Origin: Nonomuraea helvata
Lineage (GTDB): Bacteria; Actinomycetota; Actinomycetes; Streptosporangiales; Streptosporangiaceae
DNA: 64,000 nt
Direction of reading: 5' to 3'
NCBI RefSeq assembly: GCF_039535785.1
Contig: NZ_BAAAXV010000001.1
Span: 1,798,001-1,862,000, forward strand
Part shown: positions 1 through 64,000 of the stretch, piece by piece
Layout: the number at the start of each line of letters is the position of its first letter
Position numbering within the stretch: position 1 is the first letter of the stretch
Notes under the pieces: model-generated
What the model was told of the DNA's origin: nothing
What the model saw: the letters and a program-made list of their open reading frames with translations, nothing else
Databases searched by the model: none
Program-made: the position numbers and the translations under genes

Positions 1-22
1 ACCTGGTCTCCCACGTCCGGGC

Positions 23-376
23 ATGCCGCCCACCGAGGTCCACGGGAGCACCTTCACGAGCGCGGCCGGCGGATTCACGACCGAGCACGAGGAACTGGCG
101 AGGGATGCCCGCGGGATTCTCGACGCCCTCTTCGCACTGGGCGATTTCGCGGGCACGGACGAGGCGGGCAACAGGTTCAGGCAGGGCTACTCCACCGCGT
201 TGAAGAAAGCGGAGACGTACGTCAACGCACTGCGCGACGTCTATCCCAGCGTCGGCGAACGGCTGGCCGGCATGAAGACCACCTTCGACGTCGCGAACTG
301 GGCCACCATCGAATCCCTGCCGAAAGTGTCTGACCCACCCGAGTACTCGGAGTCGGACGGAAAGCTCACCCCCTGA
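23..376 (+). CDS. WXG100-like type VII secretion-associated protein
   Basis: A 117-residue, mostly helical, acidic soluble protein with no signal peptide. Its pattern of a GDFAGTDEAG segment near residues 39-48 followed by a long amphipathic helix and a single Trp at about residue 93 resembles the small WXG100-like proteins that actinomycetes encode next to YbaB-like proteins. The ATG at 23 has no clear ribosome binding site and the frame is open to the window edge, so the true start may lie upstream. The next gene starts 17 bases after the stop, suggesting co-transcription. The link to type VII secretion is inferred from style and neighbours. Confidence 0.55.
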   Translation: MPPTEVHGSTFTSAAGGFTTEHEELARDARGILDALFALGDFAGTDEAGNRFRQGYSTALKKAETYVNALRDVYPSVGERLAGMKTTFDVANWATIESLPKVSDPPEYSESDGKLTP

Positions 377-393
377 CGTCTTCTGGAGACCTG

Positions 394-747
394 ATGACCA
401 CACCGGACGACGGCGCGCCCTTCCTCGACGAGGAGATGCGCCGCTTTCTCGCCGAGTTCCAGGCCGACACCCGGCCGCTGGAGCAGTTGCAGGAGGGCCT
501 CAATGCCGTCCGCGGCCGAGGCGAGGCGGCCAATGGCCAGGTGACGGCCGAGGTGCTGGCGAGCGGCGCGCTCGGAAGTGTGCGCATCGACCCGCGGGCG
601 ATGCGGCTCGGCGCGGACGCGCTGGCAGAGGCGGTGCTCGCCGCCGCGAACGCCGCCGCCGCGGACCTGACCGCGCAGATGGAAAGGATGATGACGGACG
701 GCCTGACCCCGTTCGCCGACGAGGTCAGGCGGTTCAACCAGGGCTAG
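394..747 (+). CDS. YbaB/EbfC-family protein
   Basis: A 117-residue protein with the size and alternating helix-strand-helix look of the YbaB/EbfC nucleoid-associated family: an N-terminal acidic helix, a central strand segment (VTAEVLASGALGSVRID, about residues 50-66) and an Ala-rich C-terminal helix. Actinomycetes carry many YbaB-like paralogues beside WXG100-type genes, where DNA binding has not generally been shown. It follows the preceding gene closely and its end faces the end of the next gene on the other strand, 18 bases away. I am fairly sure of the family and unsure of the role. Confidence 0.6.
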   Translation: MTTPDDGAPFLDEEMRRFLAEFQADTRPLEQLQEGLNAVRGRGEAANGQVTAEVLASGALGSVRIDPRAMRLGADALAEAVLAAANAAAADLTAQMERMMTDGLTPFADEVRRFNQG

Positions 748-765
748 CCACCTGCTCACCGGCGG

Positions 766-1671
766 TCAGAGGCCGCGCCAGCGCCTGAACTGGTCCTGAC
801 CAGCGGCGACACCCAGCTTGGCGAGCATCTGCTCCCAGGTGGGCAACAGGCTGGCCGGATCGTCGATCACGTCGCCGGGTCGGTTGAGCGCGTTCGCCGT
901 GGTGCTGAAGATGGTGGATCCGGTCAGGAACACCATGGCATTGCGCGCCGCGTCGTTCTTCGGCAGCAGGTTGGCGGCCTTTCCGAAGTTGGCCGGGTCC
1001 ACGTGGTAGAAGACCATGGCCGCCGCGAAGTTCTTCAGCATGTACTCGCCGCGGTCGCTCCACGACCCCATGTCCTCGCCTCTCGCGAGCTTGAACCCGT
1101 CGATGAGCGCCTGGTCGAGGGCCGCGTAGGCGAGACTGCCGCCCACGGCGTAGATGAACCGCTTGCCCACCTCGTGTTCGAACATCTTGACGAGCAGCCG
1201 TGCCTGCGCCTTGCGCATCGCCCAGTTGATCATGGCCTGGACTTTCCTGTCGATCGCCGGCCAGCAGAAGAACATCAGCAGCTCGATCCACTGGATCATG
1301 GCCATGGTCCGCAGCGCGTGCTGGGTCTGCTCCAGCATGTCCGCGTAGTCGTCGACCGCGTCGGCCAGCCCGCGGAGGTACGCGGACACCCGCGGCGGAT
1401 AGGGCGCGACCTCGTCGTTGAAGTATTTCCTGAAGGCGTCGACGCCCGCGCCGGACATGGGCGGCCGCCACACCCTGCTCGCGGCCTCCTCCACGTCGTC
1501 CAAGCTGGTGTCCACCCGCCTGGCCAGCCGCCGCAGCAGCTCCGCGGCCTCGCGCGCCTTGGCCGGGTCGCCGTCGGGATAAGCGACAGCCAGCATCTGC
1601 CTGACCACGGCGCCGACACCGACGGCGGAGAGCATGAACCCCGCGATCGGAAGCTTGGGGGACGGACTCAC
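766..1671 (-). CDS. WXG100-like domain protein
   Basis: A 301-residue protein. The segment from about residue 20 to 110 has a helical hairpin with RVWRPPMSGAG, similar to the WXG100-like domain that heads many actinobacterial polymorphic toxins. A hydrophobic helix (about residues 128-145) and an Ala-rich C-terminal half follow, and I recognise no toxin domain. I placed the start at the GTG at 1671 because GAGAGAAAGGG lies 9 bases upstream; an in-frame ATG at 1707 would add 12 residues but would include that site. It is convergent with the YbaB-like gene. It may be a carrier domain whose effector part was lost, or an unrelated helical protein. Confidence 0.5.
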   Translation of the reverse strand: MSPSPKLPIAGFMLSAVGVGAVVRQMLAVAYPDGDPAKAREAAELLRRLARRVDTSLDDVEEAASRVWRPPMSGAGVDAFRKYFNDEVAPYPPRVSAYLRGLADAVDDYADMLEQTQHALRTMAMIQWIELLMFFCWPAIDRKVQAMINWAMRKAQARLLVKMFEHEVGKRFIYAVGGSLAYAALDQALIDGFKLARGEDMGSWSDRGEYMLKNFAAAMVFYHVDPANFGKAANLLPKNDAARNAMVFLTGSTIFSTTANALNRPGDVIDDPASLLPTWEQMLAKLGVAAGQDQFRRWRGL

Positions 1672-1735
1672 GTAGCAGACCCTTTCTCTCTCAACATCGA
1701 CTGCCACGTTAGCCCCAAAGCCGCCACAAATCTCC

Positions 1736-2791
1736 CTATTTCTGGTCGGTTATGGCGCGAGGCGGGGCGGTGGAGCGGCGGGCGACCAGGGTGGGGGTGA
1801 CAGAGAAGCGGACCGCGGACGTGCGCCCCTCGATGATGCGCTCGAGCAGCAGCCGCCCGGCCGTCTTGCCCATGATGGCCCCGTCCTGGTCCACGCTCGT
1901 CAGCGAGATGTGCGCGAGCGCGGTCACGCGGGCGTTGTCGTAGCCGACCACCGATACGTCGCCGGGCACGGTGAGCCCGGCCTCGTGGATGGCCGCGAGC
2001 GCGCCGAAGGCGGCCTGGTCGGCCCCCGCGAAGATCGCGCTAGGGCGGAGACTGCGGGCCAGCAGCTCACTGGTGGCCTGGTAGCCGCCCTCCTCGGTGT
2101 AGGAGGTGGCGACGACGGCGACGTGCTCGGCCAGGCCGTGCTCGGCCATCACCCGCTCGTACGTCCTGGCCCTGATGGTGTGCAGCCACGCGACGGAGCG
2201 GGACGGGCCGCTGTCCTTCTGCGAGATGTGCGCGATGCGGCGGTGGCCGAGCGCGATGAGGTGCTCGACGGCGAGCTCGGCGCCCACCTCGTCGTCGTCG
2301 AGCACGGAGTCGTAGACCGCCGAGCGGTCGTGGCGGCCGAGCACGACGGTGGGCGTGCTCCTGGCCGTCTCCTCGAGCCGGGACCTGGCGAGGACCGGGG
2401 CGACGATGAAGATGCCGTCCACCTGCCGGTCCACCAGGGCGTCGATCGCGCGGCCCTCGGAGCCGGGGTCCATGGTGCCGCCCTGGACGATGATGGCCTG
2501 GTAGCCGGCGCCGGCGATCTGCTCGTCGAGGCCGTCGAGGATGTCGGCGAAGAACGGGTTCCTGATGTGCGGCAGCACCACGCCGATGGTGAACGTGCGC
2601 CCCCGCATGGCCCGGGCCGCGGCGTGCGGGCGGTAGCCGAGCTCGTCGATGGCCGCCTGCACCTTGGCGCGCATCGCCTCGCTGACGCCGTAGGCGTTGC
2701 GCAGCACCTTCGACACCGCTGTGGTGGAGACCTGGGCATGGCTGGCCACATCGCTGATCGTCACCCGCCGCCGCCCGTCACGCGTGACCAT
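1736..2791 (-). CDS. LacI-family transcriptional regulator
   Basis: A 351-residue repressor. The N-terminal helix-turn-helix (VTISDVASHAQVSTTAVSKV, about residues 8-27) is followed by the LacI hinge and a periplasmic-binding-protein-like sugar sensor (TFTIGVVLP, NPFFADILDG, the SVVGYDN and LTSVDQD segments). I placed the start at the ATG at 2791, preceded by GAGGT; the frame is open upstream to 2890 but the DNA-binding domain begins just after 2791. It is transcribed away from the sugar importer and rhamnosidase genes, with a 15-bp inverted repeat between them, so it probably represses that operon until a rhamnose-containing sugar binds. Confidence 0.92.
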   Translation of the reverse strand: MVTRDGRRRVTISDVASHAQVSTTAVSKVLRNAYGVSEAMRAKVQAAIDELGYRPHAAARAMRGRTFTIGVVLPHIRNPFFADILDGLDEQIAGAGYQAIIVQGGTMDPGSEGRAIDALVDRQVDGIFIVAPVLARSRLEETARSTPTVVLGRHDRSAVYDSVLDDDEVGAELAVEHLIALGHRRIAHISQKDSGPSRSVAWLHTIRARTYERVMAEHGLAEHVAVVATSYTEEGGYQATSELLARSLRPSAIFAGADQAAFGALAAIHEAGLTVPGDVSVVGYDNARVTALAHISLTSVDQDGAIMGKTAGRLLLERIIEGRTSAVRFSVTPTLVARRSTAPPRAITDQK

Positions 2792-2954
2792 CTGGCACCT
2801 CGCTCGACTAGACGCGACCCGATTGTACGAGCTCGGACCCGCCGCCGTGATGGATAACGATACCCATCGCAAAGGTCCGACGATCCTCACACCGGGGGCC
2901 CCACGTGGATCACGATCGGGGACCGTTCCTCAAATCGAGCCTTGACGCCGTACC

Positions 2955-2969
2955 ACGTAACGCTTACGT
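2955..2969. promoter_or_regulatory. Putative LacI-family operator
   Basis: The sequence ACGTAA-CGC-TTACGT is a perfect inverted repeat with 6-base arms. It sits between the divergent LacI-type regulator and the sugar ABC operon, 51 bases before the ATG-equivalent GTG of the binding protein. A smaller repeat, CGTT-AA-AACG, lies at 2987-2996. Position and CG-centred symmetry fit a LacI-family operator; binding is inferred. Confidence 0.65.
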
Positions 2970-3020
2970 TAACTGGAATCGGGGGGCGTTAAAACGATTC
3001 AACGGACCCGGAGGGGCGTT

Positions 3021-4322
3021 GTGAAGACCTCTCATCGCACATTGGGAGCGGCACTGGCCGTTCTCACGATGACTGCCCTGACCTCCTGCGGCTCAGGCTC
3101 CGAGCCGGCCGCCGACGGCACGGTCACCCTGAAGTTCCTCATCGACAACGGACAGGGAGCCGTCGACTCGGCCAAGGCGATGACGACCGCGTTCATGCAG
3201 GCCAACCCCAAGATCAAGATCGACACCGAGACGCGGCCGGCCGGCAGCGAGGGCGACAACATCGTCAAGACCAAGCTCTCGACCGGCGACATGGACGACG
3301 TGTTCCTGTACAACTCCGGGTCGCTGCTCCAAGCACTCAACCCGTCCCAGACCCTGGTCGACCTCACCGGCGACCCGGTGCTGCAGAACGTCCAGAAGGA
3401 CTACCTGCCGGTGGTGACCCAGGGCGACCACGCGTTCGGCGTGCCCTTCGGCACCGCCATGGGCGGCGGCATCCTCTACAACCGCAAGATCTACGAGAAG
3501 CTCGGTCTGCAGGTGCCCAAGACCTGGGACGAGTTCATGGCCAACAACGCGAAGATCAAGGCTGCGGGGATCAGCCCGGTGGTCTCGACGTTCAAGGACA
3601 CCTGGACCTCGCAACTCTTCGTGCTGGGCGACTTCTACAACGTCCAGGCCGCCGTGCCGAACTTCGCCGCCGACTACACCGCGGGCAAGGCCAAGTTCGC
3701 CACCACCCCGGCCGCCACGGCCGGGTTCCAGCATCTTGCCGACGTGCACGCCAAGGGCTACCTCAACGAGGGCTTCGGCTCGGCCACCGCCGATCAGGGC
3801 ATGAAGATGCTGGTGGAGGGCAAGGGCGCGCACTATCCGATGCTCAGCGCCCAGTTGCCGCCGCTGGTGGCCTCGATGCCGCAGGCCGCCACTGACGTCG
3901 GCTTCTTCGGGATCCCGGGCACCGACCCCGCCAAGAACGGCGCGACGCTCTGGGAGCCGAGCGCCGTCTACATCCCCAAGAGCACCAAGAACCTCGATGC
4001 GGCCAAGAAGTTCCTGGCCTTCATCGCCTCGCCGGCGGCGGCCGACGCGGTGAGCAAGGCCGTGCAGCCGTCCGGGCCGTACCGGATCACCGGCGCCAAA
4101 CTGCCCGACAACGCCATCCAGGCCGCCAAGGACCTCCAGGCGTACATCGACAGGGGCGCCACGGCGCCGGCGCTGGAGTTCGTCTCGCCGGTCAAGGGTC
4201 CGTCGCTGGAGCAGATCACCGTCGCGGTGGGCTCCGGGTTGACGCCGCCCGCCGAAGGCGCCGCCCAGTACGACAAGGACGTGGAGAAGCAGGCCAAGCA
4301 GTTGGGGCTCGCGGGGTGGTGA
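3021..4322 (+). CDS. Sugar ABC transporter substrate-binding lipoprotein
   Basis: A 433-residue extracytoplasmic binding protein. The signal sequence ends in a lipobox ALTSC with Cys23 as the lipidation site. The body matches family 1 solute-binding proteins of carbohydrate importers (LYNRKIYEKLGLQVPKTWDEF near residues 152-172, and LWEPSAVYIPKST). The GTG start is preceded by GGAGG at 3009-3013. Its stop overlaps the first permease start. With a rhamnosidase as the last gene of the operon, rhamnose-containing oligosaccharides or aryl rhamnosides are the likely ligands; this is inferred from context. Confidence 0.9.
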   Translation: MKTSHRTLGAALAVLTMTALTSCGSGSEPAADGTVTLKFLIDNGQGAVDSAKAMTTAFMQANPKIKIDTETRPAGSEGDNIVKTKLSTGDMDDVFLYNSGSLLQALNPSQTLVDLTGDPVLQNVQKDYLPVVTQGDHAFGVPFGTAMGGGILYNRKIYEKLGLQVPKTWDEFMANNAKIKAAGISPVVSTFKDTWTSQLFVLGDFYNVQAAVPNFAADYTAGKAKFATTPAATAGFQHLADVHAKGYLNEGFGSATADQGMKMLVEGKGAHYPMLSAQLPPLVASMPQAATDVGFFGIPGTDPAKNGATLWEPSAVYIPKSTKNLDAAKKFLAFIASPAAADAVSKAVQPSGPYRITGAKLPDNAIQAAKDLQAYIDRGATAPALEFVSPVKGPSLEQITVAVGSGLTPPAEGAAQYDKDVEKQAKQLGLAGW

Positions 4323-5248
4323 CCGAGCAGGCGGCCCAGCCACGGCAGGGAGCCGGCGTCACGCCAGAACCGGGGGCCGCCCGCCCGGTCAGGCGCAAGT
4401 CCGCCTACCCGTACGCGCTCTACCTGCCGGCCGCCGTCGTGTACCTCGTCATCTTCCTGGTGCCGACGGTCATGGCCTTCTACTTCGCGCTCACCCGCTG
4501 GACCCTGTTCGACAGCACCTTCGTCGGCCTGGACAACTTCCGCGACTTCCTGTCCGAGCAGAACCTGCGCATCGGCTTCGTCAACACCCTCTTCTACGCG
4601 GTTGTCACCAGCGGCCTGAAGGTCGTCCTCGGGCTGCTGCTCGGCGTGCTGCTCACCTCGAGACTGCGGCTGCGCGGCTTCCTGCGCTCGGTGGTGTTCT
4701 TCCCCGTCCTCGTCTCCACGGTCGCGGTCGGCATCACCTTCAGCGCGCTGCTGCGGCCCGACACCGGCCTGGTCAACAAGGCCCTGGCCCTGGTCGGGAT
4801 CGACGGGCCCGACTGGCTCGGCGACGCGAGCACCGCCCTGCTCTCGGTCGCCCTCGTCGACGTGTGGAAGGGCGTCGGCATCGCCACCGTCATCTACATC
4901 GCCGGCATCCTGTCCATCCCCCGCGACTACTACCAGGCGGTCGCCGTCGACGGCGGCGGCGCCTGGCACCGCTTCCGCCACGTCACGCTCCCCCTGTCCT
5001 GGCCCGCCACCTACTCCGTCATCATCCTGTCCTTCATCGGCGGCCTGCGCTCCTTCGACCTCATCTGGACGATGACCCGCGGCGGACCCGGCTTCACCAG
5101 CGACACCATCGCCTCCATCATCTACAAGCAGTACCAGGCCGGCTTCTTCGGCCTGTCCACCGCCGGCAACGTGCTGCTGTTCATCGTCGTCACCGCCATC
5201 GTCGTCCCGCTCAACTACGTCCTCGGCAAAAGGCAGGTGGCCGCATGA
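4316..5248 (+). CDS. Sugar ABC transporter permease (MalF type)
   Basis: A 310-residue inner-membrane protein with six predicted membrane segments, beginning with YALYLPAAVVYLVIFLVP at about residue 35. The cytoplasmic EAA-type loop for contact with the ATPase is present (AVAVDGGGAWHRFRHVTLPL, about residues 212-231). Two consecutive GTG codons (4316 and 4319) are possible starts; the second forms GTGA with the stop of the binding-protein gene, indicating translational coupling. No ATPase gene is nearby. Actinomycetes often share a single ATPase (MsiK type) among such importers. Confidence 0.9.
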   Translation: MVTEQAAQPRQGAGVTPEPGAARPVRRKSAYPYALYLPAAVVYLVIFLVPTVMAFYFALTRWTLFDSTFVGLDNFRDFLSEQNLRIGFVNTLFYAVVTSGLKVVLGLLLGVLLTSRLRLRGFLRSVVFFPVLVSTVAVGITFSALLRPDTGLVNKALALVGIDGPDWLGDASTALLSVALVDVWKGVGIATVIYIAGILSIPRDYYQAVAVDGGGAWHRFRHVTLPLSWPATYSVIILSFIGGLRSFDLIWTMTRGGPGFTSDTIASIIYKQYQAGFFGLSTAGNVLLFIVVTAIVVPLNYVLGKRQVAA

Positions 5249-6072
5249 CAGTCCTGCGCAGGTTCGGCGCCGAGGCCGTCGCCCTGACCCTGGCGGCCGT
5301 GATCTTCCTCGTCCCGTTCGCCCTCATGCTGCTCACCGCGGTCAAGGACCAGACCCAGGCCACCGACCTCGACTTCGCCTGGCCGACGAACTGGCCCATC
5401 GTCCAGAACCTCACCGAGGTGATCGAGGCCCGCGACTTCGTCCTGCTACGCGCCTACGTCAACAGCACGGTCCTGACCGTGGCGTCAGTGGCGCTGATCG
5501 TCGTCTTCGCCGCGATGGCCGCGTTCGTGCTGCAACGCCGCGCGGGCCGGCTCGGCTCGATGGCCAACTTCCTGGTGCTGTCCGGGCTGATCATCCCACC
5601 CGCGATCGTGCCCACCATCTGGCTGCTGCAGGCACTCGGCCTGTTCAAGACCCTCCCCGGGCTGATCCTGATCGAGGTGGCCTTCAACCTGGCCTACGCG
5701 GTGCTGCTGTTCCGCGCGTTCATCGCGGCCATCCCGCGCGAGCTGGACGAGGCCGCCATGATCGACGGCTGCACCGGGCTCACCCTGTTCTTCCGGGTGA
5801 TCTTCCCCTTGCTCCGGCCGGTCACCATCACCGTGGTCCTGACCACATCGGTGGCCATCTTCAACGACTTCGTCAACCCGCTCTACTTCACCCCCGGCGA
5901 CGAGAACGCCACCGTGCAGGTCACCCTCTACAACTTCCAGAGCCAGTACAACACCCAGTGGAACCTGCTCTTCATGGACATCGTGCTCATCACGATCCCA
6001 CCGTTGCTGCTGTTCATCTTCTTCAATCGCAAGATCGTCGCCGGGATGACCGCCGGCGCCATCAAGGGCTAG
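5245..6072 (+). CDS. Sugar ABC transporter permease (MalG type)
   Basis: A 275-residue membrane protein and the second permease of the importer. It begins with ATGA overlapping the stop of the MalF-type gene. Six membrane segments are predicted, with the EAA loop ELDEAAMIDGCTGLTLFFRV at about residues 166-185. The sequence ends in the usual short basic tail. The rhamnosidase gene starts 7 bases downstream, so uptake and hydrolysis are encoded in one transcript, under the LacI-type regulator encoded upstream. Confidence 0.9.
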   Translation: MTVLRRFGAEAVALTLAAVIFLVPFALMLLTAVKDQTQATDLDFAWPTNWPIVQNLTEVIEARDFVLLRAYVNSTVLTVASVALIVVFAAMAAFVLQRRAGRLGSMANFLVLSGLIIPPAIVPTIWLLQALGLFKTLPGLILIEVAFNLAYAVLLFRAFIAAIPRELDEAAMIDGCTGLTLFFRVIFPLLRPVTITVVLTTSVAIFNDFVNPLYFTPGDENATVQVTLYNFQSQYNTQWNLLFMDIVLITIPPLLLFIFFNRKIVAGMTAGAIKG

Positions 6073-6079
6073 GAGACCC

Positions 6080-8644
6080 GTGACCTTCGTGCATGTCGAA
6101 GCGCCCGCCTTCGAACACCACCGCGACCCCCTCGGCATCGGCGAACGCGCGCCCCGCCTGTCCTGGACCGTCACCACCGACATCCCCGGCTGGCAGCAGG
6201 AGGCGTACGAGATCGAGCTCAGCGACGGCACGGCCACCGGCCGGGTCGAGTCGGCGGAGTCGGTGCTCGTCCCCTGGCCGGGCGGCGAGCTGAGCTCGCG
6301 CGAGCGCCGGGGCGCCCGGGTGCGCGTACACGGCCGCGACGGCTCGGCCGGTGACTGGAGCCCCTGGTCGTGGGTGGAGGCCGGCTTGCTGGACCCGGCC
6401 GACTGGCAGGCGGGCACGGCCGCGCCGCCACTGGAGCTGCTGGGCGTCCCCGACGGCCCGGCGCTGCTGCTGCGCCGCGACTTCACCGTGCGCGGCCCGA
6501 TCCGGCAGGCCCGTCTGTACGTCACCGCGCACGGCATCCACGAGACGGAGATCAACGGCCGGGTCGTCGGCGACGACGTGCTGGCCCCCGGCTGGACCAC
6601 CTACGGCCACCGCCTGCGCTACCGCACGCACGACGTCACCGAGCTCCTGGCCGAGGGCGCCAACGCGATCGGCGCCACGCTCTCCGACGGCTGGTTCCGG
6701 GGGCGGATCGGCTTCGCGGGCGGCAAGACCGCCGTCTACGGCGACCGTACCGCGCTCATCGCCCAGCTCGAGATCACCTACGCGGACGGCACGACCGACG
6801 TGGTCGTCACCGACGACAGCTGGCGCTGCGCGAGCGGCCCCGTCACGGCGGCCAGTCTGTACGACGGCGAGAACCACGACGCCCGGCTGCTGCCGTCCGG
6901 CTGGTCGGGGCCCGGCTTCGACGACGCCTCCTGGCTGCCCGCCGACGCGCTGCCGCACGACCCGGCCCTGCTCGTCGCGCCGCTCGGCCCGCCGGTCCGC
7001 CGGGTGGAGACGCTGGCCCCGGCGGAGGTCCTGACCGGGCCGGACGGGGAGACGATCCTCGACTTCGGCCAGAACATCGCCGGCCGGCTGCGCATCCGCG
7101 TGCAGGGCCCGGCCGGGCACACCGTCACGTTCCGGCACGCCGAGGTCCTGGAGAACGGCGCGCTCGCTCTGCGGCCACTGCGTCACGCGGCCGCGCTCGA
7201 CGAGTACACCCTGCGCGGCGACGACGCGCCCGAGGAGTGGGAGCCGCGCTTCACCGTGCACGGCTTCCGCTACGCGCAGGTGGACAACTGGCCGGGCGAA
7301 CTGGACCCGGCCGACGTCCAGGCCGTGGTCTGCCACACCGACATGCGGCCCACCGGCGATTTCCGCTGCTCCGAGCCGCTGCTGAACCGCCTGCACGACA
7401 ACGTCCGGTGGAGCATGCGCGGCAACTACGTCGACCTGCCCACCGACTGCCCCCAGCGCGACGAGCGGCTCGGCTGGACCGGCGACATCCAGGTCTTCGC
7501 CCCGGCCGCCGCCTTCCTGTACGACTGCGCGGGCCCGCTGTCGTCCTGGCTGGCCGATCTCTCCGCCGACCAGGCCGAGCACGGCACGGTGCCGCACTAC
7601 GTGCCGTGGGTGGAGCTGGTGTTCGGCACCTCCCCCACCGCGGCCTGGGGCGACGCCGCGGTGCTCGTGCCGTGGACGCTCTACCGGCGCTTCGGCGACC
7701 TCGGGCTGCTGCGGCAGCAGTACCCGAGCATGAAGGCGTGGGTGGACCAGATAGCCGGGCTGGCCGGCGACGACCACCTGTGGGACGAGGGCTTCCAGTT
7801 CGGCGACTGGCTCGACCCGGCCGCGCCGCCGGACGACCCCGGCAAGGCCCGTACCGACCACGCGCTCGTCGCCACCGCCTACCACGCCTGGACCGCCGGC
7901 ATCCTGGCCGAGACGGCGGCCCTGCTGGGGCACTCCGCCGACGCCGAGCACTATGCCGCGCTCGCGGGTTCGGTGCGCGAGGCGTTCCGCCGCGAGTTCG
8001 TCACGCCGTCGGGGCGGCTGGCCTGCGACACCCAGACCGCCTACGCCCTGGCTCTGACGTGCGACCTGCTGGACGGGCCCGCGCAGCGGGAGCGGGCCGG
8101 GCGGCGCCTGGTCGAGCTGGTCGCGGGCGACGACCACCGCATCGGCACCGGCTTCGTCGGCACCCCGCTCGTCTGCGACGCGCTCTGCTCGGTCGGCGCG
8201 TACGACACGGCGTACGCGCTGCTGCTCCAGCGCAACTGCCCGTCCTGGCTGTACCCGGTGACGATGGGCGCCACCACCATCTGGGAGCGGTGGGACAGCC
8301 TGCTGCCCGACGGCTCGGTGAACCCCGGCGAGATGACCTCCTTCAACCACTACGCGCTCGGGGCGGTGGCCGACTGGCTGCACCGCACCGTGGCCGGCCT
8401 CGCCCCGGCCGCCCCCGGCTACCGCCGCCTGCGCATCGCTCCCCGGCCCGGCGGGGACCTGACCCACGCCTCGGCCGACCTCGAGACCCCGTACGGCCCG
8501 GCGTCGGTCTCCTGGAGCAGGGACGGCGGGACGCTCACGGTCACCGCGTCCGTGCCGCCGGGCACGGTGGCCGAGATCGACCTTCCGGGGGCGGCCCCGC
8601 AGGAGGTGAGCTCCGGCACCCACACGTTCACCACCCGGATGTGA
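6080..8644 (+). CDS. Alpha-L-rhamnosidase, GH78
   Basis: An 854-residue enzyme of the usual GH78 length, expected to release terminal L-rhamnose. No signal peptide is visible, so it probably acts in the cytoplasm on imported sugars. N-terminal beta-sandwich domains (YIT-type and the sugar-binding HGIHETEINGRVVGDDVLAP segment, about residues 150-170) precede the (alpha/alpha)6 barrel. The conserved acidic motif DCPQRDERLGWTGD spans residues 456-469. The barrel later contains QFGDWLDP and TSFNHYALGAVADW, and a C-terminal beta-domain ends the protein. The GTG start follows GGAG. A 140-bp stretch near 8092-8231 is duplicated at 9701-9840. Confidence 0.93.
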   Translation: MTFVHVEAPAFEHHRDPLGIGERAPRLSWTVTTDIPGWQQEAYEIELSDGTATGRVESAESVLVPWPGGELSSRERRGARVRVHGRDGSAGDWSPWSWVEAGLLDPADWQAGTAAPPLELLGVPDGPALLLRRDFTVRGPIRQARLYVTAHGIHETEINGRVVGDDVLAPGWTTYGHRLRYRTHDVTELLAEGANAIGATLSDGWFRGRIGFAGGKTAVYGDRTALIAQLEITYADGTTDVVVTDDSWRCASGPVTAASLYDGENHDARLLPSGWSGPGFDDASWLPADALPHDPALLVAPLGPPVRRVETLAPAEVLTGPDGETILDFGQNIAGRLRIRVQGPAGHTVTFRHAEVLENGALALRPLRHAAALDEYTLRGDDAPEEWEPRFTVHGFRYAQVDNWPGELDPADVQAVVCHTDMRPTGDFRCSEPLLNRLHDNVRWSMRGNYVDLPTDCPQRDERLGWTGDIQVFAPAAAFLYDCAGPLSSWLADLSADQAEHGTVPHYVPWVELVFGTSPTAAWGDAAVLVPWTLYRRFGDLGLLRQQYPSMKAWVDQIAGLAGDDHLWDEGFQFGDWLDPAAPPDDPGKARTDHALVATAYHAWTAGILAETAALLGHSADAEHYAALAGSVREAFRREFVTPSGRLACDTQTAYALALTCDLLDGPAQRERAGRRLVELVAGDDHRIGTGFVGTPLVCDALCSVGAYDTAYALLLQRNCPSWLYPVTMGATTIWERWDSLLPDGSVNPGEMTSFNHYALGAVADWLHRTVAGLAPAAPGYRRLRIAPRPGGDLTHASADLETPYGPASVSWSRDGGTLTVTASVPPGTVAEIDLPGAAPQEVSSGTHTFTTRM

Positions 8645-8653
8645 ACACCCGGC

Positions 8654-8682
8654 GCCGGGCCGACCTGACTGGCCGGCCCGGC
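8654..8682 (+). terminator. Weak GC hairpin after the rhamnosidase gene
   Basis: GCCGGGCC (8654-8661) pairs with GGCCCGGC (8675-8682) around a 13-base loop, starting 9 bases after the rhamnosidase stop. There is no U-tract, as is common in actinomycetes. Confidence 0.4.
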
Positions 8683-8801
8683 CCGGCCATGACACAAGAC
8701 GCGCCCGATCACCTCTTGTCGCGCCGTCATCGCCGCCTGGTGGTCAGGCCACCGCCATCGGGATACCTCATGCAGTTCAGGTAGAACATTCTGCGACGAA
8801 C

Positions 8802-8821
8802 CATCTATTTGCGGATAGATG
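8802..8821. promoter_or_regulatory. Inverted repeat in the 8.65-9.05 kb intergenic region
   Basis: CATCTAT (8802-8808) and ATAGATG (8815-8821) form perfect 7-base arms around a 6-base spacer. The surrounding 410-base region has no gene I can support. The repeat is AT-rich compared with its surroundings and could be an operator for the secreted-protein gene at 9055. Confidence 0.35.
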
Positions 8822-8926
8822 ATCTACGCGGGTCTCCTTCGGGAGGCCGAAATCGGATGGGCGACCAGAGCAAACCCCTGGCCATACGGAGCAATGTCTG
8901 CGCAAGGAATGATCAATCCTGCGGCG

Positions 8927-8981
8927 CGATCATGCTGGCAAGCGACCCGATCATGATGTGCTTTCGCCGAATCCGATCATG
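8927..8981. repeat. Three CGATCATG direct repeats upstream of a secreted-protein gene
   Basis: CGATCATG occurs at 8927-8934, 8948-8955 and 8974-8981, spaced 21 and 26 bases apart, 75-130 bases before the ATG at 9055. Spacing near two helical turns suggests a binding array for a regulator, but no regulator is identified. Confidence 0.45.
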
Positions 8982-9054
8982 CGTGCAGTGAAGGCATGGC
9001 GACCTGTACGCCTGCCGATCGCTGCGTGGCGAAGCATCGACAAGGAAGGTCGCT

Positions 9055-9657
9055 ATGTTCACGAGACCAGTGTGCTCCCTACCCACAAGTCTGGCGGCGG
9101 GCGCGCTGATGGCCGCCATGGCTCTCTCAGTCCCGGCGTCCGCGTCGGCTTCCACCTCCCCGGCTGACACCCGCGCGACCGTCGTCACCGCCCTCGACTA
9201 CAACAGCACGGGCTGGAGGTACCGGCAGGTGCCCCCGGGAACCGACGAACCCTTCTTCTACGAAAGGGACTTCGACGACAGCGACTGGACGGCAGGACAG
9301 GAGGGCTTCGGCACAACCTCCGCTCGCGGGTGTTCCTGGAACAACCCCGCCACGGTCAAGACCCCGTGGGAGCTGAACACCGACATTCTGGTACGCCACT
9401 GGATCCACATTCCGCGGGACGCGCAGGAGGTCCGCATCCAGGGAACAGTGGACAACGACGCGCAGGTCTACCTGAACGGCCGGCTCGTGCAAACCGCCGT
9501 GAGCGGCAACTGCCGCGCCGGTGCGATCGACGTCGTCGTCCCGGTGAGGTACCTCGACTGCTGCAACGTGCTCGCCATCCGGGGCCATGACCGTGGCGTG
9601 GCGTCCTACCTGAACGTCAGGGTCACCTACGTCAAGCCGACCGCCGCCAGCGCCTGA
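9055..9657 (+). CDS. Secreted protein with galactose-binding-like fold
   Basis: A 200-residue protein with a signal peptide (about residues 1-33, ending ASASAS). The mature part resembles the jelly-roll domain found beside the catalytic domain of beta-galactosidases and rhamnosidases: FYERDFDDSDWTAGQEGFG at about residues 69-87, an RHWIHIP strand, and VDNDAQVYLNGRLVQ near residues 137-151. Four or more Cys residues suggest disulfides. No catalytic domain is present, so it may be a free-standing carbohydrate-binding protein or the N-terminal part of a lost enzyme; the remnant of a rhamnosidase gene just downstream fits the second idea. A strong hairpin follows the stop. Confidence 0.65.
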   Translation: MFTRPVCSLPTSLAAGALMAAMALSVPASASASTSPADTRATVVTALDYNSTGWRYRQVPPGTDEPFFYERDFDDSDWTAGQEGFGTTSARGCSWNNPATVKTPWELNTDILVRHWIHIPRDAQEVRIQGTVDNDAQVYLNGRLVQTAVSGNCRAGAIDVVVPVRYLDCCNVLAIRGHDRGVASYLNVRVTYVKPTAASA

Positions 9658-9670
9658 AAAGGCTTCCCCA

Positions 9671-9700
9671 CCCGCCAGGCCGCGAGGGTGGCCTGGCGGG
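9671..9700 (+). terminator. Hairpin after the secreted-protein gene
   Basis: CCCGCCAGGCC (9671-9681) and GGCCTGGCGGG (9690-9700) form a perfect 11-bp stem with an 8-base loop, starting 14 bases after the stop codon at 9657. The rhamnosidase-like remnant begins immediately after the hairpin. Confidence 0.75.
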
Positions 9701-9852
9701 ACCGGGCCGGGCGGCGCGTGGTCGAGCTGGCCGAGGGGGACGACCACCGCATCGGCAGCGGCTTCGTCGGCACGCCGCTCGTCTGCGACGCGCTCTGCTC
9801 GGTCGGCGCGTACGACACGGCGTACGCGCTGCTGCTCCTCCGCCTGCCACTC
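9701..9852 (+). pseudogene. Fragment of a GH78 rhamnosidase gene
   Basis: Bases 9701-9840 are nearly the same as 8092-8231 of the intact rhamnosidase gene. Translated, the fragment reads RAGRRVVELAEGDDHRIGSG and then FVGTPLVCDALCSVGAYDTA, matching the C-terminal third of the barrel with few changes. After about 50 residues the similarity stops abruptly (YALLLLRLPL against YALLLQRNCP). There is no start signal and the frame runs into unrelated sequence. It is a leftover of a second rhamnosidase gene or of a local duplication. It has no expected function. Confidence 0.85.
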
Positions 9853-9987
9853 CGCGGACTCGCGAGCTTCTCGGGGACGACTCGGATCGGGCAAAGGCGC
9901 CCAACCCTAGCAAGCCGCCCCGAAGATGATCAAAACTCGTTCTCGTAACGGCCGGGCGGTCGTCTCACGGCCCCTCGACAAGTGCTT

Positions 9988-10608
9988 TCAACGCGGGGGC
10001 TCCGCTTCCGTCTGCGGTGTCGCCGGCGGGGCGAACGCGGCCACGACGCGGGTGAGCACCGCCGACCACTCCTCGTCGTCCACCGCGTGCAGGTTCGGCG
10101 TGATGAGTGCGCTGCCCATGGAGAGCAGCAGGCAGAAGTGGGCCAGCGCGTCCGGGGGCAGCGCGGGGTCCAGCTCGCCGCCCGCCTGGCCCGCGCGCAC
10201 CAGGTCGGCGAGCCAGTCGGCCCGCTCGCCCAGGTAGTCGCGCATCGGGCGGGCGACTTCCTGGTCGCGGCGGGCGGCGACCAGCGCCTCGACGATCAGG
10301 TGGCCGGGAGCCCCCTTACGGCGGGGCAGCCAGCGGCCGACGATGAGGAGCAACTCCGCGACCGACCGGTCGGGGGCGGCGGCGAGCAGCTTGGCCAGCA
10401 TCAGCGGCCCGTGCGCCTTCAGCGCGGACACGAGCAGGTCGGCCTTCGAGCTGAAGTGCGCGTACAGCGCGCCGTTGCTGACGCCGGCCGCCGCGGCGAT
10501 GTCGGCGACGCGCGTGCCGTCATAGCCGCGCTCGGCGAACACCTCGGCGGCCGCCTGCAGCAACCGTTCACGCGTCTCAGCTGCGGTGACGCCCGCTATG
10601 CGGCCCAT
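9988..10608 (-). CDS. TetR-family transcriptional regulator
   Basis: A 206-residue repressor. The N-terminal helix-turn-helix (TRERLLQAAAEVFAERGYDG then VADIAAAAGVSNGALYAHFS) spans about residues 12-53. The ligand-binding C-terminal part (LLIVGRWLPRRKGAPGHLIV) is typical of AcrR-like proteins. No good ribosome binding site precedes the ATG at 10608, and an AT-rich stretch (AATTTAAAGT) lies immediately upstream, so the transcript may be leaderless. It is divergent from the secreted-protein gene at 10802. The target is unknown. Confidence 0.88.
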   Translation of the reverse strand: MGRIAGVTAAETRERLLQAAAEVFAERGYDGTRVADIAAAAGVSNGALYAHFSSKADLLVSALKAHGPLMLAKLLAAAPDRSVAELLLIVGRWLPRRKGAPGHLIVEALVAARRDQEVARPMRDYLGERADWLADLVRAGQAGGELDPALPPDALAHFCLLLSMGSALITPNLHAVDDEEWSAVLTRVVAAFAPPATPQTEAEPPR

Positions 10609-10801
10609 GGAGGGAATTTAAAGTCGGTTCATTTCGCACGTCAAGACCAACGCCGCTCGGCCCGGCCTCTGACTTCTGCTTCGACGCCGGTCTTCTATGG
10701 CTTTTCTAAGGTTCGCCGACGGCTCGGTGAAGGTCGGCCGGGTTGGCTGGCGGCAGCCACCGGCCGGAGAAGCCGGCCGAGCGGTCGGAAGGAGAAGCGA
10801 C

Positions 10802-11365
10802 ATGGACCGACGAAGGGCCGGCCTGGCCGCCGGGATGGTCGTGGTGCTGATGTTCGGCGGGTCGGGGGCGCTGGCCGCCTCGCCCCCGCCGGGCGGCGCC
10901 GACGATCCGTGCGCCAAGGCCGCGACGTGCTCGCCCGCCGACATCGAGAAGCTGAAGGAGGAGGCGGCGAAGGCCGAGAAAGCCGGGACCCCGGCCGCCG
11001 ATCCCGGCGGTGACGGGTTCAAGTGTTCAGCCGACGTGAAGCAGGGCAGGGCCGTTGACTCGGGCAAGCTGGCTCAAGCGCTGGCCGACACGCTGGGCGT
11101 CGGGCTCGACCGGGCGACCGCCGCCGTGGAGGAGCTCGATCTGCTCGCCCAGAAGGGCGGGACAAGTCCCGACTCGCCGGAGTTCGCGGCGTTGGCGGCG
11201 CGGCTGGGCGTGTCCGCGGATCAGCTGAACCAGGCGCTGTACGCGTTCAAGCGGTCATACGCACCGCCGGAGACCGGCACACCGGACCCCGCCGGAAAAC
11301 CGGACCCCAAGAAGACTCCTGGTCCCGAGAAGACTCCTGGTCCGCAGGAGACGCCGGGCTCCTGA
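10802..11365 (+). CDS. Small secreted protein with Pro-rich tail
   Basis: A 187-residue exported protein. The start at ATG 10802 is chosen because GGAAGGAG lies just upstream and the signal peptide ([20 protein letters not shown], ending ALAAS) begins there. The central part (about residues 80-145) forms helices containing [20 protein letters not shown] and [13 protein letters not shown], similar to repeated segments of actinobacterial exported proteins of unknown function. The last 40 residues are repeats of the type PGPEKTPGP, likely a cell-wall-spanning stalk. It sits just before a two-component system and may be one of its targets. I do not recognise a catalytic domain. Confidence 0.7.
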
Positions 11366-11501
11366 GCCTCAGGGCGGCGACCGGCCGGGCGGGCGCTCAG
11401 CCATCGGGGATTCACCCCCGGAGGCGGGGCGACGGCCATCCCGCCCGGCTGGGGCTTGCGGAGGGCTGGGCGGCGGCGGGCTTGGCGAGGAGAGTGTCAT
11501 C

Positions 11502-12173
11502 ATGCATGTCCTTGTGGCCGATGACGACGAGGCGGTGCGCCGCTCGCTGGCGCGTGCGCTCGCCCGCGAGGGGTACCACGTGAGCACGGCCGCCGACGGC
11601 CTGCGGGCGCTGGAGGCCGCGGGCGGCGGGCGGCAGGACGCGGTGGTGCTGGACATCATGATGCCCGGGCTGGACGGGCTGGAGGTGTGCCGCCGGCTCC
11701 GCTCCGGCGGAGACCGTACGCCGATCCTGATGCTCACGGCCCGCGACCTGGTCGCCGACCGGGTGGCCGGGCTGGATGCCGGGGCCGACGACTACCTGGT
11801 CAAGCCGTTCGCGCTGGAGGAGCTCCGGGCCCGGCTGCGCGCCCTGCTACGGCGCAGCGGCGCGGCTGAGGAGGTGCTGCGCTTCGCCGACCTGGAGCTG
11901 GACACCGCGGCCTGCCGGGCCTCCCGCGGCGCGCGGGTGCTCGACCTGACCAGGACCGAGTACACGCTGCTGAAGGTGTTCCTGCGCAACCCGAACCGGG
12001 TGCTGAGCCGCGGCGTGATCTTCGACGCCGTCTGGGGGTACGACTTCGGCCCGTCCTCCAACGCGTTGTGGGTCTACATCAGCTACCTGCGGGCCAAGCT
12101 GGAGGCCGGAGGCGAGCCGAGGTTGATCCAGACGGTGCGTGGGCTGGGGTACGTGCTGCGGGAGGAGCCGTGA
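11502..12173 (+). CDS. OmpR/PhoB-family response regulator
   Basis: A 223-residue regulator. The receiver domain carries the acidic pocket (ADDDE, residues 6-10), the phospho-acceptor Asp51 in VVLDIMMPG, and the conserved Lys in YLVKPF (about residue 101). The winged-helix DNA-binding domain follows from about residue 125 ([20 protein letters not shown] and then [12 protein letters not shown]). It closely resembles MprA-type regulators. Its stop overlaps the GTG of the histidine kinase gene (GTGA), so the pair is co-translated. Confidence 0.95.
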
Positions 12174-13498
12174 AGCTGCGGACCAGGGTCGCGCTGGCGG
12201 GGGCGGCCGTAGTGGCGGCGGCGCTGCTGGCGGCCTCGTTCGTGCTGTATCCGTCGATGGCGTCCGGGCTGGCCGGGCAGCACGACGGGGAGCTGGTCCT
12301 GGCCGCCGGCCAGGCGCCCCGCCTGCTGAAAACGTTCAAGGTCACCGACGCGCGCCTGCCCGTGAGTCCGGTCACCGTGGGCAACACGCTGCTGCAGCTC
12401 TTCCCGCATCCCGTGGAGCCGGGCCCGACGGCCGGTTTCGTCCCGCTCACCGTCCAGGATGTCGCGGTCGCGGCAGGCAGGAGCAGCCCGTACTTCCAGG
12501 ACGTGACCTACGACGGGCTGCCCTACCGCGTCTTCACGGCTCCGCTGACCGAGATCGACCAAGGGCTGGTACGCGCCGCGTTCCCGCTGGACCGGGACGA
12601 CGCGACGCTGGGCAGGCTGAAACTCCTGCTGGCGGCGCTGACGCTGGGCGGCGCGCTGATCGCCGGGATGGGCGCGCGGCTGCTCGCCGGGCGGGTGCTG
12701 CGTCCCATCGGCCGCCTGACCCAGGTGGTCGAGCACGTCACCGCCACCCGTACGCTCACCGCCGGCGGCCTGGACGGCAGCGGGCGCGACGAGGTGGCCC
12801 GGCTGGCCCGGTCCTTCACCACGATGACGGGGGCGCTGCACGAGTCCCTGCTGGCCCAGCGGCGCCTGGTGGCCGACGCGTCGCACGAGCTGCGTACCCC
12901 GCTGACCAGCCTCATCACCAATCTGGAGCTCCTGGAGGAAGGACGCGGCACCGCCGACCCCCAGGCCCCCGCCCTGGTGCACGAGGCCCGCGCGCAGGCC
13001 GGGGAGCTGCGGGTACTGGTCAACGACCTGGTGGAGCTCGCCCGGTACGGCGACACCCAGATCCACCTCGAGGACGTCCGCCTCGACCTGGTGGCAGAGC
13101 GGGTGCTCGCCAGGGCGGGGACGCGCGCGCCCCATGTGCGGCTACGGGCCGAGCTCGCCGAGTGCCTGGTGTGCGCGGACCCGGACGCCGTCGAACGCGC
13201 CGTCGCCAACCTCGTCGACAACGCCGTCAAATGGAGCCCGCCGGACGGCGAGGTGCTGGTGCGGGTGAGCCCCTCGGGCACGCTGTCGGTCGCCGACCAG
13301 GGGCCCGGCATCGCGCCCCAGGACCTGCCGTTCGTCTTCGACCGGTTCTACCGCGCCGAGGCGGCCCGCTCGCTGCCCGGTTCGGGGCTCGGCCTGGCCA
13401 TCGTGCGGCAGATCGCCGAGGCACACGGGGGCACGGTGCGGGCGGAACCGCTTCCGCAAGGGGTCCGGCTCGTCCTGTCGCTTCCCCTGGCGACCTGA
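12170..13498 (+). CDS. Sensor histidine kinase (MprB-like)
   Basis: A 442-residue membrane kinase. One membrane segment is at about residues 6-28, an external sensor region at about 30-148, and a second membrane segment at about 150-170. HAMP follows, then HisKA with the phosphorylated His239 in [10 protein letters not shown], then the ATPase domain with N box [13 protein letters not shown]1 ADQGPGI and G2 GSGLGLAIV. The start is the GTG that overlaps the response-regulator stop. The external stimulus is unknown. Confidence 0.94.
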
Positions 13499-13563
13499 GA
13501 CGGTCCATCCAGACGCGCGTGCCCGGCCGCCTTCTGTCGGTGGTGGTGCGTAGCGTGCTGTCC

Positions 13564-14481
13564 ATGGCGACACTCCTGGACAACCTGGTGGACCTCTCTG
13601 ACTTCGCCTGGCAGCGCCTGCGCAACCGGCTCGAGGGTCTGACCGACGAGGAATACCTCTGGGAGCCGGTGCCAGAGTGCTGGACGATCCGTCCCTGCGC
13701 GGACGGATCGTACGAGGCCGACGGGGCGCGGCTGCCGCCCGATCCGCCGCCGTTCACCACGGTGGCCTGGCGCGTCACGCATCTGATCGACGTGCTCCAG
13801 GCCGAGCGGACAGCGACCTGGTTCGGGCACCGGCCGTCACCGCAGGACGGGCCGCCTGGGGTGCCGGGCGCCGCCGCCGACGCGCTGCGGGCGCTGGAGC
13901 ACGCCTATGCGGTGTGGCGGGGGCGGCTGGCCGGCCTGAGCGGCGACGATCTCGCCCGGCCCATGGGTCCGATCGCGGGGCCGTACGCCGAGGCGGACGG
14001 CACCGCCTTCGCCCTGCACATCCTCGACGAGCTCATCCACCACGGAGCCGAGATCGGCGTCGTGCGCGACCTTTACCGTCAGCTCGGCCCGCAGGACCCG
14101 TTCGTGTTCACCTGTCTGCGCGGCGAGCGCGCGGAGATCGACGCCATGCTCCAGAAGGACCCGGCGCTGCTCGAGCGCATGCGTGCCGAGCGTCCCGCCC
14201 TGCTCGTGGAGGCGGCCGCGCTGCAGCGCTGGCCCGCGGTGGAGCTGCTCGTGGAGCTGGGCTTCGACGTCGACGCCCGTTCGGCGTCCGGCAGCGTCCC
14301 GGCCCACTATGCCGCCGCCACCGGCCACGTCGAGACCCTGCGGCTGCTGGTCGGGCGGGGCGCCGATCTGACCGTCATCGATTCGATGTACCAGGTCACC
14401 CCGCTCGGCTGGGCTCAGTGGTTCGGCCAGGAAGAAGCCGCCGACTACCTGCTGCGGCACCAGGCCGCCGGCACGGCCTGA
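13564..14481 (+). CDS. DinB-like domain fused to ankyrin repeats
   Basis: A 305-residue cytoplasmic protein. Residues 1-165 resemble the DinB/DUF664 four-helix family used in mycothiol-dependent and related reactions: LWEPVPECWTIRPC, then AWRVTHLIDVL with a candidate metal-binding His, and HILDELIHHGAEIGVVRDLY with further His residues. From about residue 175 ankyrin repeats follow (ELLVELGFDVDARSASGSVP, AHYAAATGHVETLRLLVGRG). The fusion suggests a small-molecule enzyme held on a protein partner. It lies 65 bases after the kinase gene on the same strand. Confidence 0.8.
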   Translation: MATLLDNLVDLSDFAWQRLRNRLEGLTDEEYLWEPVPECWTIRPCADGSYEADGARLPPDPPPFTTVAWRVTHLIDVLQAERTATWFGHRPSPQDGPPGVPGAAADALRALEHAYAVWRGRLAGLSGDDLARPMGPIAGPYAEADGTAFALHILDELIHHGAEIGVVRDLYRQLGPQDPFVFTCLRGERAEIDAMLQKDPALLERMRAERPALLVEAAALQRWPAVELLVELGFDVDARSASGSVPAHYAAATGHVETLRLLVGRGADLTVIDSMYQVTPLGWAQWFGQEEAADYLLRHQAAGTA

Positions 14482-14632
14482 CACCGCAACCCACTCCCGC
14501 TGCCACGGCGGGGTCGATCAGTCGGAGGAACGGGGGCGGCCGGGCGGGACGAGGTCGCTGAGGGGGACGGCCAGCCAGAGCTGGAGCCGGTGGCCGGGGT
14601 CGGTCAGGGGGCGGCCGCGCGCCCGTGCCGGT

Positions 14633-14665
14633 TGAGTAGTCCCTTACTCAGGTGCGAATCGCACC
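14633..14665. promoter_or_regulatory. Two adjacent inverted repeats before the metalloprotease gene
   Basis: TGAGTA-GTCCCT-TACTCA (14633-14650) is followed at once by GGTGCGA-A-TCGCACC (14651-14665). Both have perfect arms (6 and 7 bases). They lie 50-82 bases before the GTG at 14715 and are good operator candidates for the secreted protease gene. Confidence 0.5.
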
Positions 14666-14714
14666 ATCCCGGCGACTCTGAGGCAATCGAGTCATGTGAC
14701 GGGGAGGTGCAAGT

Positions 14715-17627
14715 GTGAGAGCTTTACGCAGAATGCGGCTCTGCGCGGAGTCGCTGGCGGTGACGCTCCTGGTGCTGGCCGGGGTGGCGCTCGTCGGCGT
14801 CACTCCGGCCCAGGCGGCTACCCACAAGGTCACCGTGAGCCTCTACAGGGTGGTCGAGCTGTCCTGCAACGAGGGCGACGGCGAGGCCTGCGGGAACGAT
14901 TACTATCCGAAGTTCAACATCGACAACCAGGGCCTTTTCGACGGCAGAGACGATTTCTGCTGCGCCCATGGCAAGGATTTCACCACCAACTGGACGCACT
15001 CGGCCACCGTGGACGAGTCGCACAACCGGATCGCCATCCACCTGGAGCTGTGGGATCAGGACGACCTGACCCAGGACGACGTCATCCACTGGGTCAAGGG
15101 CAGGGACTACCTCGATCTCGAATTCGACCTGTTCACGTGCGTGTTCACGGGCAGCGGCCTGACCACGCAGCAGGGCGCGAACCTGCCGACGCTGGCCGGA
15201 GAGAGCGAGGGCACCGGCGACGACTCGGCCCGGGCCTACTTCACGATCAGCACCCCGCACTGCAAGGACGTGCTGAACGAGACCGACACCGACGGCGACG
15301 GCATCATGAACGGCTGGGAGACGCCCACGGGAGGTCTGGACGTCAACGGCGACACCCTGATCGACCTGCCTCTGGGCAAGGCGCCGTACAACGCGCTGCC
15401 GTACCGCAAGGACCTGTTCGTCGAGGCGGACTACATGCAGGGATTCGAGCCGCAGGACGGGGCGCTGGACGACGTCGTCAAGGCGTTCGCCGCCGCGCCG
15501 GTCGATCCTGATCCCGATTCGCCGGGCGGCTTCCGCGGGGTCACCCTCCACGCGATGAAGGGCGAAGAGGTGCCGCTGGTGCACGACATCCTGTTCAAGA
15601 CCGACGGCGGTAACACGCAGGACGACTTCAACGACCTCAAGGGCCGCCACCAGGTGCCCGGTGAGTGCCCGGGCTTCTTCGGCACCGTCGACGACCGCAG
15701 GAGCGCGAACTGCGCGAACATCCTGAACGCCAAGCGGCAGGTGTTCCGCTACATGATCTTCGGTGACACCTTCAAAGAGGACACCCATTCGTCCGGCAGC
15801 TCCGAGTTCGACCCTGCGGGCCCCTCGGGCGGCAACGACTTCATCGTCACGATGGGCGCGCTCAGCCCCACGACCATCAACAGAGCAGGCGGCCGTCGGA
15901 ACGCCGAGGCCGCGACCTTCATGCACGAGCTCGGCCACACGCTGAGCCTGGGCCACGGCGGCGGCGACACCGTCAACTGCAAGCCGAACTACCTCAGCGT
16001 GATGAACTACACCCTGCAGTTCGCGGACATGGACTCCTCGCGTCCGCTGGACTACTCCAGCGCGGTCAGGGGCACCGCTCTCACCACCATGCCGCTCAAA
16101 GAGGCCGGCCTCGACGAGAACAAGGGCGTGTACGGGACACCCGCCAACCCCAGCCGCAACATCGTGTACGGCCTCAAAGGCAAGGCCAAGGTCTGGCCCG
16201 CCAACGACGGCCGCGTCGACTGGAACGGCGAGCGCGGTGACAAGGAAACGAATGTCGCGGCCGACATCAACGTCATCGACTCGATCAAGCGATGCGACAC
16301 CGCCAGCGCCGGGGAGACCCTGAACGGGTTCGACGACTGGGCCAACCTCCAGTACAACCCGCGGCTCGACGTCGGCTTCTTCGCCGACGGCGTGCGGCGC
16401 AGCGTGCCGGACGAGCTCACCGAGCAGACGATCCTGGCCATGACCCAGCGGGCCGACCTACAGGTCACGAAGTCGGCCGACCAGGCCGAGGCCGCCGGCG
16501 GCGACACCGTGAGCTACACCGTGGCCGTGACCGACCTCGGCCCCGGCACCGCGACCGCCGTCTCGGTCACCGACACGCTGCCCGACGGCACCACGCGGCA
16601 GCGCTCGCTGCCCGACCTGACCAACGGCGCCGTCCACACCGTCGCGCCGAAGTTCACCTACCAGGTGCCGTGCGACACGGCCGACGGCACGGTGCTCACC
16701 AACCGCGTCACCGTCGCCGGCAAGGACACCGACGGCGTGCCCGACCCGTACACCAGGGACAACGCCGCGCAGGCCACGACCACGGTCCGCGCGCCGGTGC
16801 TGACGGCGGGCATGACGGCGACGGCCGCGGTGAACGCCGGCGAGGCGATCGCCTACACCGTCACGTACGCGAACACCGGCGGGGGCGCCGCCTCGGACGT
16901 CACCGTCACCGGCACGCTGCCGGCCGGCGTCTACTACAGCCAGGCGCTCGACCAGGGCGCCGGGCCGAAGCCGGACTCGGTGACGCTCAACGCCGACGGC
17001 ACCAGGACGCTGGTCTGGAAGGTGGGCGCCCTGCCCGCCGCCTCCGGCGACAAGAAGATCGTCTTCACGGCGCGGCCGACGCTGCTGGCCACCGCGGGCA
17101 CCGCGTACACCGGCAAGGTGTCCGTGGCGTACCGGAACGCCGGCGGGGCCTGCGGGTTCGCACCGGTCACCGCCTCGGCGGCGACCTCGGTGACCGAGGT
17201 CGCGCCCAGCAGGACGCCGCTGCTCTCGACGGTGTGGGCGCTCCGGAACGACCTGCGCACCGCAGAGGTGCTGGCCCGCGTCCAGGCCACCGACACCCGC
17301 TTCGACGGCGCCGACGGCTCCACGCCGGACGGCGCGCTGTCCCAGCAGGAGGCGTCGGCGGTGCTGACGCTGCCGGTGACACAGCCGCGCACGCTCCAGG
17401 CGGAGCTGCTGGCCACGGCGTTCAACCTGGCCACGCGCCGGATCAACGCGGGCACCGCGGTGGACACGATCACCATCCGCCGGCTGGGCCTGAGCACGAC
17501 CGGCGACGCCGTGCGGTACGCCCAGGCCACCCTGGCCCAGCCGCCGGGGCTGGGCAACCTCGTCCGCTACACCGACACCACGCTGGCCCTCACCGAGATC
17601 AACTCGGGCGTGGCCGAGCGCTACTAG
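14715..17627 (+). CDS. Secreted metzincin-like metalloprotease with DUF11 repeats
   Basis: A 970-residue exported protein. The signal peptide covers about residues 1-36 (ending AQAA). A Cys-containing N-terminal domain follows, then an acidic calcium-binding-like stretch (ETDTDGDGIMNGWE, about residues 193-206). The zinc motif HELGHTLSLGH is at residues 404-414, with SVMNYTLQF as a likely Met-turn about 17 residues later. This resembles metzincins, with Ser in place of the usual Gly. Two DUF11-type beta-sandwich repeats (about residues 580-820; ADLQVTKSADQ, TDLGPGTATAVSVTDTLP) may tether it to the cell surface. The GTG start follows GGGAGG. Protein degradation outside the cell is likely; substrates are unknown. 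Confidence 0.85.
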   Translation: MRALRRMRLCAESLAVTLLVLAGVALVGVTPAQAATHKVTVSLYRVVELSCNEGDGEACGNDYYPKFNIDNQGLFDGRDDFCCAHGKDFTTNWTHSATVDESHNRIAIHLELWDQDDLTQDDVIHWVKGRDYLDLEFDLFTCVFTGSGLTTQQGANLPTLAGESEGTGDDSARAYFTISTPHCKDVLNETDTDGDGIMNGWETPTGGLDVNGDTLIDLPLGKAPYNALPYRKDLFVEADYMQGFEPQDGALDDVVKAFAAAPVDPDPDSPGGFRGVTLHAMKGEEVPLVHDILFKTDGGNTQDDFNDLKGRHQVPGECPGFFGTVDDRRSANCANILNAKRQVFRYMIFGDTFKEDTHSSGSSEFDPAGPSGGNDFIVTMGALSPTTINRAGGRRNAEAATFMHELGHTLSLGHGGGDTVNCKPNYLSVMNYTLQFADMDSSRPLDYSSAVRGTALTTMPLKEAGLDENKGVYGTPANPSRNIVYGLKGKAKVWPANDGRVDWNGERGDKETNVAADINVIDSIKRCDTASAGETLNGFDDWANLQYNPRLDVGFFADGVRRSVPDELTEQTILAMTQRADLQVTKSADQAEAAGGDTVSYTVAVTDLGPGTATAVSVTDTLPDGTTRQRSLPDLTNGAVHTVAPKFTYQVPCDTADGTVLTNRVTVAGKDTDGVPDPYTRDNAAQATTTVRAPVLTAGMTATAAVNAGEAIAYTVTYANTGGGAASDVTVTGTLPAGVYYSQALDQGAGPKPDSVTLNADGTRTLVWKVGALPAASGDKKIVFTARPTLLATAGTAYTGKVSVAYRNAGGACGFAPVTASAATSVTEVAPSRTPLLSTVWALRNDLRTAEVLARVQATDTRFDGADGSTPDGALSQQEASAVLTLPVTQPRTLQAELLATAFNLATRRINAGTAVDTITIRRLGLSTTGDAVRYAQATLAQPPGLGNLVRYTDTTLALTEINSGVAERY

Positions 17628-17699
17628 TCCAAGTCCGACTCGGACAGCCCCGCTCGCGCCATGGCCGCCATGGGACAGCTGACTCTGCCCCGACCATCC

Positions 17700-18146
17700 T
17701 CAAGTGGGCCGACATCGGGCCAGAAGGGGTGGTCGGGGAGTGGTTACGGGGATGGTTGGGGGCAGGACGAGGAGGCGAAGCAGGCGGCCGACCTCGGCTT
17801 CCGGGTCGGTGGTGAGTCCCGTGTGGGTCGGACTTGCCTGGATGACGGTGCTTCGCGGTGCGGCGAGCCAGCGGAAGCGCTGACCGAGATCCAGGGTGAT
17901 GGCCGGGCCTGCGGTGGCGTCGCCCACACAGATGGCGGCGACCGTCTGCAGGGCGTCTTCGATGGCCGTGATGTCCGCCGTGGGGTCGAGCATGCGCAGG
18001 CGATCGGCGTCCAGGTGGACCCGCGCGCCGAGGTATCGCCGCGCCCGGCAGTAGAGCATGACGCCCGCGTTGAGCGTTTCGCCGCGATCGATCCGTGGGA
18101 CGACGCGCAGCAGCGCGTAGTCGAACGCCTCGGTCTGCTGGATCAT
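17700..18146 (-). CDS. DUF3037-family protein
   Basis: A 148-residue protein beginning MIQQTEAFDYALLRVVPRID, which matches the start of DUF3037 proteins. The GVMLYCRARRYLGARVHLD segment (about residues 28-46) is also typical. The ATG overlaps the stop of the HipA-like gene by one base (TGATG). HipA-like kinases with an adjacent DUF3037 gene are a recurrent pair in bacteria, and the small partner may be a regulator or substrate of the kinase; no biochemical role is established to my knowledge. The C-terminal tail is Pro/Arg-rich and poorly conserved in style. Confidence 0.8.
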   Translation of the reverse strand: MIQQTEAFDYALLRVVPRIDRGETLNAGVMLYCRARRYLGARVHLDADRLRMLDPTADITAIEDALQTVAAICVGDATAGPAITLDLGQRFRWLAAPRSTVIQASPTHTGLTTDPEAEVGRLLRLLVLPPTIPVTTPRPPLLARCRPT

Positions 18147-18982
18147 CACAACCCCTTGCCACCGCGCGTGGCAGCGGGACGGCGCTCCGGCCGGGGCGGG
18201 GCCTGGGCGGCCGCGTCGAGTACGCCGGAGAGCCAGCTCTCGCGCGCTGCGAGACGGTGCGTGAGCCGGACCACGTAGGCTTCGCGGATCCGTTCCGGGG
18301 TGTCGAAGCCTTCCTCGCCGATGAGCCAGGGCTCCGGGACCGCCGCGACGGCGGCCTGGATGGCCTCGTCGGTGACCTGTGGCGTCAGCTCGGCGTCGGC
18401 GTCGGCGAGGTCGGGTTGGAAGCCGAGCATGACGTGGTCCGTGGCGTCGTAGGCTCGGGTGTCCCAGGAGGCCGCGCCGGCCCAGTTGTGGTGGAAGGTC
18501 AAAGCGGCCCCGTGGTCGATGAGATAAGGCCGGGCGTGCCAGGACAGCAGGTTCGGGTTTCGCCACGAACGGTCGACGTTGCCGATCAGTGCGTCGAACC
18601 ACAGCACCCGCCCGGCCAGTTGCGGGTCGATCGTGAACGTTGCGGGGTCGAAGTCGAGGGAGCCGGGCAGGAAGTCCACGCCGAGGTTCGTGCCGGCGCT
18701 GGCCTTCAGCAGGGCCTGCACCTCGAAATCCGGTTCGGTGACGGCCAGCGCCGGGTGGAGCTCGACGGTGACCAGCCGCGGCACGGGCAGGCCCAACACC
18801 TCGGCGAGCCGGGCGCAGATGACCTCGGCGACGAGCACCTTGCGGCCCTGGCCGGCACCCACGAACTTGACCACATAGGTCCCGAGATCGTCGGCCTCCA
18901 TGAGGCCGGGGAGAGAGCCGCCTTCACGAAGGGGCGTGATGTATCGCGTCGCGCGGACGCCTACCAGCTCGGTGTGGCTCAT
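18146..18982 (-). CDS. HipA-like kinase
   Basis: A 278-residue protein related to the kinase fold of HipA toxins. Lys39 in YVVKFVG is the likely nucleotide-binding lysine. DALIGNVDRSWRNPNLL (from residue 130) provides the catalytic Asp/Asn region, and LIDHGAAL (Asp156) corresponds to the metal-binding motif. It lacks the N-terminal domain of classical HipA, as expected for this short subfamily. I placed the start at the ATG at 18982, which overlaps the TetR stop (ATGA). There is no HipB; the partners are the TetR regulator before it and DUF3037 after it. Confidence 0.82.
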   Translation of the reverse strand: MSHTELVGVRATRYITPLREGGSLPGLMEADDLGTYVVKFVGAGQGRKVLVAEVICARLAEVLGLPVPRLVTVELHPALAVTEPDFEVQALLKASAGTNLGVDFLPGSLDFDPATFTIDPQLAGRVLWFDALIGNVDRSWRNPNLLSWHARPYLIDHGAALTFHHNWAGAASWDTRAYDATDHVMLGFQPDLADADAELTPQVTDEAIQAAVAAVPEPWLIGEEGFDTPERIREAYVVRLTHRLAARESWLSGVLDAAAQAPPRPERRPAATRGGKGL

Positions 18983-19599
18983 GCGTCGTGCTCTGTGCTC
19001 CGGAAGGTCGACCACGAGCGCATGAGCAGTTCGGCCGCGTCCACGATGACCTCCTCGGAGATCTCGTCCGGGAACAGCATCCGCTGGATGAGCAGGCCGT
19101 CTTCCAGGGCGTGCACGATCAATGCCAGGAATGCCGGATCGGCCGGGGGGTCGACGTCGAGGCCGGCGAAGGTGGCCTTGATGCTCCCGGTGTGGGCGTC
19201 GCGGGCGATACGTTCGCGTTCGGCCAGTTGCGGCCGGAATGAAGGGTTACGCAGAGCGTAAAGGATCAGCTCGGTGCGTAGCGACAGCCAGCCGAGCAGG
19301 TTCGCGGCCCGGTCCTTGTGCCATTCGCGGAGCCCTGCGTAGGGGTCTTGCTTCCGCGTGAGGGCGGTGACCTCCTCAAGTTCGCGGAGTGTGCGCTGTT
19401 TCAGCAGCTCGACGACGAGCTCGTGCTTGTCGGCGAAGTTGCCGTAGAACGCGCCGCGGCTGTAGCCGGCGTGCTCGGCGATCTGCTCGATGGACGCGCC
19501 GTTCACACCGCGCTCAGCGAACAGTTCCGCCGCGGAGGCGAGCAGCCGCGTGCGGGTTTCCTGCCTGCTCTCCTCACGGGTGCGTCGTCTGCGTGTCAC
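18979..19599 (-). CDS. TetR-family transcriptional regulator of the HipA-like operon
   Basis: A regulator of about 206 residues with a clear TetR helix-turn-helix: RTRLLASAAELFAERGVNGA then IEQIAEHAGYSRGAFYGNFA. The GTG at 19599 is preferred because GGGGTGGG lies just before it; a TTG at 19629 would add ten residues but would sit inside the inverted repeats that look like its operator. Its stop overlaps the start of the HipA-like gene. It is divergent from the broken amidase gene. Confidence 0.87.
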   Translation of the reverse strand: MTRRRRTREESRQETRTRLLASAAELFAERGVNGASIEQIAEHAGYSRGAFYGNFADKHELVVELLKQRTLRELEEVTALTRKQDPYAGLREWHKDRAANLLGWLSLRTELILYALRNPSFRPQLAERERIARDAHTGSIKATFAGLDVDPPADPAFLALIVHALEDGLLIQRMLFPDEISEEVIVDAAELLMRSWSTFRSTEHDA

Positions 19600-19612
19600 A
19601 TCCCACCCCAAA

Positions 19613-19643
19613 TTTGGGTTCGTATCCAAATACAGTTGTGTAT
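19613..19643. promoter_or_regulatory. Two inverted repeats between TetR and the amidase pseudogene
   Basis: TTTGGGT-TCGT-ATCCAAA (19613-19630, one mismatch) abuts ATACA-GTTG-TGTAT (19630-19643, perfect). Both lie in the 55-base divergent promoter region and are good candidates for autoregulation by the TetR protein. Confidence 0.55.
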
Positions 19644-19654
19644 GTTAGCGGATT

Positions 19655-21041
19655 ATGTGGAAGTCGAAAGCCACCGAGTTGGCCACCTCAGTACGTAAGG
19701 GCGAATACAGCGCGACCGAGGTCGTCCAGGCGCATCTGGACCGGATCGCCGAGGTCAACTCCACGATCAACGCGGTGACGGCCGTGCTCGCCGACAGCGC
19801 CATGGCCGCGGCCGCCGACATCGACCGCCGCCGGGCGGCGGGCGAACCGCTCGGCCCACTGGCCGGAGTGCCGTTCACCGTCAAGGAGAACCTCGATGTC
19901 GAGGGCGTGCCCACCACCCACGGCGTCCCCAAGTTCCGGGACAACGTGGCCGAGGCGGACTCGCCCTCGGTGGCACGGCTCCGCGCGGCCGACGCCATCC
20001 CGATCGGGCACAGCAACATGCCGGACCTGACGATCGGCGGATACACCAACAGCCAGCTCTTCGGCGAGACCCTGAACCCCTGGACCGTGGTGCGCAATCC
20101 GGGAGGCTCCAGCGGCGGTGACGGCGCCGCCGTCGCGGCCGGCATGGCCGCCATCGGCCTGGGAAACGACTCGGGCGGCTCCGTACGCGTGCCCGCGTAC
20201 TGCTGCGGCGTCACCGCGCTCAATCCGAGCTACGGCCGCTTCCCGATGGTGCACCATATCAACGGGAGCACGCCGATGCTCGCGTCGCAGGTGTTCCCCA
20301 AGGACGGCCCCATCGCCCGCTCGGTGCACGACCTGCGCGCCGCCTTCGAGGCGCTGGCCGGCACAGACCCGCGTGACCCGCGCGCCGTCCCCGCCCCGCT
20401 GGACGGCCCCCCCGCTGCCCGGGCCCATCCGGGTCGCGGTCGTGGCCGACCCGGGCGGCTTCGGGGTGAACCCGATCGTCCGGGCGGAGATCGAGCAGGC
20501 TGCCGGAATCCTGGCCGACGCCGGTTACGCGGTGGAGGAGGCCGACGTACCGCGGCTGACCGACGGGCTCACCTCGTACCTCAAAATGATCACGTCCGAG
20601 TTCGGGCTGACCTGGCCGCGCCTGCGCACGCTGCTGACCGAGGAGAGCGCCCGGCACATGGAACTGAACCTGAAGCAACAGCCGCCGCTGGACCTCGCGG
20701 ACTACCTCCAGCTCACCGCCGACCGGCATGCGATCATCCGTGACTGGCTGCTCTTCCTGTCCGACTACCCGCTGGTGCTCGGCCCGGTGTCCACCGAACC
20801 GCCGGGCGACCCGAGCGGCAGGGAACTGAACGCAGAGGAGAACGTCCGCATCGCCATGGCGGGGCGGCTGTGCACCGTGACCACGTTCGTCGGGCTGCCG
20901 GCCGTGGCCCTGCCCACGAGGGTCGACAACGGGGTGCCGCTGGGAGTCCAGATCATCGGCCGGCCCTTCCGCGAGGACCTGTGCCTGTCGGCCGCCGCGG
21001 TCATCGAGGCCGCCGCCGGCACGTTCACCCCGGTGAGCTGA
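19655..21041 (+). pseudogene. Frameshifted amidase-signature enzyme
   Basis: An amidase-signature hydrolase split between two frames. The first frame carries the triad lysine Lys77 (FTVKENLD), the cis-Ser in NPGGSSGG (Ser152) and the nucleophile Ser176 in DSGGSVRVP. The second frame carries the C-terminal half (RVAVVADPGG, TTFVGLPAVALPTR, GVQIIGRPF). The break lies at a run of seven C at 20407-20413. With six C the two halves join into a 461-residue protein of normal length. It is either a recent mutation or a sequencing error in the homopolymer. If intact it would hydrolyse an amide, substrate unknown. Confidence 0.85.
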
Positions 21042-21128
21042 TCGCCGAGCCGAACAGGGAGAAGCCCGGGCCGGGCTTCGGTGAGGGCCGGATATCTGCC
21101 CTCACCGCGCCGCCTGCGAGGTGACTTC

Positions 21129-21908
21129 TCACGCCCACTTCGCGGAGTCGGCGAACGGCATGTGCTCGCCCTCCACGTACGTCGGGAACGGCTGGTACAC
21201 GTTGGCCCCCGGCCGCCCGCGCAGCAGCAGGGCGGAGACGAACGGCTGCTGCTCGCTCGTGATGCGGGTCGAGGTCGGGATGTAGCGGATGGTCAGGCCG
21301 CAGCGGCGGCGCGGCGAGGTGTTGGCGTTGGAGGCGTGCAGGATGTTGGGGTGGTGGACCTCCACGTCGCCGGGCGCGAGGACGAGGTCCACCGCCTGCG
21401 ACTCGTCCACGGTCACCGCGCTCTCCGAGCCGAGCACGTTGTCGATGTCGTCGCGCTGCCGCAGCTCGTGCAGGTCCTGCCGGTGTGAGCCGGGGATCAC
21501 GCGCATGCAGCCGTTCTCGGGCGTGGCCTCGTCCACGGCCAGCCAGAGCGTGACCACGCGCATCGGCTCCAACGGCCAGTACGCGCCATCCTGGTGCCAC
21601 AGGACCGGCTTGCCGGAGAAGGGCGGCTTGCTGATGTAGTGCGAGGCGAACAGCGCGATGTCCGAGCCGACGAACAGCTCGGCGAGGTCGAGCAGCCGGC
21701 CGTCGCTGACCAGCCGCACCCAGAAGGGGTCGCCCGCGACCAGCTCGGTGGCCAGGTCCTCGCCGAGCCGGTCCGGATGCTTGGCCTGGAGCCAGGCGAC
21801 GTGGTCGTTCGCCTCGGCGATCAGGTCGGGGTCGAGGACGTCGCGGAAGATCGTGTAGCCGTCGCGGTCGTAGTCCTGGAGGGTCCGGTCGACATCCGTG
21901 ATCACCAT
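21129..21908 (-). CDS. PhyH-family Fe(II)/2-oxoglutarate dioxygenase
   Basis: A 259-residue non-heme iron oxygenase. The iron ligands are His105 and Asp107 in WHQDGAYW and probably His191 in NILHASNANTS; the Arg residues after it (about 200-208) would bind 2-oxoglutarate. The start at ATG 21908 follows AAGGAG. It is divergent from the AraC-type regulator with 96 bases between them. This pairing with an AraC regulator and a sugar-binding protein recurs in actinomycetes, suggesting a catabolic oxidation, but the substrate cannot be read from sequence. Confidence 0.88.
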   Translation of the reverse strand: MVITDVDRTLQDYDRDGYTIFRDVLDPDLIAEANDHVAWLQAKHPDRLGEDLATELVAGDPFWVRLVSDGRLLDLAELFVGSDIALFASHYISKPPFSGKPVLWHQDGAYWPLEPMRVVTLWLAVDEATPENGCMRVIPGSHRQDLHELRQRDDIDNVLGSESAVTVDESQAVDLVLAPGDVEVHHPNILHASNANTSPRRRCGLTIRYIPTSTRITSEQQPFVSALLLRGRPGANVYQPFPTYVEGEHMPFADSAKWA

Positions 21909-21959
21909 GTGCTCCTTGTGCGAGGTGGGCGTCGATCCGGATTCTTCGGTCTTCGGGCC

Positions 21960-21978
21960 GCGAGTTACTAGTACTCGC
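21960..21978. promoter_or_regulatory. Inverted repeat in the dioxygenase/AraC divergent promoter
   Basis: GCGAG-TTACTAGTA-CTCGC has perfect 5-base arms, and TACTAGTA at 21966-21973 is itself a perfect palindrome. It lies 27 bases before the AraC-type start and 52 bases before the dioxygenase start, so it could serve both promoters. Confidence 0.5.
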
Positions 21979-22004
21979 CGCTCCATAAGTATTAATTTCC
22001 TGAC

Positions 22005-22865
22005 ATGCCGACCGTCCTGCGCTGGGCCGAGTTCGCGGCCGGTCTGCCGTACCACGCGGCTCTGGTGCCGGTGAGGGGCAGCCGCAGGGACCGGCCCGAG
22101 CCGCACAGTCACGCGGACTTCCACGAGCTCGTCTTCGTCACCGCGGGGACGGGCGCGCAGAGAGTCGGCGAGGTGGAGCTGCCGCTGCGCGCGGGCGACG
22201 TGGTGCTGGTACGCCCGCACGACCGCCACGAGTTCTCCTCGACCGACGGCATGCGCTTCGTCAACATCGCCTTCCCGAGCGAGCGCTGGCGCGCCTTCGC
22301 CGACCTTGCCGGGCTCGCGGGCCCGGTGGACTGGGATCGCCGGGAGCTTCCGCTGTCGGCGCGGGCCGAGCTCGACGGGCCGGTGGCGGCGGAGTTCGGC
22401 CGCGTGCTGGGCGCCTATCCGGGCGTGCCCCGCGTCCTCGACCTGGTCGGGCTCTGGACGGCCGTCGTCCCCCTGCTGGAGCGCGCCGACGGCACGGCCG
22501 TGGACCCGCGGCCCGGTTGGCTGGTGTCGGCCTGCGCCGCGATGAGCCGCGAGGAGAACCTGCGCGAGGGCCTGCCCAGGCTGCTGGCGATGGCCGCGGT
22601 CAGCTCGGGCCACCTGGCCCGCTCGATGCGCAGGCACTACGGGTGTACGCCGGTCGCGTTCGTGGCCGGACGCCGGCTGGAGCACGCCGCCCTGCTGCTG
22701 GCCACGACGACGGAGGGCATCGGCCGGATCGCCCAGCGCTGCGGTTTCTCCGGCCAGTCGTACTTCGGCCGGCTCTTCCAGGAGCGGTACGGCATGGCGC
22801 CCAGACGTTACAGGGAGGTTACGCGGCGGGCGGTCGTCCCTATGGACACCCAAGATATCAAGTGA
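22005..22865 (+). CDS. AraC-family regulator with cupin sensor domain
   Basis: A 286-residue regulator. The N-terminal cupin (PHSHADFHELVFVTAGTG, about residues 33-50, and LRAGDVVLVRPHDRHEFSS) is the sensing domain. The C-terminal AraC DNA-binding domain has two helix-turn-helix units (MAAVSSGHLARSMRRHYGCT, and GRIAQRCGFSGQSYFGRLFQ near residue 245). A sugar-binding lipoprotein gene follows 41 bases later and the dioxygenase gene is divergent, so it probably activates both. Confidence 0.93.
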   Translation: MPTVLRWAEFAAGLPYHAALVPVRGSRRDRPEPHSHADFHELVFVTAGTGAQRVGEVELPLRAGDVVLVRPHDRHEFSSTDGMRFVNIAFPSERWRAFADLAGLAGPVDWDRRELPLSARAELDGPVAAEFGRVLGAYPGVPRVLDLVGLWTAVVPLLERADGTAVDPRPGWLVSACAAMSREENLREGLPRLLAMAAVSSGHLARSMRRHYGCTPVAFVAGRRLEHAALLLATTTEGIGRIAQRCGFSGQSYFGRLFQERYGMAPRRYREVTRRAVVPMDTQDIK

Positions 22866-22906
22866 TTAGATGACTCAACCCCCAAAGATCGAAGAGGAGG
22901 CCGGGC

Positions 22907-24169
22907 ATGATCCGGTCACTTGGTATCGCCGCCGCCGTCTGCCTCGCTCTCGCCGCCTGCTCCTCCGGCGGATCCACCCCGAAGCAGGCCGCCGGCAAGA
23001 CGGAGCTGAAGCTCTACAACGACAAGGGCGCCTGGAGCAAGTACTTCGACGAGATGGGCAGCCTGTCCAAGCAGCAGATCGGCCTGTCGATGAAGCCCGT
23101 GGGCTACACCGACGAGCCGACGTACCAGGCGTTCATCAAGGCGTCGTTCCGCACGGACGTGAAGCCCGACCTGTTCACCTGGACGACGGGCGGCCGGCTG
23201 GCGGAGATCGTCGCCCAGAAGCAGGTGTCGGAGACGACGCCGATCTGGCAGGAGGCGATCAAGAACGGCGACCTCTCGGCGGATCTGGCCAAGTACTACA
23301 CGGTGGGCGGCAAGCAGTACTGCGTGCCGCTGAACGCGGCGTACTGGGGCATGTTCTACAACAAGTCGATCTTCGACAAGTATCAGCTCAAGCCCCCGAC
23401 CACGTGGGACGAGCTGATCAAGGTCGCCGACACGCTGAAGAAGAACGGGGTGACCGCGTTCTACCACACGTCGGTGCTGTTCTCCTTCGTCTGGTTCGAG
23501 CAGCTCCTCGCCGGCACCGACCCCGACCTCTACGACCGTCTCGCGACCGGGCAGGCGAAGTACACCGATCCCGGCGTGGTGGAGGTGATGAAGCGGTGGA
23601 AGTCGATGATCGACGCCGGTTACTTCAACAACCCGGGCGACAAGACCGACCCGGGCGACGTGCTCAAGACCGGCAAGGCGGCGATGGTGTCGTTCGGCAC
23701 GTGGTTCAACACGAGCATGACGCAGCGCGACCTCAAGGCGGGCACCGACTATGGCTTCTTCGTCATCCCGAACGTCAACCCGGCCCTGCCCAAGACCTCG
23801 ATGATCTTCGAGAGCGGTCCGCTCTGCTCGCTGGCCAAGGCGCCCGACCCCGACGCCAGCATGAAGTACCTCAAGTGGTGGGTCGGCTCGGCCGCGCAGG
23901 AGAAGTGGTCCACCGCCAGGGGCGACGTGTCGGCCAATCCCAAGGTGGCCATCGCCGACCAGGCCATCGCCGAGGTCAGCAAGGCGGCGGGGAGCGGGCA
24001 GTATCGCCTGGTCAACCGGTATTTCGAGGCCACGCCGCCGCCCGTGCTCACCGCCGCGCTGGACGGCTTCGGCGCCTTCGTCGTCAAGCCGGACACCTAT
24101 CAGAAGGTCCTCACGGACATCCAGGCCGCCGCCGACGAGTACTGGAGCACCCACCAGCAGGGGAACTGA
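22907..24169 (+). CDS. Orphan sugar-binding lipoprotein
   Basis: A 420-residue solute-binding protein of the family 1 carbohydrate type. The signal sequence ends LALAAC with Cys18 as the lipid anchor. The segment MFYNKSIFDKYQLKPPTTWD (about residues 147-166) is diagnostic, followed by SGPLCSLAK and a long C-terminal lobe. The ATG follows AGGAGG. No permease gene is present: a strong hairpin follows, then the tail of an acyl-CoA synthetase gene. It either works with permeases encoded elsewhere or lost its partners in the deletion that left that tail. Confidence 0.9.
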   Translation: MIRSLGIAAAVCLALAACSSGGSTPKQAAGKTELKLYNDKGAWSKYFDEMGSLSKQQIGLSMKPVGYTDEPTYQAFIKASFRTDVKPDLFTWTTGGRLAEIVAQKQVSETTPIWQEAIKNGDLSADLAKYYTVGGKQYCVPLNAAYWGMFYNKSIFDKYQLKPPTTWDELIKVADTLKKNGVTAFYHTSVLFSFVWFEQLLAGTDPDLYDRLATGQAKYTDPGVVEVMKRWKSMIDAGYFNNPGDKTDPGDVLKTGKAAMVSFGTWFNTSMTQRDLKAGTDYGFFVIPNVNPALPKTSMIFESGPLCSLAKAPDPDASMKYLKWWVGSAAQEKWSTARGDVSANPKVAIADQAIAEVSKAAGSGQYRLVNRYFEATPPPVLTAALDGFGAFVVKPDTYQKVLTDIQAAADEYWSTHQQGN

Positions 24170-24174
24170 CGGCG

Positions 24175-24216
24175 GCCGCCCTGGCGCCCCGCGGACGAGC
24201 GGGGCGCCAGGGCGGC
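24175..24216 (+). terminator. Strong terminator hairpin after the binding-protein gene
   Basis: Bases 24175-24192 and 24199-24216 form a perfect 18-bp GC-rich stem (starting GCCGCCCTGG) with a 6-base loop, beginning 6 bases after the stop. Confidence 0.88.
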
Positions 24217-24350
24217 TACGGCGCCGGCTCGCCCACTACAAGATCCCCCGGTACGTCCACGTGGTGGACGCGTTCCCCATGACCGTCACGGGCAAGATCC
24301 GCAAGGTGGAGATGCGCGAACGGGCCGCCGCCATCCTCGGCCGCTCATGA
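24216..24350 (+). pseudogene. C-terminal remnant of an acyl-CoA synthetase (AMP-binding) gene
   Basis: The frame ending at the TGA at 24348-24350 encodes LAHYKIPRYVHVVDAFPMTV then TGKIRKVEMRERAAAILGRS. This is the end of an adenylate-forming acyl-CoA synthetase, including the conserved TGKIRK lysine that takes part in adenylation. Nothing upstream in this frame is related; the remnant begins directly after the terminator hairpin of the preceding gene and has no start signal. It marks a deletion junction. Confidence 0.88.
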
Positions 24351-24353
24351 CCG

Positions 24354-25655
24354 TCACGAGGGCTCGCGGGCGCTCCAGCCCGCGGTGCCCTCGACGATCC
24401 TGACGGCGGCGCGGGCCAGCGGCTCCAGCCCGGCCACGTCCACCTTGTCCAGGGTGTCGGCCGAGTCGAACAGGTACATCGGCGCGGACAGGAAGTGCAC
24501 CAGCGGCACGCCCTCCGGGTGGAAGTAGGCGCCGTCGGTCGGCGGCATCGGGGAGAACACGTCGGGCGGGAGCACGAACGAGCGCCGCAGGTCCTCGGCG
24601 ACCAGCGCCTCATGGACGAGCCTCTCCAGCTGGGGTCGCCTGGAGGTGAACCACCAGCGCGGCTCAGGATCGCCCGTCGGCACCAGTTCGCCGTCCACGC
24701 CGACGCATCGGAGTGCGGCGTGCTCCAGGTGGAGCTGGAGCACGACGTCCGGGAGCATGGCCCGGTTCTCCTCGATGAACGCCCGCGTACCGGCGGCCAG
24801 CGCCATGTGACCGGCGGTGAGCAGGAAGATCAGGTTGTGCGGACGCTCGCGGGCGGGCACGGAGGCCCAGTGGCGGGCGGCGGCCAGCACGAGCGCGATC
24901 CCGGTGGCGTCCTCCACGGCCGAGGCCCAGGGCGCGTCGTGGTGCGAGCCGACGATCACCCACTGGTCCGACGCGCCCGGCAGGGTCCCGATGACGTTGT
25001 GCGAGACGGCGGGGCCGCTCTCCGCCTCGACGGTGAGCACGCCGGTGCGCGGCCCCTCGTCCATCAGCGCCAGCACCTGCCGGGCGTCGCGACCGGACAG
25101 CCACACGGCCGGGATGTCCCTGGGCTGGGCGTCGTAGGGGGCGTAGTAGTCGCGGGTCTCCCACGGCACGCCGGTCAGCCCGCCCGCGAACCCCGCAGCG
25201 CCGTCCCGCATCGCGCCGTGCAGCACGTCCAGGTAGTCGAGCTGGAACGGCAGCACCTGCGTGAGCGAGTCGAACACGCCTTCCGGGTCGTGCCAGGCGG
25301 TCGCCAGGTCCCTGACGTACGACTGCGGCAGCTCCGTGAACGCCGTCTCGGCCACCACGATCGCCCCCGGCGCGACCTGCCTGCTCAGCGGCGCCCGCAC
25401 CTGGGCCTTCGCCCGCGTGTACGGCAGCGCGAACGCCTCGAACCCGGGCCCGCCCTCCACCGCGAGGCTGGCCGCGACCGGCTTCCAGCACGGCAGCTCG
25501 ACGGGCGCCAGCCGCACATCCTCCAGCCCGAACTCCTCGAAACGCTCGGCGGCCCACGCGGCGGCCCAGTCGTCGGCCGGATAGCCGGGGCGTCTGATGC
25601 CCCGCTCGATGATGGCCTGAATCCACGCGACCATCTCGGCTGCACTCGGAATCAT
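24354..25655 (-). CDS. M28-family zinc peptidase-like protein
   Basis: A 433-residue protein resembling M28 aminopeptidases. The region WVIVGSHHDAPWASAVEDAT supplies the first His and bridging Asp, with TGIALVLAAAR after it; QLHLEHAALRC lies where the later acidic metal ligand is expected, and PPTDGAYFHPEGVPLVHFLS supplies the final His. An inserted PA-like region (GAIVVAETAF) lies between about residues 85 and 240. There is no signal peptide, so it is probably cytoplasmic. It starts 8 bases after the stop of the hydrolase gene, forming a two-gene operon. Confidence 0.8.
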   Translation of the reverse strand: MIPSAAEMVAWIQAIIERGIRRPGYPADDWAAAWAAERFEEFGLEDVRLAPVELPCWKPVAASLAVEGGPGFEAFALPYTRAKAQVRAPLSRQVAPGAIVVAETAFTELPQSYVRDLATAWHDPEGVFDSLTQVLPFQLDYLDVLHGAMRDGAAGFAGGLTGVPWETRDYYAPYDAQPRDIPAVWLSGRDARQVLALMDEGPRTGVLTVEAESGPAVSHNVIGTLPGASDQWVIVGSHHDAPWASAVEDATGIALVLAAARHWASVPARERPHNLIFLLTAGHMALAAGTRAFIEENRAMLPDVVLQLHLEHAALRCVGVDGELVPTGDPEPRWWFTSRRPQLERLVHEALVAEDLRRSFVLPPDVFSPMPPTDGAYFHPEGVPLVHFLSAPMYLFDSADTLDKVDVAGLEPLARAAVRIVEGTAGWSAREPS

Positions 25656-25663
25656 CGCGGCTC

Positions 25664-26521
25664 TCAGCTGAGGTTCTTGAGTGCCTGGTTCTGCCAGGCG
25701 GTGTTGGTGGGCAGCTCGGGCGCGGAGCCCGCGAAGGCGCCGCGGGCGAGCGCGTCGTCGCGTAACCGGTACATGAGCCAGGCGGTCAGGTAGCCGAGGA
25801 ACCCGCCGCCGCCGTTCTGGATGTCGTTGTGGCCCGCGCCCTTGAGCAGCGCCTTGCCCGCCGCGCCGGGCACCTGGTCGTAGTAGCCCTGGACGGCGGC
25901 GGCCGAGGAGATGAGCCAGTCGTTCGCGCCGCTGAGGAAGAGCACGGGGCAGGTCAGCGCCGCGACGGAGAACTCGTCCCCCGCGCCGACCCAGACCTGG
26001 GCGGGCAGCGCGATCGGCACGACCGTCGTGATCAGCCCGGCGGAGTGGTTGGTGGCGTTGACCGAGCCGCCCGCGCCCTGGGAGTGGCCCACCGCCGCGA
26101 CCCTGGTCACGTCGAGCTTGCCGGCGAAGACGCTGCCGGAGTCGGAGTTGAGCCCGACGAGGTGCTGTGCGGCGGCCAGGATCTCGGCTCCGGTGCCCGT
26201 GGTGGTGTCGGTCGAGGCGACGACGGCGAAGCCCCAGGAGGCGAGCTGGCTGAGCACGCCGGGGTAGTTGTCGGGGGTGGCGTTGGTGCCGTTGCCCCAG
26301 GTGACGATCGGGTGCGCGAACCCGCCCGCGCCCAGGTCGGCCGGGTAGTAGAGCCGGTGGCCGCCGGAGGTGCCGGTCGCGACCGCGTGCGGGCCGCGGA
26401 CCGCGAAGTGCGACTCGATGGCGCTCGCCGCCTCCGCGGACGTCGTACGGGACAGGACGCCCGCCGCCAGGAGGCCCGCGATGCCCGTCCGGAGCGCGCG
26501 CCGCCGAGTGATGTGTTCCAT
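25664..26521 (-). CDS. Exported alpha/beta hydrolase (cutinase/lipase-like)
   Basis: A 285-residue serine hydrolase. The twin-arginine-type signal (ITRRRALRTGIAGLLAAGVL) is followed by the mature enzyme. The nucleophile Ser is in AAVGHSQGAGG, the acid probably Asp in SGANDWL, and His in KGAGHNDIQNG. The sequence resembles the actinobacterial cutinase/polyester-hydrolase fold (IVTWGNGTNATPDNY, LASWGFAVVAS). ATG at 26521 with AGG five bases upstream is the likely start; a GTG at 26527 is also in frame. It is divergent from a TetR gene 70 bases away. Ester substrates are probable. Confidence 0.85.
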   Translation of the reverse strand: MEHITRRRALRTGIAGLLAAGVLSRTTSAEAASAIESHFAVRGPHAVATGTSGGHRLYYPADLGAGGFAHPIVTWGNGTNATPDNYPGVLSQLASWGFAVVASTDTTTGTGAEILAAAQHLVGLNSDSGSVFAGKLDVTRVAAVGHSQGAGGSVNATNHSAGLITTVVPIALPAQVWVGAGDEFSVAALTCPVLFLSGANDWLISSAAAVQGYYDQVPGAAGKALLKGAGHNDIQNGGGGFLGYLTAWLMYRLRDDALARGAFAGSAPELPTNTAWQNQALKNLS

Positions 26522-26591
26522 GGTCACCTCGCGGGGAAGGGTTTGAAGACATGAACGTCTCCTAACCGAAGGGAAGTACGATCGGTGAGCG

Positions 26592-27263
26592 ATGTCAAGG
26601 GATCAACAGAACGAAGTTCCAATCGCTGAGCCGCTCCCCCGGGGGCGGCACGGGCTCTCGCCGGAGACCGTGCGGAGCTCGCAGCGCGAGCGGCTGATCG
26701 AGGCGATGCTGCAGCTGGTGGCGCGGCGCGGCTATGCCGCCACGACCGTGCCCGACGTGATCGCGGCGGCCCGGGTCTCACGCAACGCCTTCTACCAGCA
26801 GTTCGCCGACAAGGAGGCCTGTTTCCTCGCCCTGTGCGAACGCGACCTGCCTGAGCTGATCGAGGAGATCCGCACGGCCGCCGCCGCGCCGGACGACTGG
26901 CGAGCCGCGAACCTGCGCGGGCTACGGGCGTATCTGCGCTGGTGGCAGGGGCGCCCGGCCTACGCGCAGGCGTACTTCGTGGAGCTGCCGCGCGCGGGCG
27001 AGCGGGCGGTGGCCCAGCGCGACCGCGCCTACCATCCGTTCGTCGGCATGGTCACCGCCATGGCCGCCAGGGCCAGGCAGGCGGACCCCGCGCTGCCACC
27101 GCTGCCCGCCACGACCGCGCGGCTCATCGTGTACGGGGTCACGGCGTTCGTCGAGGCCGAGGTACGCGAGGGCCGGGTCACCGGCCTGCTGTCCTGGGCC
27201 GACGACCTGCAGGACTACATGGTCACGCTGCTCACCGCCGTCAGGACCGGCCCCGGCTCATGA
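26592..27263 (+). CDS. TetR-family transcriptional regulator
   Basis: A 223-residue regulator with helix-turn-helix RERLIEAMLQLVARRGYAAT then VPDVIAAARVSRNAFYQQFA (about residues 32-71). The C-terminal part (AQAYFVELPRAGERA) is typical of TetR proteins controlling lipid or ester metabolism. Divergent placement next to the hydrolase-peptidase operon suggests that it represses that operon and itself. No clear palindrome longer than 4-base arms is visible in the 70-base gap. Confidence 0.88.
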   Translation: MSRDQQNEVPIAEPLPRGRHGLSPETVRSSQRERLIEAMLQLVARRGYAATTVPDVIAAARVSRNAFYQQFADKEACFLALCERDLPELIEEIRTAAAAPDDWRAANLRGLRAYLRWWQGRPAYAQAYFVELPRAGERAVAQRDRAYHPFVGMVTAMAARARQADPALPPLPATTARLIVYGVTAFVEAEVREGRVTGLLSWADDLQDYMVTLLTAVRTGPGS

Positions 27264-27310
27264 AAGCGGCCCGCCGCGAGAGAAGCGGCGGGCCGCACAG
27301 GACAAGGCGG

Positions 27311-29080
27311 TCAGTTCTGGTCGAGGAAGCGTTGGGCCAGCGTGCGGCCCAAGGTCACCGCCTGGGAGTGGTTCTCGATGGTCTGGACCTTGGTGTCGGA
27401 GCCGGTGAAGACGATGTAGGTGACGCCGCTGTCGGTGCCGCCGTTGCTGGGGTCAGGGTTGATGCCCAGGTCGGCGGCCGTCCGGTAAGAGGCCTCGCCG
27501 ATGATGCCGCTCGGCCCCGTGTCGCCCATCACCGCGTACTCCACCTGCCCGTTGTAGACGATCGCCACCACGGTGCCGCAGCCGATGCCCTTGGTCCGGT
27601 AGTCCCAGATGGAGCTGGAGCTGGGCACCACCATGTACGCGAGCTGCGCCGCGTTGAGCGGCGAGTCGCCGCTGGTGTGGCAGAACGTGTCGGCCTGGAA
27701 GCAGCAGTCGGTGTCCTCGTTGCACTGCGACGTGCGGACTCCGTCGCAGTCGATGTCCATGTCGCCCTTCCAGAACACCGCGCCGGTCTTCTGGCACACC
27801 GCGACCGTCGCCGAGCTCACGTCGGAGTCCGTCTTGTACTTGCCGTTGGAGATCTGGTTGCACGACGTCACCTTCGCCAGGAGCTGGTCGGCCGTCGGGC
27901 CGGTGCCGCCGCCACCGCCGGTCGTGCCGCTGACCGCGGTGCTGTGCCCCGACTCGTTGCCGGCCGCGTCGAACGCGGTGACCGTGTACGTGTGCGTGGA
28001 CCCGGCGGCGAGCCCGCCGATCGTGGCGCCGGCGGTCGGCGTGGTGGTGACCACGGCCGTCCCCTCGTAGACGCGATAGCCGGTGACGGCCACGTTGTCG
28101 GTGGAGTCGGTCCAGGCCAGCGAGATGCTGGAGGCCGAGGTGCCGGTGACACGGACGCTCACGGGCACGGTCGGCGCCTGCCCGTCGGGGCCGCCGGGGC
28201 CGCTGACCGAGAGCCGGTCCACGTTCGGGCCGCCGTTGGCGGTGGTGGCGGTCGCGCGGACGGTGTTGACGCCGGCGTTCAGCGTGGCGGTGATCTGGGC
28301 GTCCGCCCAGGTGTCCCAGTTGGCGGTGGCGGGGAAGTCCCGCGTGATGGCCGTGCCGTTGACGTCGATGCTCATCGGGCGGTTGGTCGACGTTCCGTTG
28401 GCGTAGCGGATGGTGAGCGTGTGCGAACCGGAGTCGGCCACGTTGACCGTCCACTCGATGTAGCCGCCGGTCGTGTTGACGTAGTCGACGAAGCCGGAGC
28501 CGGTGTAGCCGGTGTGGTTGGTCGCCACCGCGGCCTGCGACAGCGTGGCGGCCTCCGCCTGGTACTCGGTCGCGGGCGCGTCGGCCACGGTGACCTCGAG
28601 GTAGTCGAGGTTGGGGTTGCCGCCCGAGTTCGCGGCGGTGAGGCGAATGGTGTTGTCGCCCGCGTTGAGCGTCGTGGTGAGGGTCGAGGTGGCCCACGTG
28701 GTCCAGGCCCCGGTGGCGGCGAACGAGCGGCCGGCCGAGACGACCGTGCCGTTCACCGAGACGTCCGCGGTGCGGGCGCCGGTCGTGCCGTTGGCGTAGC
28801 GGATGGCCAGCGTGGCGGTGCCCGCCACGGGCGCGTTGACCGTCCACTCCGTGTACGGGCCGGAGGCGTTGTCGCTGTTGACGAAGCCGGTTCCGGAGAA
28901 CCCGGCGTGGTTGGACTCGACGACGCCCTGCGAGATCGTCGCGTTCTCGGCCTCGTAGCGGACGGTCGCGGCCCGGGCGGGGAGCGCGACCAGCGCGGTG
29001 ACGGCGAGGCAGGCGGCGGCCAGGACGATCAGAGGGCGTAAGCGCGCGAAACGGGGTAAGCGCAGGCGTGGGGGGTGCAT
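27311..29080 (-). CDS. Secreted GH75 chitosanase with two CBM35 modules and FN3
   Basis: A 589-residue enzyme. The signal peptide (about residues 1-38) is followed by CBM35 modules at about residues 41-165 and 171-295, a fibronectin type III domain (about 300-390) and a GH75-type catalytic domain (about 405-589). The catalytic domain has VFWKGDMDIDCDG with the likely catalytic Asp and AVMGDTGPSGIIGEASY with the likely Glu, plus six or more Cys. GH75 enzymes cut chitosan; here the enzyme is in a pectin-like operon, so the true substrate could differ. The ATG follows AAGGAG. It is the last gene of the operon, 15 bases after the alpha-galactosidase gene. Confidence 0.85.
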   Translation of the reverse strand: MHPPRLRLPRFARLRPLIVLAAACLAVTALVALPARAATVRYEAENATISQGVVESNHAGFSGTGFVNSDNASGPYTEWTVNAPVAGTATLAIRYANGTTGARTADVSVNGTVVSAGRSFAATGAWTTWATSTLTTTLNAGDNTIRLTAANSGGNPNLDYLEVTVADAPATEYQAEAATLSQAAVATNHTGYTGSGFVDYVNTTGGYIEWTVNVADSGSHTLTIRYANGTSTNRPMSIDVNGTAITRDFPATANWDTWADAQITATLNAGVNTVRATATTANGGPNVDRLSVSGPGGPDGQAPTVPVSVRVTGTSASSISLAWTDSTDNVAVTGYRVYEGTAVVTTTPTAGATIGGLAAGSTHTYTVTAFDAAGNESGHSTAVSGTTGGGGGTGPTADQLLAKVTSCNQISNGKYKTDSDVSSATVAVCQKTGAVFWKGDMDIDCDGVRTSQCNEDTDCCFQADTFCHTSGDSPLNAAQLAYMVVPSSSSIWDYRTKGIGCGTVVAIVYNGQVEYAVMGDTGPSGIIGEASYRTAADLGINPDPSNGGTDSGVTYIVFTGSDTKVQTIENHSQAVTLGRTLAQRFLDQN

Positions 29081-29095
29081 GGGCGCTCCTTCCGG

Positions 29096-30796
29096 TCAGG
29101 AGAGGTCGAGGTAGTCGACGTTGGGGCCGCCGTTGGCGGTGGTGGCGGTGGCTCGGACGGTGTTGGCGCCGGCCTGCAGGGACACGGTGAACGTGGCGTC
29201 CGCCCAGGTGTCCCAGTCGCCGGTGCCGGGGAAGTCCCGCGTGGTGGTGGTGCCGTTGACGTCGATGGTCATCGGGCGGTTGGTCGACGTTCCGTTGGCG
29301 TAACGCAGGGTGAGTGTGGCGGTTCCGGCCGAGGCGGCGTTCACCGTGAACTCCACGTACGAGCCCACCACGTTGTCGCCGTTGACGAAGCCCGTCCCGG
29401 AGTAGCCCGCGTGGTTGGACTCGGCGGCGCCCTGCGAGATCGTCGCGTCCTCGGCCTCGTACCGCTGTCCCGCGCTGGGCCGTACCCGGATGAGGCGGGT
29501 CTCGCCGGGCCGTAACGTGGCGCTGTAGGAGGAGCTGACGGTGCCCTCCGACGCGCCCGACCACAGGTTCGTGACCGCCGCCGGTCCGCTGAAGCCCACC
29601 TGTGACCAGGTGACGCTCACCGTGGAGGTGCCCGACGTGCCGGTGTTGTAGAGCGCGACGATGTAGTCGCCGTTCGACTCCCGCTTGCGCCACACCTGGT
29701 TGACGCCGCTGTTGACGACGCGCTGCGCGGCGACGCCGTCCTGGTTGACCGCGATGAGCCGGTCGTTCTTCAGCATCGCCAGGTCCACCGAGGTGAGCGC
29801 GGTCAGGTCGGTGCCGAGCAGCAGCGGGCTCCCGGCCATCGCCCAGTGCGTCATGTGCGAGCGGCGCTGGTCGGCGGTGAGCCCGACCTGGTCGCCGTTG
29901 CCGATCTGCAGCGAGTCGTAGTCGTTCCACCCGCCGGGACCGGCGTACTGCTGCCAGGAGGCGGCCGAGTTGAACCGGCTCACGACGTGCGACCAGTCGG
30001 TCAGCGGGTAGCCGCTGCCGTTCGGCCCCGAGCCGCAGTAGCACTCGACGTCGCCCTGGGTGCGCCAGCTGTTGGCCAGCCGCTTCCAGGTGGTGGCCTG
30101 GGCGATCGGCAGGTTGTTGGAGAGCGCGAAGTTGATCGGCCGGCCGGTCTGGCGCAGCGCCTTGTCCCACGCCTCCACGTCGGCGACCGTGGTCGCGTCC
30201 ACGCCGTCGATCTTGAGGTAGTCCACGCCCCACGAGGCCATCTGGTTGGCCCACGAGTTGATGAACGCCTGCGCGCCCGGGTGGGAGTACTTGAGCCGGT
30301 ACATGTTCTTGCAGTTGTAGTTCTTGTGCGTCTGCGTCGTGTCCGCGATGTCCTGCGCGTGGTACGACGTGCCCTCGATCGGCTTGTTGGCGGTGACGGC
30401 GTTCTTCGCGATGCCGGGGGTGACGTAGAAGCCGAACTTCAGCCCCTTGGCGTGCACGTAGTCGGCCAGCGCCTTGATCCCGGACGGGAACTTGGCGGTG
30501 TCGACCGCCCAGCGGCCGTAATTGTCGACGACGAAGCCGTTGGAGTCGCACTTCTGGTAGAAGTCGTCGAGGTTGACGTAGACGTAGCCCTTGTCGGCCA
30601 GGCCGCTGCTGACCAGCGCGTCCGCCTGCGCCTTCATCTTGGTCTCGTCGGGCCAGCGGCGGACGAAGCTCCAGCTGCTCCAGCCCATCGCGGGCCTGAT
30701 CGACAGCCCGTTGTCCGAGGCGGCGGCCGGAGCGGCCCCGGCGGGGACGGCCAGGCACGCGCCGACGAGCGCCACAGCCGCGAGTGCGCCCTTCAT
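29096..30796 (-). CDS. Secreted GH27 alpha-galactosidase with CBM35
   Basis: A 566-residue enzyme. The signal peptide covers about residues 1-26. The GH27 barrel starts with RPAMGWSSWSF (about residue 34); the nucleophile is Asp197 in VDYLKIDGVD and the second acid is the Asp of GPGGWNDYDSL. A beta-sandwich domain follows, then a C-terminal CBM35 from about residue 445. It would remove terminal alpha-galactose (or beta-arabinopyranose, which some GH27 members take) from polysaccharide side chains. ATG overlaps the stop of the fucosidase-like gene (ATGA), and GGGAGG precedes it. Confidence 0.9.
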   Translation of the reverse strand: MKGALAAVALVGACLAVPAGAAPAAASDNGLSIRPAMGWSSWSFVRRWPDETKMKAQADALVSSGLADKGYVYVNLDDFYQKCDSNGFVVDNYGRWAVDTAKFPSGIKALADYVHAKGLKFGFYVTPGIAKNAVTANKPIEGTSYHAQDIADTTQTHKNYNCKNMYRLKYSHPGAQAFINSWANQMASWGVDYLKIDGVDATTVADVEAWDKALRQTGRPINFALSNNLPIAQATTWKRLANSWRTQGDVECYCGSGPNGSGYPLTDWSHVVSRFNSAASWQQYAGPGGWNDYDSLQIGNGDQVGLTADQRRSHMTHWAMAGSPLLLGTDLTALTSVDLAMLKNDRLIAVNQDGVAAQRVVNSGVNQVWRKRESNGDYIVALYNTGTSGTSTVSVTWSQVGFSGPAAVTNLWSGASEGTVSSSYSATLRPGETRLIRVRPSAGQRYEAEDATISQGAAESNHAGYSGTGFVNGDNVVGSYVEFTVNAASAGTATLTLRYANGTSTNRPMTIDVNGTTTTRDFPGTGDWDTWADATFTVSLQAGANTVRATATTANGGPNVDYLDLS

Positions 30797-32925
30797 GAGA
30801 CACCTCCCGTGGTGACGTCGATGTAGTCGAGGTTCGGGTTGCCGCCGTCCGTCGTCGCGGTCACCCGCAACGTGTTCACGCCGGCATTGAGCGAGACGGT
30901 GAACGTGTCGGTCGTCCAGGTGGTCCAGTCACCGGTGCCGGCGTAGTCGCGGGCCTGGGCGGCGCCGCCGTTCACGCTGATGGCCGCCGGCCGGTTGGTC
31001 GACGTTCCATTGGCGTAGCGCAACGCGATCGTGGCGGTTCCGGCCGCGGGCGCGTTCACGGAGAACTCCACGTACGAGCCCGTCACGTTGTCGCCGTTGA
31101 CGAACCCCGTCCCCGAGTAGCCCGCGTGGTTGGACTCGGCCACGCCCTGCGAGATCGTCGCGTTCTCGGCCTCGTAGCGGGTGCCGGACGGGGCGCTTCC
31201 GCCCGCGTACTGGCCGCCGACCCACGCCTCGTCCACCCGCCAGCGGGCGACGCCGTGGTGCCCGGTCTTGCTGAGCCGGACATAACGGGCGGTGACGGCG
31301 CTCAGGTCGATGAACTGCACGCCGCGCGCGTTCGGGACGGTCCCGGTCTTGATCGCGCTCCCCCAGCTCGAGCCGTCGTCGCTGACGTGCACCTGGTAGC
31401 CGGAGATCCGCGCGGAGCCGGACGGCGGGTAGACGGTGGAGTCCTCCCGCTGGTTGACCGCGAGGTACTGGATGCGCTTGGCGGAACCCAGGTCGAAGGT
31501 GAGCCGCGCGGGCTCGGCGGCGTTGCTGTCCCAGTAGGTCAGATAGTCGCCGTCGCCCGCCGCCGCCGCGCCGTGGCCGCTGGTGGACGAGCTCGCCGAG
31601 AGCGTGACGCCGGTGTAGATCCCCTGGCGGCCGCTCGAGATCACCTTGAAGACCGTGTCGTAGGTGTCCCAGCTGCTGATGCCGCTCAGCGTCAGCGTCC
31701 CGCCCGACTGCGTGAACGCGACGGGCGCGCCGGTGCGCAGGTTCGTCACCGAGGTGATCCGGTAGCCGTTGTCCCGCAGCGACAGCGTGCTGCCGGACGG
31801 CGGCGTGAGCACGTGGACGTAGTGCCGGTCGGGGTCGTTCTTGGCGATCGTGGTCACGCCGTGCGCGCCGTTGTTCCAGAAGCCCGGCTTGAGCCCGCCG
31901 AACATGTAGCCGCCGCCCTCGGTGCCGCCGAGCGACTCCCAGATGGCCGAGAGGTAGGTGTTCGCGAAGTTGTTGAAGTCGGCCTGCTGGGCGGGGAAGC
32001 GGCCGTTGACCATGGCGGTCTCGGCCATGAGCGCCTTGACCGACGAGCCGGCGTTCGCGATGAGCCGGCCGAGCGTGAGCTTGCGGTCCACGGCCTGGTC
32101 GGAGCCGCCGTACCACCAGGGACCGCCGGTGGGCAGCTTGAAGTCGGCCTCGATCAGCCGCGGCAGCGCGGTGTAGACCGCCTGCGGGTAGTCGTACGAC
32201 GGCGTCATGCCGGTCTTCTGCTCGTTGCTGATCATGTCCATGATCGGCGTGTCTTCGTTGTTGTTCGAGATCGTCATGTCGGGGCGCTGCTGGTAGATCT
32301 TGGCGTAGAGGTCGTTGCGCTCCCAATAGGCGTTGTCGTTGTCGATCCAGAACCCGGCCAGCTTCGGGTAGCGCTTCATCTGCTCGAAGAACTGCAGGTA
32401 GCTGAACTCGCCGAACCCGTCGCGGGTGGTCAGGTCCACGCTGTGGCCGACGTAGCTGGAGAAGGCCGAGGAGTTGAGCCAGTCGCCGGAGCTGAGCCCC
32501 TCGTTGTGCCACTGCGGGTCGTCGGTCATGTAGTTGATGACCTTCAGCCCCTGCGCGTCCGCGGTGTCGATCAACTCGCCGAGGAAGTCCCGCGTGGTGC
32601 GGCAGGAGCCGGGGATCTCGCTCGGGTACGGCCGGGCGTACCCGAGCCTGCTGTGGAAGGTGGCCAGCACGATGTACTGGGCGTGCAGCTTCTTGGCCTC
32701 GTTCACCCAGTAGGAGGCGCTCCAGCCGCCGTTGGTGACGTCGGCCTCCCACCCGCTGCAACTGGTGTGCTGCGGCGAGGTCCGCTCGCCCCAGTGGAGG
32801 AAGAGCCCGGCGATCGAGTTGCGCAGGAACGCCTGGCGCGGATGCTGCAGGTCGGCCCGCGCCGGAACGGCGGTGAGGAGGCCGAGCAGGAGCGCTAGGA
32901 CGGCGAGCGTCGCCGTGCGTTTCAT
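30793..32925 (-). CDS. Secreted GH29-like alpha-L-fucosidase with CBM32 and CBM35
   Basis: A 710-residue enzyme. The signal peptide ends near residue 24 (VPARA). The catalytic part resembles GH29: LFLHWGERTSP at residue 41, ATFHSRLGYARPYPSE, and the likely nucleophile Asp195 in GFWIDNDNAY. An F5/8-type (CBM32) module lies at about residues 440-575 (WDSNAAEPARLTFDLGSAKR), then a CBM35 from about 585. The general acid of GH29 is poorly conserved and I cannot assign it. Fucose is a known side-chain sugar of rhamnogalacturonan and xyloglucan. It lies between the GH28 and GH27 genes in one operon. Confidence 0.78.
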   Translation of the reverse strand: MKRTATLAVLALLLGLLTAVPARADLQHPRQAFLRNSIAGLFLHWGERTSPQHTSCSGWEADVTNGGWSASYWVNEAKKLHAQYIVLATFHSRLGYARPYPSEIPGSCRTTRDFLGELIDTADAQGLKVINYMTDDPQWHNEGLSSGDWLNSSAFSSYVGHSVDLTTRDGFGEFSYLQFFEQMKRYPKLAGFWIDNDNAYWERNDLYAKIYQQRPDMTISNNNEDTPIMDMISNEQKTGMTPSYDYPQAVYTALPRLIEADFKLPTGGPWWYGGSDQAVDRKLTLGRLIANAGSSVKALMAETAMVNGRFPAQQADFNNFANTYLSAIWESLGGTEGGGYMFGGLKPGFWNNGAHGVTTIAKNDPDRHYVHVLTPPSGSTLSLRDNGYRITSVTNLRTGAPVAFTQSGGTLTLSGISSWDTYDTVFKVISSGRQGIYTGVTLSASSSTSGHGAAAAGDGDYLTYWDSNAAEPARLTFDLGSAKRIQYLAVNQREDSTVYPPSGSARISGYQVHVSDDGSSWGSAIKTGTVPNARGVQFIDLSAVTARYVRLSKTGHHGVARWRVDEAWVGGQYAGGSAPSGTRYEAENATISQGVAESNHAGYSGTGFVNGDNVTGSYVEFSVNAPAAGTATIALRYANGTSTNRPAAISVNGGAAQARDYAGTGDWTTWTTDTFTVSLNAGVNTLRVTATTDGGNPNLDYIDVTTGGVS

Positions 32926-32937
32926 GGTGTGCGTCTC

Positions 32938-34878
32938 CTATGGTTCGGGGGTGAACGCGGGGTCGCTGGAGATGGCCACCCGGTCGAGGCGGGCGCCGTC
33001 CTCGCGGTAGGCGAAGGTGATCGTGCGCGCTCCGGCCGCCAGGTCGTACGTGACGGGCAGCTTGGCCCAGTGCCAGGAGGTGCCGATCGGGATGTTGTTC
33101 CAGTTGCTCCATGTTCCTGTGCCGGAGCGCGCCCAGAACGAGTCGTCACCGTCGTTGGCGGCGATCACCCGGGCCCAGACGGCGAAGGTGCCGCCGCGCG
33201 GGAGGTCGAACGCGAGCGTGGCCCAGCCGGTGGCGGGCGCGCTGGACTTGCTGTTGTTGCCCGCGGCCACGGTCACGTACGAGCCGCCGGACGCAGCGGT
33301 GTCGGCCGCCGTCTGCATCGGCGCGGTGATCGTGCCGGACTCCGCCTCGGCGTACAGGCTGACCGGGTCCTCACCGATGGGCGTGGAGTTGGTGGCCCGC
33401 ACACGCAGCGCGCCGCCGGAGGTGTCGGCGCTGTCGCGCACGGCGTAGCCGTTGACGCCGCTGAACCCGGCGTCGTACGCGCTGCCGCTGCCGCGCTGCG
33501 CGACGACGCCGTTCAGTTGGACGTTGGAGGCGTCGTCGGCGATGACGTACGGCCGGTTGTCGTTCTCGTCGAACCGGGTCTCGCCGTTGAGCGTGATGCC
33601 GGTGGCGTGCCGGATCCAGTAGCCGTACGAGGGGCGCGCGCCGTAGTCGCGCGGCGGGTACGTGGTGAGATACTCGCCCGGCACCCTGCTCGCCTCCGAG
33701 GCCGGGTGGCCGCCGGGGACCGTGAGGTCGACGTTCTGGAACGTGATGCCGGGGCCCAGGTCCACGGACGGCGTGCCGGTCAGCGTGCTGGTGTAGTCGG
33801 ACGCGCCGACCGTGCCGGTGACCACGGGCGCCGTGAGGTCGGTCCCGGTGACGTTCGAGATCGTGATGTTCCGGATCCGTCCGGCGGGCGGCGAGCCGGG
33901 GCAGCGCTTCCGCTCACCGATCTTGAAGAAGAAGGGCGACGTGGTCTTGGTGAGCGTCACGTTGTCGTAGTGGACGTCCTCGATGACCGCGCCGTCCATG
34001 GAGACGATGCCGATGCCGGCCTTGCCGGCGCCCAGCACGGTGATGTTCTCGAACCGGAAGTCGCGGAAGCTGCCGCAGGTCTCCGAGCCGAACTGCAGCG
34101 CGTTGTTCTCGTGCGAGTAGACGGTGGTGTCGCGCACGCGGACGTTCTGGCTGGTGTAGGTGTGGCCGAGGGCGTAGTCGCTCTTGAACACCAGGGCGTC
34201 GTCGCTCGCCTCGATGCGGCTGTTGGTGACGGTGACGTTCCAGCTGTTGATCAGGTTGATGCCGTCGCGCACGCCGCTGCCGGCGTAGACCGTCTTCAGG
34301 TTGTCGATCGTGATGTCGTGGCAGCCGTTGATCAGCGCGCCGAAGTGGCCGCCGCGCCGGAACGTGACCCCGGTCAGGCTGATGTCGGAGCACTCGGTGA
34401 GCGTGAGCGCCTTGTCGGCCTCGCCGGAGTCCGGGTTACCGGTGATCAGGTTGCCGTCGCCGTCGATCGTGCCGGTGCCGGTGAGGTGGAAGTCGGTGAT
34501 GCCGCTGCCCCACATGAGCGAGTTGTGAAAGTGGCTGTGGCCGTAGTCCTGGTAGTCGTCGTTCGCGTTGGACTCGGGCGCGTCCATCCCGCTGCCCGCC
34601 GCCAGGAGGGTGGCGCCGGCGTCGAGCCTGAGCGTGACGTGCGACTTCAGGTGGATCGTCCGGGCCCGGTAGCGGCCGGAGGGGAAGACCACGGTGCCGC
34701 CTGGGGCGGCGCTCGCGGCGTTGATCGCGCGGTCGATGGCGTCGTCGTCATTGGTCGAGCCGTTGCCCGTGGCGCCGTAGTCGCGCACGTTGAACTCGGC
34801 GGCCGCTTCTGCTGGGAGTGGCACGGCTCCGAGCAGGGCGAGGGCGCACACCAGCAAGGCCCGGGCGAGCGGTTTCAT
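32938..34878 (-). CDS. Secreted GH28-family pectin hydrolase with C-terminal CBM-like domain
   Basis: A 646-residue right-handed beta-helix protein. A signal peptide (residues 1-26) precedes FNVRDYGATGNGSTNDDDAI (from residue 29), typical of GH28. The polygalacturonase-type acids are Asp205 (VRDGINLINS) and Asp226-Asp227 (ASDDALVFKSD). The usual GHG is replaced by a variant near ENNALQFGSE, so specificity is uncertain. The last 140 residues form a beta-sandwich (LYAEAESGTITAPMQ) unlike the other CBM35 copies. ATG 34878 overlaps the preceding stop (ATGA). Expected to cut homogalacturonan or rhamnogalacturonan outside the cell. Confidence 0.82.
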   Translation of the reverse strand: MKPLARALLVCALALLGAVPLPAEAAAEFNVRDYGATGNGSTNDDDAIDRAINAASAAPGGTVVFPSGRYRARTIHLKSHVTLRLDAGATLLAAGSGMDAPESNANDDYQDYGHSHFHNSLMWGSGITDFHLTGTGTIDGDGNLITGNPDSGEADKALTLTECSDISLTGVTFRRGGHFGALINGCHDITIDNLKTVYAGSGVRDGINLINSWNVTVTNSRIEASDDALVFKSDYALGHTYTSQNVRVRDTTVYSHENNALQFGSETCGSFRDFRFENITVLGAGKAGIGIVSMDGAVIEDVHYDNVTLTKTTSPFFFKIGERKRCPGSPPAGRIRNITISNVTGTDLTAPVVTGTVGASDYTSTLTGTPSVDLGPGITFQNVDLTVPGGHPASEASRVPGEYLTTYPPRDYGARPSYGYWIRHATGITLNGETRFDENDNRPYVIADDASNVQLNGVVAQRGSGSAYDAGFSGVNGYAVRDSADTSGGALRVRATNSTPIGEDPVSLYAEAESGTITAPMQTAADTAASGGSYVTVAAGNNSKSSAPATGWATLAFDLPRGGTFAVWARVIAANDGDDSFWARSGTGTWSNWNNIPIGTSWHWAKLPVTYDLAAGARTITFAYREDGARLDRVAISSDPAFTPEP

Positions 34879-36668
34879 GGCTGGAGCTCCACGTAGTCGA
34901 GGTTGGGGAGGCCGCCCGTTGTGGTGGCGGTGAGCCGGACGGTGTTGGTGCCGGAGACGAGGGGCACGGTGACGGAGACGGACGTCCAGGTCGTCCAGGC
35001 GCCGGTGCCGGGGGCGTTCACGGCGGAGCCGACGGCGGTCCCGTTGACGGTGACCGCGAAGGGCCGGTCGGTGCTCGTACCGTTGGCGTACCTGATGGTG
35101 AGGGGCCTGCTGCCGGCCGCCGCCGCGCTCACCGCGAACTCGACGTACGCGCCGGCCACGTTGTCGTAGTTGACGAACCCGGTGCCGGAGAACCCGGCGT
35201 GGTTGGACTCGACGACTCCCTGCGAGATCGTGGCGTTCTCCGCCTCGTACCGGTTGCCGGGGGACGACCCGTACAGGACGCCGTTGATGCGCACGTTGCG
35301 CAGCACGACGTCGTCCGCGTTGGAGAGCTGGGGCGCGGGCGTGTCGATCTGGGTGAAGGTGCTGTTGGTGATCGTCACGTTGCGGAGGTGGCTGGCGGAC
35401 GAGCCCGACAGCTTGATCGCGAACGGCGAGTCGGCGATGTCCAGGCCGTCCACGGTGATGTTCTGGATGACCGGGTTGACGATCGGGCCCTGGCCCGGGC
35501 CGGTCAGGCTGTAGTTCATGTCGACGAAGAAGCCGCCCCGGTCGCACGGGCCGCCGGCCAGGTTGCGGACGTGCACGCCGTCCACCGTTCCGCCGCGCCG
35601 GTTGTTGGTCTTCAGGTAGAGCGCGTAGAAGGAGTGGTACGAGGAGCCCGCCTGGATGCGGTTGTTCTCGGCGAAGACGTTGCGGACGCCGCCGGACATC
35701 TCGCTGCCGACCGTGATCGCGCCCCAGCGGCCGTAGTAGGTGTTGCCGCGGATGACGATGTCGGTGGACGGCACGCCCACGCGGCGGCCGTCGGTGTCGC
35801 GGCCCGACTTGATGACCGTGCCGTCGTCGCCCGTGTCGAACGTGCAGCCCTCGATGAGCACGTCGGACGAGCACTCGGGGTCGACGCCGTCCACCATCGC
35901 GCCCCGGCTGTAGATTTTGACCCGCCTTATCGTGATATTTCGGGCTAAGACGGGGTGGATGGTCCACATCGCGGGGTTCCGGATGTCCAGGTCCTCGACG
36001 AGGATGTTCCGGCAGCCGTAGAACTGGATCATGCTCGGCTTGAGGTAGTGGCCGTCACCGAACTGCCGCTGCTCGACCGGCACGCCGTCCACGGCCAGTT
36101 GCTGCAACCGGTCCCAGTCGGGGCCGCGCTGGTCGTCGAAGCCGAACCACGGCCCGGCCGCCGCGTTCCCGTCGATCGTGCCGGTGCCGGTCAGGGCGAT
36201 GTCGGTCTGGTTCCTGGCATAAATGAAGGGCGAGTAGTTGTAGCACTCGATCCCCTGCCAGCGGGTGTAGACGTTCGGCAGGTACGAGCCCGCGTCCGAC
36301 CTGAACCGGATTGTCCCGCCGGCCTCGACGTGCAGCCGCACGCCGGACAGCAGGTGGATCTGGCCGGTGCGGAACTTGCCGGTGCCGGGGACGAGCACGG
36401 TGCCGCCGCCGGCCGCGTTGCAGGCGGCGATGGCGGAGCGGAAGGCGGGCGTGCAGTCGGTGGAGTTGTCCGGCTTGGCGCCGAAGTCGGTGATGGGGAA
36501 CGTGCGGTCGGGAAAGGCCGGCGGCACGATCCTGGCCAGGATCGCGGGGACCTGATCCCAGGGCGACTCAACGGCCTGGGCCGTGGCGGGCGCCGGCGGC
36601 AGCACGGCGCCCGCCTGCACGGGGACGAGCAGCGCTCCTTTGAGCACGGCCCTTCTGGAGGGATGCAT
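34875..36668 (-). CDS. Exported GH28 exo-polygalacturonase-like enzyme with CBM35
   Basis: A 597-residue protein. The N-terminus (RRAVLKGALLVPVQAGAVLP) looks like a twin-arginine signal. The GH28 beta-helix shows ITDFGAKPDNSTDCTPAFRS, the catalytic Asp263 (GVDPECSSDV), Asp281-Asp282 (TGDDGTVIKSG) and the AITVGSEMSGGV block typical of bacterial exo-polygalacturonases. A C-terminal CBM35 starts near residue 475. The next gene downstream is the second GH28, translationally coupled. A 12-bp hairpin separates it from the sugar-dehydrogenase gene upstream. Confidence 0.88.
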   Translation of the reverse strand: MHPSRRAVLKGALLVPVQAGAVLPPAPATAQAVESPWDQVPAILARIVPPAFPDRTFPITDFGAKPDNSTDCTPAFRSAIAACNAAGGGTVLVPGTGKFRTGQIHLLSGVRLHVEAGGTIRFRSDAGSYLPNVYTRWQGIECYNYSPFIYARNQTDIALTGTGTIDGNAAAGPWFGFDDQRGPDWDRLQQLAVDGVPVEQRQFGDGHYLKPSMIQFYGCRNILVEDLDIRNPAMWTIHPVLARNITIRRVKIYSRGAMVDGVDPECSSDVLIEGCTFDTGDDGTVIKSGRDTDGRRVGVPSTDIVIRGNTYYGRWGAITVGSEMSGGVRNVFAENNRIQAGSSYHSFYALYLKTNNRRGGTVDGVHVRNLAGGPCDRGGFFVDMNYSLTGPGQGPIVNPVIQNITVDGLDIADSPFAIKLSGSSASHLRNVTITNSTFTQIDTPAPQLSNADDVVLRNVRINGVLYGSSPGNRYEAENATISQGVVESNHAGFSGTGFVNYDNVAGAYVEFAVSAAAAGSRPLTIRYANGTSTDRPFAVTVNGTAVGSAVNAPGTGAWTTWTSVSVTVPLVSGTNTVRLTATTTGGLPNLDYVELQP

Positions 36669-36692
36669 CGGAGGCTCCGGGGGGTGCTGGAT

Positions 36693-36722
36693 CCGGCGGC
36701 CGCGCTGCTGCGCGGCCGCCGG
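36693..36722 (-). terminator. Hairpin inside the CBM35 operon
   Basis: CCGGCGGCCGCG (36693-36704) and CGCGGCCGCCGG (36711-36722) form a perfect 12-bp stem with a 6-base loop, 14 bases after the stop of the sugar-dehydrogenase gene and 24 bases before the next start. It could be a partial terminator or mRNA-stabilising structure that sets different levels for the two parts of the operon. Confidence 0.65.
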
Positions 36723-36736
36723 CGTTCAGGGGGTGA

Positions 36737-39154
36737 CTACTGGATGTTGGAGCGCCGGATCGTGTCGGCCGAGCCGTCTCCGTTGTTGTCGGAGTTGGTG
36801 GAGCCGAACCAGATGGCGTTGGCGCCGGGCACCTTCTCGACCGCGCGGAGCCGGCCGTACGTGCCGTTGAAGTACGAGTTGACGGTCGAAACGTTCTCGC
36901 CGTTCAGCACGATGCGCCACAGCCGCTGGCCGCGCAGCGCCGCCATGAAGACGGTGTTGTTGACGATGGCGATGCCGCTCGGCGAGGCCTCGGAGACGCT
37001 CCAGGTGTACTTCGGGTTCGTCATGCCGGAGGTGCTGCAGGTGCCCTCGCAGGTGGGCCAGCCGTAGTTCTTGCCCGGCTGGATGAGGTTGAGCTCGTCG
37101 CGCGAGGAGTTGCCCAGCTCCGACGACCACAGGCGGCCGGCCGAGTCCCAGGCCAGGCCCTGCGGGTTGCGGTGGCCGTAGCTGTAGACGCGGGTGCCGA
37201 ACGGGTTGCCGGGCGCGGCGGCGCCGGTCTTGGTGATGCGAAGGATCTTGCCGTTGAGCGAGTCGAGGTCGGGCGCGTTGCTCGAGGACTGCGCGTCGCC
37301 GGTGGTGACGTACAGGTAGCCGTCGGGGCCGAACCTGATCCGGCCGCCGTTGTGGTACCGGTTCTTGTCGATGCCCTGCAGGATGCTCGCGTACCCGCTG
37401 AGCGCGGTGCCGTTGAAGTTCATCTTGGCGACCCGGTTGCCCTCGGAGGCGGTGTGCATGAAGAACACCTCCTGGTCGGTCGTGCCGTTCCAGGTGGGCG
37501 AGAAGTCCAGGCCCATCAGGCCGCCCTCGCCGCCGGTGGTCTGCACGTTGGGCACGGTGCCGACCTGCGTCTTGGTGCCCGACGGCGTCACCTTGAACAC
37601 CTTGAACGTGTCGCGCTCGGTCACCAGCGCGTACGAGCCGTCCGGCGCCCAGGAGATGTCCCACGGCACGTCCCAGCCGCCGGCGACGCTGGTCGGCGTC
37701 TGCGGCACGGTGCCACAGCCACCCGTGGTGAACGACGCGGACGGCGCGCTCGGCGTCGAGAGCTGGTTGGCGCTGTCACGCGCGACCACGTGCACCTGGT
37801 ACGTGTGCGCGCACTCGAGCGGCACACTGGCCGTGGTGGCGGGCGGGGTCCCGGTGACCGTGGCGAGCACGGCGTTGGTGGCGTTGTCACGCACCAGGTA
37901 GGCGCGTACCCCGTTGTCGTCCGTGGAGGCGCCCCAGGTCACGGTCGCCGAGGTGGCCTGCACGCCGCTGACGGTGGGCTGCCCCGGCGGGGACGGCGGG
38001 TTGTCGGCGGGCGCGGGCAGCGTCTGGCAGTTCGCCTCGGGGCTGCTCAGCGACACGTTGCCGGAGGCGTCGCGGGCGAACACCGACAGCTGGTAGGAGA
38101 AGTTCGGGTTGAGCCCGGTCAGCCGGTACGGCGGCGCGGTCGCGGTCGCGATCTGCTGGCCCTGGTGGTAGATGTCGTACGCGACGACGCCGATGTTGTC
38201 GGTGGACGGCGGCCAGTCCAGGGTCAGGGCGTTGTACGAGATGTCGGAGCACGTCGGCTGCCCCGGCGAGGTCGGCTTCTCGGTGTCGCCCGGGCCGCTG
38301 ACCCGCAGCCGGTCGAGGTTGGGCCCGCCGTTGTCGGTGGTGGCCGTGGCCCTGACCGTGTTGCCGCCCGCGTTGAGCGGCGCGTCGACGCTGATCTCCT
38401 GCCAGGTGGTCCAGGCGCCGGTGCCGGGGAAGGAGCGGGCGGTGGCGACGGCGGTGCCGTTGACGGTGATGGTCATCGGCCGGTCGGTGGTGGTGCCGTT
38501 GGCGAAGCGGAAGGTCAGGCTCTGGGTGCCCGCGCCGGCCGCGCTGACGGCGAACTCGACGTACGAGCCGGTGACGTTGTCGTAGTTGACGAAGCCGGAG
38601 CCGGTGAAGCCGGCGTGGTTCGACTCGACGACGCCCTGCGAGATCGTCGCGGACTCCGCCTGGTAGTCGGTGAAGGTCGACGACTGGACCTCGGCGTCGA
38701 GGTAGTCCCAGTTCGGGTTGCCGCCCGCGCCTGTGGCGGTGGCCCTGATCTTGTTCGCGCCCGCCGTGAGCTGGGCGGTCAGCGTGACCGTGGTCCAGGT
38801 GGTCCAGGCGCCGGTGGCGGGGAACGACCGGGCGGCGGCGACGGTCGCGCCGTTGACCGCGATGTCGCTCGGCCGGTCGGCGCCCGTGCCGTTGGCGTAG
38901 CGGAAGGCCAGCGTGGCGGTGCCCGCGCTGGGCGCGTTGACGGTCCATTCGGTGTACGAGCCGGCGACGTTGTCCCCGTTGACGAAGCCGGTGCCGGAGT
39001 AGCCGGCGTGGTTGGACTCGACGACGCCCTGGGAGATCGTCGCGTTCTCGGCTTCGTACCGGGTGGGCGCCGCCTCGGCTGGGACGGTGACAGCTGTCAT
39101 TCCCAGGGCGAGCAAGCAGGCGATGACGCAGGCCCGGGACTTGCTGAAGTTCAT
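36737..39154 (-). CDS. Secreted PQQ-type sugar dehydrogenase-like protein with two CBM35 and two FN3
   Basis: An 805-residue protein. The signal peptide (residues 1-28) is followed by CBM35 modules at about residues 31-150 and 160-285, two fibronectin type III domains (about 290-470), and a beta-propeller of the glucose/sorbosone dehydrogenase family (about 480-805). The propeller shows HNGGRIRFGPDGYLYVTTGD, VYSYGHRNPQGLAWD and KNYGWPTCEGTC. The ATG at 39154 follows AGGAG; the frame is open to 39238. These propellers bind PQQ or calcium and oxidise sugars; here the substrate would be a polysaccharide or its fragments. First gene of the operon. A paralogue without CBMs lies at 45893-46957. Confidence 0.88.
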   Translation of the reverse strand: MNFSKSRACVIACLLALGMTAVTVPAEAAPTRYEAENATISQGVVESNHAGYSGTGFVNGDNVAGSYTEWTVNAPSAGTATLAFRYANGTGADRPSDIAVNGATVAAARSFPATGAWTTWTTVTLTAQLTAGANKIRATATGAGGNPNWDYLDAEVQSSTFTDYQAESATISQGVVESNHAGFTGSGFVNYDNVTGSYVEFAVSAAGAGTQSLTFRFANGTTTDRPMTITVNGTAVATARSFPGTGAWTTWQEISVDAPLNAGGNTVRATATTDNGGPNLDRLRVSGPGDTEKPTSPGQPTCSDISYNALTLDWPPSTDNIGVVAYDIYHQGQQIATATAPPYRLTGLNPNFSYQLSVFARDASGNVSLSSPEANCQTLPAPADNPPSPPGQPTVSGVQATSATVTWGASTDDNGVRAYLVRDNATNAVLATVTGTPPATTASVPLECAHTYQVHVVARDSANQLSTPSAPSASFTTGGCGTVPQTPTSVAGGWDVPWDISWAPDGSYALVTERDTFKVFKVTPSGTKTQVGTVPNVQTTGGEGGLMGLDFSPTWNGTTDQEVFFMHTASEGNRVAKMNFNGTALSGYASILQGIDKNRYHNGGRIRFGPDGYLYVTTGDAQSSSNAPDLDSLNGKILRITKTGAAAPGNPFGTRVYSYGHRNPQGLAWDSAGRLWSSELGNSSRDELNLIQPGKNYGWPTCEGTCSTSGMTNPKYTWSVSEASPSGIAIVNNTVFMAALRGQRLWRIVLNGENVSTVNSYFNGTYGRLRAVEKVPGANAIWFGSTNSDNNGDGSADTIRRSNIQ

Positions 39155-39205
39155 CGGGCGCTCCTGGCTGAGAGTGATGCCTCGAGTAAAGGGGAGGGAG
39201 CTTTC

Positions 39206-39215
39206 CAAACGTTTG
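39206..39215. promoter_or_regulatory. CAAACGTTTG palindrome in the divergent CBM35 promoter
   Basis: A perfect 10-base palindrome with a central CG, 52 bases before the sugar-dehydrogenase start. It is a possible LacI-type operator for the minus-strand operon. Confidence 0.4.
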
Positions 39216-39258
39216 TCACAAACCACCGTGGGCGTCAATACTTGGAACGGTCCATATT

Positions 39259-39275
39259 TTAGGAAACTTTCCTAA
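39259..39275. promoter_or_regulatory. Putative operator TTAGGAAA-C-TTTCCTAA
   Basis: A perfect inverted repeat with 8-base arms and a single central base in the 284-bp region between the divergent CBM35 operon (start 39154) and the GH105 gene (start 39439). Its core GAAA-N-TTTC is of the kind reported upstream of plant-polysaccharide hydrolase genes in actinomycetes. Related cores occur at 47050-47060 and 48220-48228 in this window. It is the best candidate for substrate-responsive control of the whole set. Confidence 0.7.
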
Positions 39276-39438
39276 CTCTTTGTTTCCGATACATCGGATG
39301 AAAGTGACCGGTAGACAGGCGCGAGGTCGGGATGTATGCATTTAAATGCGCCTCAGAAGATCGGAGCCATGCGCCGCTGGGTGCCGTACATCTGGACCGG
39401 CGGCCCGGCATCACCGCTCGTCAGACCCGGAGTGATAC

Positions 39439-40980
39439 ATGGGACGTCTTCGCGCGACCAGCGCCGCCGCACTCGGCGCGCTCGTGTTTCTGCAACCGGT
39501 TGCCGTCGCTCCGGCCGCGGCTGCCACCCGCTACGAGGCCGAGAACGGAACGATCTCGCAGGGCGTCGTGGAGTCGAACCACGCCGGCTTCACCGGCACA
39601 GGCTTCGTCAACTTCGACAACGTGGCGGGATCGTCCGTCGAGTGGACCGTGAACGGGCCGGGAACCGTCACGCTCGCCTTCCGCTACGCCAACGGCACGA
39701 GCGCCGACCGGCCGATGAGCATCACGGCCGGCGCCACGGCCACGACGCTCTCCTTCCCCGGCACCGGCTCCTGGACCACCTGGCGGACGGTGACGGTCCG
39801 GGCCGAGCTGGCGGCGGGCACGAACGCGGTCAGGGCCGCGGCCACCACCGCCGACGGCGGCCCGAACCTCGACTCACTGAGCGTGGACTCCGCGGCGGGT
39901 ACCGACTGGTCCAGGGCGATGGTCGACTCGACGATGGCCCGCTTCTCCCCCAGCACGATCGGCGGCTGGAGCTACCCGCAGGGCCTCTACCTCTGGGGCC
40001 AGTACCTCGTCTACCAGCGCACGGGAGAGCCCCGCTACCTGCAGTACATCAAGGACTGGGCCGACCGGTTCGTGGACTCCTCCGGCGGCATCTCGCAGAG
40101 CTTCAACAACCTCGACAGCATGCAGGCCGGCAACGTCCTGCTCGCCCTCTACCGGGAGACCGGCCAGGCCCGCTACCGCACGGCCGCGGCCAAGATCAGG
40201 ACCCGCCTGAACACGTACCCGCGCACCTCCGACGGCGGCTGGTGGCACTCCACGTCCAGCTCGCGCGAGGGCCAGCTCTGGGGCGACGGCGTCTACATGG
40301 TAGACCCGTTCCTCGCCCGCTACGGCGCCTGGGTGGCGGCCGACTCCTTCACGGGCGCCGAGCCGGCCAAGCAGCTCGAGATCTACTGGAGCCACCTGCG
40401 CCGCACGTCGGGCCAGGCCGCCGGGCTGCTGTACCACGCCTACGACGAGCCGGGCGGCCCCACCGCGTCCTGGGTCAAACCCTCACTGGGCAACACGAAC
40501 GGGATCTCGTGGTGCCGGGCGATGGGCTGGTTCGGGATGGCCGTGACCGACATCCTCGAGCTGCTCCCGGCCGACCATCCGCGCCGGTCGGCGCTGATCG
40601 ACATCCTGCGCGAGCTCGTGCCCGCGTACGCCCGTTGGCAGGACCCGGCCACGGGCCGCTGGTGGCAGGTGGTCACCGAGCCGTCGAACCCGTCGAACTG
40701 GACGGAGACGTCGTGCTCGGCGATGTACACGTACACGATCTCGCGGGCGGTCGAGCGCGGATACGTGGACGCCTCCTACCGCGCGAACGCGGAACGCGGC
40801 TACCAGGGCGTGCTGGCCCAGGTGTCACTCGGCGCCGACGGGCGGACCAACCTCGTGGGCGTCAGCGAGGGCACCAACGCCAGCGACTCGCTCAGCTACT
40901 ACTTCGGGCGTGCCCGGCCGGTCAACGACTTCCACGGACTGGGGGCGTTCCTCATCATGAACGAGCAGCTCAGCCACTAG
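39439..40980 (+). CDS. Secreted GH105 unsaturated rhamnogalacturonyl hydrolase with CBM35
   Basis: A 513-residue enzyme. The signal peptide covers residues 1-29 and is followed by a CBM35 at 31-150, then a GH105 (alpha/alpha)6 barrel. Diagnostic segments are YPQGLYLWGQYLVYQRTGEP, the likely catalytic Asp283 in GQLWGDGVYMVDP, and SWCRAMGWFGMAVTDILELL. GH105 enzymes release unsaturated galacturonic acid from the products of pectate or rhamnogalacturonan lyases. This is the only gene of the group on the plus strand, divergent from the CBM35 operon with a shared operator region. A signal peptide on a GH105 is not the rule and suggests extracellular action here. Confidence 0.9.
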   Translation: MGRLRATSAAALGALVFLQPVAVAPAAAATRYEAENGTISQGVVESNHAGFTGTGFVNFDNVAGSSVEWTVNGPGTVTLAFRYANGTSADRPMSITAGATATTLSFPGTGSWTTWRTVTVRAELAAGTNAVRAAATTADGGPNLDSLSVDSAAGTDWSRAMVDSTMARFSPSTIGGWSYPQGLYLWGQYLVYQRTGEPRYLQYIKDWADRFVDSSGGISQSFNNLDSMQAGNVLLALYRETGQARYRTAAAKIRTRLNTYPRTSDGGWWHSTSSSREGQLWGDGVYMVDPFLARYGAWVAADSFTGAEPAKQLEIYWSHLRRTSGQAAGLLYHAYDEPGGPTASWVKPSLGNTNGISWCRAMGWFGMAVTDILELLPADHPRRSALIDILRELVPAYARWQDPATGRWWQVVTEPSNPSNWTETSCSAMYTYTISRAVERGYVDASYRANAERGYQGVLAQVSLGADGRTNLVGVSEGTNASDSLSYYFGRARPVNDFHGLGAFLIMNEQLSH

Positions 40981-40995
40981 GGGCCGGGGCCCCAC

Positions 40996-41057
40996 TCCCG
41001 CCGGCCGCTCCGCCCGCGATTGGCGCGGGCATCACCTGGTCGGGTCGGCCGGCGGGA
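40996..41057 (+). terminator. Nested hairpin after the GH105 gene
   Basis: TCCCGCCGGCCG (40996-41007) pairs perfectly with CGGCCGGCGGGA (41046-41057). Inside the loop, GCCCGCG (41012-41018) pairs with CGCGGGC (41024-41030). The structure starts 15 bases after the stop and is a likely terminator. Confidence 0.7.
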
Positions 41058-41347
41058 GGCAGCGCGATGCGGTGACGGCCCGCGAGCGTGTCTGTGATCA
41101 TGGCGAGGAGGTCGAACTCGGCGAAAGCGAGACCGAAATTCGCGGCGCCGCGGTTATTCGCATTTCCGTCCGTTGTTGCGTGCTGAATATGCCGACGTGT
41201 GGCTTCCTTGAATCGCCTGCTCACCTGCGGTTCGTATGCCCGGACGATCCCGGCGAAGAAGTGAGCGGCGGTGTCTAGGCGAAAGGCGGACACCCGGATA
41301 TGGTGCGATACGGGCAAGCCACAGAATTAGCGATAGGTAGGCGTCGC
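41058..41347. other. Intergenic region without a supported gene
   Basis: About 290 bases with lower GC than the surroundings. Open frames on both strands (68 residues plus, 115 residues minus) lack ribosome binding sites and recognisable motifs. It should contain the promoter of the STAS gene at 41348; I cannot assign its elements. Confidence 0.4.
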
Positions 41348-41752
41348 ATGCCGGATCTGTCGTTCGTCACTCAGAGGTTGCCGGGCGTGAGCGTGATCTC
41401 GGTGGCCGGCGAGGTCGACGCCACCACCGCCGGGCGGCTCGACCGCTACATCCGGCGCAGCCGCCGGGTGCCGGGCGAGCATGTGGTGATCGATCTCAGC
41501 GAGGCCCAGTTCATGGGGAGTTCGGGCCTTCGCGTCCTGCTCAACACCCATGCCTACGCCCGCCAGCACGGCGGCAGCCTGCGACTGGCCGCGCCCCCGC
41601 CGAAGCTCGCGAGGATCATGGAGATCACCCAGGCTCACACCGTCCTGCACGTGCACGCCACGGTGGAGGAGGCCGTACTCGCGGCACTCGGCAACCCGCT
41701 CCCCGAGTCGCTCGGCCCGCCGGCCGAGGACCGCGGCAGAGACGCGGTCTGA
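41348..41752 (+). CDS. STAS-domain anti-sigma factor antagonist
   Basis: A 134-residue protein with a single STAS domain: VISVAGEVDATTAGRLDRYI (about residues 17-36), VVIDLSEAQFMGSSGLRVLL (about 54-73) with the likely phosphorylated Ser in the SSGL motif, and a C-terminal helix. Such proteins bind anti-sigma kinases and switch partner in response to phosphorylation. The ATG at 41348 follows AGGTAGG; an upstream in-frame ATG at 41300 has no such site. No kinase or sigma gene is adjacent. Confidence 0.9.
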   Translation: MPDLSFVTQRLPGVSVISVAGEVDATTAGRLDRYIRRSRRVPGEHVVIDLSEAQFMGSSGLRVLLNTHAYARQHGGSLRLAAPPPKLARIMEITQAHTVLHVHATVEEAVLAALGNPLPESLGPPAEDRGRDAV

Positions 41753-41765
41753 GCCCCACTTCCGA

Positions 41766-42728
41766 TCAAGGGCCTCCCAGCTCCAGGCGGATCGTGCTCG
41801 ACTCGGCGAGCATGACCACCACGCCCTCGTCGCGCCGCCAGTCGTCCGCGATCAGGAAGTAGCGGCCGCCGGTGTGCGCGAACAGGCGGAGGTTGCCGTA
41901 CCGGTACTTGTAGGCGCCCTTGTCGGTCGAGACGGGCCCGGTCGAGGTGGGCAGGGCGGACTCCTTGCCCGCTCCCAGGTACAGGCGCTCGGCGCTGTAG
42001 ACGGTCACCCTCGTGAGCTCGGTGACGGTGAAGTTCTGCGCCAAGGAGACACCCTGGTAAATGGCCAGGTTGGTGGCGCCGTAGAACAGCGAGACGCAGA
42101 CGATGACCGACGTGAACGTGTACAGCAGCGGCAGGCCGTCGCGCGAGGACGCGCCGGGCAGCAGGGTGCGGAGGTGCGTTCCGTACAAGGTGAGCAGGAC
42201 ACCGGCGCCGATGCTGAACGGGAAGGCCAGGAACGAGGCCGTCCGCAGGACGAAGCCCAGCGCCCACATCGCGAGCGGCAGCACCAGCCAGGCCAGGGAC
42301 AGGGCGCGGAGGGTGTGTCTGACCAGGCGGTCGCCAGTGCCGTCCCGCCTCGCGCGCGGAGCGAGCACGCGGTCGGCCTGCAGCCAGAGCAGCCCGGCGA
42401 TGCCGATGATCATCAGGAGGTACAGCACCGGGCCTACGCTCCGGAGCACGTAGTCCTTGGTGGACATGTCGAGGATGCTCTCGTCGATGCCCAGCTCGAA
42501 CGCCTGCACGGCGCTGCGCTGCCAGCCGAAGTACACCAGCAGCGCGGTCATGACGGTGACGTTGGCCAGCACGGCCAGCGCCCACCGGAGCACCGGATGC
42601 CCGGTGGACCCGGCGGGCCCGGCCGCCTCCGTGAGGTCGTCAGTCGAGGGCTCGGCCGCCTCGACTGGGTCGTCAGGCGACGGCTCGGCCGGCTTCTTGC
42701 GCATCTCGACGGTGGACTCGCTCGTCAC
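41766..42728 (-). CDS. Integral membrane protein of unknown function
   Basis: A 320-residue protein. The acidic, Pro-rich N-terminus (residues 1-45) is followed by about five membrane helices (WALAVLANVTVMTALLVYFG, LYLLMIIGIAGLLWLQ, ALSLAWLVLPLAMWALGFVL, FSIGAGVLLTLYG, TFTSVIVCVSLFYGATNLAI). A soluble C-terminal domain of about 95 residues (YKYRYGNLRLFAHTGGRYFL) may lie outside or inside. I do not recognise the family. Its ATG overlaps the lipoprotein stop (ATGA), so the two act together or are at least made together. Confidence 0.75.
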   Translation of the reverse strand: MTSESTVEMRKKPAEPSPDDPVEAAEPSTDDLTEAAGPAGSTGHPVLRWALAVLANVTVMTALLVYFGWQRSAVQAFELGIDESILDMSTKDYVLRSVGPVLYLLMIIGIAGLLWLQADRVLAPRARRDGTGDRLVRHTLRALSLAWLVLPLAMWALGFVLRTASFLAFPFSIGAGVLLTLYGTHLRTLLPGASSRDGLPLLYTFTSVIVCVSLFYGATNLAIYQGVSLAQNFTVTELTRVTVYSAERLYLGAGKESALPTSTGPVSTDKGAYKYRYGNLRLFAHTGGRYFLIADDWRRDEGVVVMLAESSTIRLELGGP

Positions 42729-43354
42729 GAACCCGATCCCGATCCCGTGTCCGTGCCGGAGCCCACGTCCGGAGTCTCGGCCGGGTCCGGGGTCTGCACC
42801 GGGTCAGGAGTGCTCTCCGAATCGGGAGACTCGGCAGGATCCGGACTGTCATCCGGGCTCGGAGGCAGCGGCAGGACCGGCGGGCACCCGCCGAAGGCCG
42901 ACTTCGGTTTCTGCTTGACGACGCTCCCCACCGCCCGATGCAGCTCGCAGATGAACCACACGTCCGACCCCTCCCACACCAGCCGGGCGTACTCGGACTT
43001 GGCCGAGGCCACATCCTTCCGGCACAGGTATACCCCGGCCTGGAAGAGCGGCACGGTGGTCGCTGTCCTGAAGTTCCCTTTGGTCTCGTCGAGCGCCGTC
43101 TGAGCACCGGGGCAGTCCCCCTCCGCCAGCGCGTCGTACACCCGTCCCTCGTTGACGTCCACCGCGGTGTTGCCGGTGGGGAGGGTGAAGCCGTATTTGG
43201 TCCGCTGCTTGCCCGCCGCAGGGCCCTGCTTCCCCGCACGGGTCGAGGTGCCGTCGGGCCGATCCCCCGTGTCCGGCCCTTCGAAGGCCCCGCTCTTGCA
43301 CGCTCCGATGGTGAGGCACAAGGCGAGTACCGTCGCAACCGTTCTAATCTTCAT
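42725..43354 (-). CDS. Lipoprotein of unknown function with acidic repeat tail
   Basis: A 209-residue exported protein. The lipobox LTIGAC gives Cys19 as the anchor. The central part (about residues 50-150) has TPR-like helices (VYDALAEGDCPGAQTALDET, ARLVWEGSDVWFICELHRAV) and several Cys. The last 55 residues are repeats of the type PDPAETPD ending in a Gly-Ser-Thr stretch. It is co-translated with the membrane protein downstream. Confidence 0.75.
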   Translation of the reverse strand: MKIRTVATVLALCLTIGACKSGAFEGPDTGDRPDGTSTRAGKQGPAAGKQRTKYGFTLPTGNTAVDVNEGRVYDALAEGDCPGAQTALDETKGNFRTATTVPLFQAGVYLCRKDVASAKSEYARLVWEGSDVWFICELHRAVGSVVKQKPKSAFGGCPPVLPLPPSPDDSPDPAESPDSESTPDPVQTPDPAETPDVGSGTDTGSGSGS

Positions 43355-43455
43355 AGATCACGACGCTAGGCGCGTGATCCGCAAGGGTCTTGAGTATCCC
43401 CCTGCTCAAATCCGGCTCGGGGCGCCGGGCCGGAGAGGAGCAGGGGGATGGCGGG

Positions 43456-45318
43456 TCAGCGGTAGGCGGCGGCCTGGAGGGTGTAGAGGTCGGCGTAGAG
43501 GCCGTCGAGGGACATCAGGGTCGCGTGGTCGCCCTGCTCGGTCACCTTGCCGTGGTCGAGGACGTAGATGCGGTCGGCGTAGCGGACGCTGGCCAGGCGG
43601 TGCGTGATGAGCAGGACGGTGCGGCCGTCGGAGTGGTGGCGGATGCGTTCGAAGAGGGCGTGTTCGGCGCGGGCGTCGAGAGCGGCGGTGGGTTCGTCGC
43701 AGATGAGCAGGCTGGCGTCGCGGTGGAAGCCGCGGGCCACGGCGATGCGCTGCCACTGGCCGCCGGACAGCTCGTGGCCGTCCTTGAAGCGGCGGTCCAG
43801 CAGGGTGCGGTAGCGGTGCGGGAGCCCGGCGATGACCTCGTCGGCGCCGGCCACGGCGGCGGCCGCGTCCAGGGCCTCCGGGCCTTTGTCGGTGCCCATG
43901 GTGATGTTGTAGCGGGCGGTCAGCGGCCAGCGGGTGTGGTCCTGGGCGATGACGGCGGTGCGCAGGCGGAGGTCTTCGGGGTTGACCTCGCGCAGGTCGG
44001 TGGAGTCCCAGCAGACCGTGCCGGAGTCGGGCTCGTACAGACCGGCGAGGATCTTGGCGAGGGTGGTCTTGCCGGAGCCGTTCTCGCCGACGAAGGCGAT
44101 CACCTCGCCGCGTTTGATCTCGATGGAGACGTCCCGCAGCGCGGGTTCGTCGGCGCCCGGGTAGGTGAAGGTCACGCCCGAGGCGGCGATGCGGTCGAAG
44201 CCCTCGGGGGCCGGGGTGGGTCGGAGGGCGGTCAGGCGGCGTTCGGCGTCGGCGCAGAACTCCAGGAAGTCGGTGAAGTACAGGCCCTGCTCGTAGAGCC
44301 GGTTGGTGGCGTACAGGAGGCTGCTGAGCGAGCTCTGACCCGATCTGATGGCCAGGACCGCCGTGCCCGCCACCGCCAGCGGGATGGCGGCCAGGGCCAG
44401 CAGCACGCCCAGGGCGACGTAGACGAGCGCGGTGCCGAGGCCGCCCAGCGCCTCGCCGATCAGCCGGACGAAGGTCTGGCGGCGGGCCAGGCGGAGCATG
44501 ACCTCCTGCTCGGCCCTGGCCACCGCGTCGTACATGCGCAGCAGGAACCCGCGCATCGTGAACGACCGCACCTCGGCCGCCGACTCCCGCTCCGCCAGCA
44601 GCTCCGCGATGATCCACTTGCGGCGGCGGGCCGGGATCAGGCCGTACATGGTGGAGTAACGCATGCGCGCGCTGCGGACCGCCGCCCACGCGTCGGGCAG
44701 GACGGCGAGGAGCAGGAGCGGCAGCAGCACCGGATGGAGCACACCGAGCACCCCGGCCGCGGCCACGATGCCGACCGCCGCGGTGACCACGTCGACGGCC
44801 CCGGACACCACGGAGTCGGCCACGGCCGCGCCCCTGCCCCCGGCGCGTTCCAGCGCGTCGTGGAACTCCGGGTCGTCGTAGGCCACCAGCTCGACCCGGC
44901 TGGTCAGCCCGTACAGCCGCTCCTCAGTCAACCGGGTGATCTGCGGGGTCAGGCGCGACTCGGCCCACCCCGCGCCCGCCTGTACGGTCGTGCGCAGCAC
45001 GGCCGCGCCGCCGACCAGCGCGAGGCTGGGCAGCGCGGCCATCACCCGGTCGGGGGTGGGGCCCTCGCTGAAGAGGGCGGTGAGCACGCCGGTCGTCGCC
45101 AGCAGGCCGAAGGCCGTGAAGACGCCACCGAGGAGGTTGAGGCTGATCGTGGCGAGCGTGTCGCGCGGGCTCGCGCCCCACGCCATGCGCAGCGCCTGGG
45201 ACACCAGTGAGGGGAGCCGCCTGGCGATGGTCAGGAAGCCGACCTCCGCCATCTTGTCGTTGTGAACGTTCCATGTGGGGGTGGCGATCTCGCCGAGTTC
45301 GAGAGGCTCATCCGGCAT
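43456..45318 (-). CDS. ABC exporter, fused membrane and ATPase domains
   Basis: A 620-residue half-transporter. Residues about 55-340 form the six-helix membrane domain (TISLNLLGGVFTAFGLLATT, ALAAIPLAVAGTAVLAIRSG). The ATPase domain follows with Walker A GENGSGKTT, signature LSGGQWQR, Walker B LLICDEPTAALD and the H-loop LLITHRLA. The start at 45318 has no strong ribosome binding site but the N-terminal sequence looks genuine. No peptidase domain is present. Substrate unknown; multidrug, lipid or peptide export are all possible. Confidence 0.92.
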   Translation of the reverse strand: MPDEPLELGEIATPTWNVHNDKMAEVGFLTIARRLPSLVSQALRMAWGASPRDTLATISLNLLGGVFTAFGLLATTGVLTALFSEGPTPDRVMAALPSLALVGGAAVLRTTVQAGAGWAESRLTPQITRLTEERLYGLTSRVELVAYDDPEFHDALERAGGRGAAVADSVVSGAVDVVTAAVGIVAAAGVLGVLHPVLLPLLLLAVLPDAWAAVRSARMRYSTMYGLIPARRRKWIIAELLAERESAAEVRSFTMRGFLLRMYDAVARAEQEVMLRLARRQTFVRLIGEALGGLGTALVYVALGVLLALAAIPLAVAGTAVLAIRSGQSSLSSLLYATNRLYEQGLYFTDFLEFCADAERRLTALRPTPAPEGFDRIAASGVTFTYPGADEPALRDVSIEIKRGEVIAFVGENGSGKTTLAKILAGLYEPDSGTVCWDSTDLREVNPEDLRLRTAVIAQDHTRWPLTARYNITMGTDKGPEALDAAAAVAGADEVIAGLPHRYRTLLDRRFKDGHELSGGQWQRIAVARGFHRDASLLICDEPTAALDARAEHALFERIRHHSDGRTVLLITHRLASVRYADRIYVLDHGKVTEQGDHATLMSLDGLYADLYTLQAAAYR

Positions 45319-45483
45319 GCTCTGAGTATGCGGGCGGGCACCGACAGTCTGTCATCCAGATAAATCGGAGCCGCCGAGCCGCCGAGGGGTCATATCACCG
45401 TGATAGGGGCAATCTAACAGCTCTCCCACGGGCGAAGGGTGCGGTTACCGTGACGGCCACCCCCAACTCCCCGAGGAGGCCAC

Positions 45484-45817
45484 GTGCCAAGACACCTTCG
45501 TCTCGCGCTGTCCCTCTTACTCAGCCTCGCGTTCCTGCAGGTCAGCGCGCCCGCGCAGGCCGCGGTCCTGCTGGATGGGCAGGCAGGCCACAAGTCAGGG
45601 CTACAACCCCCTCCGCATCGCCGCCCACGAGATCGGTCACATCCTGGGCCTCCCGGACCGGCGCACCGGGCTCTGCTCCGACCTGATGTCAGGGTCGAGC
45701 GCGCCCGTGAGCTGCACCAACCCGAACCCGAGCGCCGCCGAGCGGGCCGAGGTCGACCGTAACTTCGCGGGAAGCACGCCGCAGGTGGAGTTCGACCGGC
45801 TCCTCGTGGACCGCTGA
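45484..45817 (+). pseudogene. Broken snapalysin-type (M7) metalloprotease gene
   Basis: The first frame from 45484 encodes a good signal peptide (LRLALSLLLSLAFLQVSAPA, QAAVLLDG) after a GAGGAGG site. The catalytic end lies in the next frame: SQGYNPLRIAAHEIGHILGL, with zinc motif HEIGHILGLPD and then CSDLMSG, typical of snapalysin. About 100 residues that should lie between signal and active site are missing, and the two pieces are out of frame. So an internal deletion removed the pro-region and part of the enzyme. Not expected to be functional. Confidence 0.85.
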
Positions 45818-45892
45818 CCCGGCCGGGCGGCGGTCTCTCCCTCCCTGAACGCCGCCGCCCGACCGCCTGTCCTCGCCCGTACGGGCGTCCGG

Positions 45893-46957
45893 TCAGGAGC
45901 CGGTGCCGGTGGGCGGGATGCGGACGATGCGGTCGTCCGTGGCCACCGGGCTGCCGCGGCCGTCCCTGTTGCTGGTCGTCACCCAGAGCCAGCCGTCGGG
46001 CCCGACCGTCACCGCGCGCAGCCGCCCGTACGTGCCCCGGAGCTCGGCGACCGGCGTCCCCGCCCCGCCGCTGCTCGTCACGGGCACCGTCCACAGCCGC
46101 GTCCCGCGCAGCGCGGCGACGAAGAGCGTGCCGTTCGCGTACGCCAGCCCGCTCGGCGACGCCTCGGCCGTCGACCAGGTGACGATGGGATCGCGGTACG
46201 ACGGGTTGCCGCAGACGCCCTCGCACGTGGGCCAGCCGTAGTTGCCGCCCGCCACGATGAGGTTGACCTCGTCCCTGGCGTTCTGCCCCAGCTCGGCGGC
46301 GAAGAGCCTGCCCTGCGCGTCCCAGGCCAGCCCCTGTACGTTGCGGTGCCCGTAGCTGTAGACCCGGGAGTTGCCGAACGGGTTGCCCGGCGGGATGCTG
46401 CCGTCGGGCCTGATGCGCAGGATCTTCCCTGCGGGGGTGTTCAGGTTCTGGGCGTTGGCGGTGTTGCCCGCGTCCCCGGTGGCCACGTACAGGAGGCCGT
46501 CGGGACCGAACGCGATGCGCCCGCCGTTGTGGATCGAGGACCGCGGCACGCCGGAGAGCAGGACGGTCTGGGTCTGCGGGGCGCTCAGCCGCAGGCGCAC
46601 GAGCCGGTTGTCGCTGCCGGTGCTGAAGTACGCGTACACCCACTGGTCCTGGGCGTACGTCGGCGACACGGCGATGCCGAGCAGCCCGCCCTCCCCTGAG
46701 GCGGAGACCCCGTTGACGGTGGCCACCTGCGTGGGCGCCTGGCCGGGGCGCACCTGCAGGATCCTGGCGGTGGTGCGCTCCGAGACCAGCGCGCTGCCGT
46801 CGGGCAGGAACGCCAGGCCCCACGGCACCTGCAGGCCGGTGGCGGCCACCTGCGCCCTGGAGTAGTCGAAGCCGCCGATGGCGGAGGCCGGAGGCGGGGC
46901 GACCAGGACGAGCCCCGCGGCGGCTAAGAGGAGCATGATCACGGTACGTACGCGCAT
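45893..46957 (-). CDS. Secreted PQQ-type sugar dehydrogenase-like protein
   Basis: A 354-residue beta-propeller of the glucose/sorbosone dehydrogenase family. Signal peptide about residues 1-26 (PPPASA). Diagnostic segments are VPWGLAFLPDGSALVSERTT, SIHNGGRIAFGPDGLLYVAT, RVYSYGHRNVQGLAWD and GGNYGWPTCEG. It is a close relative of the propeller at the end of the 36737-39154 protein, without the CBM35 and FN3 modules. It probably oxidises a free sugar outside the cell. A TGAAAGTTTCA palindrome lies about 93 bases upstream. Confidence 0.9.
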   Translation of the reverse strand: MRVRTVIMLLLAAAGLVLVAPPPASAIGGFDYSRAQVAATGLQVPWGLAFLPDGSALVSERTTARILQVRPGQAPTQVATVNGVSASGEGGLLGIAVSPTYAQDQWVYAYFSTGSDNRLVRLRLSAPQTQTVLLSGVPRSSIHNGGRIAFGPDGLLYVATGDAGNTANAQNLNTPAGKILRIRPDGSIPPGNPFGNSRVYSYGHRNVQGLAWDAQGRLFAAELGQNARDEVNLIVAGGNYGWPTCEGVCGNPSYRDPIVTWSTAEASPSGLAYANGTLFVAALRGTRLWTVPVTSSGGAGTPVAELRGTYGRLRAVTVGPDGWLWVTTSNRDGRGSPVATDDRIVRIPPTGTGS

Positions 46958-47049
46958 GGCTAGCTCCTTGACACGGATTGTCGAGGTTTCTCTACGTACC
47001 CGTCATCCGCAGGTGTAGCCCGCCGCTCCTCGCGTCCCTGCAAAATGAG

Positions 47050-47060
47050 TGAAAGTTTCA
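47050..47060. promoter_or_regulatory. TGAAA-G-TTTCA palindrome upstream of the sugar dehydrogenase
   Basis: A perfect 11-base palindrome sharing the GAAA-N-TTTC core with the site at 39259-39275, in the region upstream of a second sugar-dehydrogenase gene. It overlaps the stop codon of the SnoaL-like gene. May mark a shared regulon. Confidence 0.4.
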
Positions 47061-47465
47061 GGCGCGCTCGCGGGCGAACGGCGGCGGCTCCGACGGGTCC
47101 TGGAGCGGGCCGCTGAGCTGGATGTTGGCGATCCGCCAGCGCTCACCCTGCCTGACGGCGACCAGCGTCACCCGGAACGAGTGGTTGGACTCGCGCCCCC
47201 TGACCGAGGTGCGCTGCTCCTGCACGGCGCTCACGATCGCGGTGTCGCCATGGAGGCGTGCCTGCGGGTCGAGGATCGCGAAGTGGTGGTTCTTCAGGTC
47301 GCCGCGGTGACGGCCGGCCCACTGCTCCTTGTCCAGCTTGAACCCCACGGGGCCGATGCCCGCGAAGTCGTCGCTGAGGAGGTCTCCGAAGGCGTCGGCG
47401 TCGCCGTTGAGCTCGGCCTGTGCCCAAAGGCCGACGAGGTCGAGGACCTGCTCCTGACTGCTCAT
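47058..47465 (-). CDS. SnoaL/NTF2-like protein
   Basis: A 135-residue protein of the nuclear transport factor 2 fold: QEQVLDLVGLWAQAELNGDA, AFGDLLSDDFAGIGPVGFKL and RVTLVAVRQGERWRIANIQL are the typical helix and strand segments. These proteins act as small enzymes or binding proteins with varied substrates. ATG 47465 is chosen because AAAGGATGG precedes it; an upstream ATG at 47483 is in frame. It is divergent from a TetR gene, with two matching palindromes between them, so it is very likely the regulated target. Confidence 0.85.
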   Translation of the reverse strand: MSSQEQVLDLVGLWAQAELNGDADAFGDLLSDDFAGIGPVGFKLDKEQWAGRHRGDLKNHHFAILDPQARLHGDTAIVSAVQEQRTSVRGRESNHSFRVTLVAVRQGERWRIANIQLSGPLQDPSEPPPFARERA

Positions 47466-47486
47466 GATCCATCCTTTCGTCATGAT

Positions 47487-47569
47487 AAGTGGGGAGAGAT
47501 CCCCCGGTTAACTGTCGCACGAGGCAACGAGCCAGCACAACCCAAGTGGGGAAATTTCCCCCGGTTAGC
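47487..47569. promoter_or_regulatory. Twin TetR operators
   Basis: Two nearly identical 26-base boxes, 57 bases apart start to start, at 47487-47512 and 47544-47569. Both read AAGTGGGG, a 4-7 base variable centre, then TCCCCCGGTTA. The second holds the perfect 14-base palindrome GGGGAAATTTCCCC; the first is GGGGAGAGATCCCC. One box lies by each start of the divergent SnoaL-like/TetR pair, as expected for a repressor that controls both promoters. Confidence 0.8.
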
Positions 47570-47584
47570 GGTTAAGGTGGTCTC

Positions 47585-48166
47585 GTGAAGTCCAAGCCCA
47601 TGCGGGCCGACGCCCGGCGCAACCAGGAGCAGATCCTGCTCGCCGCGCGCGACCTGGTCGCCGAGCGCGGCCACGACGTGCCGCTCGACGACATCGCCCG
47701 GCGCGCCGGGGTGGGGAGCGCCACGCTCTACCGCCGCTTCCCCGACCGGGACACCCTCTTCCACGCGCTCGCCATGGACGCGCTGACCAGGACCGCCGCG
47801 GCGGCGGTGACGGCGGCCGAGGAGGAAAGCGACCCGTTCGAGGCGCTGGCGCGCTACCTGCGCGAGGCCCTGGAGCTGCGGGTCTCGGCTGTGCTCCCCG
47901 CCCTGCTCGACGTGGTGGACCCGGCCGGCGACCCGGAGCTGTCACCGGTGCGCGAGGAGTCCGCCGACGCCGTGCGGCGGATCATCGCCGACTGCCACGC
48001 GGCGGGCGCGCTGCCGGTTGACGTCACGTTCATGGACGTCGCGATGATGCTCGTCCGCATAGCCCGCCCCCTTCCGGGGCCGCTGTCGGCGGAGGCCAAG
48101 CACGAGCTCGCCCGCCGCCACCTGGAGCTGTTCATCGGCGGCCTGCGGGCGATGGGGGCGGCGTGA
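47585..48166 (+). CDS. TetR-family transcriptional regulator
   Basis: A 193-residue repressor with helix-turn-helix RRNQEQILLAARDLVAERGH then PLDDIARRAGVGSATLYRRF (about residues 11-51). The C-terminal part (VRRIIADCHAAGALPVDVTF) resembles TetR proteins that control small oxidative or detoxification genes. The GTG start lies 15 bases after the second operator box. Confidence 0.92.
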   Translation: MKSKPMRADARRNQEQILLAARDLVAERGHDVPLDDIARRAGVGSATLYRRFPDRDTLFHALAMDALTRTAAAAVTAAEEESDPFEALARYLREALELRVSAVLPALLDVVDPAGDPELSPVREESADAVRRIIADCHAAGALPVDVTFMDVAMMLVRIARPLPGPLSAEAKHELARRHLELFIGGLRAMGAA

Positions 48167-48243
48167 ACCGGTGAACTCCCTCTTTCCTGACAAGATCCCC
48201 CGATGTATCGTGCCGGAAGGAAAGTTTCACCAATGGAGGAGTC

Positions 48244-48675
48244 TTGGGCAAGAAGCTTCACCTACTGGCTTTACCGGTCGCCGCCGCCGCTCTCGCGCTG
48301 ACGGCACTGCCGGCCCAGGCGGCCACCGGCTATGACCGCTGCGCCGCCGGCTACTACTGCCTGTTCTCCGGCCTCGACGGCACGGGCGACATCGTCCAGA
48401 TCAAGAGCGACACCCCGGATCTGGCCGCCTACGGCATCGCCGACCGCGCCAAGTCCGACTGGAACCGTACGAGCTCGTACATCCACCTCTTCTCGGAAGC
48501 CGGCTACGGCGGCTGCTCTGCCGTGACCAGCCCCGCCGGGAAGGGCAACTTCTACACGCCGTTCCGTGACTTCTTCAACTCCGTCCGCTTCGACGGCCAG
48601 AACGGCCCGTCGTGCTTCCCTCCCCCTGGGGAGGGGCTGACCGCCAAGACGGCTCCGGCCGACTCGCACGGCTGA
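48244..48675 (+). CDS. Secreted peptidase inhibitor family I36-like protein
   Basis: A 143-residue exported protein. The TTG start follows GGAGGA. A signal peptide (residues 1-27, ALPAQAA) leads to a small Cys-containing crystallin-like domain: CAAGYYCLFSGLDGTGDIVQ and SSYIHLFSEAGYGGCSAVTS with DFFNSVRFDGQN, as in the actinomycete metalloprotease inhibitors of this family. The window also encodes two secreted metalloprotease-type genes (one broken), so a protective role is plausible. An AGGAAAGTTTCA sequence lies about 20 bases upstream. Confidence 0.85.
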   Translation: MGKKLHLLALPVAAAALALTALPAQAATGYDRCAAGYYCLFSGLDGTGDIVQIKSDTPDLAAYGIADRAKSDWNRTSSYIHLFSEAGYGGCSAVTSPAGKGNFYTPFRDFFNSVRFDGQNGPSCFPPPGEGLTAKTAPADSHG

Positions 48676-48692
48676 TCACCTTTGACAAGGGG

Positions 48693-48725
48693 AAACCCCC
48701 GGCCGGTGACCCCGGCCGGGGGTTT
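48693..48725. terminator. Bidirectional terminator
   Basis: AAACCCCCGGCCGG (48693-48706) and CCGGCCGGGGGTTT (48712-48725) form a perfect 14-bp stem with a 5-base loop. A-rich and T-rich flanks on the two strands suit termination of both convergent genes (48244-48675 and 48740-50449). Confidence 0.9.
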
Positions 48726-48739
48726 CTTTCAGACGGTGA

Positions 48740-50449
48740 TCAGCCGGTGAAGCCGACGATCGAGTAGTCCGGGCTCTGGTAGCCACGCGCGCCCCAGTTG
48801 GCGAGCGTCTTCTTGGTCGCCTGGATGTCGGGCCGCTGGTACAGCGGGATGGTGTGCACCATGTCCCAGATGAGCTTGTCGGCGGCGTTGGCCTTCTCGA
48901 TGGCCTTGGCCGCGTCCATCTCGCTCACCGCGGCGTCGATGGCAGCGTCGACGGCCGGGTCGCTGCCCTTCGGGAAGTTGCTCTCGGAGCCAGTGTAGTA
49001 GATCTGCTTCAGGCCGCCGATGGGGAGCGGCGTTCCGATCCACGAGAACGGCACCAGGTCGAAGTCGCCCTTGATGATGTAGTCGTTGAAGAACTTGTCA
49101 AGCGGGACGGGCTTGATGTTGACCTTGATCCCGGCCTCCTTGAGCATGGCCTGGGTGAGCTCGCCCTCCGTCTGCGACACCGGCGTGCCGGTCGGGATGA
49201 CGAAGTTCAGGTCGAACTCCTTGCCGTCCTTCTTGCGGTACTCGCCCTCCTGCTTCCAGCCGGCCGCGTCCAGCAGCTGCTTGGCCTTCTCCAGGTTGTA
49301 CTTGCCGAGGTCGCCGGAGTTGTCGACGTAGCCCTTGTGGTTGTTCATGAAGACGTGGTTGCCGAGCGTCTGGATCGGCCAGTCCATGTCCTTGAGGTCG
49401 GACTGGGTGATCACGTCACGGTTGATCGCGTACGAGACCGCGTGACGGATGTTCTTGTCCTTCAGGAACTCGCTCTGATTGTTGACGGTGATGTGCCGCC
49501 AGTTCGGGCTGAGCGCCTTGCGGATGTCCACGTTCGGGACTTCCTTGGCCCGCTTCAGCTCGGCCGGGGCGCCCGACGGGATCTCCACGCCGTCGAGCTC
49601 GCCGTTGGCGAAGGCGTTCACCTGCGCTTCCGGCGACTCGATCGCCCTGAAGATGATCTTGTCGAGCTTGGCCTTCTTGCCCCACCACTTGTCGTCACGG
49701 ACGAGCGTGAGCGTCTTGGTGCTCTCGTCGATCTTCTCGACCTTGAAGGGGCCTGCGGTAACCGGGATTTTCTGCAGGTAGTCCTTCTCGTACACCTCGG
49801 GCGTCTGCATGTGCTTGGCGGGGTAAAGGTTCGGGGACCGAGAGAACTGCCCCATCCACTCCGGGTACGGCTTGGAGTAGGTGATGATGGCCACCTTGTC
49901 GTTGGCGCCCTTGGTCACCGATTCGATCTTGTCCCAGCCGTCCGTGGAGGCGGGCTTGAACTTCTTGTTCGCGCCGTTGTTGGCCTTCCACGCGGCTTCG
50001 AGGTCCTTCCACGTGATCGGCGTGCCGTCCGACCAGGTGGCCTTGTCGTTGATCGTGTAGGTGACGACCTGCTTGCCCGACGACAGGTCGTTCTTCACGT
50101 CGGCCAGATAGTCGGGGTTCGGGCTCCACTCGGCCTTGTCGTTGGAGACCATGAGCTGCGGCATGATGGGGTCCAGCATGAACTGGGTGTCGTCCTGGTT
50201 GCCGTCGACGTGGTTGCCGTTCCACTGGGTCGGCCACTGCCCGACCGCGAGCGTCAGCGTGCCGCCGTCCTTGACCTGGTCGTAGGGGACGGGGTTGATG
50301 CTGATGGCCGGGGTCTCCGTCATCTGCTTCTGGGCCTGCTGCGACTGCTCGGCGCTCGGCTTCTTGGCTTCGCCGCCGCCTCCGCCACAGGCCGCGACGG
50401 CCAGGGCCAGGACCGCGACACCCGCGGCCGCCCGGTAACGAACCTTCAC
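48740..50449 (-). CDS. Peptide ABC transporter substrate-binding lipoprotein
   Basis: A 569-residue family 5 solute-binding protein. The signal ends in AVAAC with Cys21 as the lipid anchor. Diagnostic parts are KDGGTLTLAVGQWPTQWNGN, TWSDGTPITWKDLEAAWK, and IRHAVSYAINRDVI near residue 380. The GTG start follows AGGAGG and overlaps the stop of the ATPase gene (GTGA). It is the last gene of the importer operon, in an order permease, permease, fused ATPases, binding protein. Oligopeptides are the likely ligand; nickel or other cargo is possible in this family. Confidence 0.9.
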   Translation of the reverse strand: MKVRYRAAAGVAVLALAVAACGGGGGEAKKPSAEQSQQAQKQMTETPAISINPVPYDQVKDGGTLTLAVGQWPTQWNGNHVDGNQDDTQFMLDPIMPQLMVSNDKAEWSPNPDYLADVKNDLSSGKQVVTYTINDKATWSDGTPITWKDLEAAWKANNGANKKFKPASTDGWDKIESVTKGANDKVAIITYSKPYPEWMGQFSRSPNLYPAKHMQTPEVYEKDYLQKIPVTAGPFKVEKIDESTKTLTLVRDDKWWGKKAKLDKIIFRAIESPEAQVNAFANGELDGVEIPSGAPAELKRAKEVPNVDIRKALSPNWRHITVNNQSEFLKDKNIRHAVSYAINRDVITQSDLKDMDWPIQTLGNHVFMNNHKGYVDNSGDLGKYNLEKAKQLLDAAGWKQEGEYRKKDGKEFDLNFVIPTGTPVSQTEGELTQAMLKEAGIKVNIKPVPLDKFFNDYIIKGDFDLVPFSWIGTPLPIGGLKQIYYTGSESNFPKGSDPAVDAAIDAAVSEMDAAKAIEKANAADKLIWDMVHTIPLYQRPDIQATKKTLANWGARGYQSPDYSIVGFTG

Positions 50450-52515
50450 TTTTCCTCCTGATCGTCCGAGGCCGTGATGACCTCGATCTCCTCCGCGTAG
50501 TGGCAGGCGGCGCCGTGGTCCACGGCACGCGCCAGCCGAGCAACCGAGGGCTCTTCGTCCACACACCGCCGCTTCTCCGCCTCGCTGAGCGCGGCGAACT
50601 TGGGGCAGCGGGTACGGAACCGGCATCCCGACGGTGGGTCTGCCGGGCTGGGCAGGTCGCCTTCGAGCAGGATCCGCACGCGGGTGCGTTCCATCTCGGG
50701 GTCCGGCAGCGGGATCGCTGACAGCAGCGCCTGCGTGTAGGGGTGGGCGGGGCGGTCGTAGACGTTCTCGACCGTGCCGATCTCGGCGATCCTGCCCAGG
50801 TACATGACCGCCACGCGGTCGGCCAGGTGCCTGACCACGGCCAGGTCGTGGGCCACGAACAGGTACGACAGCCCCAGCCTGTTCTTCAGCTCCTCCAGCA
50901 GGTTGATCACACCCGCCTGGATGGAGACGTCGAGTGCCGAGACCGGCTCGTCCAGCACCAGCAGCTTCGGCTCGAGCGCGAGCGCGCGGGCGATGCCGAT
51001 GCGCTGGCGCTGACCGCCGGAGAACTGGGCCGGATAGCGCTCGGCGTGCTCAGGGGAGAGCCCGACGAGTTGGAGCAGCTCAGCGACCCTCTCGGCCACG
51101 TTCTTCTTGCCGTGCGCGCGCAGCGGCTCGGCGATGATGTCGCCGACCGGCATGCGCGGGTCGAGCGCGGCCATCGGGTCCTGGAAGACGATCTGCAGGT
51201 CTCGGCGCAGGCCCCTGCGCGCCGCGCCGTCGAGCTTGGCGCTGTCCTTGCCGAGCACCACGACCCGCCCGCCCTGCGGCGGCTCGAGCTGCATGATCTG
51301 CTGGAGCGTGGTGGTCTTGCCGCAGCCGGACTCGCCCACCAGCGCCAGCGTCTCGCCCTCGGCGATGTCGAAGCTGATGCCGTCCACCGCGAACACGGTG
51401 CCGACGCGGCGCTTGAAGACCGCGCCCTTCATCAGCGGGTAGTGCCTGATCATGTCGTCGAGCTCGAGCACCGTGGCGCGCTCGGTGCGCGGCACGCGTA
51501 CGACGTCGCTCGGCGGGATCACCGGCACGGGGAACACGTCGGCCCCCGTCAGGCCCTTGTGCTCGATCTCGTGCGAGCGGATGCACGCCACGTGGCGCCC
51601 GGCCCCGAACGGGGTGAGCGGCGGCTCCTCGTCGTCGCACATGTCCACCTTCATCGGGCAGCGCGGTGCGAACGGGCAGCCGGGCGGCAGCGCCGACGGG
51701 GAGGGCGGGTTGCCCTCGATGGGCACGAGCGGCCCCTCCTCGCCGTCGATCCGGGGGATCGAGGCGAGCAGCCCCATCGTGTACGGCATGCGCGGCCGGT
51801 AGTAGATGTCGTCCACCGGGCCCTGCTCGACCGGCCGGCCCGCGTACATGACCAGCACCCGGTCGGCCATGCCGGCGATGACGCCCAGGTCGTGGGTGAT
51901 CATCACGATGCCGGCGCCCGTCTCCCGCTGCGCGGTCTTGAGCACCTCCAGCACCTGCGCCTGGATGGTCACGTCGAGCGCGGTGGTCGGCTCGTCACAG
52001 ATCAGCAGGTCGGGGTCGTTGGCGATGGCCATGGCGATCATCGCCCGCTGGCGCATGCCGCCGGAGAACTCGTGCGGGAACGACTTGGCCCGCAGGTGCG
52101 GGTTCGGGATGCCGACCAGGTCGAGCAGCTCGACGGCCCGCTTGGCGGCCTTGTCCTTCGCCATTTTCTGGTGGATGCGCACGGCCTCGGCGATCTGGTC
52201 GCCGATCGTGTAGACGGGCGTGAACGCCGACAGCGGATCCTGGAAGATCATGCTGATCGTCTTGCCGCGGACCTTGATCTGCTCGTCCTCGTCCATGCCG
52301 AGCAGCTCACGGCCGTGCAGCTTGACCGAGCCGCTGACCACGGCCTTCGGCGGCAGCAGGCCCATGACCGCCAGCGAGGTCACCGACTTGCCGGAGCCGG
52401 ACTCACCCACGATGCCGAGCACCTCACCGGCCTCGACCTCGTAGCTGACGCCGCGCACGGCCTCGATGCCGCCGGGGAAGGTGACGGTGAGGTCCCTGAC
52501 CTCCAAGATGCTCAC
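50446..52515 (-). CDS. Peptide ABC transporter, two ATPase domains in one protein
   Basis: A 689-residue protein made of two complete nucleotide-binding domains. The first has Walker A GESGSGKS (about residues 36-43), signature FSGGMRQR and Walker B LLICDEPTTALD; the second has GESGCGKT, FSGGQRQR and LLVLDEPVSALD. Each ends in the Cys-rich oligopeptide-transporter motif (GCPFAPRCPMKVDMC and GCRFRTRCPKFAAL). It equals DppD and DppF joined in one chain, common in actinomycetes. Overlaps both neighbours by 4 bases. Confidence 0.94.
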   Translation of the reverse strand: MSILEVRDLTVTFPGGIEAVRGVSYEVEAGEVLGIVGESGSGKSVTSLAVMGLLPPKAVVSGSVKLHGRELLGMDEDEQIKVRGKTISMIFQDPLSAFTPVYTIGDQIAEAVRIHQKMAKDKAAKRAVELLDLVGIPNPHLRAKSFPHEFSGGMRQRAMIAMAIANDPDLLICDEPTTALDVTIQAQVLEVLKTAQRETGAGIVMITHDLGVIAGMADRVLVMYAGRPVEQGPVDDIYYRPRMPYTMGLLASIPRIDGEEGPLVPIEGNPPSPSALPPGCPFAPRCPMKVDMCDDEEPPLTPFGAGRHVACIRSHEIEHKGLTGADVFPVPVIPPSDVVRVPRTERATVLELDDMIRHYPLMKGAVFKRRVGTVFAVDGISFDIAEGETLALVGESGCGKTTTLQQIMQLEPPQGGRVVVLGKDSAKLDGAARRGLRRDLQIVFQDPMAALDPRMPVGDIIAEPLRAHGKKNVAERVAELLQLVGLSPEHAERYPAQFSGGQRQRIGIARALALEPKLLVLDEPVSALDVSIQAGVINLLEELKNRLGLSYLFVAHDLAVVRHLADRVAVMYLGRIAEIGTVENVYDRPAHPYTQALLSAIPLPDPEMERTRVRILLEGDLPSPADPPSGCRFRTRCPKFAALSEAEKRRCVDEEPSVARLARAVDHGAACHYAEEIEVITASDDQEEK

Positions 52516-53354
52516 GAGTTGCTCCCCGGGTCGAGTGCGTCACGGAGGCCGTCGCCGATCAGGTTCACGGCGAGCACCAGCAGCACCAGGAGGCCCGCGG
52601 GGAAGGCGAACAGCCATGGGTAGCCGGTGGCGTTGCCGGAGCCGGACGCGATCAGCGTGCCGAGCGAGACGTCCGGCGGCTGGATGCCGAAGCCGAAGAA
52701 GGACAGCGCCGCCTCGCCGATGATCGCGCCCGAGACGTTGACCGTCGCGTCGATGATCAGCAGCGAGGACATGTTGGGCACGATGTGCCGGAAAATGATC
52801 TTCCAGCGTGGGATGCCCATGTAGACAGCGGCCTGGACGTATTCGCGCTCACGCAACGAGATCGTCATGCTGCGTACCACTCTGGAGGTGATCATCCAGG
52901 AGAAGGCGGCCAGCAGCACCACGAACCAGAGCCAGGAGGAGCCCGCCTTGAGCCGCGGCGAGATGATGGCGATGATCAGGAAGCTGGGCAGGACCAGCAG
53001 CAGGTCCACGCCCCACATGAGCACCCTGTCCACCCAGCCGCCGAAATATCCGGCGAACGCGCCCACGACCGCGGCCACGCCGGTCGAGATGAGCGCGACC
53101 AGGAGGCCGATGACGATCGACTTCTGCATGCCGCGGAGCGTGATCGCGAACATGTCCTGGCCGATCGAGGTGGTGCCCCACCAGTGGTCGGCGTCGGGCG
53201 GTGACAGGAAGGCCATGAAGTCCTTCTCCTGCCAGTCGTACGAGCCGAAGTAGGGGCCGATGTAGGCCAGCGCCACCAGCAGGATCAGGGCGGCGAAGCC
53301 GTAGCGGGCCTGCTGGTTGCGGAGCAGGCGCCTGAGGACGACTTTCGAACGCAT
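52512..53354 (-). CDS. Peptide ABC transporter permease (DppC type)
   Basis: A 280-residue membrane protein with six membrane segments (ARYGFAALILLVALAYIGPY near residue 15; LVALISTGVAAVVGAFAGYF). The ATPase-contact loop is REYVQAAVYMGIPRWKIIFR at about residues 166-185, followed by HIVPN. It starts 1 base after the DppB-type stop and overlaps the ATPase gene start by 4 bases. Confidence 0.93.
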   Translation of the reverse strand: MRSKVVLRRLLRNQQARYGFAALILLVALAYIGPYFGSYDWQEKDFMAFLSPPDADHWWGTTSIGQDMFAITLRGMQKSIVIGLLVALISTGVAAVVGAFAGYFGGWVDRVLMWGVDLLLVLPSFLIIAIISPRLKAGSSWLWFVVLLAAFSWMITSRVVRSMTISLREREYVQAAVYMGIPRWKIIFRHIVPNMSSLLIIDATVNVSGAIIGEAALSFFGFGIQPPDVSLGTLIASGSGNATGYPWLFAFPAGLLVLLVLAVNLIGDGLRDALDPGSNS

Positions 53355-53355
53355 G

Positions 53356-54333
53356 TCAGCTCACCCGCACCCGAGGATCGAGGGCCGCCACCAGCACGTC
53401 GGACAGGAAGGCGGCGAACAGGACACAGACGGCGGTGAAGAAGGTCACCGCGGCGACGGAGTTGACGTCGTTCGCGTTGATCGAGTCCACCAGCCAGGCG
53501 CCCATGCCGTGCCAGGCGAAGATCTTCTCGGTGAACGTGGCTCCCGTGAACAGCGTGCCGAACGCGAAGGCGAAGTAGGTCGCGACGGGGATCAGCGCGG
53601 TGCGCAGCGCGTGCTTGGTCAGCGCCGTCCTGCGCCGCAGCCCCTTGGCCATCGCGGTGCGGACGAAGTCCTGGTTCAGCACGTCGAGCATCATGTTGCG
53701 CTGGATCCGGCTGTAGAAGGCGACCAGGCCGAGGCTCAGCGAGATGGTCGGCAGGATCAGGTGGTTCAGCCGGTTGACGAACTGGTCCCAGCCCGACAGG
53801 CGGGGGTTGTACTCACCGGTGTACTCGATCAGCGTGAAGCCGAGCCCTCTGTTCAGGTTGTACGTGGCGATCGCCAGCAGGGTCGCGAGTACGAGAACGG
53901 GGACCGCCATGATCACGAACGAGCCGACACCTATTAACCGGTCACTGAGCTTGTACTGCTCCACCGCGGACCACGCGCCCATGGCCACGCCGATGACGAA
54001 GCCCACGATCGTGCCGATGAGCATCAACCTGAGACTGACCATGATCCGGCGGCCCATCTCGGCGTTGACCGAGCCGCCGTTCCAGGTCTTGCCGAAGTCG
54101 CCGACGACGACGCCCTTCGCCCAGGTGGCGTACCGCAGGAGGACCGGGGTCTTGTCGTTCAGGTTGTAGGCGTCGAGGGTGCGGTCGATGACCTCCTCGG
54201 CGATCGGAGGCTGGCGGCCTTGGTACGCCGATCGCGGGTTCATCGTGCTGGCAGCGAGCATGTACGCCAGACTTGCCGCGATCACAACCAAGATCACATT
54301 TATAACCAACCTGCGGAGCAGGTACCTGCCCAT
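53356..54333 (-). CDS. Peptide ABC transporter permease (DppB type)
   Basis: A 325-residue membrane protein, first gene of the importer operon. The N-terminus GRYLLRRLVINVILVVIAAS is typical of DppB. Six membrane segments are predicted, with the contact loop DFVRTAMAKGLRRRTALTKH at about residues 221-240. ATG 54333 follows GGAGAG; an upstream in-frame start at 54372 has no such site. Confidence 0.92.
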   Translation of the reverse strand: MGRYLLRRLVINVILVVIAASLAYMLAASTMNPRSAYQGRQPPIAEEVIDRTLDAYNLNDKTPVLLRYATWAKGVVVGDFGKTWNGGSVNAEMGRRIMVSLRLMLIGTIVGFVIGVAMGAWSAVEQYKLSDRLIGVGSFVIMAVPVLVLATLLAIATYNLNRGLGFTLIEYTGEYNPRLSGWDQFVNRLNHLILPTISLSLGLVAFYSRIQRNMMLDVLNQDFVRTAMAKGLRRRTALTKHALRTALIPVATYFAFAFGTLFTGATFTEKIFAWHGMGAWLVDSINANDVNSVAAVTFFTAVCVLFAAFLSDVLVAALDPRVRVS

Positions 54334-54675
54334 TACTCTCCGTTCGCGCTGACCGGGGACACGTGCTTCCATCCGGAGAGGTGTCCCCGCAACGAAAACC
54401 CATCTCGGGCTGCGAAAATCACAAGCACCTCGAGATGGCGATCAACGCGCAGAATATAAGCAAAAATGTAACAGTCAGAAACCGTTGGACATAACGGTCA
54501 GGTCACTCGCAATAGCCATCCGAAGGTGGTCAGGCACCTTACCAAACCCGTCCCGACCTGCGCAAACGCCCCTCATTTGGACATCATTTACGGCGTCCGC
54601 CGGGCGCCAGTGTCACAGAATCCGGACATAATTTGACGATCACGGAAAGTGGCCCACTTCACGTCGATCTGATCG
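54334..54675 (-). promoter_or_regulatory. Promoter region of the peptide importer with two inverted repeats
   Basis: A 342-base region without a gene. On the minus strand TATATT (54453-54458) is a candidate -10 box, with no convincing -35. Upstream of it are two inverted repeats of the same 6-6-6 layout: ACCGTT-GGACAT-AACGGT (54481-54498) and AAGGTG-GTCAGG-CACCTT (54523-54540). The region is AT-rich compared with the coding DNA. The repeats may bind a regulator of peptide uptake. Confidence 0.5.
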
Positions 54676-55656
54676 TCAAGTGAGTTCGGACAACACCCTG
54701 ATCACAGCCTCGTACGTGTCCCGCACGCCGTCGCCGCTGCCCAGGCGGTGGCGCTCCAGCCGGACCGCCCCGAGGTGACGCACCTCATAGAGCAGGAAAC
54801 GCCAGGTCGCGGCCGCGCCGCGGGCCGGCTCCCCGTACCCCTCCCAGAACGCCACGCGCTCGTCCGGCTTCTTCGCGACCATGCGCATGGTCCAGTCGGC
54901 CGCCGGGTCGCCCCACAGGGTCCGGTCCAGGTCGAGCACGCCGGTGATCGTCGGCTTGGGGGCTCCGGCGGCGATCATGGTGTTGACCGTCCACAGGTCG
55001 CCGGCGAGCAGGCGGGGCTCGGTGATCTCGTCGAGCACCGTACGGTTCTCCCCGGCGAGTGCGGCGGCCTTGCGGAGGTCGGCGGCCTCCAGCCCCGCGC
55101 GGTCGAGGTCGGCCGCGATGTCCTCCAGCGAGGCGATGACGGCCTGGCTCCAGGTGGCGTGCCCGCCGCCCGCCACCGGCCCGAACGCCGGGCCGCGTAC
55201 CTGGTGGATCTTCCTGGTGATCTCCCCGAGCTGGCGGAAGAACGGTGCCCAGGCCGGTCGGGGGTAGTCCGGCAGCCCTTCGGGCGCCGGGACCCCGTCG
55301 AGGAGGGTCTGCACGAGGTAGTCACGGCCGATCAGCTCGTGCGACCAGTCGGCCGCGATCACCCGCGGCATCAGCGGGGCGATGACGGCGAGGTACGGCA
55401 CCGTGGCGTACTCGTTGCGCATCAACTGCCGCTCGGAGGGGAACTGCGCGCCGGGCTCGGGCGCGAACCGCACCACCACGGGCCGCGCCTCGCCGTCGAC
55501 GGTGACGCGATAGGTGCTGTTGTACGCGCCCAGCCCGAGCTCGACGGCGGACCGGGCGTCCCGGCCGAAGACGCGGCGGCACACGGCCTGGATGTGGTCG
55601 GGGGCCACCGGCCGCTGGAACGCGTCACCGGCCCGCTCGATCGCCTTGAACTCCAT
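54676..55656 (-). CDS. Aminoglycoside phosphotransferase (APH)-like kinase
   Basis: A 326-residue protein with the APH/choline-kinase fold. GLGAYNSTYRVTVDGEARPV (about residues 41-60) is the glycine-rich loop; PVVVRFAPEP takes the place of the usual VLK segment. The catalytic loop LLAGDLWTVNTMI (about 217-229) has Ala for the usual His before Gly-Asp, and GVLDLDRTLWGDPAADW is the metal-binding motif. The altered loop makes an aminoglycoside resistance role doubtful; another small alcohol is more likely. Its end is 342 bases from the importer start on the same strand. Confidence 0.8.
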   Translation of the reverse strand: MEFKAIERAGDAFQRPVAPDHIQAVCRRVFGRDARSAVELGLGAYNSTYRVTVDGEARPVVVRFAPEPGAQFPSERQLMRNEYATVPYLAVIAPLMPRVIAADWSHELIGRDYLVQTLLDGVPAPEGLPDYPRPAWAPFFRQLGEITRKIHQVRGPAFGPVAGGGHATWSQAVIASLEDIAADLDRAGLEAADLRKAAALAGENRTVLDEITEPRLLAGDLWTVNTMIAAGAPKPTITGVLDLDRTLWGDPAADWTMRMVAKKPDERVAFWEGYGEPARGAAATWRFLLYEVRHLGAVRLERHRLGSGDGVRDTYEAVIRVLSELT

Positions 55657-55809
55657 CCGGCCATCTTCCTACGCCCGCCGGCTCGGATTCGCCATGGTCA
55701 CACCGGCCGTGTTCACCATGGGCACCGGTTTACTCACTCACCGCCTTTACCGCGAGTCGATATGACTGCTCGGACGAGGGTTGTGTTCTGTCTCGATGTG
55801 AGAGACGAT

Positions 55810-55821
55810 CTCTCTAGAGAG
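55810..55821. promoter_or_regulatory. CTCTCTAGAGAG palindrome upstream of the P450 gene
   Basis: A perfect 12-base palindrome 42 bases before the P450 start, next to a second repeat AGAGA-CGA-TCTCT (55801-55813). It lies in the 207-base region between the divergent APH-like kinase and the P450 gene and is a candidate operator for the P450 operon. Confidence 0.45.
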
Positions 55822-55863
55822 CTTGGCATCTGATTAGGCTGGACAGCCGGTTAGAGGGGCCTC

Positions 55864-57033
55864 TTGTCGGAAATCATTGACCACGACCCCATTATCTCCC
55901 TCGCCTCTCCCGACCTCCTTGTCAATCCTTATCCCGGGTACGAAAGCATTCGCCGGGAAAGGCCGGTGTTTTTCTACGACCGCCTTGACTCATGGATTTT
56001 CACTCGGTACGACGATTGCGTCGCCGTGCTGAAGGACAGTGCGAGCTTCGCCGCCGACTGGCGCCGGGTCGGCGAGAAGATGCCGCCGCGGGCGATCAAC
56101 ATGCTGACCCTGGACCCACCGGAGCACACCGTGGTCCGGCGGCTGTTCATGGAGGCGCTGCGCGCGCAGGACCACACGGCCCTGGAGCGGATGATCGAGC
56201 AGCACACGACCGAACTGCTGGCCACGCTGGCCCGCCGTCCGTCGTTCGAGTTCCTCACGGAGTTCGCCGAACCGCTGGCGCTGTCGACGACCTCCGCGTA
56301 CCTGGGCGTGCCGACGCCGGATCCGGCCTGGTCCAGCCGGATCGCCCGCGACATCGTCGCCGGAATGGACGCCGGGCTCTGGCCCGAGCGGGCACGACCC
56401 GTGCTGGCGGCGCAGGAGGAGCTGGCCGTGCTGGTCGAGGAGTGGCTCGCCCATCCGCCGCCCACCGGCGTCGTCGGCGTCATCGCGGAACGGGCGGCCG
56501 GCAGCGGCGTGGACCCGGCCATCATCGAGAACACTGTCAGAGGGCTGCTGTTCAGCGGCTACAGCTCCGGCAGCAAGCTGCTCGGGCTGGTGGCGATCGC
56601 CCTGCTCCACGAGCGGGCCGCCGAGCTGGAGCGGTTTCGGGCGGCCGACACCGCACGGGCCGTCGAGGAGATGGTCCGCTACGCCTCCCCGATCCAGGCG
56701 GTCGCCCGCGCGTGCGTGCGCGACACCGAACTGGGCGGCGTCGAAGTGCGTGCGGGACAGGCGGTCACGCTGCTCCTGGGCGCGGCCAACCGGGATCCCG
56801 CACGGTTTCCCGACCCCGGCACGGTACGGCTCGACCGCCATCCCAATCCGCATCTCGGCTTCGGCCGGGGCCCGAAGTCGTGCCTCGGCTCGCCCTTTAC
56901 AGCCGTCTTCACCCGGGTGGTGCTCCGCGTACTCGCCGAGCGGTATCCCGGCATCAGGGCGCTCAGCGCGCCGACGTATTTCCCGAACCTGACAGCGCGC
57001 AGCGTTGAGCGTTTCGAGGTCGCCTTTCGGTGA
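55864..57033 (+). CDS. Cytochrome P450, candidate peptide cross-linking enzyme
   Basis: A 389-residue bacterial P450. The heme motif LGFGRGPKSCLG contains the thiolate ligand Cys340; the ExxR motif is EEMVR in the K-helix; LTLDPPEHTVVRRLF (from residue 81) is the usual substrate-side segment. The I-helix is unusual: the expected AGxxT oxygen-activation motif reads SGYSSG (residues 231-236). The TTG start follows GAGGGG. It is the first gene of a co-directional set with a sulfotransferase 11 bases after it, a methyltransferase and the MRYWY mini-gene. By analogy with biarylitide clusters, it may join the aromatic side chains of that peptide; this is inferred from proximity only. Confidence 0.92.
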   Translation: MSEIIDHDPIISLASPDLLVNPYPGYESIRRERPVFFYDRLDSWIFTRYDDCVAVLKDSASFAADWRRVGEKMPPRAINMLTLDPPEHTVVRRLFMEALRAQDHTALERMIEQHTTELLATLARRPSFEFLTEFAEPLALSTTSAYLGVPTPDPAWSSRIARDIVAGMDAGLWPERARPVLAAQEELAVLVEEWLAHPPPTGVVGVIAERAAGSGVDPAIIENTVRGLLFSGYSSGSKLLGLVAIALLHERAAELERFRAADTARAVEEMVRYASPIQAVARACVRDTELGGVEVRAGQAVTLLLGAANRDPARFPDPGTVRLDRHPNPHLGFGRGPKSCLGSPFTAVFTRVVLRVLAERYPGIRALSAPTYFPNLTARSVERFEVAFR

Positions 57034-57044
57034 AGGAGGATTAC

Positions 57045-57677
57045 GTGCTGAAGGTCGTCGGAGCCTCGTACGGGCGCACCGGGACCACTTCCGTTCGATT
57101 AGCTCTGGAAACCCTCGGGTTCGGCCCCTGCCATTACATGAGGGAGCTTTTCACCAGCCCCGCGCATGCCCAGGAATGGCTGCGGGTCGCCGAGGGCGGT
57201 GCACCCGATTGGAAACGGCTGCTCGACGGTTTCGCCTCGACGATCGCGTGGCCCGCCGCCTTCTACTGGCGAGAGCTCGCCGCCGTCTTTCCCGAGGCGA
57301 AAGTCCTGCTGATCGTGCGGGATCCGGCCTCGTGGTACGCCAGCATGCGCCGCACGCTGTACCGCACCAGGCCCGCGGGGGCCGGGCCGGCGGCGAACGT
57401 GCGGGACCAGGTCATCGAGAAGATCGTCTGGCAGGGCACGTTCTCCGGGCGATTCGAGGATCGCGACCACGCCATCGGCGTCTACCTCGCGCATCTGGAC
57501 GAGGTACGCGAGGCCGTGCCGTCCGGCCGACTGATCGAGTTCGAGCCGTCGCATGGGTGGGAGCCGCTCTGCGCGGCTCTGGGGGTCGGCGTGCCGGATG
57601 TGCCTTTTCCCACGGCGAACACCACTGATGAATATCTGCGCCGCGCCGAGCAGGCCGGGGTCCTCCCGCCACGGTGA
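57045..57677 (+). CDS. Sulfotransferase-family protein
   Basis: A 210-residue protein with the P-loop-like PAPS-binding start VVGASYGRTGTTSVRLALET (from about residue 4) and FGPCHYM, as in the Sulfotransfer_4 group. The 3-prime phosphate region is VLLIVRDPASWYASM (about residues 87-101). The GTG at 57045 is chosen because AAGGAGG lies 5 bases upstream; an earlier GTG at 57030 would overlap the P450 stop. It transfers sulfate from PAPS to an acceptor hydroxyl in known members. A tyrosine or other hydroxyl of the locus product is a possible acceptor. Confidence 0.86.
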   Translation: MLKVVGASYGRTGTTSVRLALETLGFGPCHYMRELFTSPAHAQEWLRVAEGGAPDWKRLLDGFASTIAWPAAFYWRELAAVFPEAKVLLIVRDPASWYASMRRTLYRTRPAGAGPAANVRDQVIEKIVWQGTFSGRFEDRDHAIGVYLAHLDEVREAVPSGRLIEFEPSHGWEPLCAALGVGVPDVPFPTANTTDEYLRRAEQAGVLPPR

Positions 57678-57708
57678 GAACGCGGTGTGGGCAGGAGAGG
57701 ACAGGGAA

Positions 57709-58470
57709 GTGTCGCTCACCGTCTCATCCACCACCGACCCGTACGGAGTGGCGGCGGCTTATTGGGACCGCCTTCACATTGGGCCCGGCTCAGCAGCGCT
57801 GGTCTCCTTCTTCGCCGGCCTGGCCCCGCCCGGCGGCCACGCGCTGGAGATCGGCCCCGGTACCGGCCGGGTGACCCTGGCGGTGGCCGGGCGTGTGGCG
57901 AGCGTGCACTGCCTTGAGCCCTCCCCCGCGATGCGTGCGGTGCTCATGACCAAGCTGGCCGCGGAGCCGGACCTGCGGGATCGGGTGACCGTGCTCGGCG
58001 CCGCCGCGCCGGACTTCCGTTTTGGCCGGCGCTTCGACTACATCTACCTGGCCGCCGTGTACGAGGACGTGCCGCCGGAGGCGCGCCGGCCGCTCTTCGC
58101 CGCCTTGGCCGAGTGCCTCGCACCGGGTGGCGTGCTGGCCATGGACATGGTGACCGACGAGGCCGTCCCCGACCATCCCCAGCGCGAAGTGCGCAGCGCG
58201 CGCCAGGGAGAGTGCCGCTACACCCTGTCGTCGGCCGTCTGGCCGCTCGGCCCCGACCTGGCCGGGGTGCGGCGCGTGTACCGCACCTACCACCGCGACA
58301 CGCTGGTGGCCACCGAGACCACGAAAGGCGACTACCACCTCCATCGGCCCGCCGACGTGCTCGCCGATCTGCGCGCGGCCGGCCTGACCGCCGTGGGCGG
58401 CTCAGCCGTCACCGACGAGGTGACCCCGCTCGACGACAAGGGAACGCTGATCGCCCGGCACGACAGCTGA
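57709..58470 (+). CDS. SAM-dependent methyltransferase
   Basis: A 253-residue class I methyltransferase. Motif I is ALEIGPGTGRVTLAVAG (from about residue 45), the acidic end of strand 2 is CLEPSP, and the later motif is CLAPGGVLAMDMVTDE. The C-terminal lobe (RRVYRTYHRDTLVATETTKG) belongs to small-molecule N- or O-methyltransferases. The GTG at 57709 follows GGAGAGG; an in-frame GTG at 57685 is weaker. The gene lies between the sulfotransferase and the MRYWY mini-gene. Methyltransferases also accompany P450s in cittilin-type peptide loci, which supports a tailoring role. Confidence 0.88.
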   Translation: MSLTVSSTTDPYGVAAAYWDRLHIGPGSAALVSFFAGLAPPGGHALEIGPGTGRVTLAVAGRVASVHCLEPSPAMRAVLMTKLAAEPDLRDRVTVLGAAAPDFRFGRRFDYIYLAAVYEDVPPEARRPLFAALAECLAPGGVLAMDMVTDEAVPDHPQREVRSARQGECRYTLSSAVWPLGPDLAGVRRVYRTYHRDTLVATETTKGDYHLHRPADVLADLRAAGLTAVGGSAVTDEVTPLDDKGTLIARHDS

Positions 58471-58482
58471 CCCCTTTGAGCT

Positions 58483-58535
58483 CGAGGCTCCCCTGAACGG
58501 CCCACGCCATGTCGCCAGGTGCCGTTCGGGCCTCG
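58483..58535 (+). promoter_or_regulatory. Interrupted hairpin upstream of the mini-gene
   Basis: CGAGGC (58483-58488) pairs with GCCTCG (58530-58535), and GAACGGC (58495-58501) pairs with GCCGTTC (58521-58527), closing a 19-base loop. It sits 13 bases after the methyltransferase stop and 55 bases before the mini-gene. It may end the upstream transcript in part or shape the 5-prime leader of the mini-gene. Confidence 0.6.
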
Positions 58536-58589
58536 AAACCCGTCCATCGGACCTCGATGGGCGGCAGCGGCGAGTCAAGGAGGTGCGCC

Positions 58590-58607
58590 ATGCGGTACTG
58601 GTACTGA
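58590..58607 (+). CDS. Pentapeptide gene MRYWY, candidate biarylitide-type RiPP precursor
   Basis: An 18-base reading frame ATG-CGG-TAC-TGG-TAC-TGA. A perfect Shine-Dalgarno sequence AAGGAGG (58577-58583) lies 6 bases upstream, one of the best in the window. The peptide Met-Arg-Tyr-Trp-Tyr has the MRY-x-aromatic format of biarylitide precursors such as MRYYH, in which a P450 joins the side chains of residues 3 and 5 and the Met-Arg leader is then removed. Here the core would be Tyr-Trp-Tyr. Known precursor genes usually lie directly before the P450; this one is about 1.6 kb after it, behind two tailoring genes. Alternative: an aromatic leader peptide of an attenuator. Translation is well supported by the site; function is inferred. 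Confidence 0.65.
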   Translation: MRYWY

Positions 58608-58616
58608 CCGATTCGA

Positions 58617-58661
58617 CCGTGGCCTGATCCTGCGGCCTGATCCTGCGCGATCAGGCCACGG
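58617..58661 (+). terminator. Hairpin with two alternative 5-prime arms after the mini-gene
   Basis: CCGTGGCCTGATC (58617-58629) pairs perfectly with GATCAGGCCACGG (58649-58661). A second copy of the arm, GGCCTGATC (58634-58642), can pair with the same 3-prime arm over a shorter loop, because GGCCTGATCCTGC is repeated in tandem. It begins 10 bases after the mini-gene stop and ends 39 bases before the FAD monooxygenase start. There is no U-tract. It may be a terminator, or a switch between two structures. Confidence 0.7.
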
Positions 58662-58700
58662 CCTGGCAGCCACGCACCGACACGAACGGGGAGTCGTCTG

Positions 58701-60341
58701 ATGCTCCAGTCCCACGAGACTGAGGTGCTGGTCGTCGGGGGCGGCCTCACCGGGTTGTCCTGCGTGCTGTTCCTCGCTCATCACGGCGTACGGTGCACGC
58801 TCGTGGAGCGCCACCCCGACCTGCTGAGCCATCCCAGGCAGCGCAGCCTGGTCCCACGCCTCATGGAGATCTACCGGCAGGTCGGACTGGAATCCCGGAT
58901 CCAGCAGAATCGGGTGGATTTCGCGAGTTCCGCCGAATACACGGCCATCCGCGCGGAGACGCTGGCCAGTGCGCGGTACCTCCCCGTGGACCAGCAGGAT
59001 GACGCCGCGCGAACCGCCGCCTTCAGCCCCTGCACCGGCACCCCCATCGATCAGAACCGGGTGGAGGCTCTGCTGCGGGCACGGGCGCGCGAGCTCGGCG
59101 CACGGATCCGGTTCGGCACCGAGCTGCTCGGCCTCGCCCGGCATGAGGCGGGGGTGGAGGCGCGGCTGCGCGATCTCGACGGCGCCGGGCACCGGCTCGT
59201 GGCCCGGTACGTCGTCGCGGCCGACGGCGGGCGCAGCCCGGTCCGGCACCTGCTCGGGATTCCGATGGAAGGGCCGGTCGACTTCTTCCGTCTGCTGACG
59301 CTGATGGTCGACGCCGACCTCCGGCCCGCGCTGGCCGGCCGTACCGCGCACATGGCCTTCCTCGAACGACCCCGGCCGAGGACGTACCTGATGGCGCTGG
59401 ACCGGACGGGTCAGCGCTGGGTCTTCGGCACCACGGACGGTCCGGGCGACGCCGCGCCGGACGAGGACGAATGCATCGAACTGGTACGTGCCGCGGCCGG
59501 CCTGCCGGCGGTGCCGGTGGTGCTCCGGCCGCAGATACCCGGCACCGCCAGGACCGTCCTGCGGTTCGAGGTCGGCGCGGCCGTGGCGGCCGCGTACCGG
59601 AAGGGGCCGGTGTTCCTGATCGGCGACGCGGCGCATCTCATGCCGCCGACCGGTGGATTCGGCGGTGTCGTGGGCGTGGAGGACGCGCACAACCTGGCCT
59701 GGAAGCTGGCCGCCGTCGTGCATGGTCACGCCGGGGAGGGGCTGCTCGACACGTACGAGGACGAGCGCCGCCCGGTCGCGGCGTTCGCCCTGCGGCAGGC
59801 GCTCGCGCGGTACCGGTCCCGCCTGGCTTCCGGGGAAACCCTGGCACAGCTCCCCATGGCCGATGACCAGCCGGTGGACCGCTCGACCGTGATGATGGGA
59901 CACCGCTACCGGTCTACGGCGGTGGCAGGCGGCGTGAGCGATCCGACCGCGCCGGCGGAGATCTCCGGCCTGTGCGGAGATCCCGGCACCAGGGCTCCCC
60001 ATCTCCCGCTCGCCGGCTCCGGCGAGCGGTCCACGATCGACCTGTACGGCGGGCGCTTCGTCCTGCTCGCCGGCCCCGACGGCCAGGACTGGGTGTCGGC
60101 GGCAGGCAAGCTGCCGTTGCCGGTGACCGCCCGGCGGTTCGGGACCGACATCGCCGCAGCCGGCACCCCCGCGTCCGACGCCGCCGCCCGGCACGGCATC
60201 GGAGCAGGCGGTGCGGTGCTGGTGCGCCCGGACGGCTTCGTGGCCTGGCGCAGCACGGGGCCGGTCACGGACCCCGCCGCGGAACTGCTCGCCGCGTTCA
60301 CCGCCATCCTGTCCCGTGACCAGGAGGCGCGGACCGAATGA
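58701..60341 (+). CDS. FAD-dependent aromatic monooxygenase
   Basis: A 546-residue group A flavoprotein hydroxylase. The dinucleotide fold is EVLVVGGGLTGLSCVLFLAH (from residue 7). The DG motif is VAADGGRSPVRHLLG, and the FAD ribityl motif is LIGDAAHLMPPTGGFGG. A thioredoxin-like C-terminal domain (about residues 430-546, IDLYGGRFVLLAGPDG) is typical of the RdmE/PgaE branch that hydroxylates aromatic rings with NADPH. The gene lies 93 bases after the mini-gene and its neighbours include no polyketide synthase, so a tyrosine- or tryptophan-derived substrate is a reasonable idea. An ATG with GGGGAG just upstream is the start. Confidence 0.9.
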   Translation: MLQSHETEVLVVGGGLTGLSCVLFLAHHGVRCTLVERHPDLLSHPRQRSLVPRLMEIYRQVGLESRIQQNRVDFASSAEYTAIRAETLASARYLPVDQQDDAARTAAFSPCTGTPIDQNRVEALLRARARELGARIRFGTELLGLARHEAGVEARLRDLDGAGHRLVARYVVAADGGRSPVRHLLGIPMEGPVDFFRLLTLMVDADLRPALAGRTAHMAFLERPRPRTYLMALDRTGQRWVFGTTDGPGDAAPDEDECIELVRAAAGLPAVPVVLRPQIPGTARTVLRFEVGAAVAAAYRKGPVFLIGDAAHLMPPTGGFGGVVGVEDAHNLAWKLAAVVHGHAGEGLLDTYEDERRPVAAFALRQALARYRSRLASGETLAQLPMADDQPVDRSTVMMGHRYRSTAVAGGVSDPTAPAEISGLCGDPGTRAPHLPLAGSGERSTIDLYGGRFVLLAGPDGQDWVSAAGKLPLPVTARRFGTDIAAAGTPASDAAARHGIGAGGAVLVRPDGFVAWRSTGPVTDPAAELLAAFTAILSRDQEARTE

Positions 60342-60353
60342 CGAACGGTGCCG

Positions 60354-61106
60354 TCACGGCATCCACTTGCCGCCCGCGACGTCGATCGTGAGCCCGGTGA
60401 GCCATGACGACGCCTCGGAGGCGAGGAAGGCGGTCACGTTCGCCACGTCGAGCGGCGTGCCGAGCCGCCCGATCGGGTGCTCGGCCAGCAGCCGCTCCTG
60501 GAACTCCGCCGGCATCCGCTCCTCCAGCCGCTCCGTCATGATCGTCGACGGGGCGACCGCGTTGACCCGGATCCCGGTGGGGCCGAGCTCGTAGGCCAGT
60601 TGCCTGGTCAGCGCGATGACTCCGGCCTTGGCCGCCGTGTACGCCACCGACGCGGCGGTCGGGGTACGGGCCGCCAGCGACGACATCGTGATGATCGATC
60701 CGCTCCGCCGCTCCCTCATGCGGGGCAGGAAGCTCCCGATGGTGAGGAACGCCGAGGTGAGGTTGGCGTTCACGGTGGCGTGCCAGTCCTCCACGCTCAT
60801 CTGGTCGATGGGCCGCGGCATCCCGGTCCCGCCCCCGGCGAAGGCCGCCAGCACGTCCACGGGCCCGAGCCGCCGCTCGACCTCCTCCCGCATCGCCTCG
60901 ACGGCGGCGAAGTCGGTGATGTCGGCGGCCACGCCGATCGCCGCGCCGCCGATCCCCTTCACGGCCGCCTCGACGGTCACCGGGTCACGCCCGTTGACCA
61001 CGACCCGCATCCCCTGCTCGGCCAGCACCCGAGCGGTCTCCCGCCCGATCCCGCCGGAGCCGCCGGTGATCAGCGCCACCTTGCCCTGCAGGTCTGGGTA
61101 CATCAT
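60354..61106 (-). CDS. Short-chain dehydrogenase/reductase
   Basis: A 250-residue SDR. Cofactor motif GKVALITGGSGGIGRETARV (about residues 8-27), then NGRDP suggesting NADP(H), NAG-like FAGG, catalytic Ser in MSSLAART, and YTAAK with Tyr and Lys. The C-terminus ends GLTIDVAGGKWMP. Two consecutive ATG codons (61106 and 61103) are possible starts. It converges on the FAD monooxygenase gene with 12 bases between stops, so it is probably not part of the same unit. Confidence 0.9.
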   Translation of the reverse strand: MMYPDLQGKVALITGGSGGIGRETARVLAEQGMRVVVNGRDPVTVEAAVKGIGGAAIGVAADITDFAAVEAMREEVERRLGPVDVLAAFAGGGTGMPRPIDQMSVEDWHATVNANLTSAFLTIGSFLPRMRERRSGSIITMSSLAARTPTAASVAYTAAKAGVIALTRQLAYELGPTGIRVNAVAPSTIMTERLEERMPAEFQERLLAEHPIGRLGTPLDVANVTAFLASEASSWLTGLTIDVAGGKWMP

Positions 61107-61293
61107 GGCTTCCACTCCCTCTGCGCTTCGCGGCCGTCCCTTGGGAGTACAGGTTGCCCTGTGCGGGTGGCCGGGGACATCAGGCGCGAGGGGCGTTTCC
61201 CGCTGCGCCCGCGGGCGTGCGCCGGGGTCGCTGCCCATACTCCTCAGGTCGTACGCGGGGGCATGCGCTGAGGCGGCACGGAGCACGTAATCG

Positions 61294-61686
61294 TCACAGA
61301 ACGGGTGTGACGTCGGTGTGAACGAAATCGTCGCCCTTGAAGAGCAGCGGCTCACGACAGTCTCTTGCCAGCGCATAGGAGAAGCAGTCGCCGAAGTTCA
61401 GCCCAGCCTTGTGACCGCTCCCCTTGCCGTAGTCCCAGTAGGCCCGGCGGGCGATGCGTACCTGCTGCAATGTGACAGGCATGATCTCGACCTTCATCCT
61501 GCTCAGGAAATCGTCCAGGAGCCGGGAAGCGGCCGGATCGCGCGTACGCTCGACCACGGCGGCCATCTCCAGATAGGTCGCGGCCGACATACGACGCAAC
61601 GCGGCATCTCGGATGGCTTCGGTAAAGGCGGCGGCATCCGGCTCGCCCTTGAGGATCGCGACGATCGCGCTGGTGTCAATGATCAC
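61294..61686 (-). CDS. vapC: PIN-domain ribonuclease toxin VapC
   Basis: A 130-residue PIN-domain protein. The acidic active site is provided by Asp4 in MIIDTSAIVAIL, Glu40 in YLEMAAVVE, and the Asp of NFGDCFSYALA with LFKGDDF after it. Its ATG overlaps the antitoxin stop (ATGA), as usual in VapBC pairs. Known members cut tRNA or rRNA when the antitoxin is degraded. Confidence 0.93.
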   Translation of the reverse strand: MIIDTSAIVAILKGEPDAAAFTEAIRDAALRRMSAATYLEMAAVVERTRDPAASRLLDDFLSRMKVEIMPVTLQQVRIARRAYWDYGKGSGHKAGLNFGDCFSYALARDCREPLLFKGDDFVHTDVTPVL

Positions 61687-61943
61687 GCGGGGAGACCCGT
61701 TTCGGAGTCATACAGGAAGTCAGTGGACAGATCCGCGTCCCTCAACCTCGAGCGGATCTTCGCGGCGAGCGCGAGCAGATCTTCCGCCATCGTGGCGTCC
61801 TCCTCCTCCCGACTCTTGGCGAGCAGGCGCTCACGCCGCTCGCGCAGGGCGGAGATGACGGCTGCGGTCTTGCTCTCTCCCGTAAGCGCGCCGATCTCCG
61901 CTGCCAGCCGCTCGGCCTCGGGGTTCTTGATGTTCAGGCTCAC
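61683..61943 (-). CDS. vapB: Antitoxin VapB
   Basis: An 86-residue protein beginning MSLNIKNPEAERLAAEIGAL, the N-terminal DNA-binding part of the VapB/PSK group, with LTGESKTAAVISALRERRER after it. The C-terminal half (DLSTDFLYDSETGLPA at the end) would bind and block VapC. First gene of the pair. Two direct repeats upstream are likely autoregulatory sites. Confidence 0.93.
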   Translation of the reverse strand: MSLNIKNPEAERLAAEIGALTGESKTAAVISALRERRERLLAKSREEEDATMAEDLLALAAKIRSRLRDADLSTDFLYDSETGLPA

Positions 61944-61954
61944 AGCCTCTCCCC

Positions 61955-61989
61955 TTCTACCCTGTCCTTACTCAGATTCTACCCTTTCT
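61955..61989. promoter_or_regulatory. Direct repeats upstream of vapBC
   Basis: TTCTACCCTGTCC (61955-61967) and TTCTACCCTTTCT (61977-61989) lie 22 bases apart, two helical turns, 12-46 bases before the vapB start. They are probable binding sites of the VapBC complex. Confidence 0.6.
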
Positions 61990-62111
61990 ACCATCGAGTC
62001 TCTTTGTCTTCCCCCGGCCTTCAGCGTGCGCCTGGCCATGCAGTCGGCGAAATAGCGTTCCTGCAGCGCATAGGGACGGTACCCCTCCACGACAGCCGGA
62101 ACGGCGAATGC

Positions 62112-62146
62112 GGCCGGCCGTTCCCGTGCAGGGGGAACGACCGGCC
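62112..62146 (-). terminator. Terminator hairpin after the small monooxygenase gene
   Basis: GGCCGG-C-CGTTCCC (62112-62125) pairs with GGGAACG-A-CCGGCC (62133-62146) with a single internal mismatch, giving a 13-bp stem. It lies 7 bases beyond the stop of the minus-strand gene. Confidence 0.8.
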
Positions 62147-62152
62147 TGGTCG

Positions 62153-62443
62153 CTAGGGCGCCTCGACCAAGGTGCGCAGGGTCAGTGGCCGGGCGAGTAT
62201 CCGGTCAAGGACCCGCTGGGCGTGACGCAGGTGCGGGGTGGTGAAGTGCTCGTCGAAGGCCTGCCGGTTCTCCCAGCGTTCCACGATCACCATGGAGGCG
62301 GGGTCGTTGGGGTCGGCGTAGGCCTGGTAGGCGAGGCAACCGGGTTCGTCCAGCGTCGGCTCGATCAGAGCTTCCAGCGCCGTACGGAGCCGGTCATGCT
62401 GGCCAGGCGCGGCCAGGAACTCGGCGATCACGAAAAGGGACAT
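62153..62443 (-). CDS. Antibiotic biosynthesis monooxygenase (ABM)-type small oxygenase
   Basis: A 96-residue protein of the ABM/YgiN ferredoxin-like fold: FVIAEFLAAPGQHDRLRTAL at the start, PGCLAYQAYADPNDPASMVI in the middle (about residues 34-53) and ERWENRQAFDEHFTTPHLRH. Such dimers act on quinols or aromatic polyketides without cofactor. It follows the aldo/keto reductase gene by 13 bases and is probably co-transcribed. General detoxification of quinones is the simplest role. Confidence 0.9.
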   Translation of the reverse strand: MSLFVIAEFLAAPGQHDRLRTALEALIEPTLDEPGCLAYQAYADPNDPASMVIVERWENRQAFDEHFTTPHLRHAQRVLDRILARPLTLRTLVEAP

Positions 62444-62456
62444 GACGCGGCCTCCT

Positions 62457-63515
62457 TCACACGTGGCGGGCCGGGCCGCTGCCCGCGCCGGACACGGTGA
62501 TCGCGGTGGTGATCTCCTCGAGGTCGGCGGGAGTCAGCTCCAGCGAGCCGGCGCCGATCCAGCCGTCCACCTGAGCGGCCGCGCGTGCGCCCACGATCGC
62601 GCCGGTGATGCCCGGCCAGGCCAGTACCCAGGCGATGGCGACCTCGGCCACGGTGCGGCCATGACGCTCGGCGATCGGGCGCAGCGCTTCGGCGAGCCGG
62701 AGGTTGGCGGTCAGGCCGGTGGTGAAGTCGTGGTGAGCGGTGCGCCAGTCCTCGGCGGGCAGGCCGGCCACGCGCTCGGCGGAGAAGGCCCCGGTGAGCA
62801 GACCGGACTGCAGCGGCGAGTAGACGATGACACCGGTCTCGTGGGCATGGGCCCAGGCGATCTCGGCGGCGGCCGACCGGTTGATCGCCGAGAACGGCGG
62901 CTGGATGACATCGACATGCGCGATCTGCTCGGCGGCCTCCAGCAGGTCGGGCGTGTGGTTGGACAGCCCGATCGCCCGGACCTTGCCTTCGGCCTTCAAA
63001 TCGGCCATGACCTGCCAGTACTCCTCCAGCGGCGTGGCGTTGGGCGACATCGCGCCGAACCCGCCGCCGGCGTACTCCAGCGACTCGCCGGTGTCGGGAT
63101 AGTGCACCTGGTACAGGTCGATGTGATCGACGCCCAGCCGCCGCAGCGAGTCTTCGAGCTCGCGGCGGACGCTGGCGGGCTTCATGATGCGCCGGGGCGC
63201 GGCCGACGGGTTGTCCGGGTCCCAGACCAGGCCGACCTTGGTGAACAGGTACGGGCGGTCGGTCTCGGGCAGGTCGGCGACCGCCTTGCCGACCAGTTCC
63301 TCCGAATGGCCCAGGCCGTAGACGGCGGCGGTGTCGATCCAGTTGACGCCGGCCTCCAGCGCGTGGCGGATCGCGGCGACCGACTCGGCGTCGTCCGTGG
63401 CACCCCAGCTGAAGCGCCAGCCCGAGCCCGACACGGCCCACAAACCGAAGCCCAACCTGGTGATCTCCATATCGGTACGCCCGAGCCGGTGGACGGGCAA
63501 CTGCGAAGACGTCAC
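62457..63515 (-). CDS. Aldo/keto reductase
   Basis: A 352-residue NADPH-dependent reductase. The barrel shows RLGFGLWAVSG, the catalytic Asp and Tyr in WIDTAAVYGLGHSEELVGKA, Lys in LFTKVGLVW, and His in DLYQVHYPD. The C-terminal cofactor region has AIAWVLAWPGITGAIVGARA. The GTG at 63515 is chosen because GGAGG lies 9 bases upstream; the longer frame to 63584 has no such site. It is divergent from the MmyB-like regulator, an arrangement common for such oxidoreductases, and precedes the ABM-type gene. Confidence 0.9.
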   Translation of the reverse strand: MTSSQLPVHRLGRTDMEITRLGFGLWAVSGSGWRFSWGATDDAESVAAIRHALEAGVNWIDTAAVYGLGHSEELVGKAVADLPETDRPYLFTKVGLVWDPDNPSAAPRRIMKPASVRRELEDSLRRLGVDHIDLYQVHYPDTGESLEYAGGGFGAMSPNATPLEEYWQVMADLKAEGKVRAIGLSNHTPDLLEAAEQIAHVDVIQPPFSAINRSAAAEIAWAHAHETGVIVYSPLQSGLLTGAFSAERVAGLPAEDWRTAHHDFTTGLTANLRLAEALRPIAERHGRTVAEVAIAWVLAWPGITGAIVGARAAAQVDGWIGAGSLELTPADLEEITTAITVSGAGSGPARHV

Positions 63516-63686
63516 GTGCGTGAACCTCCAAGGTCTTGCCGCCACGGTGTGCCCGAGGCGGCGCCGGAGCCGTTCCGGCGCCACCTACTGTGGGCGGGCG
63601 GCCGCGGCTCTGCCAGCGGCAGCGCGTGCCTGGGCACGCCATGACCAGGCACGTACAGGCGCGGGTCCGCGATACTGGAGGGCATG

Positions 63687-64000
63687 ATGTTGGATCGACG
63701 TGCCGAGCTGGGCGAGTTTCTCCGGTCCCGGCGGGCCCGGCTGCGTCCGGAAGAGCTCGGCCTGACCGCGTACGGGCAGCGGCGCCGCGTCCCCGGGCTG
63801 CGGCGCGAAGAGCTGGCGCAGCTGGCCGGGGTCAGTGTCGACCACTACATCCGGCTGGAACAGGGACGCAGCCTGCACTTCTCCGCCGAAGTGCTGGACG
63901 CGGTGGCCCGGGCGCTGCGGCTGGACGCCGCCGAACGCGCGCACCTGCATCGCCTGGCCCGCCCCGCTCCGCCCGTTCCGCCCGGCTTGCCCGCCGCAGC
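63687..64000 (+). CDS. MmyB-like XRE-family regulator (partial)
   Basis: The first 104 residues of a helix-turn-helix regulator, cut by the window end. FLRSRRARLRPEELGLTAYG and then RRRVPGLRREELAQLAGVSV plus HYIRLEQGR are the signature of the actinobacterial MmyB-like group. The missing C-terminal part should be a PAS-like ligand-binding domain. Of two consecutive ATG codons, 63687 has the better distance from GGAGG. Members often repress a divergent reductase gene, here the aldo/keto reductase. Confidence 0.88.
   Translation, partial: MLDRRAELGEFLRSRRARLRPEELGLTAYGQRRRVPGLRREELAQLAGVSVDHYIRLEQGRSLHFSAEVLDAVARALRLDAAERAHLHRLARPAPPVPPGLPAA

Follow-up and report, generated by a model that had tools for sequence, protein, structure and literature searches.

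An 18-bp gene for the pentapeptide MRYWY in Nonomuraea helvata, a probable biarylitide precursor gene among conserved, putative tailoring genes

Introduction

Is a reading frame of 18 bp, lying behind a cytochrome P450 gene, a gene in its own right and, if so, what would the P450 make of its peptide? This question is raised by a 64,000-nucleotide stretch of the Nonomuraea helvata genome (hereafter, the window), in which an initial annotation had read the pentapeptide MRYWY as a candidate precursor of a new biarylitide type. Based on a comparison of related loci across actinomycetes, we conclude with high confidence that positions 58590-58607 encode MRYWY as a biarylitide precursor, and that the P450 probably forms a C-C bond between Tyr3 and Tyr5.

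The mini-gene and its ribosome-binding site

The genes of the locus are collected in Table 1. The window reads TCAAGGAGG TGCGCC ATGCGGTACTGGTACTGA at the start of the mini-gene, that is, AAGGAGG, six bases and ATG, and the frame was confirmed to lie, as initially described, 3' of the P450, sulfotransferase and methyltransferase genes on the same strand. Biarylitide precursor genes are recognized as 18-bp genes for M-x-Y-x-(Y/H/W) with a ribosome site on their 5' side and a P450 gene nearby. Here, the 18 bp encode MRYWY and a stop, AAGGAGG precedes the ATG by six bases, and 1,556 bp separate bytA from the P450 stop, within the 3-kb search range of a 2026 study; an older rule of 500 bp for the bytA-bytO distance fits neither this locus nor the published MRYWY clade. 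The ATG is 119 bases past the methyltransferase stop, and the gaps between the P450 and sulfotransferase genes and between the sulfotransferase and methyltransferase genes are 11 and 31 bases, respectively.

Table 1. Features of the bytA locus (positions in the window)
Feature	Positions	Strand	Basis and remarks
BytO-type cytochrome P450 (bytO), predicted Tyr3-Tyr5 cross-linker	55864..57033	+	TTG start; PDB matches, tree, triad
Sulfotransferase (PF17784)	57045..57677	+	GTG start; Pfam 1.1e-56
Class I SAM methyltransferase, predicted N-methyltransferase	57709..58470	+	Pfam, model, folds, PDB sequence
Ribosome-binding site AAGGAGG	58577..58583	+	sequence
bytA, predicted precursor peptide MRYWY	58590..58607	+	frame ATG CGG TAC TGG TAC TGA
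Stem-loop, perfect 13-bp stem	58617..58661	+	9 bases past bytA stop
FAD-dependent aromatic monooxygenase (RubL/RdmE/GrhO5-like)	58701..60341	+	Pfam PF01494, PF21274; RubL 5e-96

A precursor gene on the 5' side of the P450 was considered and rejected: when 49001-64000 was scanned for short frames (4-9 residues) that have Arg in second and an aromatic residue in third position, no other one with a ribosome site came up, and a wider pattern matched nowhere else in the genome.

So short a frame might be functionless and have arisen by chance, and the bare pattern and its backward control do occur with similar frequency. Within the order, the motif ATGMRNTAYTGGTAYTRR matched 5 of 345 genomes, including one (G603) whose match ends in TGG rather than a stop and was dropped; for the control, the pattern read backward, these 345 genomes yielded 6 hits. 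The bare motif is therefore not usable as evidence. Once the ribosome site is counted, the picture is different. The pattern GGAG-N4..11-ATGMRNTAYNNNYAYTRR has a single match in the 11.26-Mb genome, with none for the control, and for MRYWY with a ribosome site a sample of 396 genomes from the phylum gave one match, N. helvata itself, while the 354 genomes searched in the family around Stackebrandtia albiflava gave three, the S. albiflava genome among them (control 0 in both). A further match, to MRYWH in genome G415, was not counted, as there is no related P450 within 1.5 kb. The initial argument that a chance match is unlikely thus holds for the frame together with its ribosome site (1 vs 0 in the genome) but fails for the bare motif (5 vs 6). 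Further, the ribosome site, the place and the sequence have all been kept at seven loci, spread over no fewer than three families, while the flanks diverged, and the probability that the frame is a functionless accident is, in our judgment, negligible.

Conservation of the MRYWY frame

A scan for related P450s yielded 80 loci, of which the best 40 (L002-L041) were scanned for mini-genes; the remainder (L042-L081) have P450s of at most 33% identity. MRYWY with a ribosome site was found at four of the best 40 (L002-L005) and a five-residue frame ending in His at 31 (L007-L037), while the mini-gene scan found neither at L006 and L038-L041. Two more MRYWY loci with ribosome sites (L096 and L097) came from the whole-genome pattern searches. 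Besides the window, the MRYWY loci are L002 (N. jabiensis), L003 (Actinomadura barringtoniae), L004 (S. albiflava), L005 (A. xylanilytica), L096 and L097, and in all seven the mini-gene lies 0.8-1.6 kb 3' of an orthologous P450. The frame is thus kept, with its ribosome site, in six other actinomycete genomes that retain the P450.

In an alignment of five loci, the window and L002-L005, the differences within bytA are confined to the last base of the Arg codon, which is CGG or CGT, and to the stop, which is TGA or TAG; L096 has CGC for Arg, and none of these differences changes the peptide. The AGGAG of the ribosome site is invariant in the same five loci, whereas the flanks of L003-L005 align poorly. 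In A. barringtoniae (L003:8605-8626), the methyltransferase stop and the start of bytA are one base apart and the bytA ribosome site falls within the methyltransferase coding region; both genes are therefore very likely on one transcript. Taken together with the P450, which falls among biarylitide enzymes as described below, this conservation supports the reading of a biarylitide-type precursor, and it is very likely that the MRYWY frame is a real biarylitide precursor gene. Both checks by which the initial annotation could have been refuted, on the frame in relatives and on the clade of the P450, were carried out, and its reading withstood them.

Contrary to the initial suggestion, neither the type nor its arrangement is new. 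Padva et al. (JACS Au, July 2026, PMC13417212) described six MRYWY clusters among 277, and since this kind of gene has been in print from that date, the gene in the window is one more member. Their clade, founded on Stackebrandtia nassauensis and including AciB of Actinocatenispora rupis, shares with the window the identical pentapeptide, a precursor about 1.4-1.5 kb 3' of bytO (about 1,400 bp in S. nassauensis) and, in most members, a sulfotransferase (five of the six published clusters; PMC13417212); the window differs in being from a Nonomuraea-type genome. The position of the precursor 3' of the P450 is likewise in that paper, and the nearest MKYWH mini-genes also lie directly 3' of their P450s (e.g., P450 stop at 7092 and mini-gene at 7142 in L010).

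Several other loci have arrangements of their own. The separation of bytA from bytO, called unique to the MRYWY clade within the set of PMC13417212, is also found in Nonomuraea solani (L034:4675-7161) and N. basaltis (L035:3477-5974), where a gene of about 1.1 kb lies between the P450 and an MRYLH mini-gene; in L034 the intervening gene encodes a nitric oxide synthase (PF02898), and that in L035 is alike by its first residues. Actinomadura sp. J1-007 carries a tandem pair of MRYRH mini-genes 3' of one P450 (L030:7218 and 7299). In Nocardioides speluncae (L006:3542-3559), an MRYIR frame with a ribosome site is located about 50 bases 3' of the P450, adjoined by an inverted sulfotransferase gene; residue 5 is non-aromatic here, yet the P450 retains H234.

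The P450 and the predicted cross-link

The best PDB sequences for the P450 are 9EBY, 8SPP, 9M47, 8SPC and 22YX (1e-89 to 7e-89, titled "Cytochrome P450"), followed by five at 6e-75 to 1e-71 and then a drop to 6e-39. We take 8SPC and 8SPP to be P450Blt, an assignment also suggested by the fit of A-x-x-H-x-x-x-E to A231, H234 and E238. Its own genome has no second P450 of this kind (863 bits to itself, 131 to the next best).

The P450 tree comprised 32 rows including all seven MRYWY enzymes (30 rows and five MRYWY enzymes in an earlier tree); 17 of the 31 His-5 loci were taken in, with near-copies from Streptomyces left out. The P450 was placed with the biarylitide enzymes: all seven from MRYWY loci group on a single branch (100/100), whose sister is a group of four Actinomadura MKYWH enzymes (95/86), a topology that derives Tyr-5 from His-5 systems. 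The MKYWH biarylitides (e.g., AchB of Actinomadura hibisca, the species of L010) share with the window the mini-gene 3' of the P450 and, in some cases, a related methyltransferase. However, they have His at position 5, keep H234 in the P450 and have the mini-gene directly behind it, and no monooxygenase of the window's type was found at their loci.

The P450Blt system of Micromonospora sp. MW-13 is of the same enzyme family with a five-residue precursor, and its P450 is 41.5% identical to that of the window over the part compared, but its substrate is MRYLH, its link Tyr-His and its triad A231/H234/E238 (PMC10929621). These three residues were reported as specificity residues, and changing two of them shifted P450Blt toward Tyr-X-Tyr substrates; in the best-defined case, H234L-E238N, a C-O link was made from MRYLY (PMC10929621). 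The corresponding I-helix positions are Gly/Phe/Ser in all seven MRYWY enzymes, whereas His occupies the middle position in each of the 18 His-5 enzymes that were compared (those of 17 loci, plus P450Blt), as well as in L006. The triad therefore fits the change of substrate but, given the C-O product of H234L-E238N, does not by itself predict a C-C bond. Moreover, because the seven Gly/Phe/Ser enzymes form one clade, the link between triad and Tyr-5 counts as one evolutionary event.

Which residues would be joined was initially left between a Tyr-Tyr and a Tyr-Trp link, and the former is now favored: in vitro, AciB converted Nle-RYWY to a single product of -2 Da with a Tyr3C-Tyr5C bond (PMC13417212). 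A C-C link was also reported for SlyP (MRYAY) in the same paper. It could be argued that the precursor is real and that the P450 nevertheless joins Tyr to Trp, or makes a Tyr-O-Tyr ether, since AciB accepts Trp at position 5 (PMC13417212) and the engineered double mutant of P450Blt forms a C-O link from MRYLY (PMC10929621). Against this, the peptide with the native core gave the one Tyr3C-Tyr5C product with AciB (PMC13417212), and all seven MRYWY P450s have the same three I-helix residues; we regard such an outcome as unlikely.

Sulfotransferase, methyltransferase and flavin monooxygenase

Gene neighbors were counted at 39 loci (the window, L002-L037, L096 and L097), several of which are at contig ends (e.g., L006, L016, L025, L029 and L035). 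A sulfotransferase is present at six of the seven MRYWY loci (none was found at L005) and at 2 of the 32 others, and the methyltransferase at 7/7 and 6/32, respectively. The FAD monooxygenase, which the initial annotation did not list, is present at 7/7 MRYWY loci and 0/32 others, a count to be read with several of the 39 loci incomplete at contig ends. An APH-like gene upstream in the window has no counterpart at any of the other 38 loci.

The tailoring roles that we propose for the three enzymes are inferred from family, fold and neighborhood; in the published work, savT/savH gave no modified product (PMC13417212). The nearest folds to the methyltransferase model (mean pLDDT 87) are mostly enzymes titled as sugar or peptide N-methyltransferases (KedS8, CalS10, TylM1 and CypM, with MtfA lower), and the best PDB sequence is 3G2M (MtfA, 1.6e-11). 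The PDB sequence search gave no match titled CorZ, which may be absent there, and a literature search on PCZA361.24 found no match. The product of 57709..58470 is thus predicted to be an N-methyltransferase; N-methylation remains at the level of prediction because C-methyltransferases share the fold.

In the case of the monooxygenase, identity alone is weak, as a paralogue in the window's own genome is 47.2% identical, compared with 47.5% for the L097 enzyme and 50.8% for that of L004. In a tree, however, the seven monooxygenases form one branch (100/99) against the five nearest paralogues, all from the window's own genome, and the flavin monooxygenase likely belongs to the pathway as a further tailoring enzyme. 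A homologue of aspartyl/asparaginyl beta-hydroxylase lies between bytA and the monooxygenase gene in L004, L096 and L097 and occurs also in L010, L014, L017 and L030-L033; none was found in the window, L002, L003 or L005. A Pfam scan of six neighboring proteins found no nitric oxide synthase, the gene that accompanies the P450 in Tyr-nitrating systems of the rufomycin type.

Taken together, the pathway might proceed as follows. MRYWY would be made by the ribosome, and the P450 would oxidize Tyr3 and Tyr5 and couple both rings across Trp4. Met-Arg would then be removed by a peptidase encoded elsewhere, after which the freed N-terminus could be methylated, as CorZ methylates the free N-terminus in myxarylin biosynthesis once the leader is removed (PMC12951456). 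Finally, a phenol may be sulfated by the sulfotransferase and an aromatic ring may gain a hydroxyl from the flavin monooxygenase, the order of the last tailoring steps being a guess. The myxarylin system (BytA MNYLH, BytO and BytZ/CorZ) likewise combines a P450 with a methyltransferase, but is myxobacterial and has a Tyr-His C-N link, and the main text of PMC12951456 has no mention of a sulfotransferase for it. In 2021, it was stated that the non-myxobacterial biarylitide sequences lacked a methyltransferase gene (PMC8708641); as worded there, this no longer holds.

No product from S. nassauensis or A. rupis was detected in native or heterologous hosts (PMC13417212), so the MRYWY clusters may be silent or their product unforeseen. 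We tentatively suggest, as a reading that is less likely than not, that the MRYWY clusters are a distinct pathway, in which His changed to Tyr at residue 5 through the Gly/Phe/Ser change in the P450 and an aromatic flavin hydroxylase was recruited. Its product might be a biaryl macrocycle with an arylomycin-type ring, made from Tyr-Trp-Tyr and carrying an N-methyl group, a ring hydroxyl and a sulfate, and the hydroxylase might be the factor missing from the failed product searches.

The stem-loop behind bytA

Between the mini-gene and the monooxygenase gene lies a stem-loop, also not listed in the initial annotation, which is likely a terminator or attenuator and probably stops or reduces transcription from the operon into the gene that follows. 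A stem-loop of partly different sequence is found 3' of bytA in L002, L003, L005, L096 and L097, while that of L004 is weak and not exceptional (z -1.0; rank 0.42). In the window, L002, L003 and L005, the bytA stem is the longest perfect inverted repeat of at least 11 bp in 8 kb; that of L096 ties with another repeat, and the stems of L004 and L097 fall below the 11-bp list. Only the stem length is exceptional in the window and L002, as the fold energy of the whole segment is not (ranks 0.28 and 0.24), and the palindrome core has two further sites in the window's own genome. Relative to N. jabiensis (L002), the window hairpin contains 13 additional bases, which copy a portion of the hairpin's own 5' arm and lengthen the loop. 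A sigma-70 promoter scan had no match, and the bytA hairpin, which has no T run, was not among the results of the terminator scan.

A hairpin 3' of bytA as a general biarylitide rule was rejected. Among 28 of the 37 records with a mini-gene (nine from Streptomyces were left out), the stem was in the top 5% of its own locus in 14 and the fold energy in the lowest 5% in 12. Because the background is the whole locus, mostly coding, these figures indicate a tendency only.

The stem raises another explanation, namely that the frame is a leader-peptide attenuator, in which the Tyr/Trp-rich mini-frame together with the hairpin would respond to charged tRNA(Trp/Tyr) and so regulate the flavin monooxygenase gene. 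The mini-frame does contain one Trp and two Tyr codons, with a strong stem 9 bases past the stop and the gene for an aromatic-ring enzyme next. However, MKYWH, MRYLH and MRYRH frames adjoin related P450s without such a monooxygenase gene at the loci examined, another gene intervenes between mini-gene and monooxygenase in L004, L096 and L097, and a published MRYWY P450 accepts the peptide itself (PMC13417212). We therefore consider attenuation by the peptide very improbable, and retain the reading of bytA as a precursor gene.

Implications for MRYWY biarylitides

To the published MRYWY clusters this analysis adds the Gly/Phe/Ser triad, the flavin monooxygenase, the hairpin, the predicted N-methyltransferase-like methyltransferase and a Nonomuraea-type member. 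The main text of PMC13417212 has no mention of Nonomuraea, a methyltransferase, a monooxygenase, a flavin or a hairpin, although its Figures S1/S2 and Table S1 may list this cluster or these genes. With the Gly/Phe/Ser signature, Tyr-Tyr enzymes can be told from Tyr-His enzymes simply by sequence, for the present in a single clade. The putative flavin hydroxylase and the methyltransferase are conserved in MRYWY clusters and go unmentioned in that main text, and since no MRYWY product was detected in culture (PMC13417212), the conserved gene set tells which genes to co-express. More generally, bytA shows that 18-bp genes, which are missed by gene finders, can be found from raw sequence and tested by comparison.
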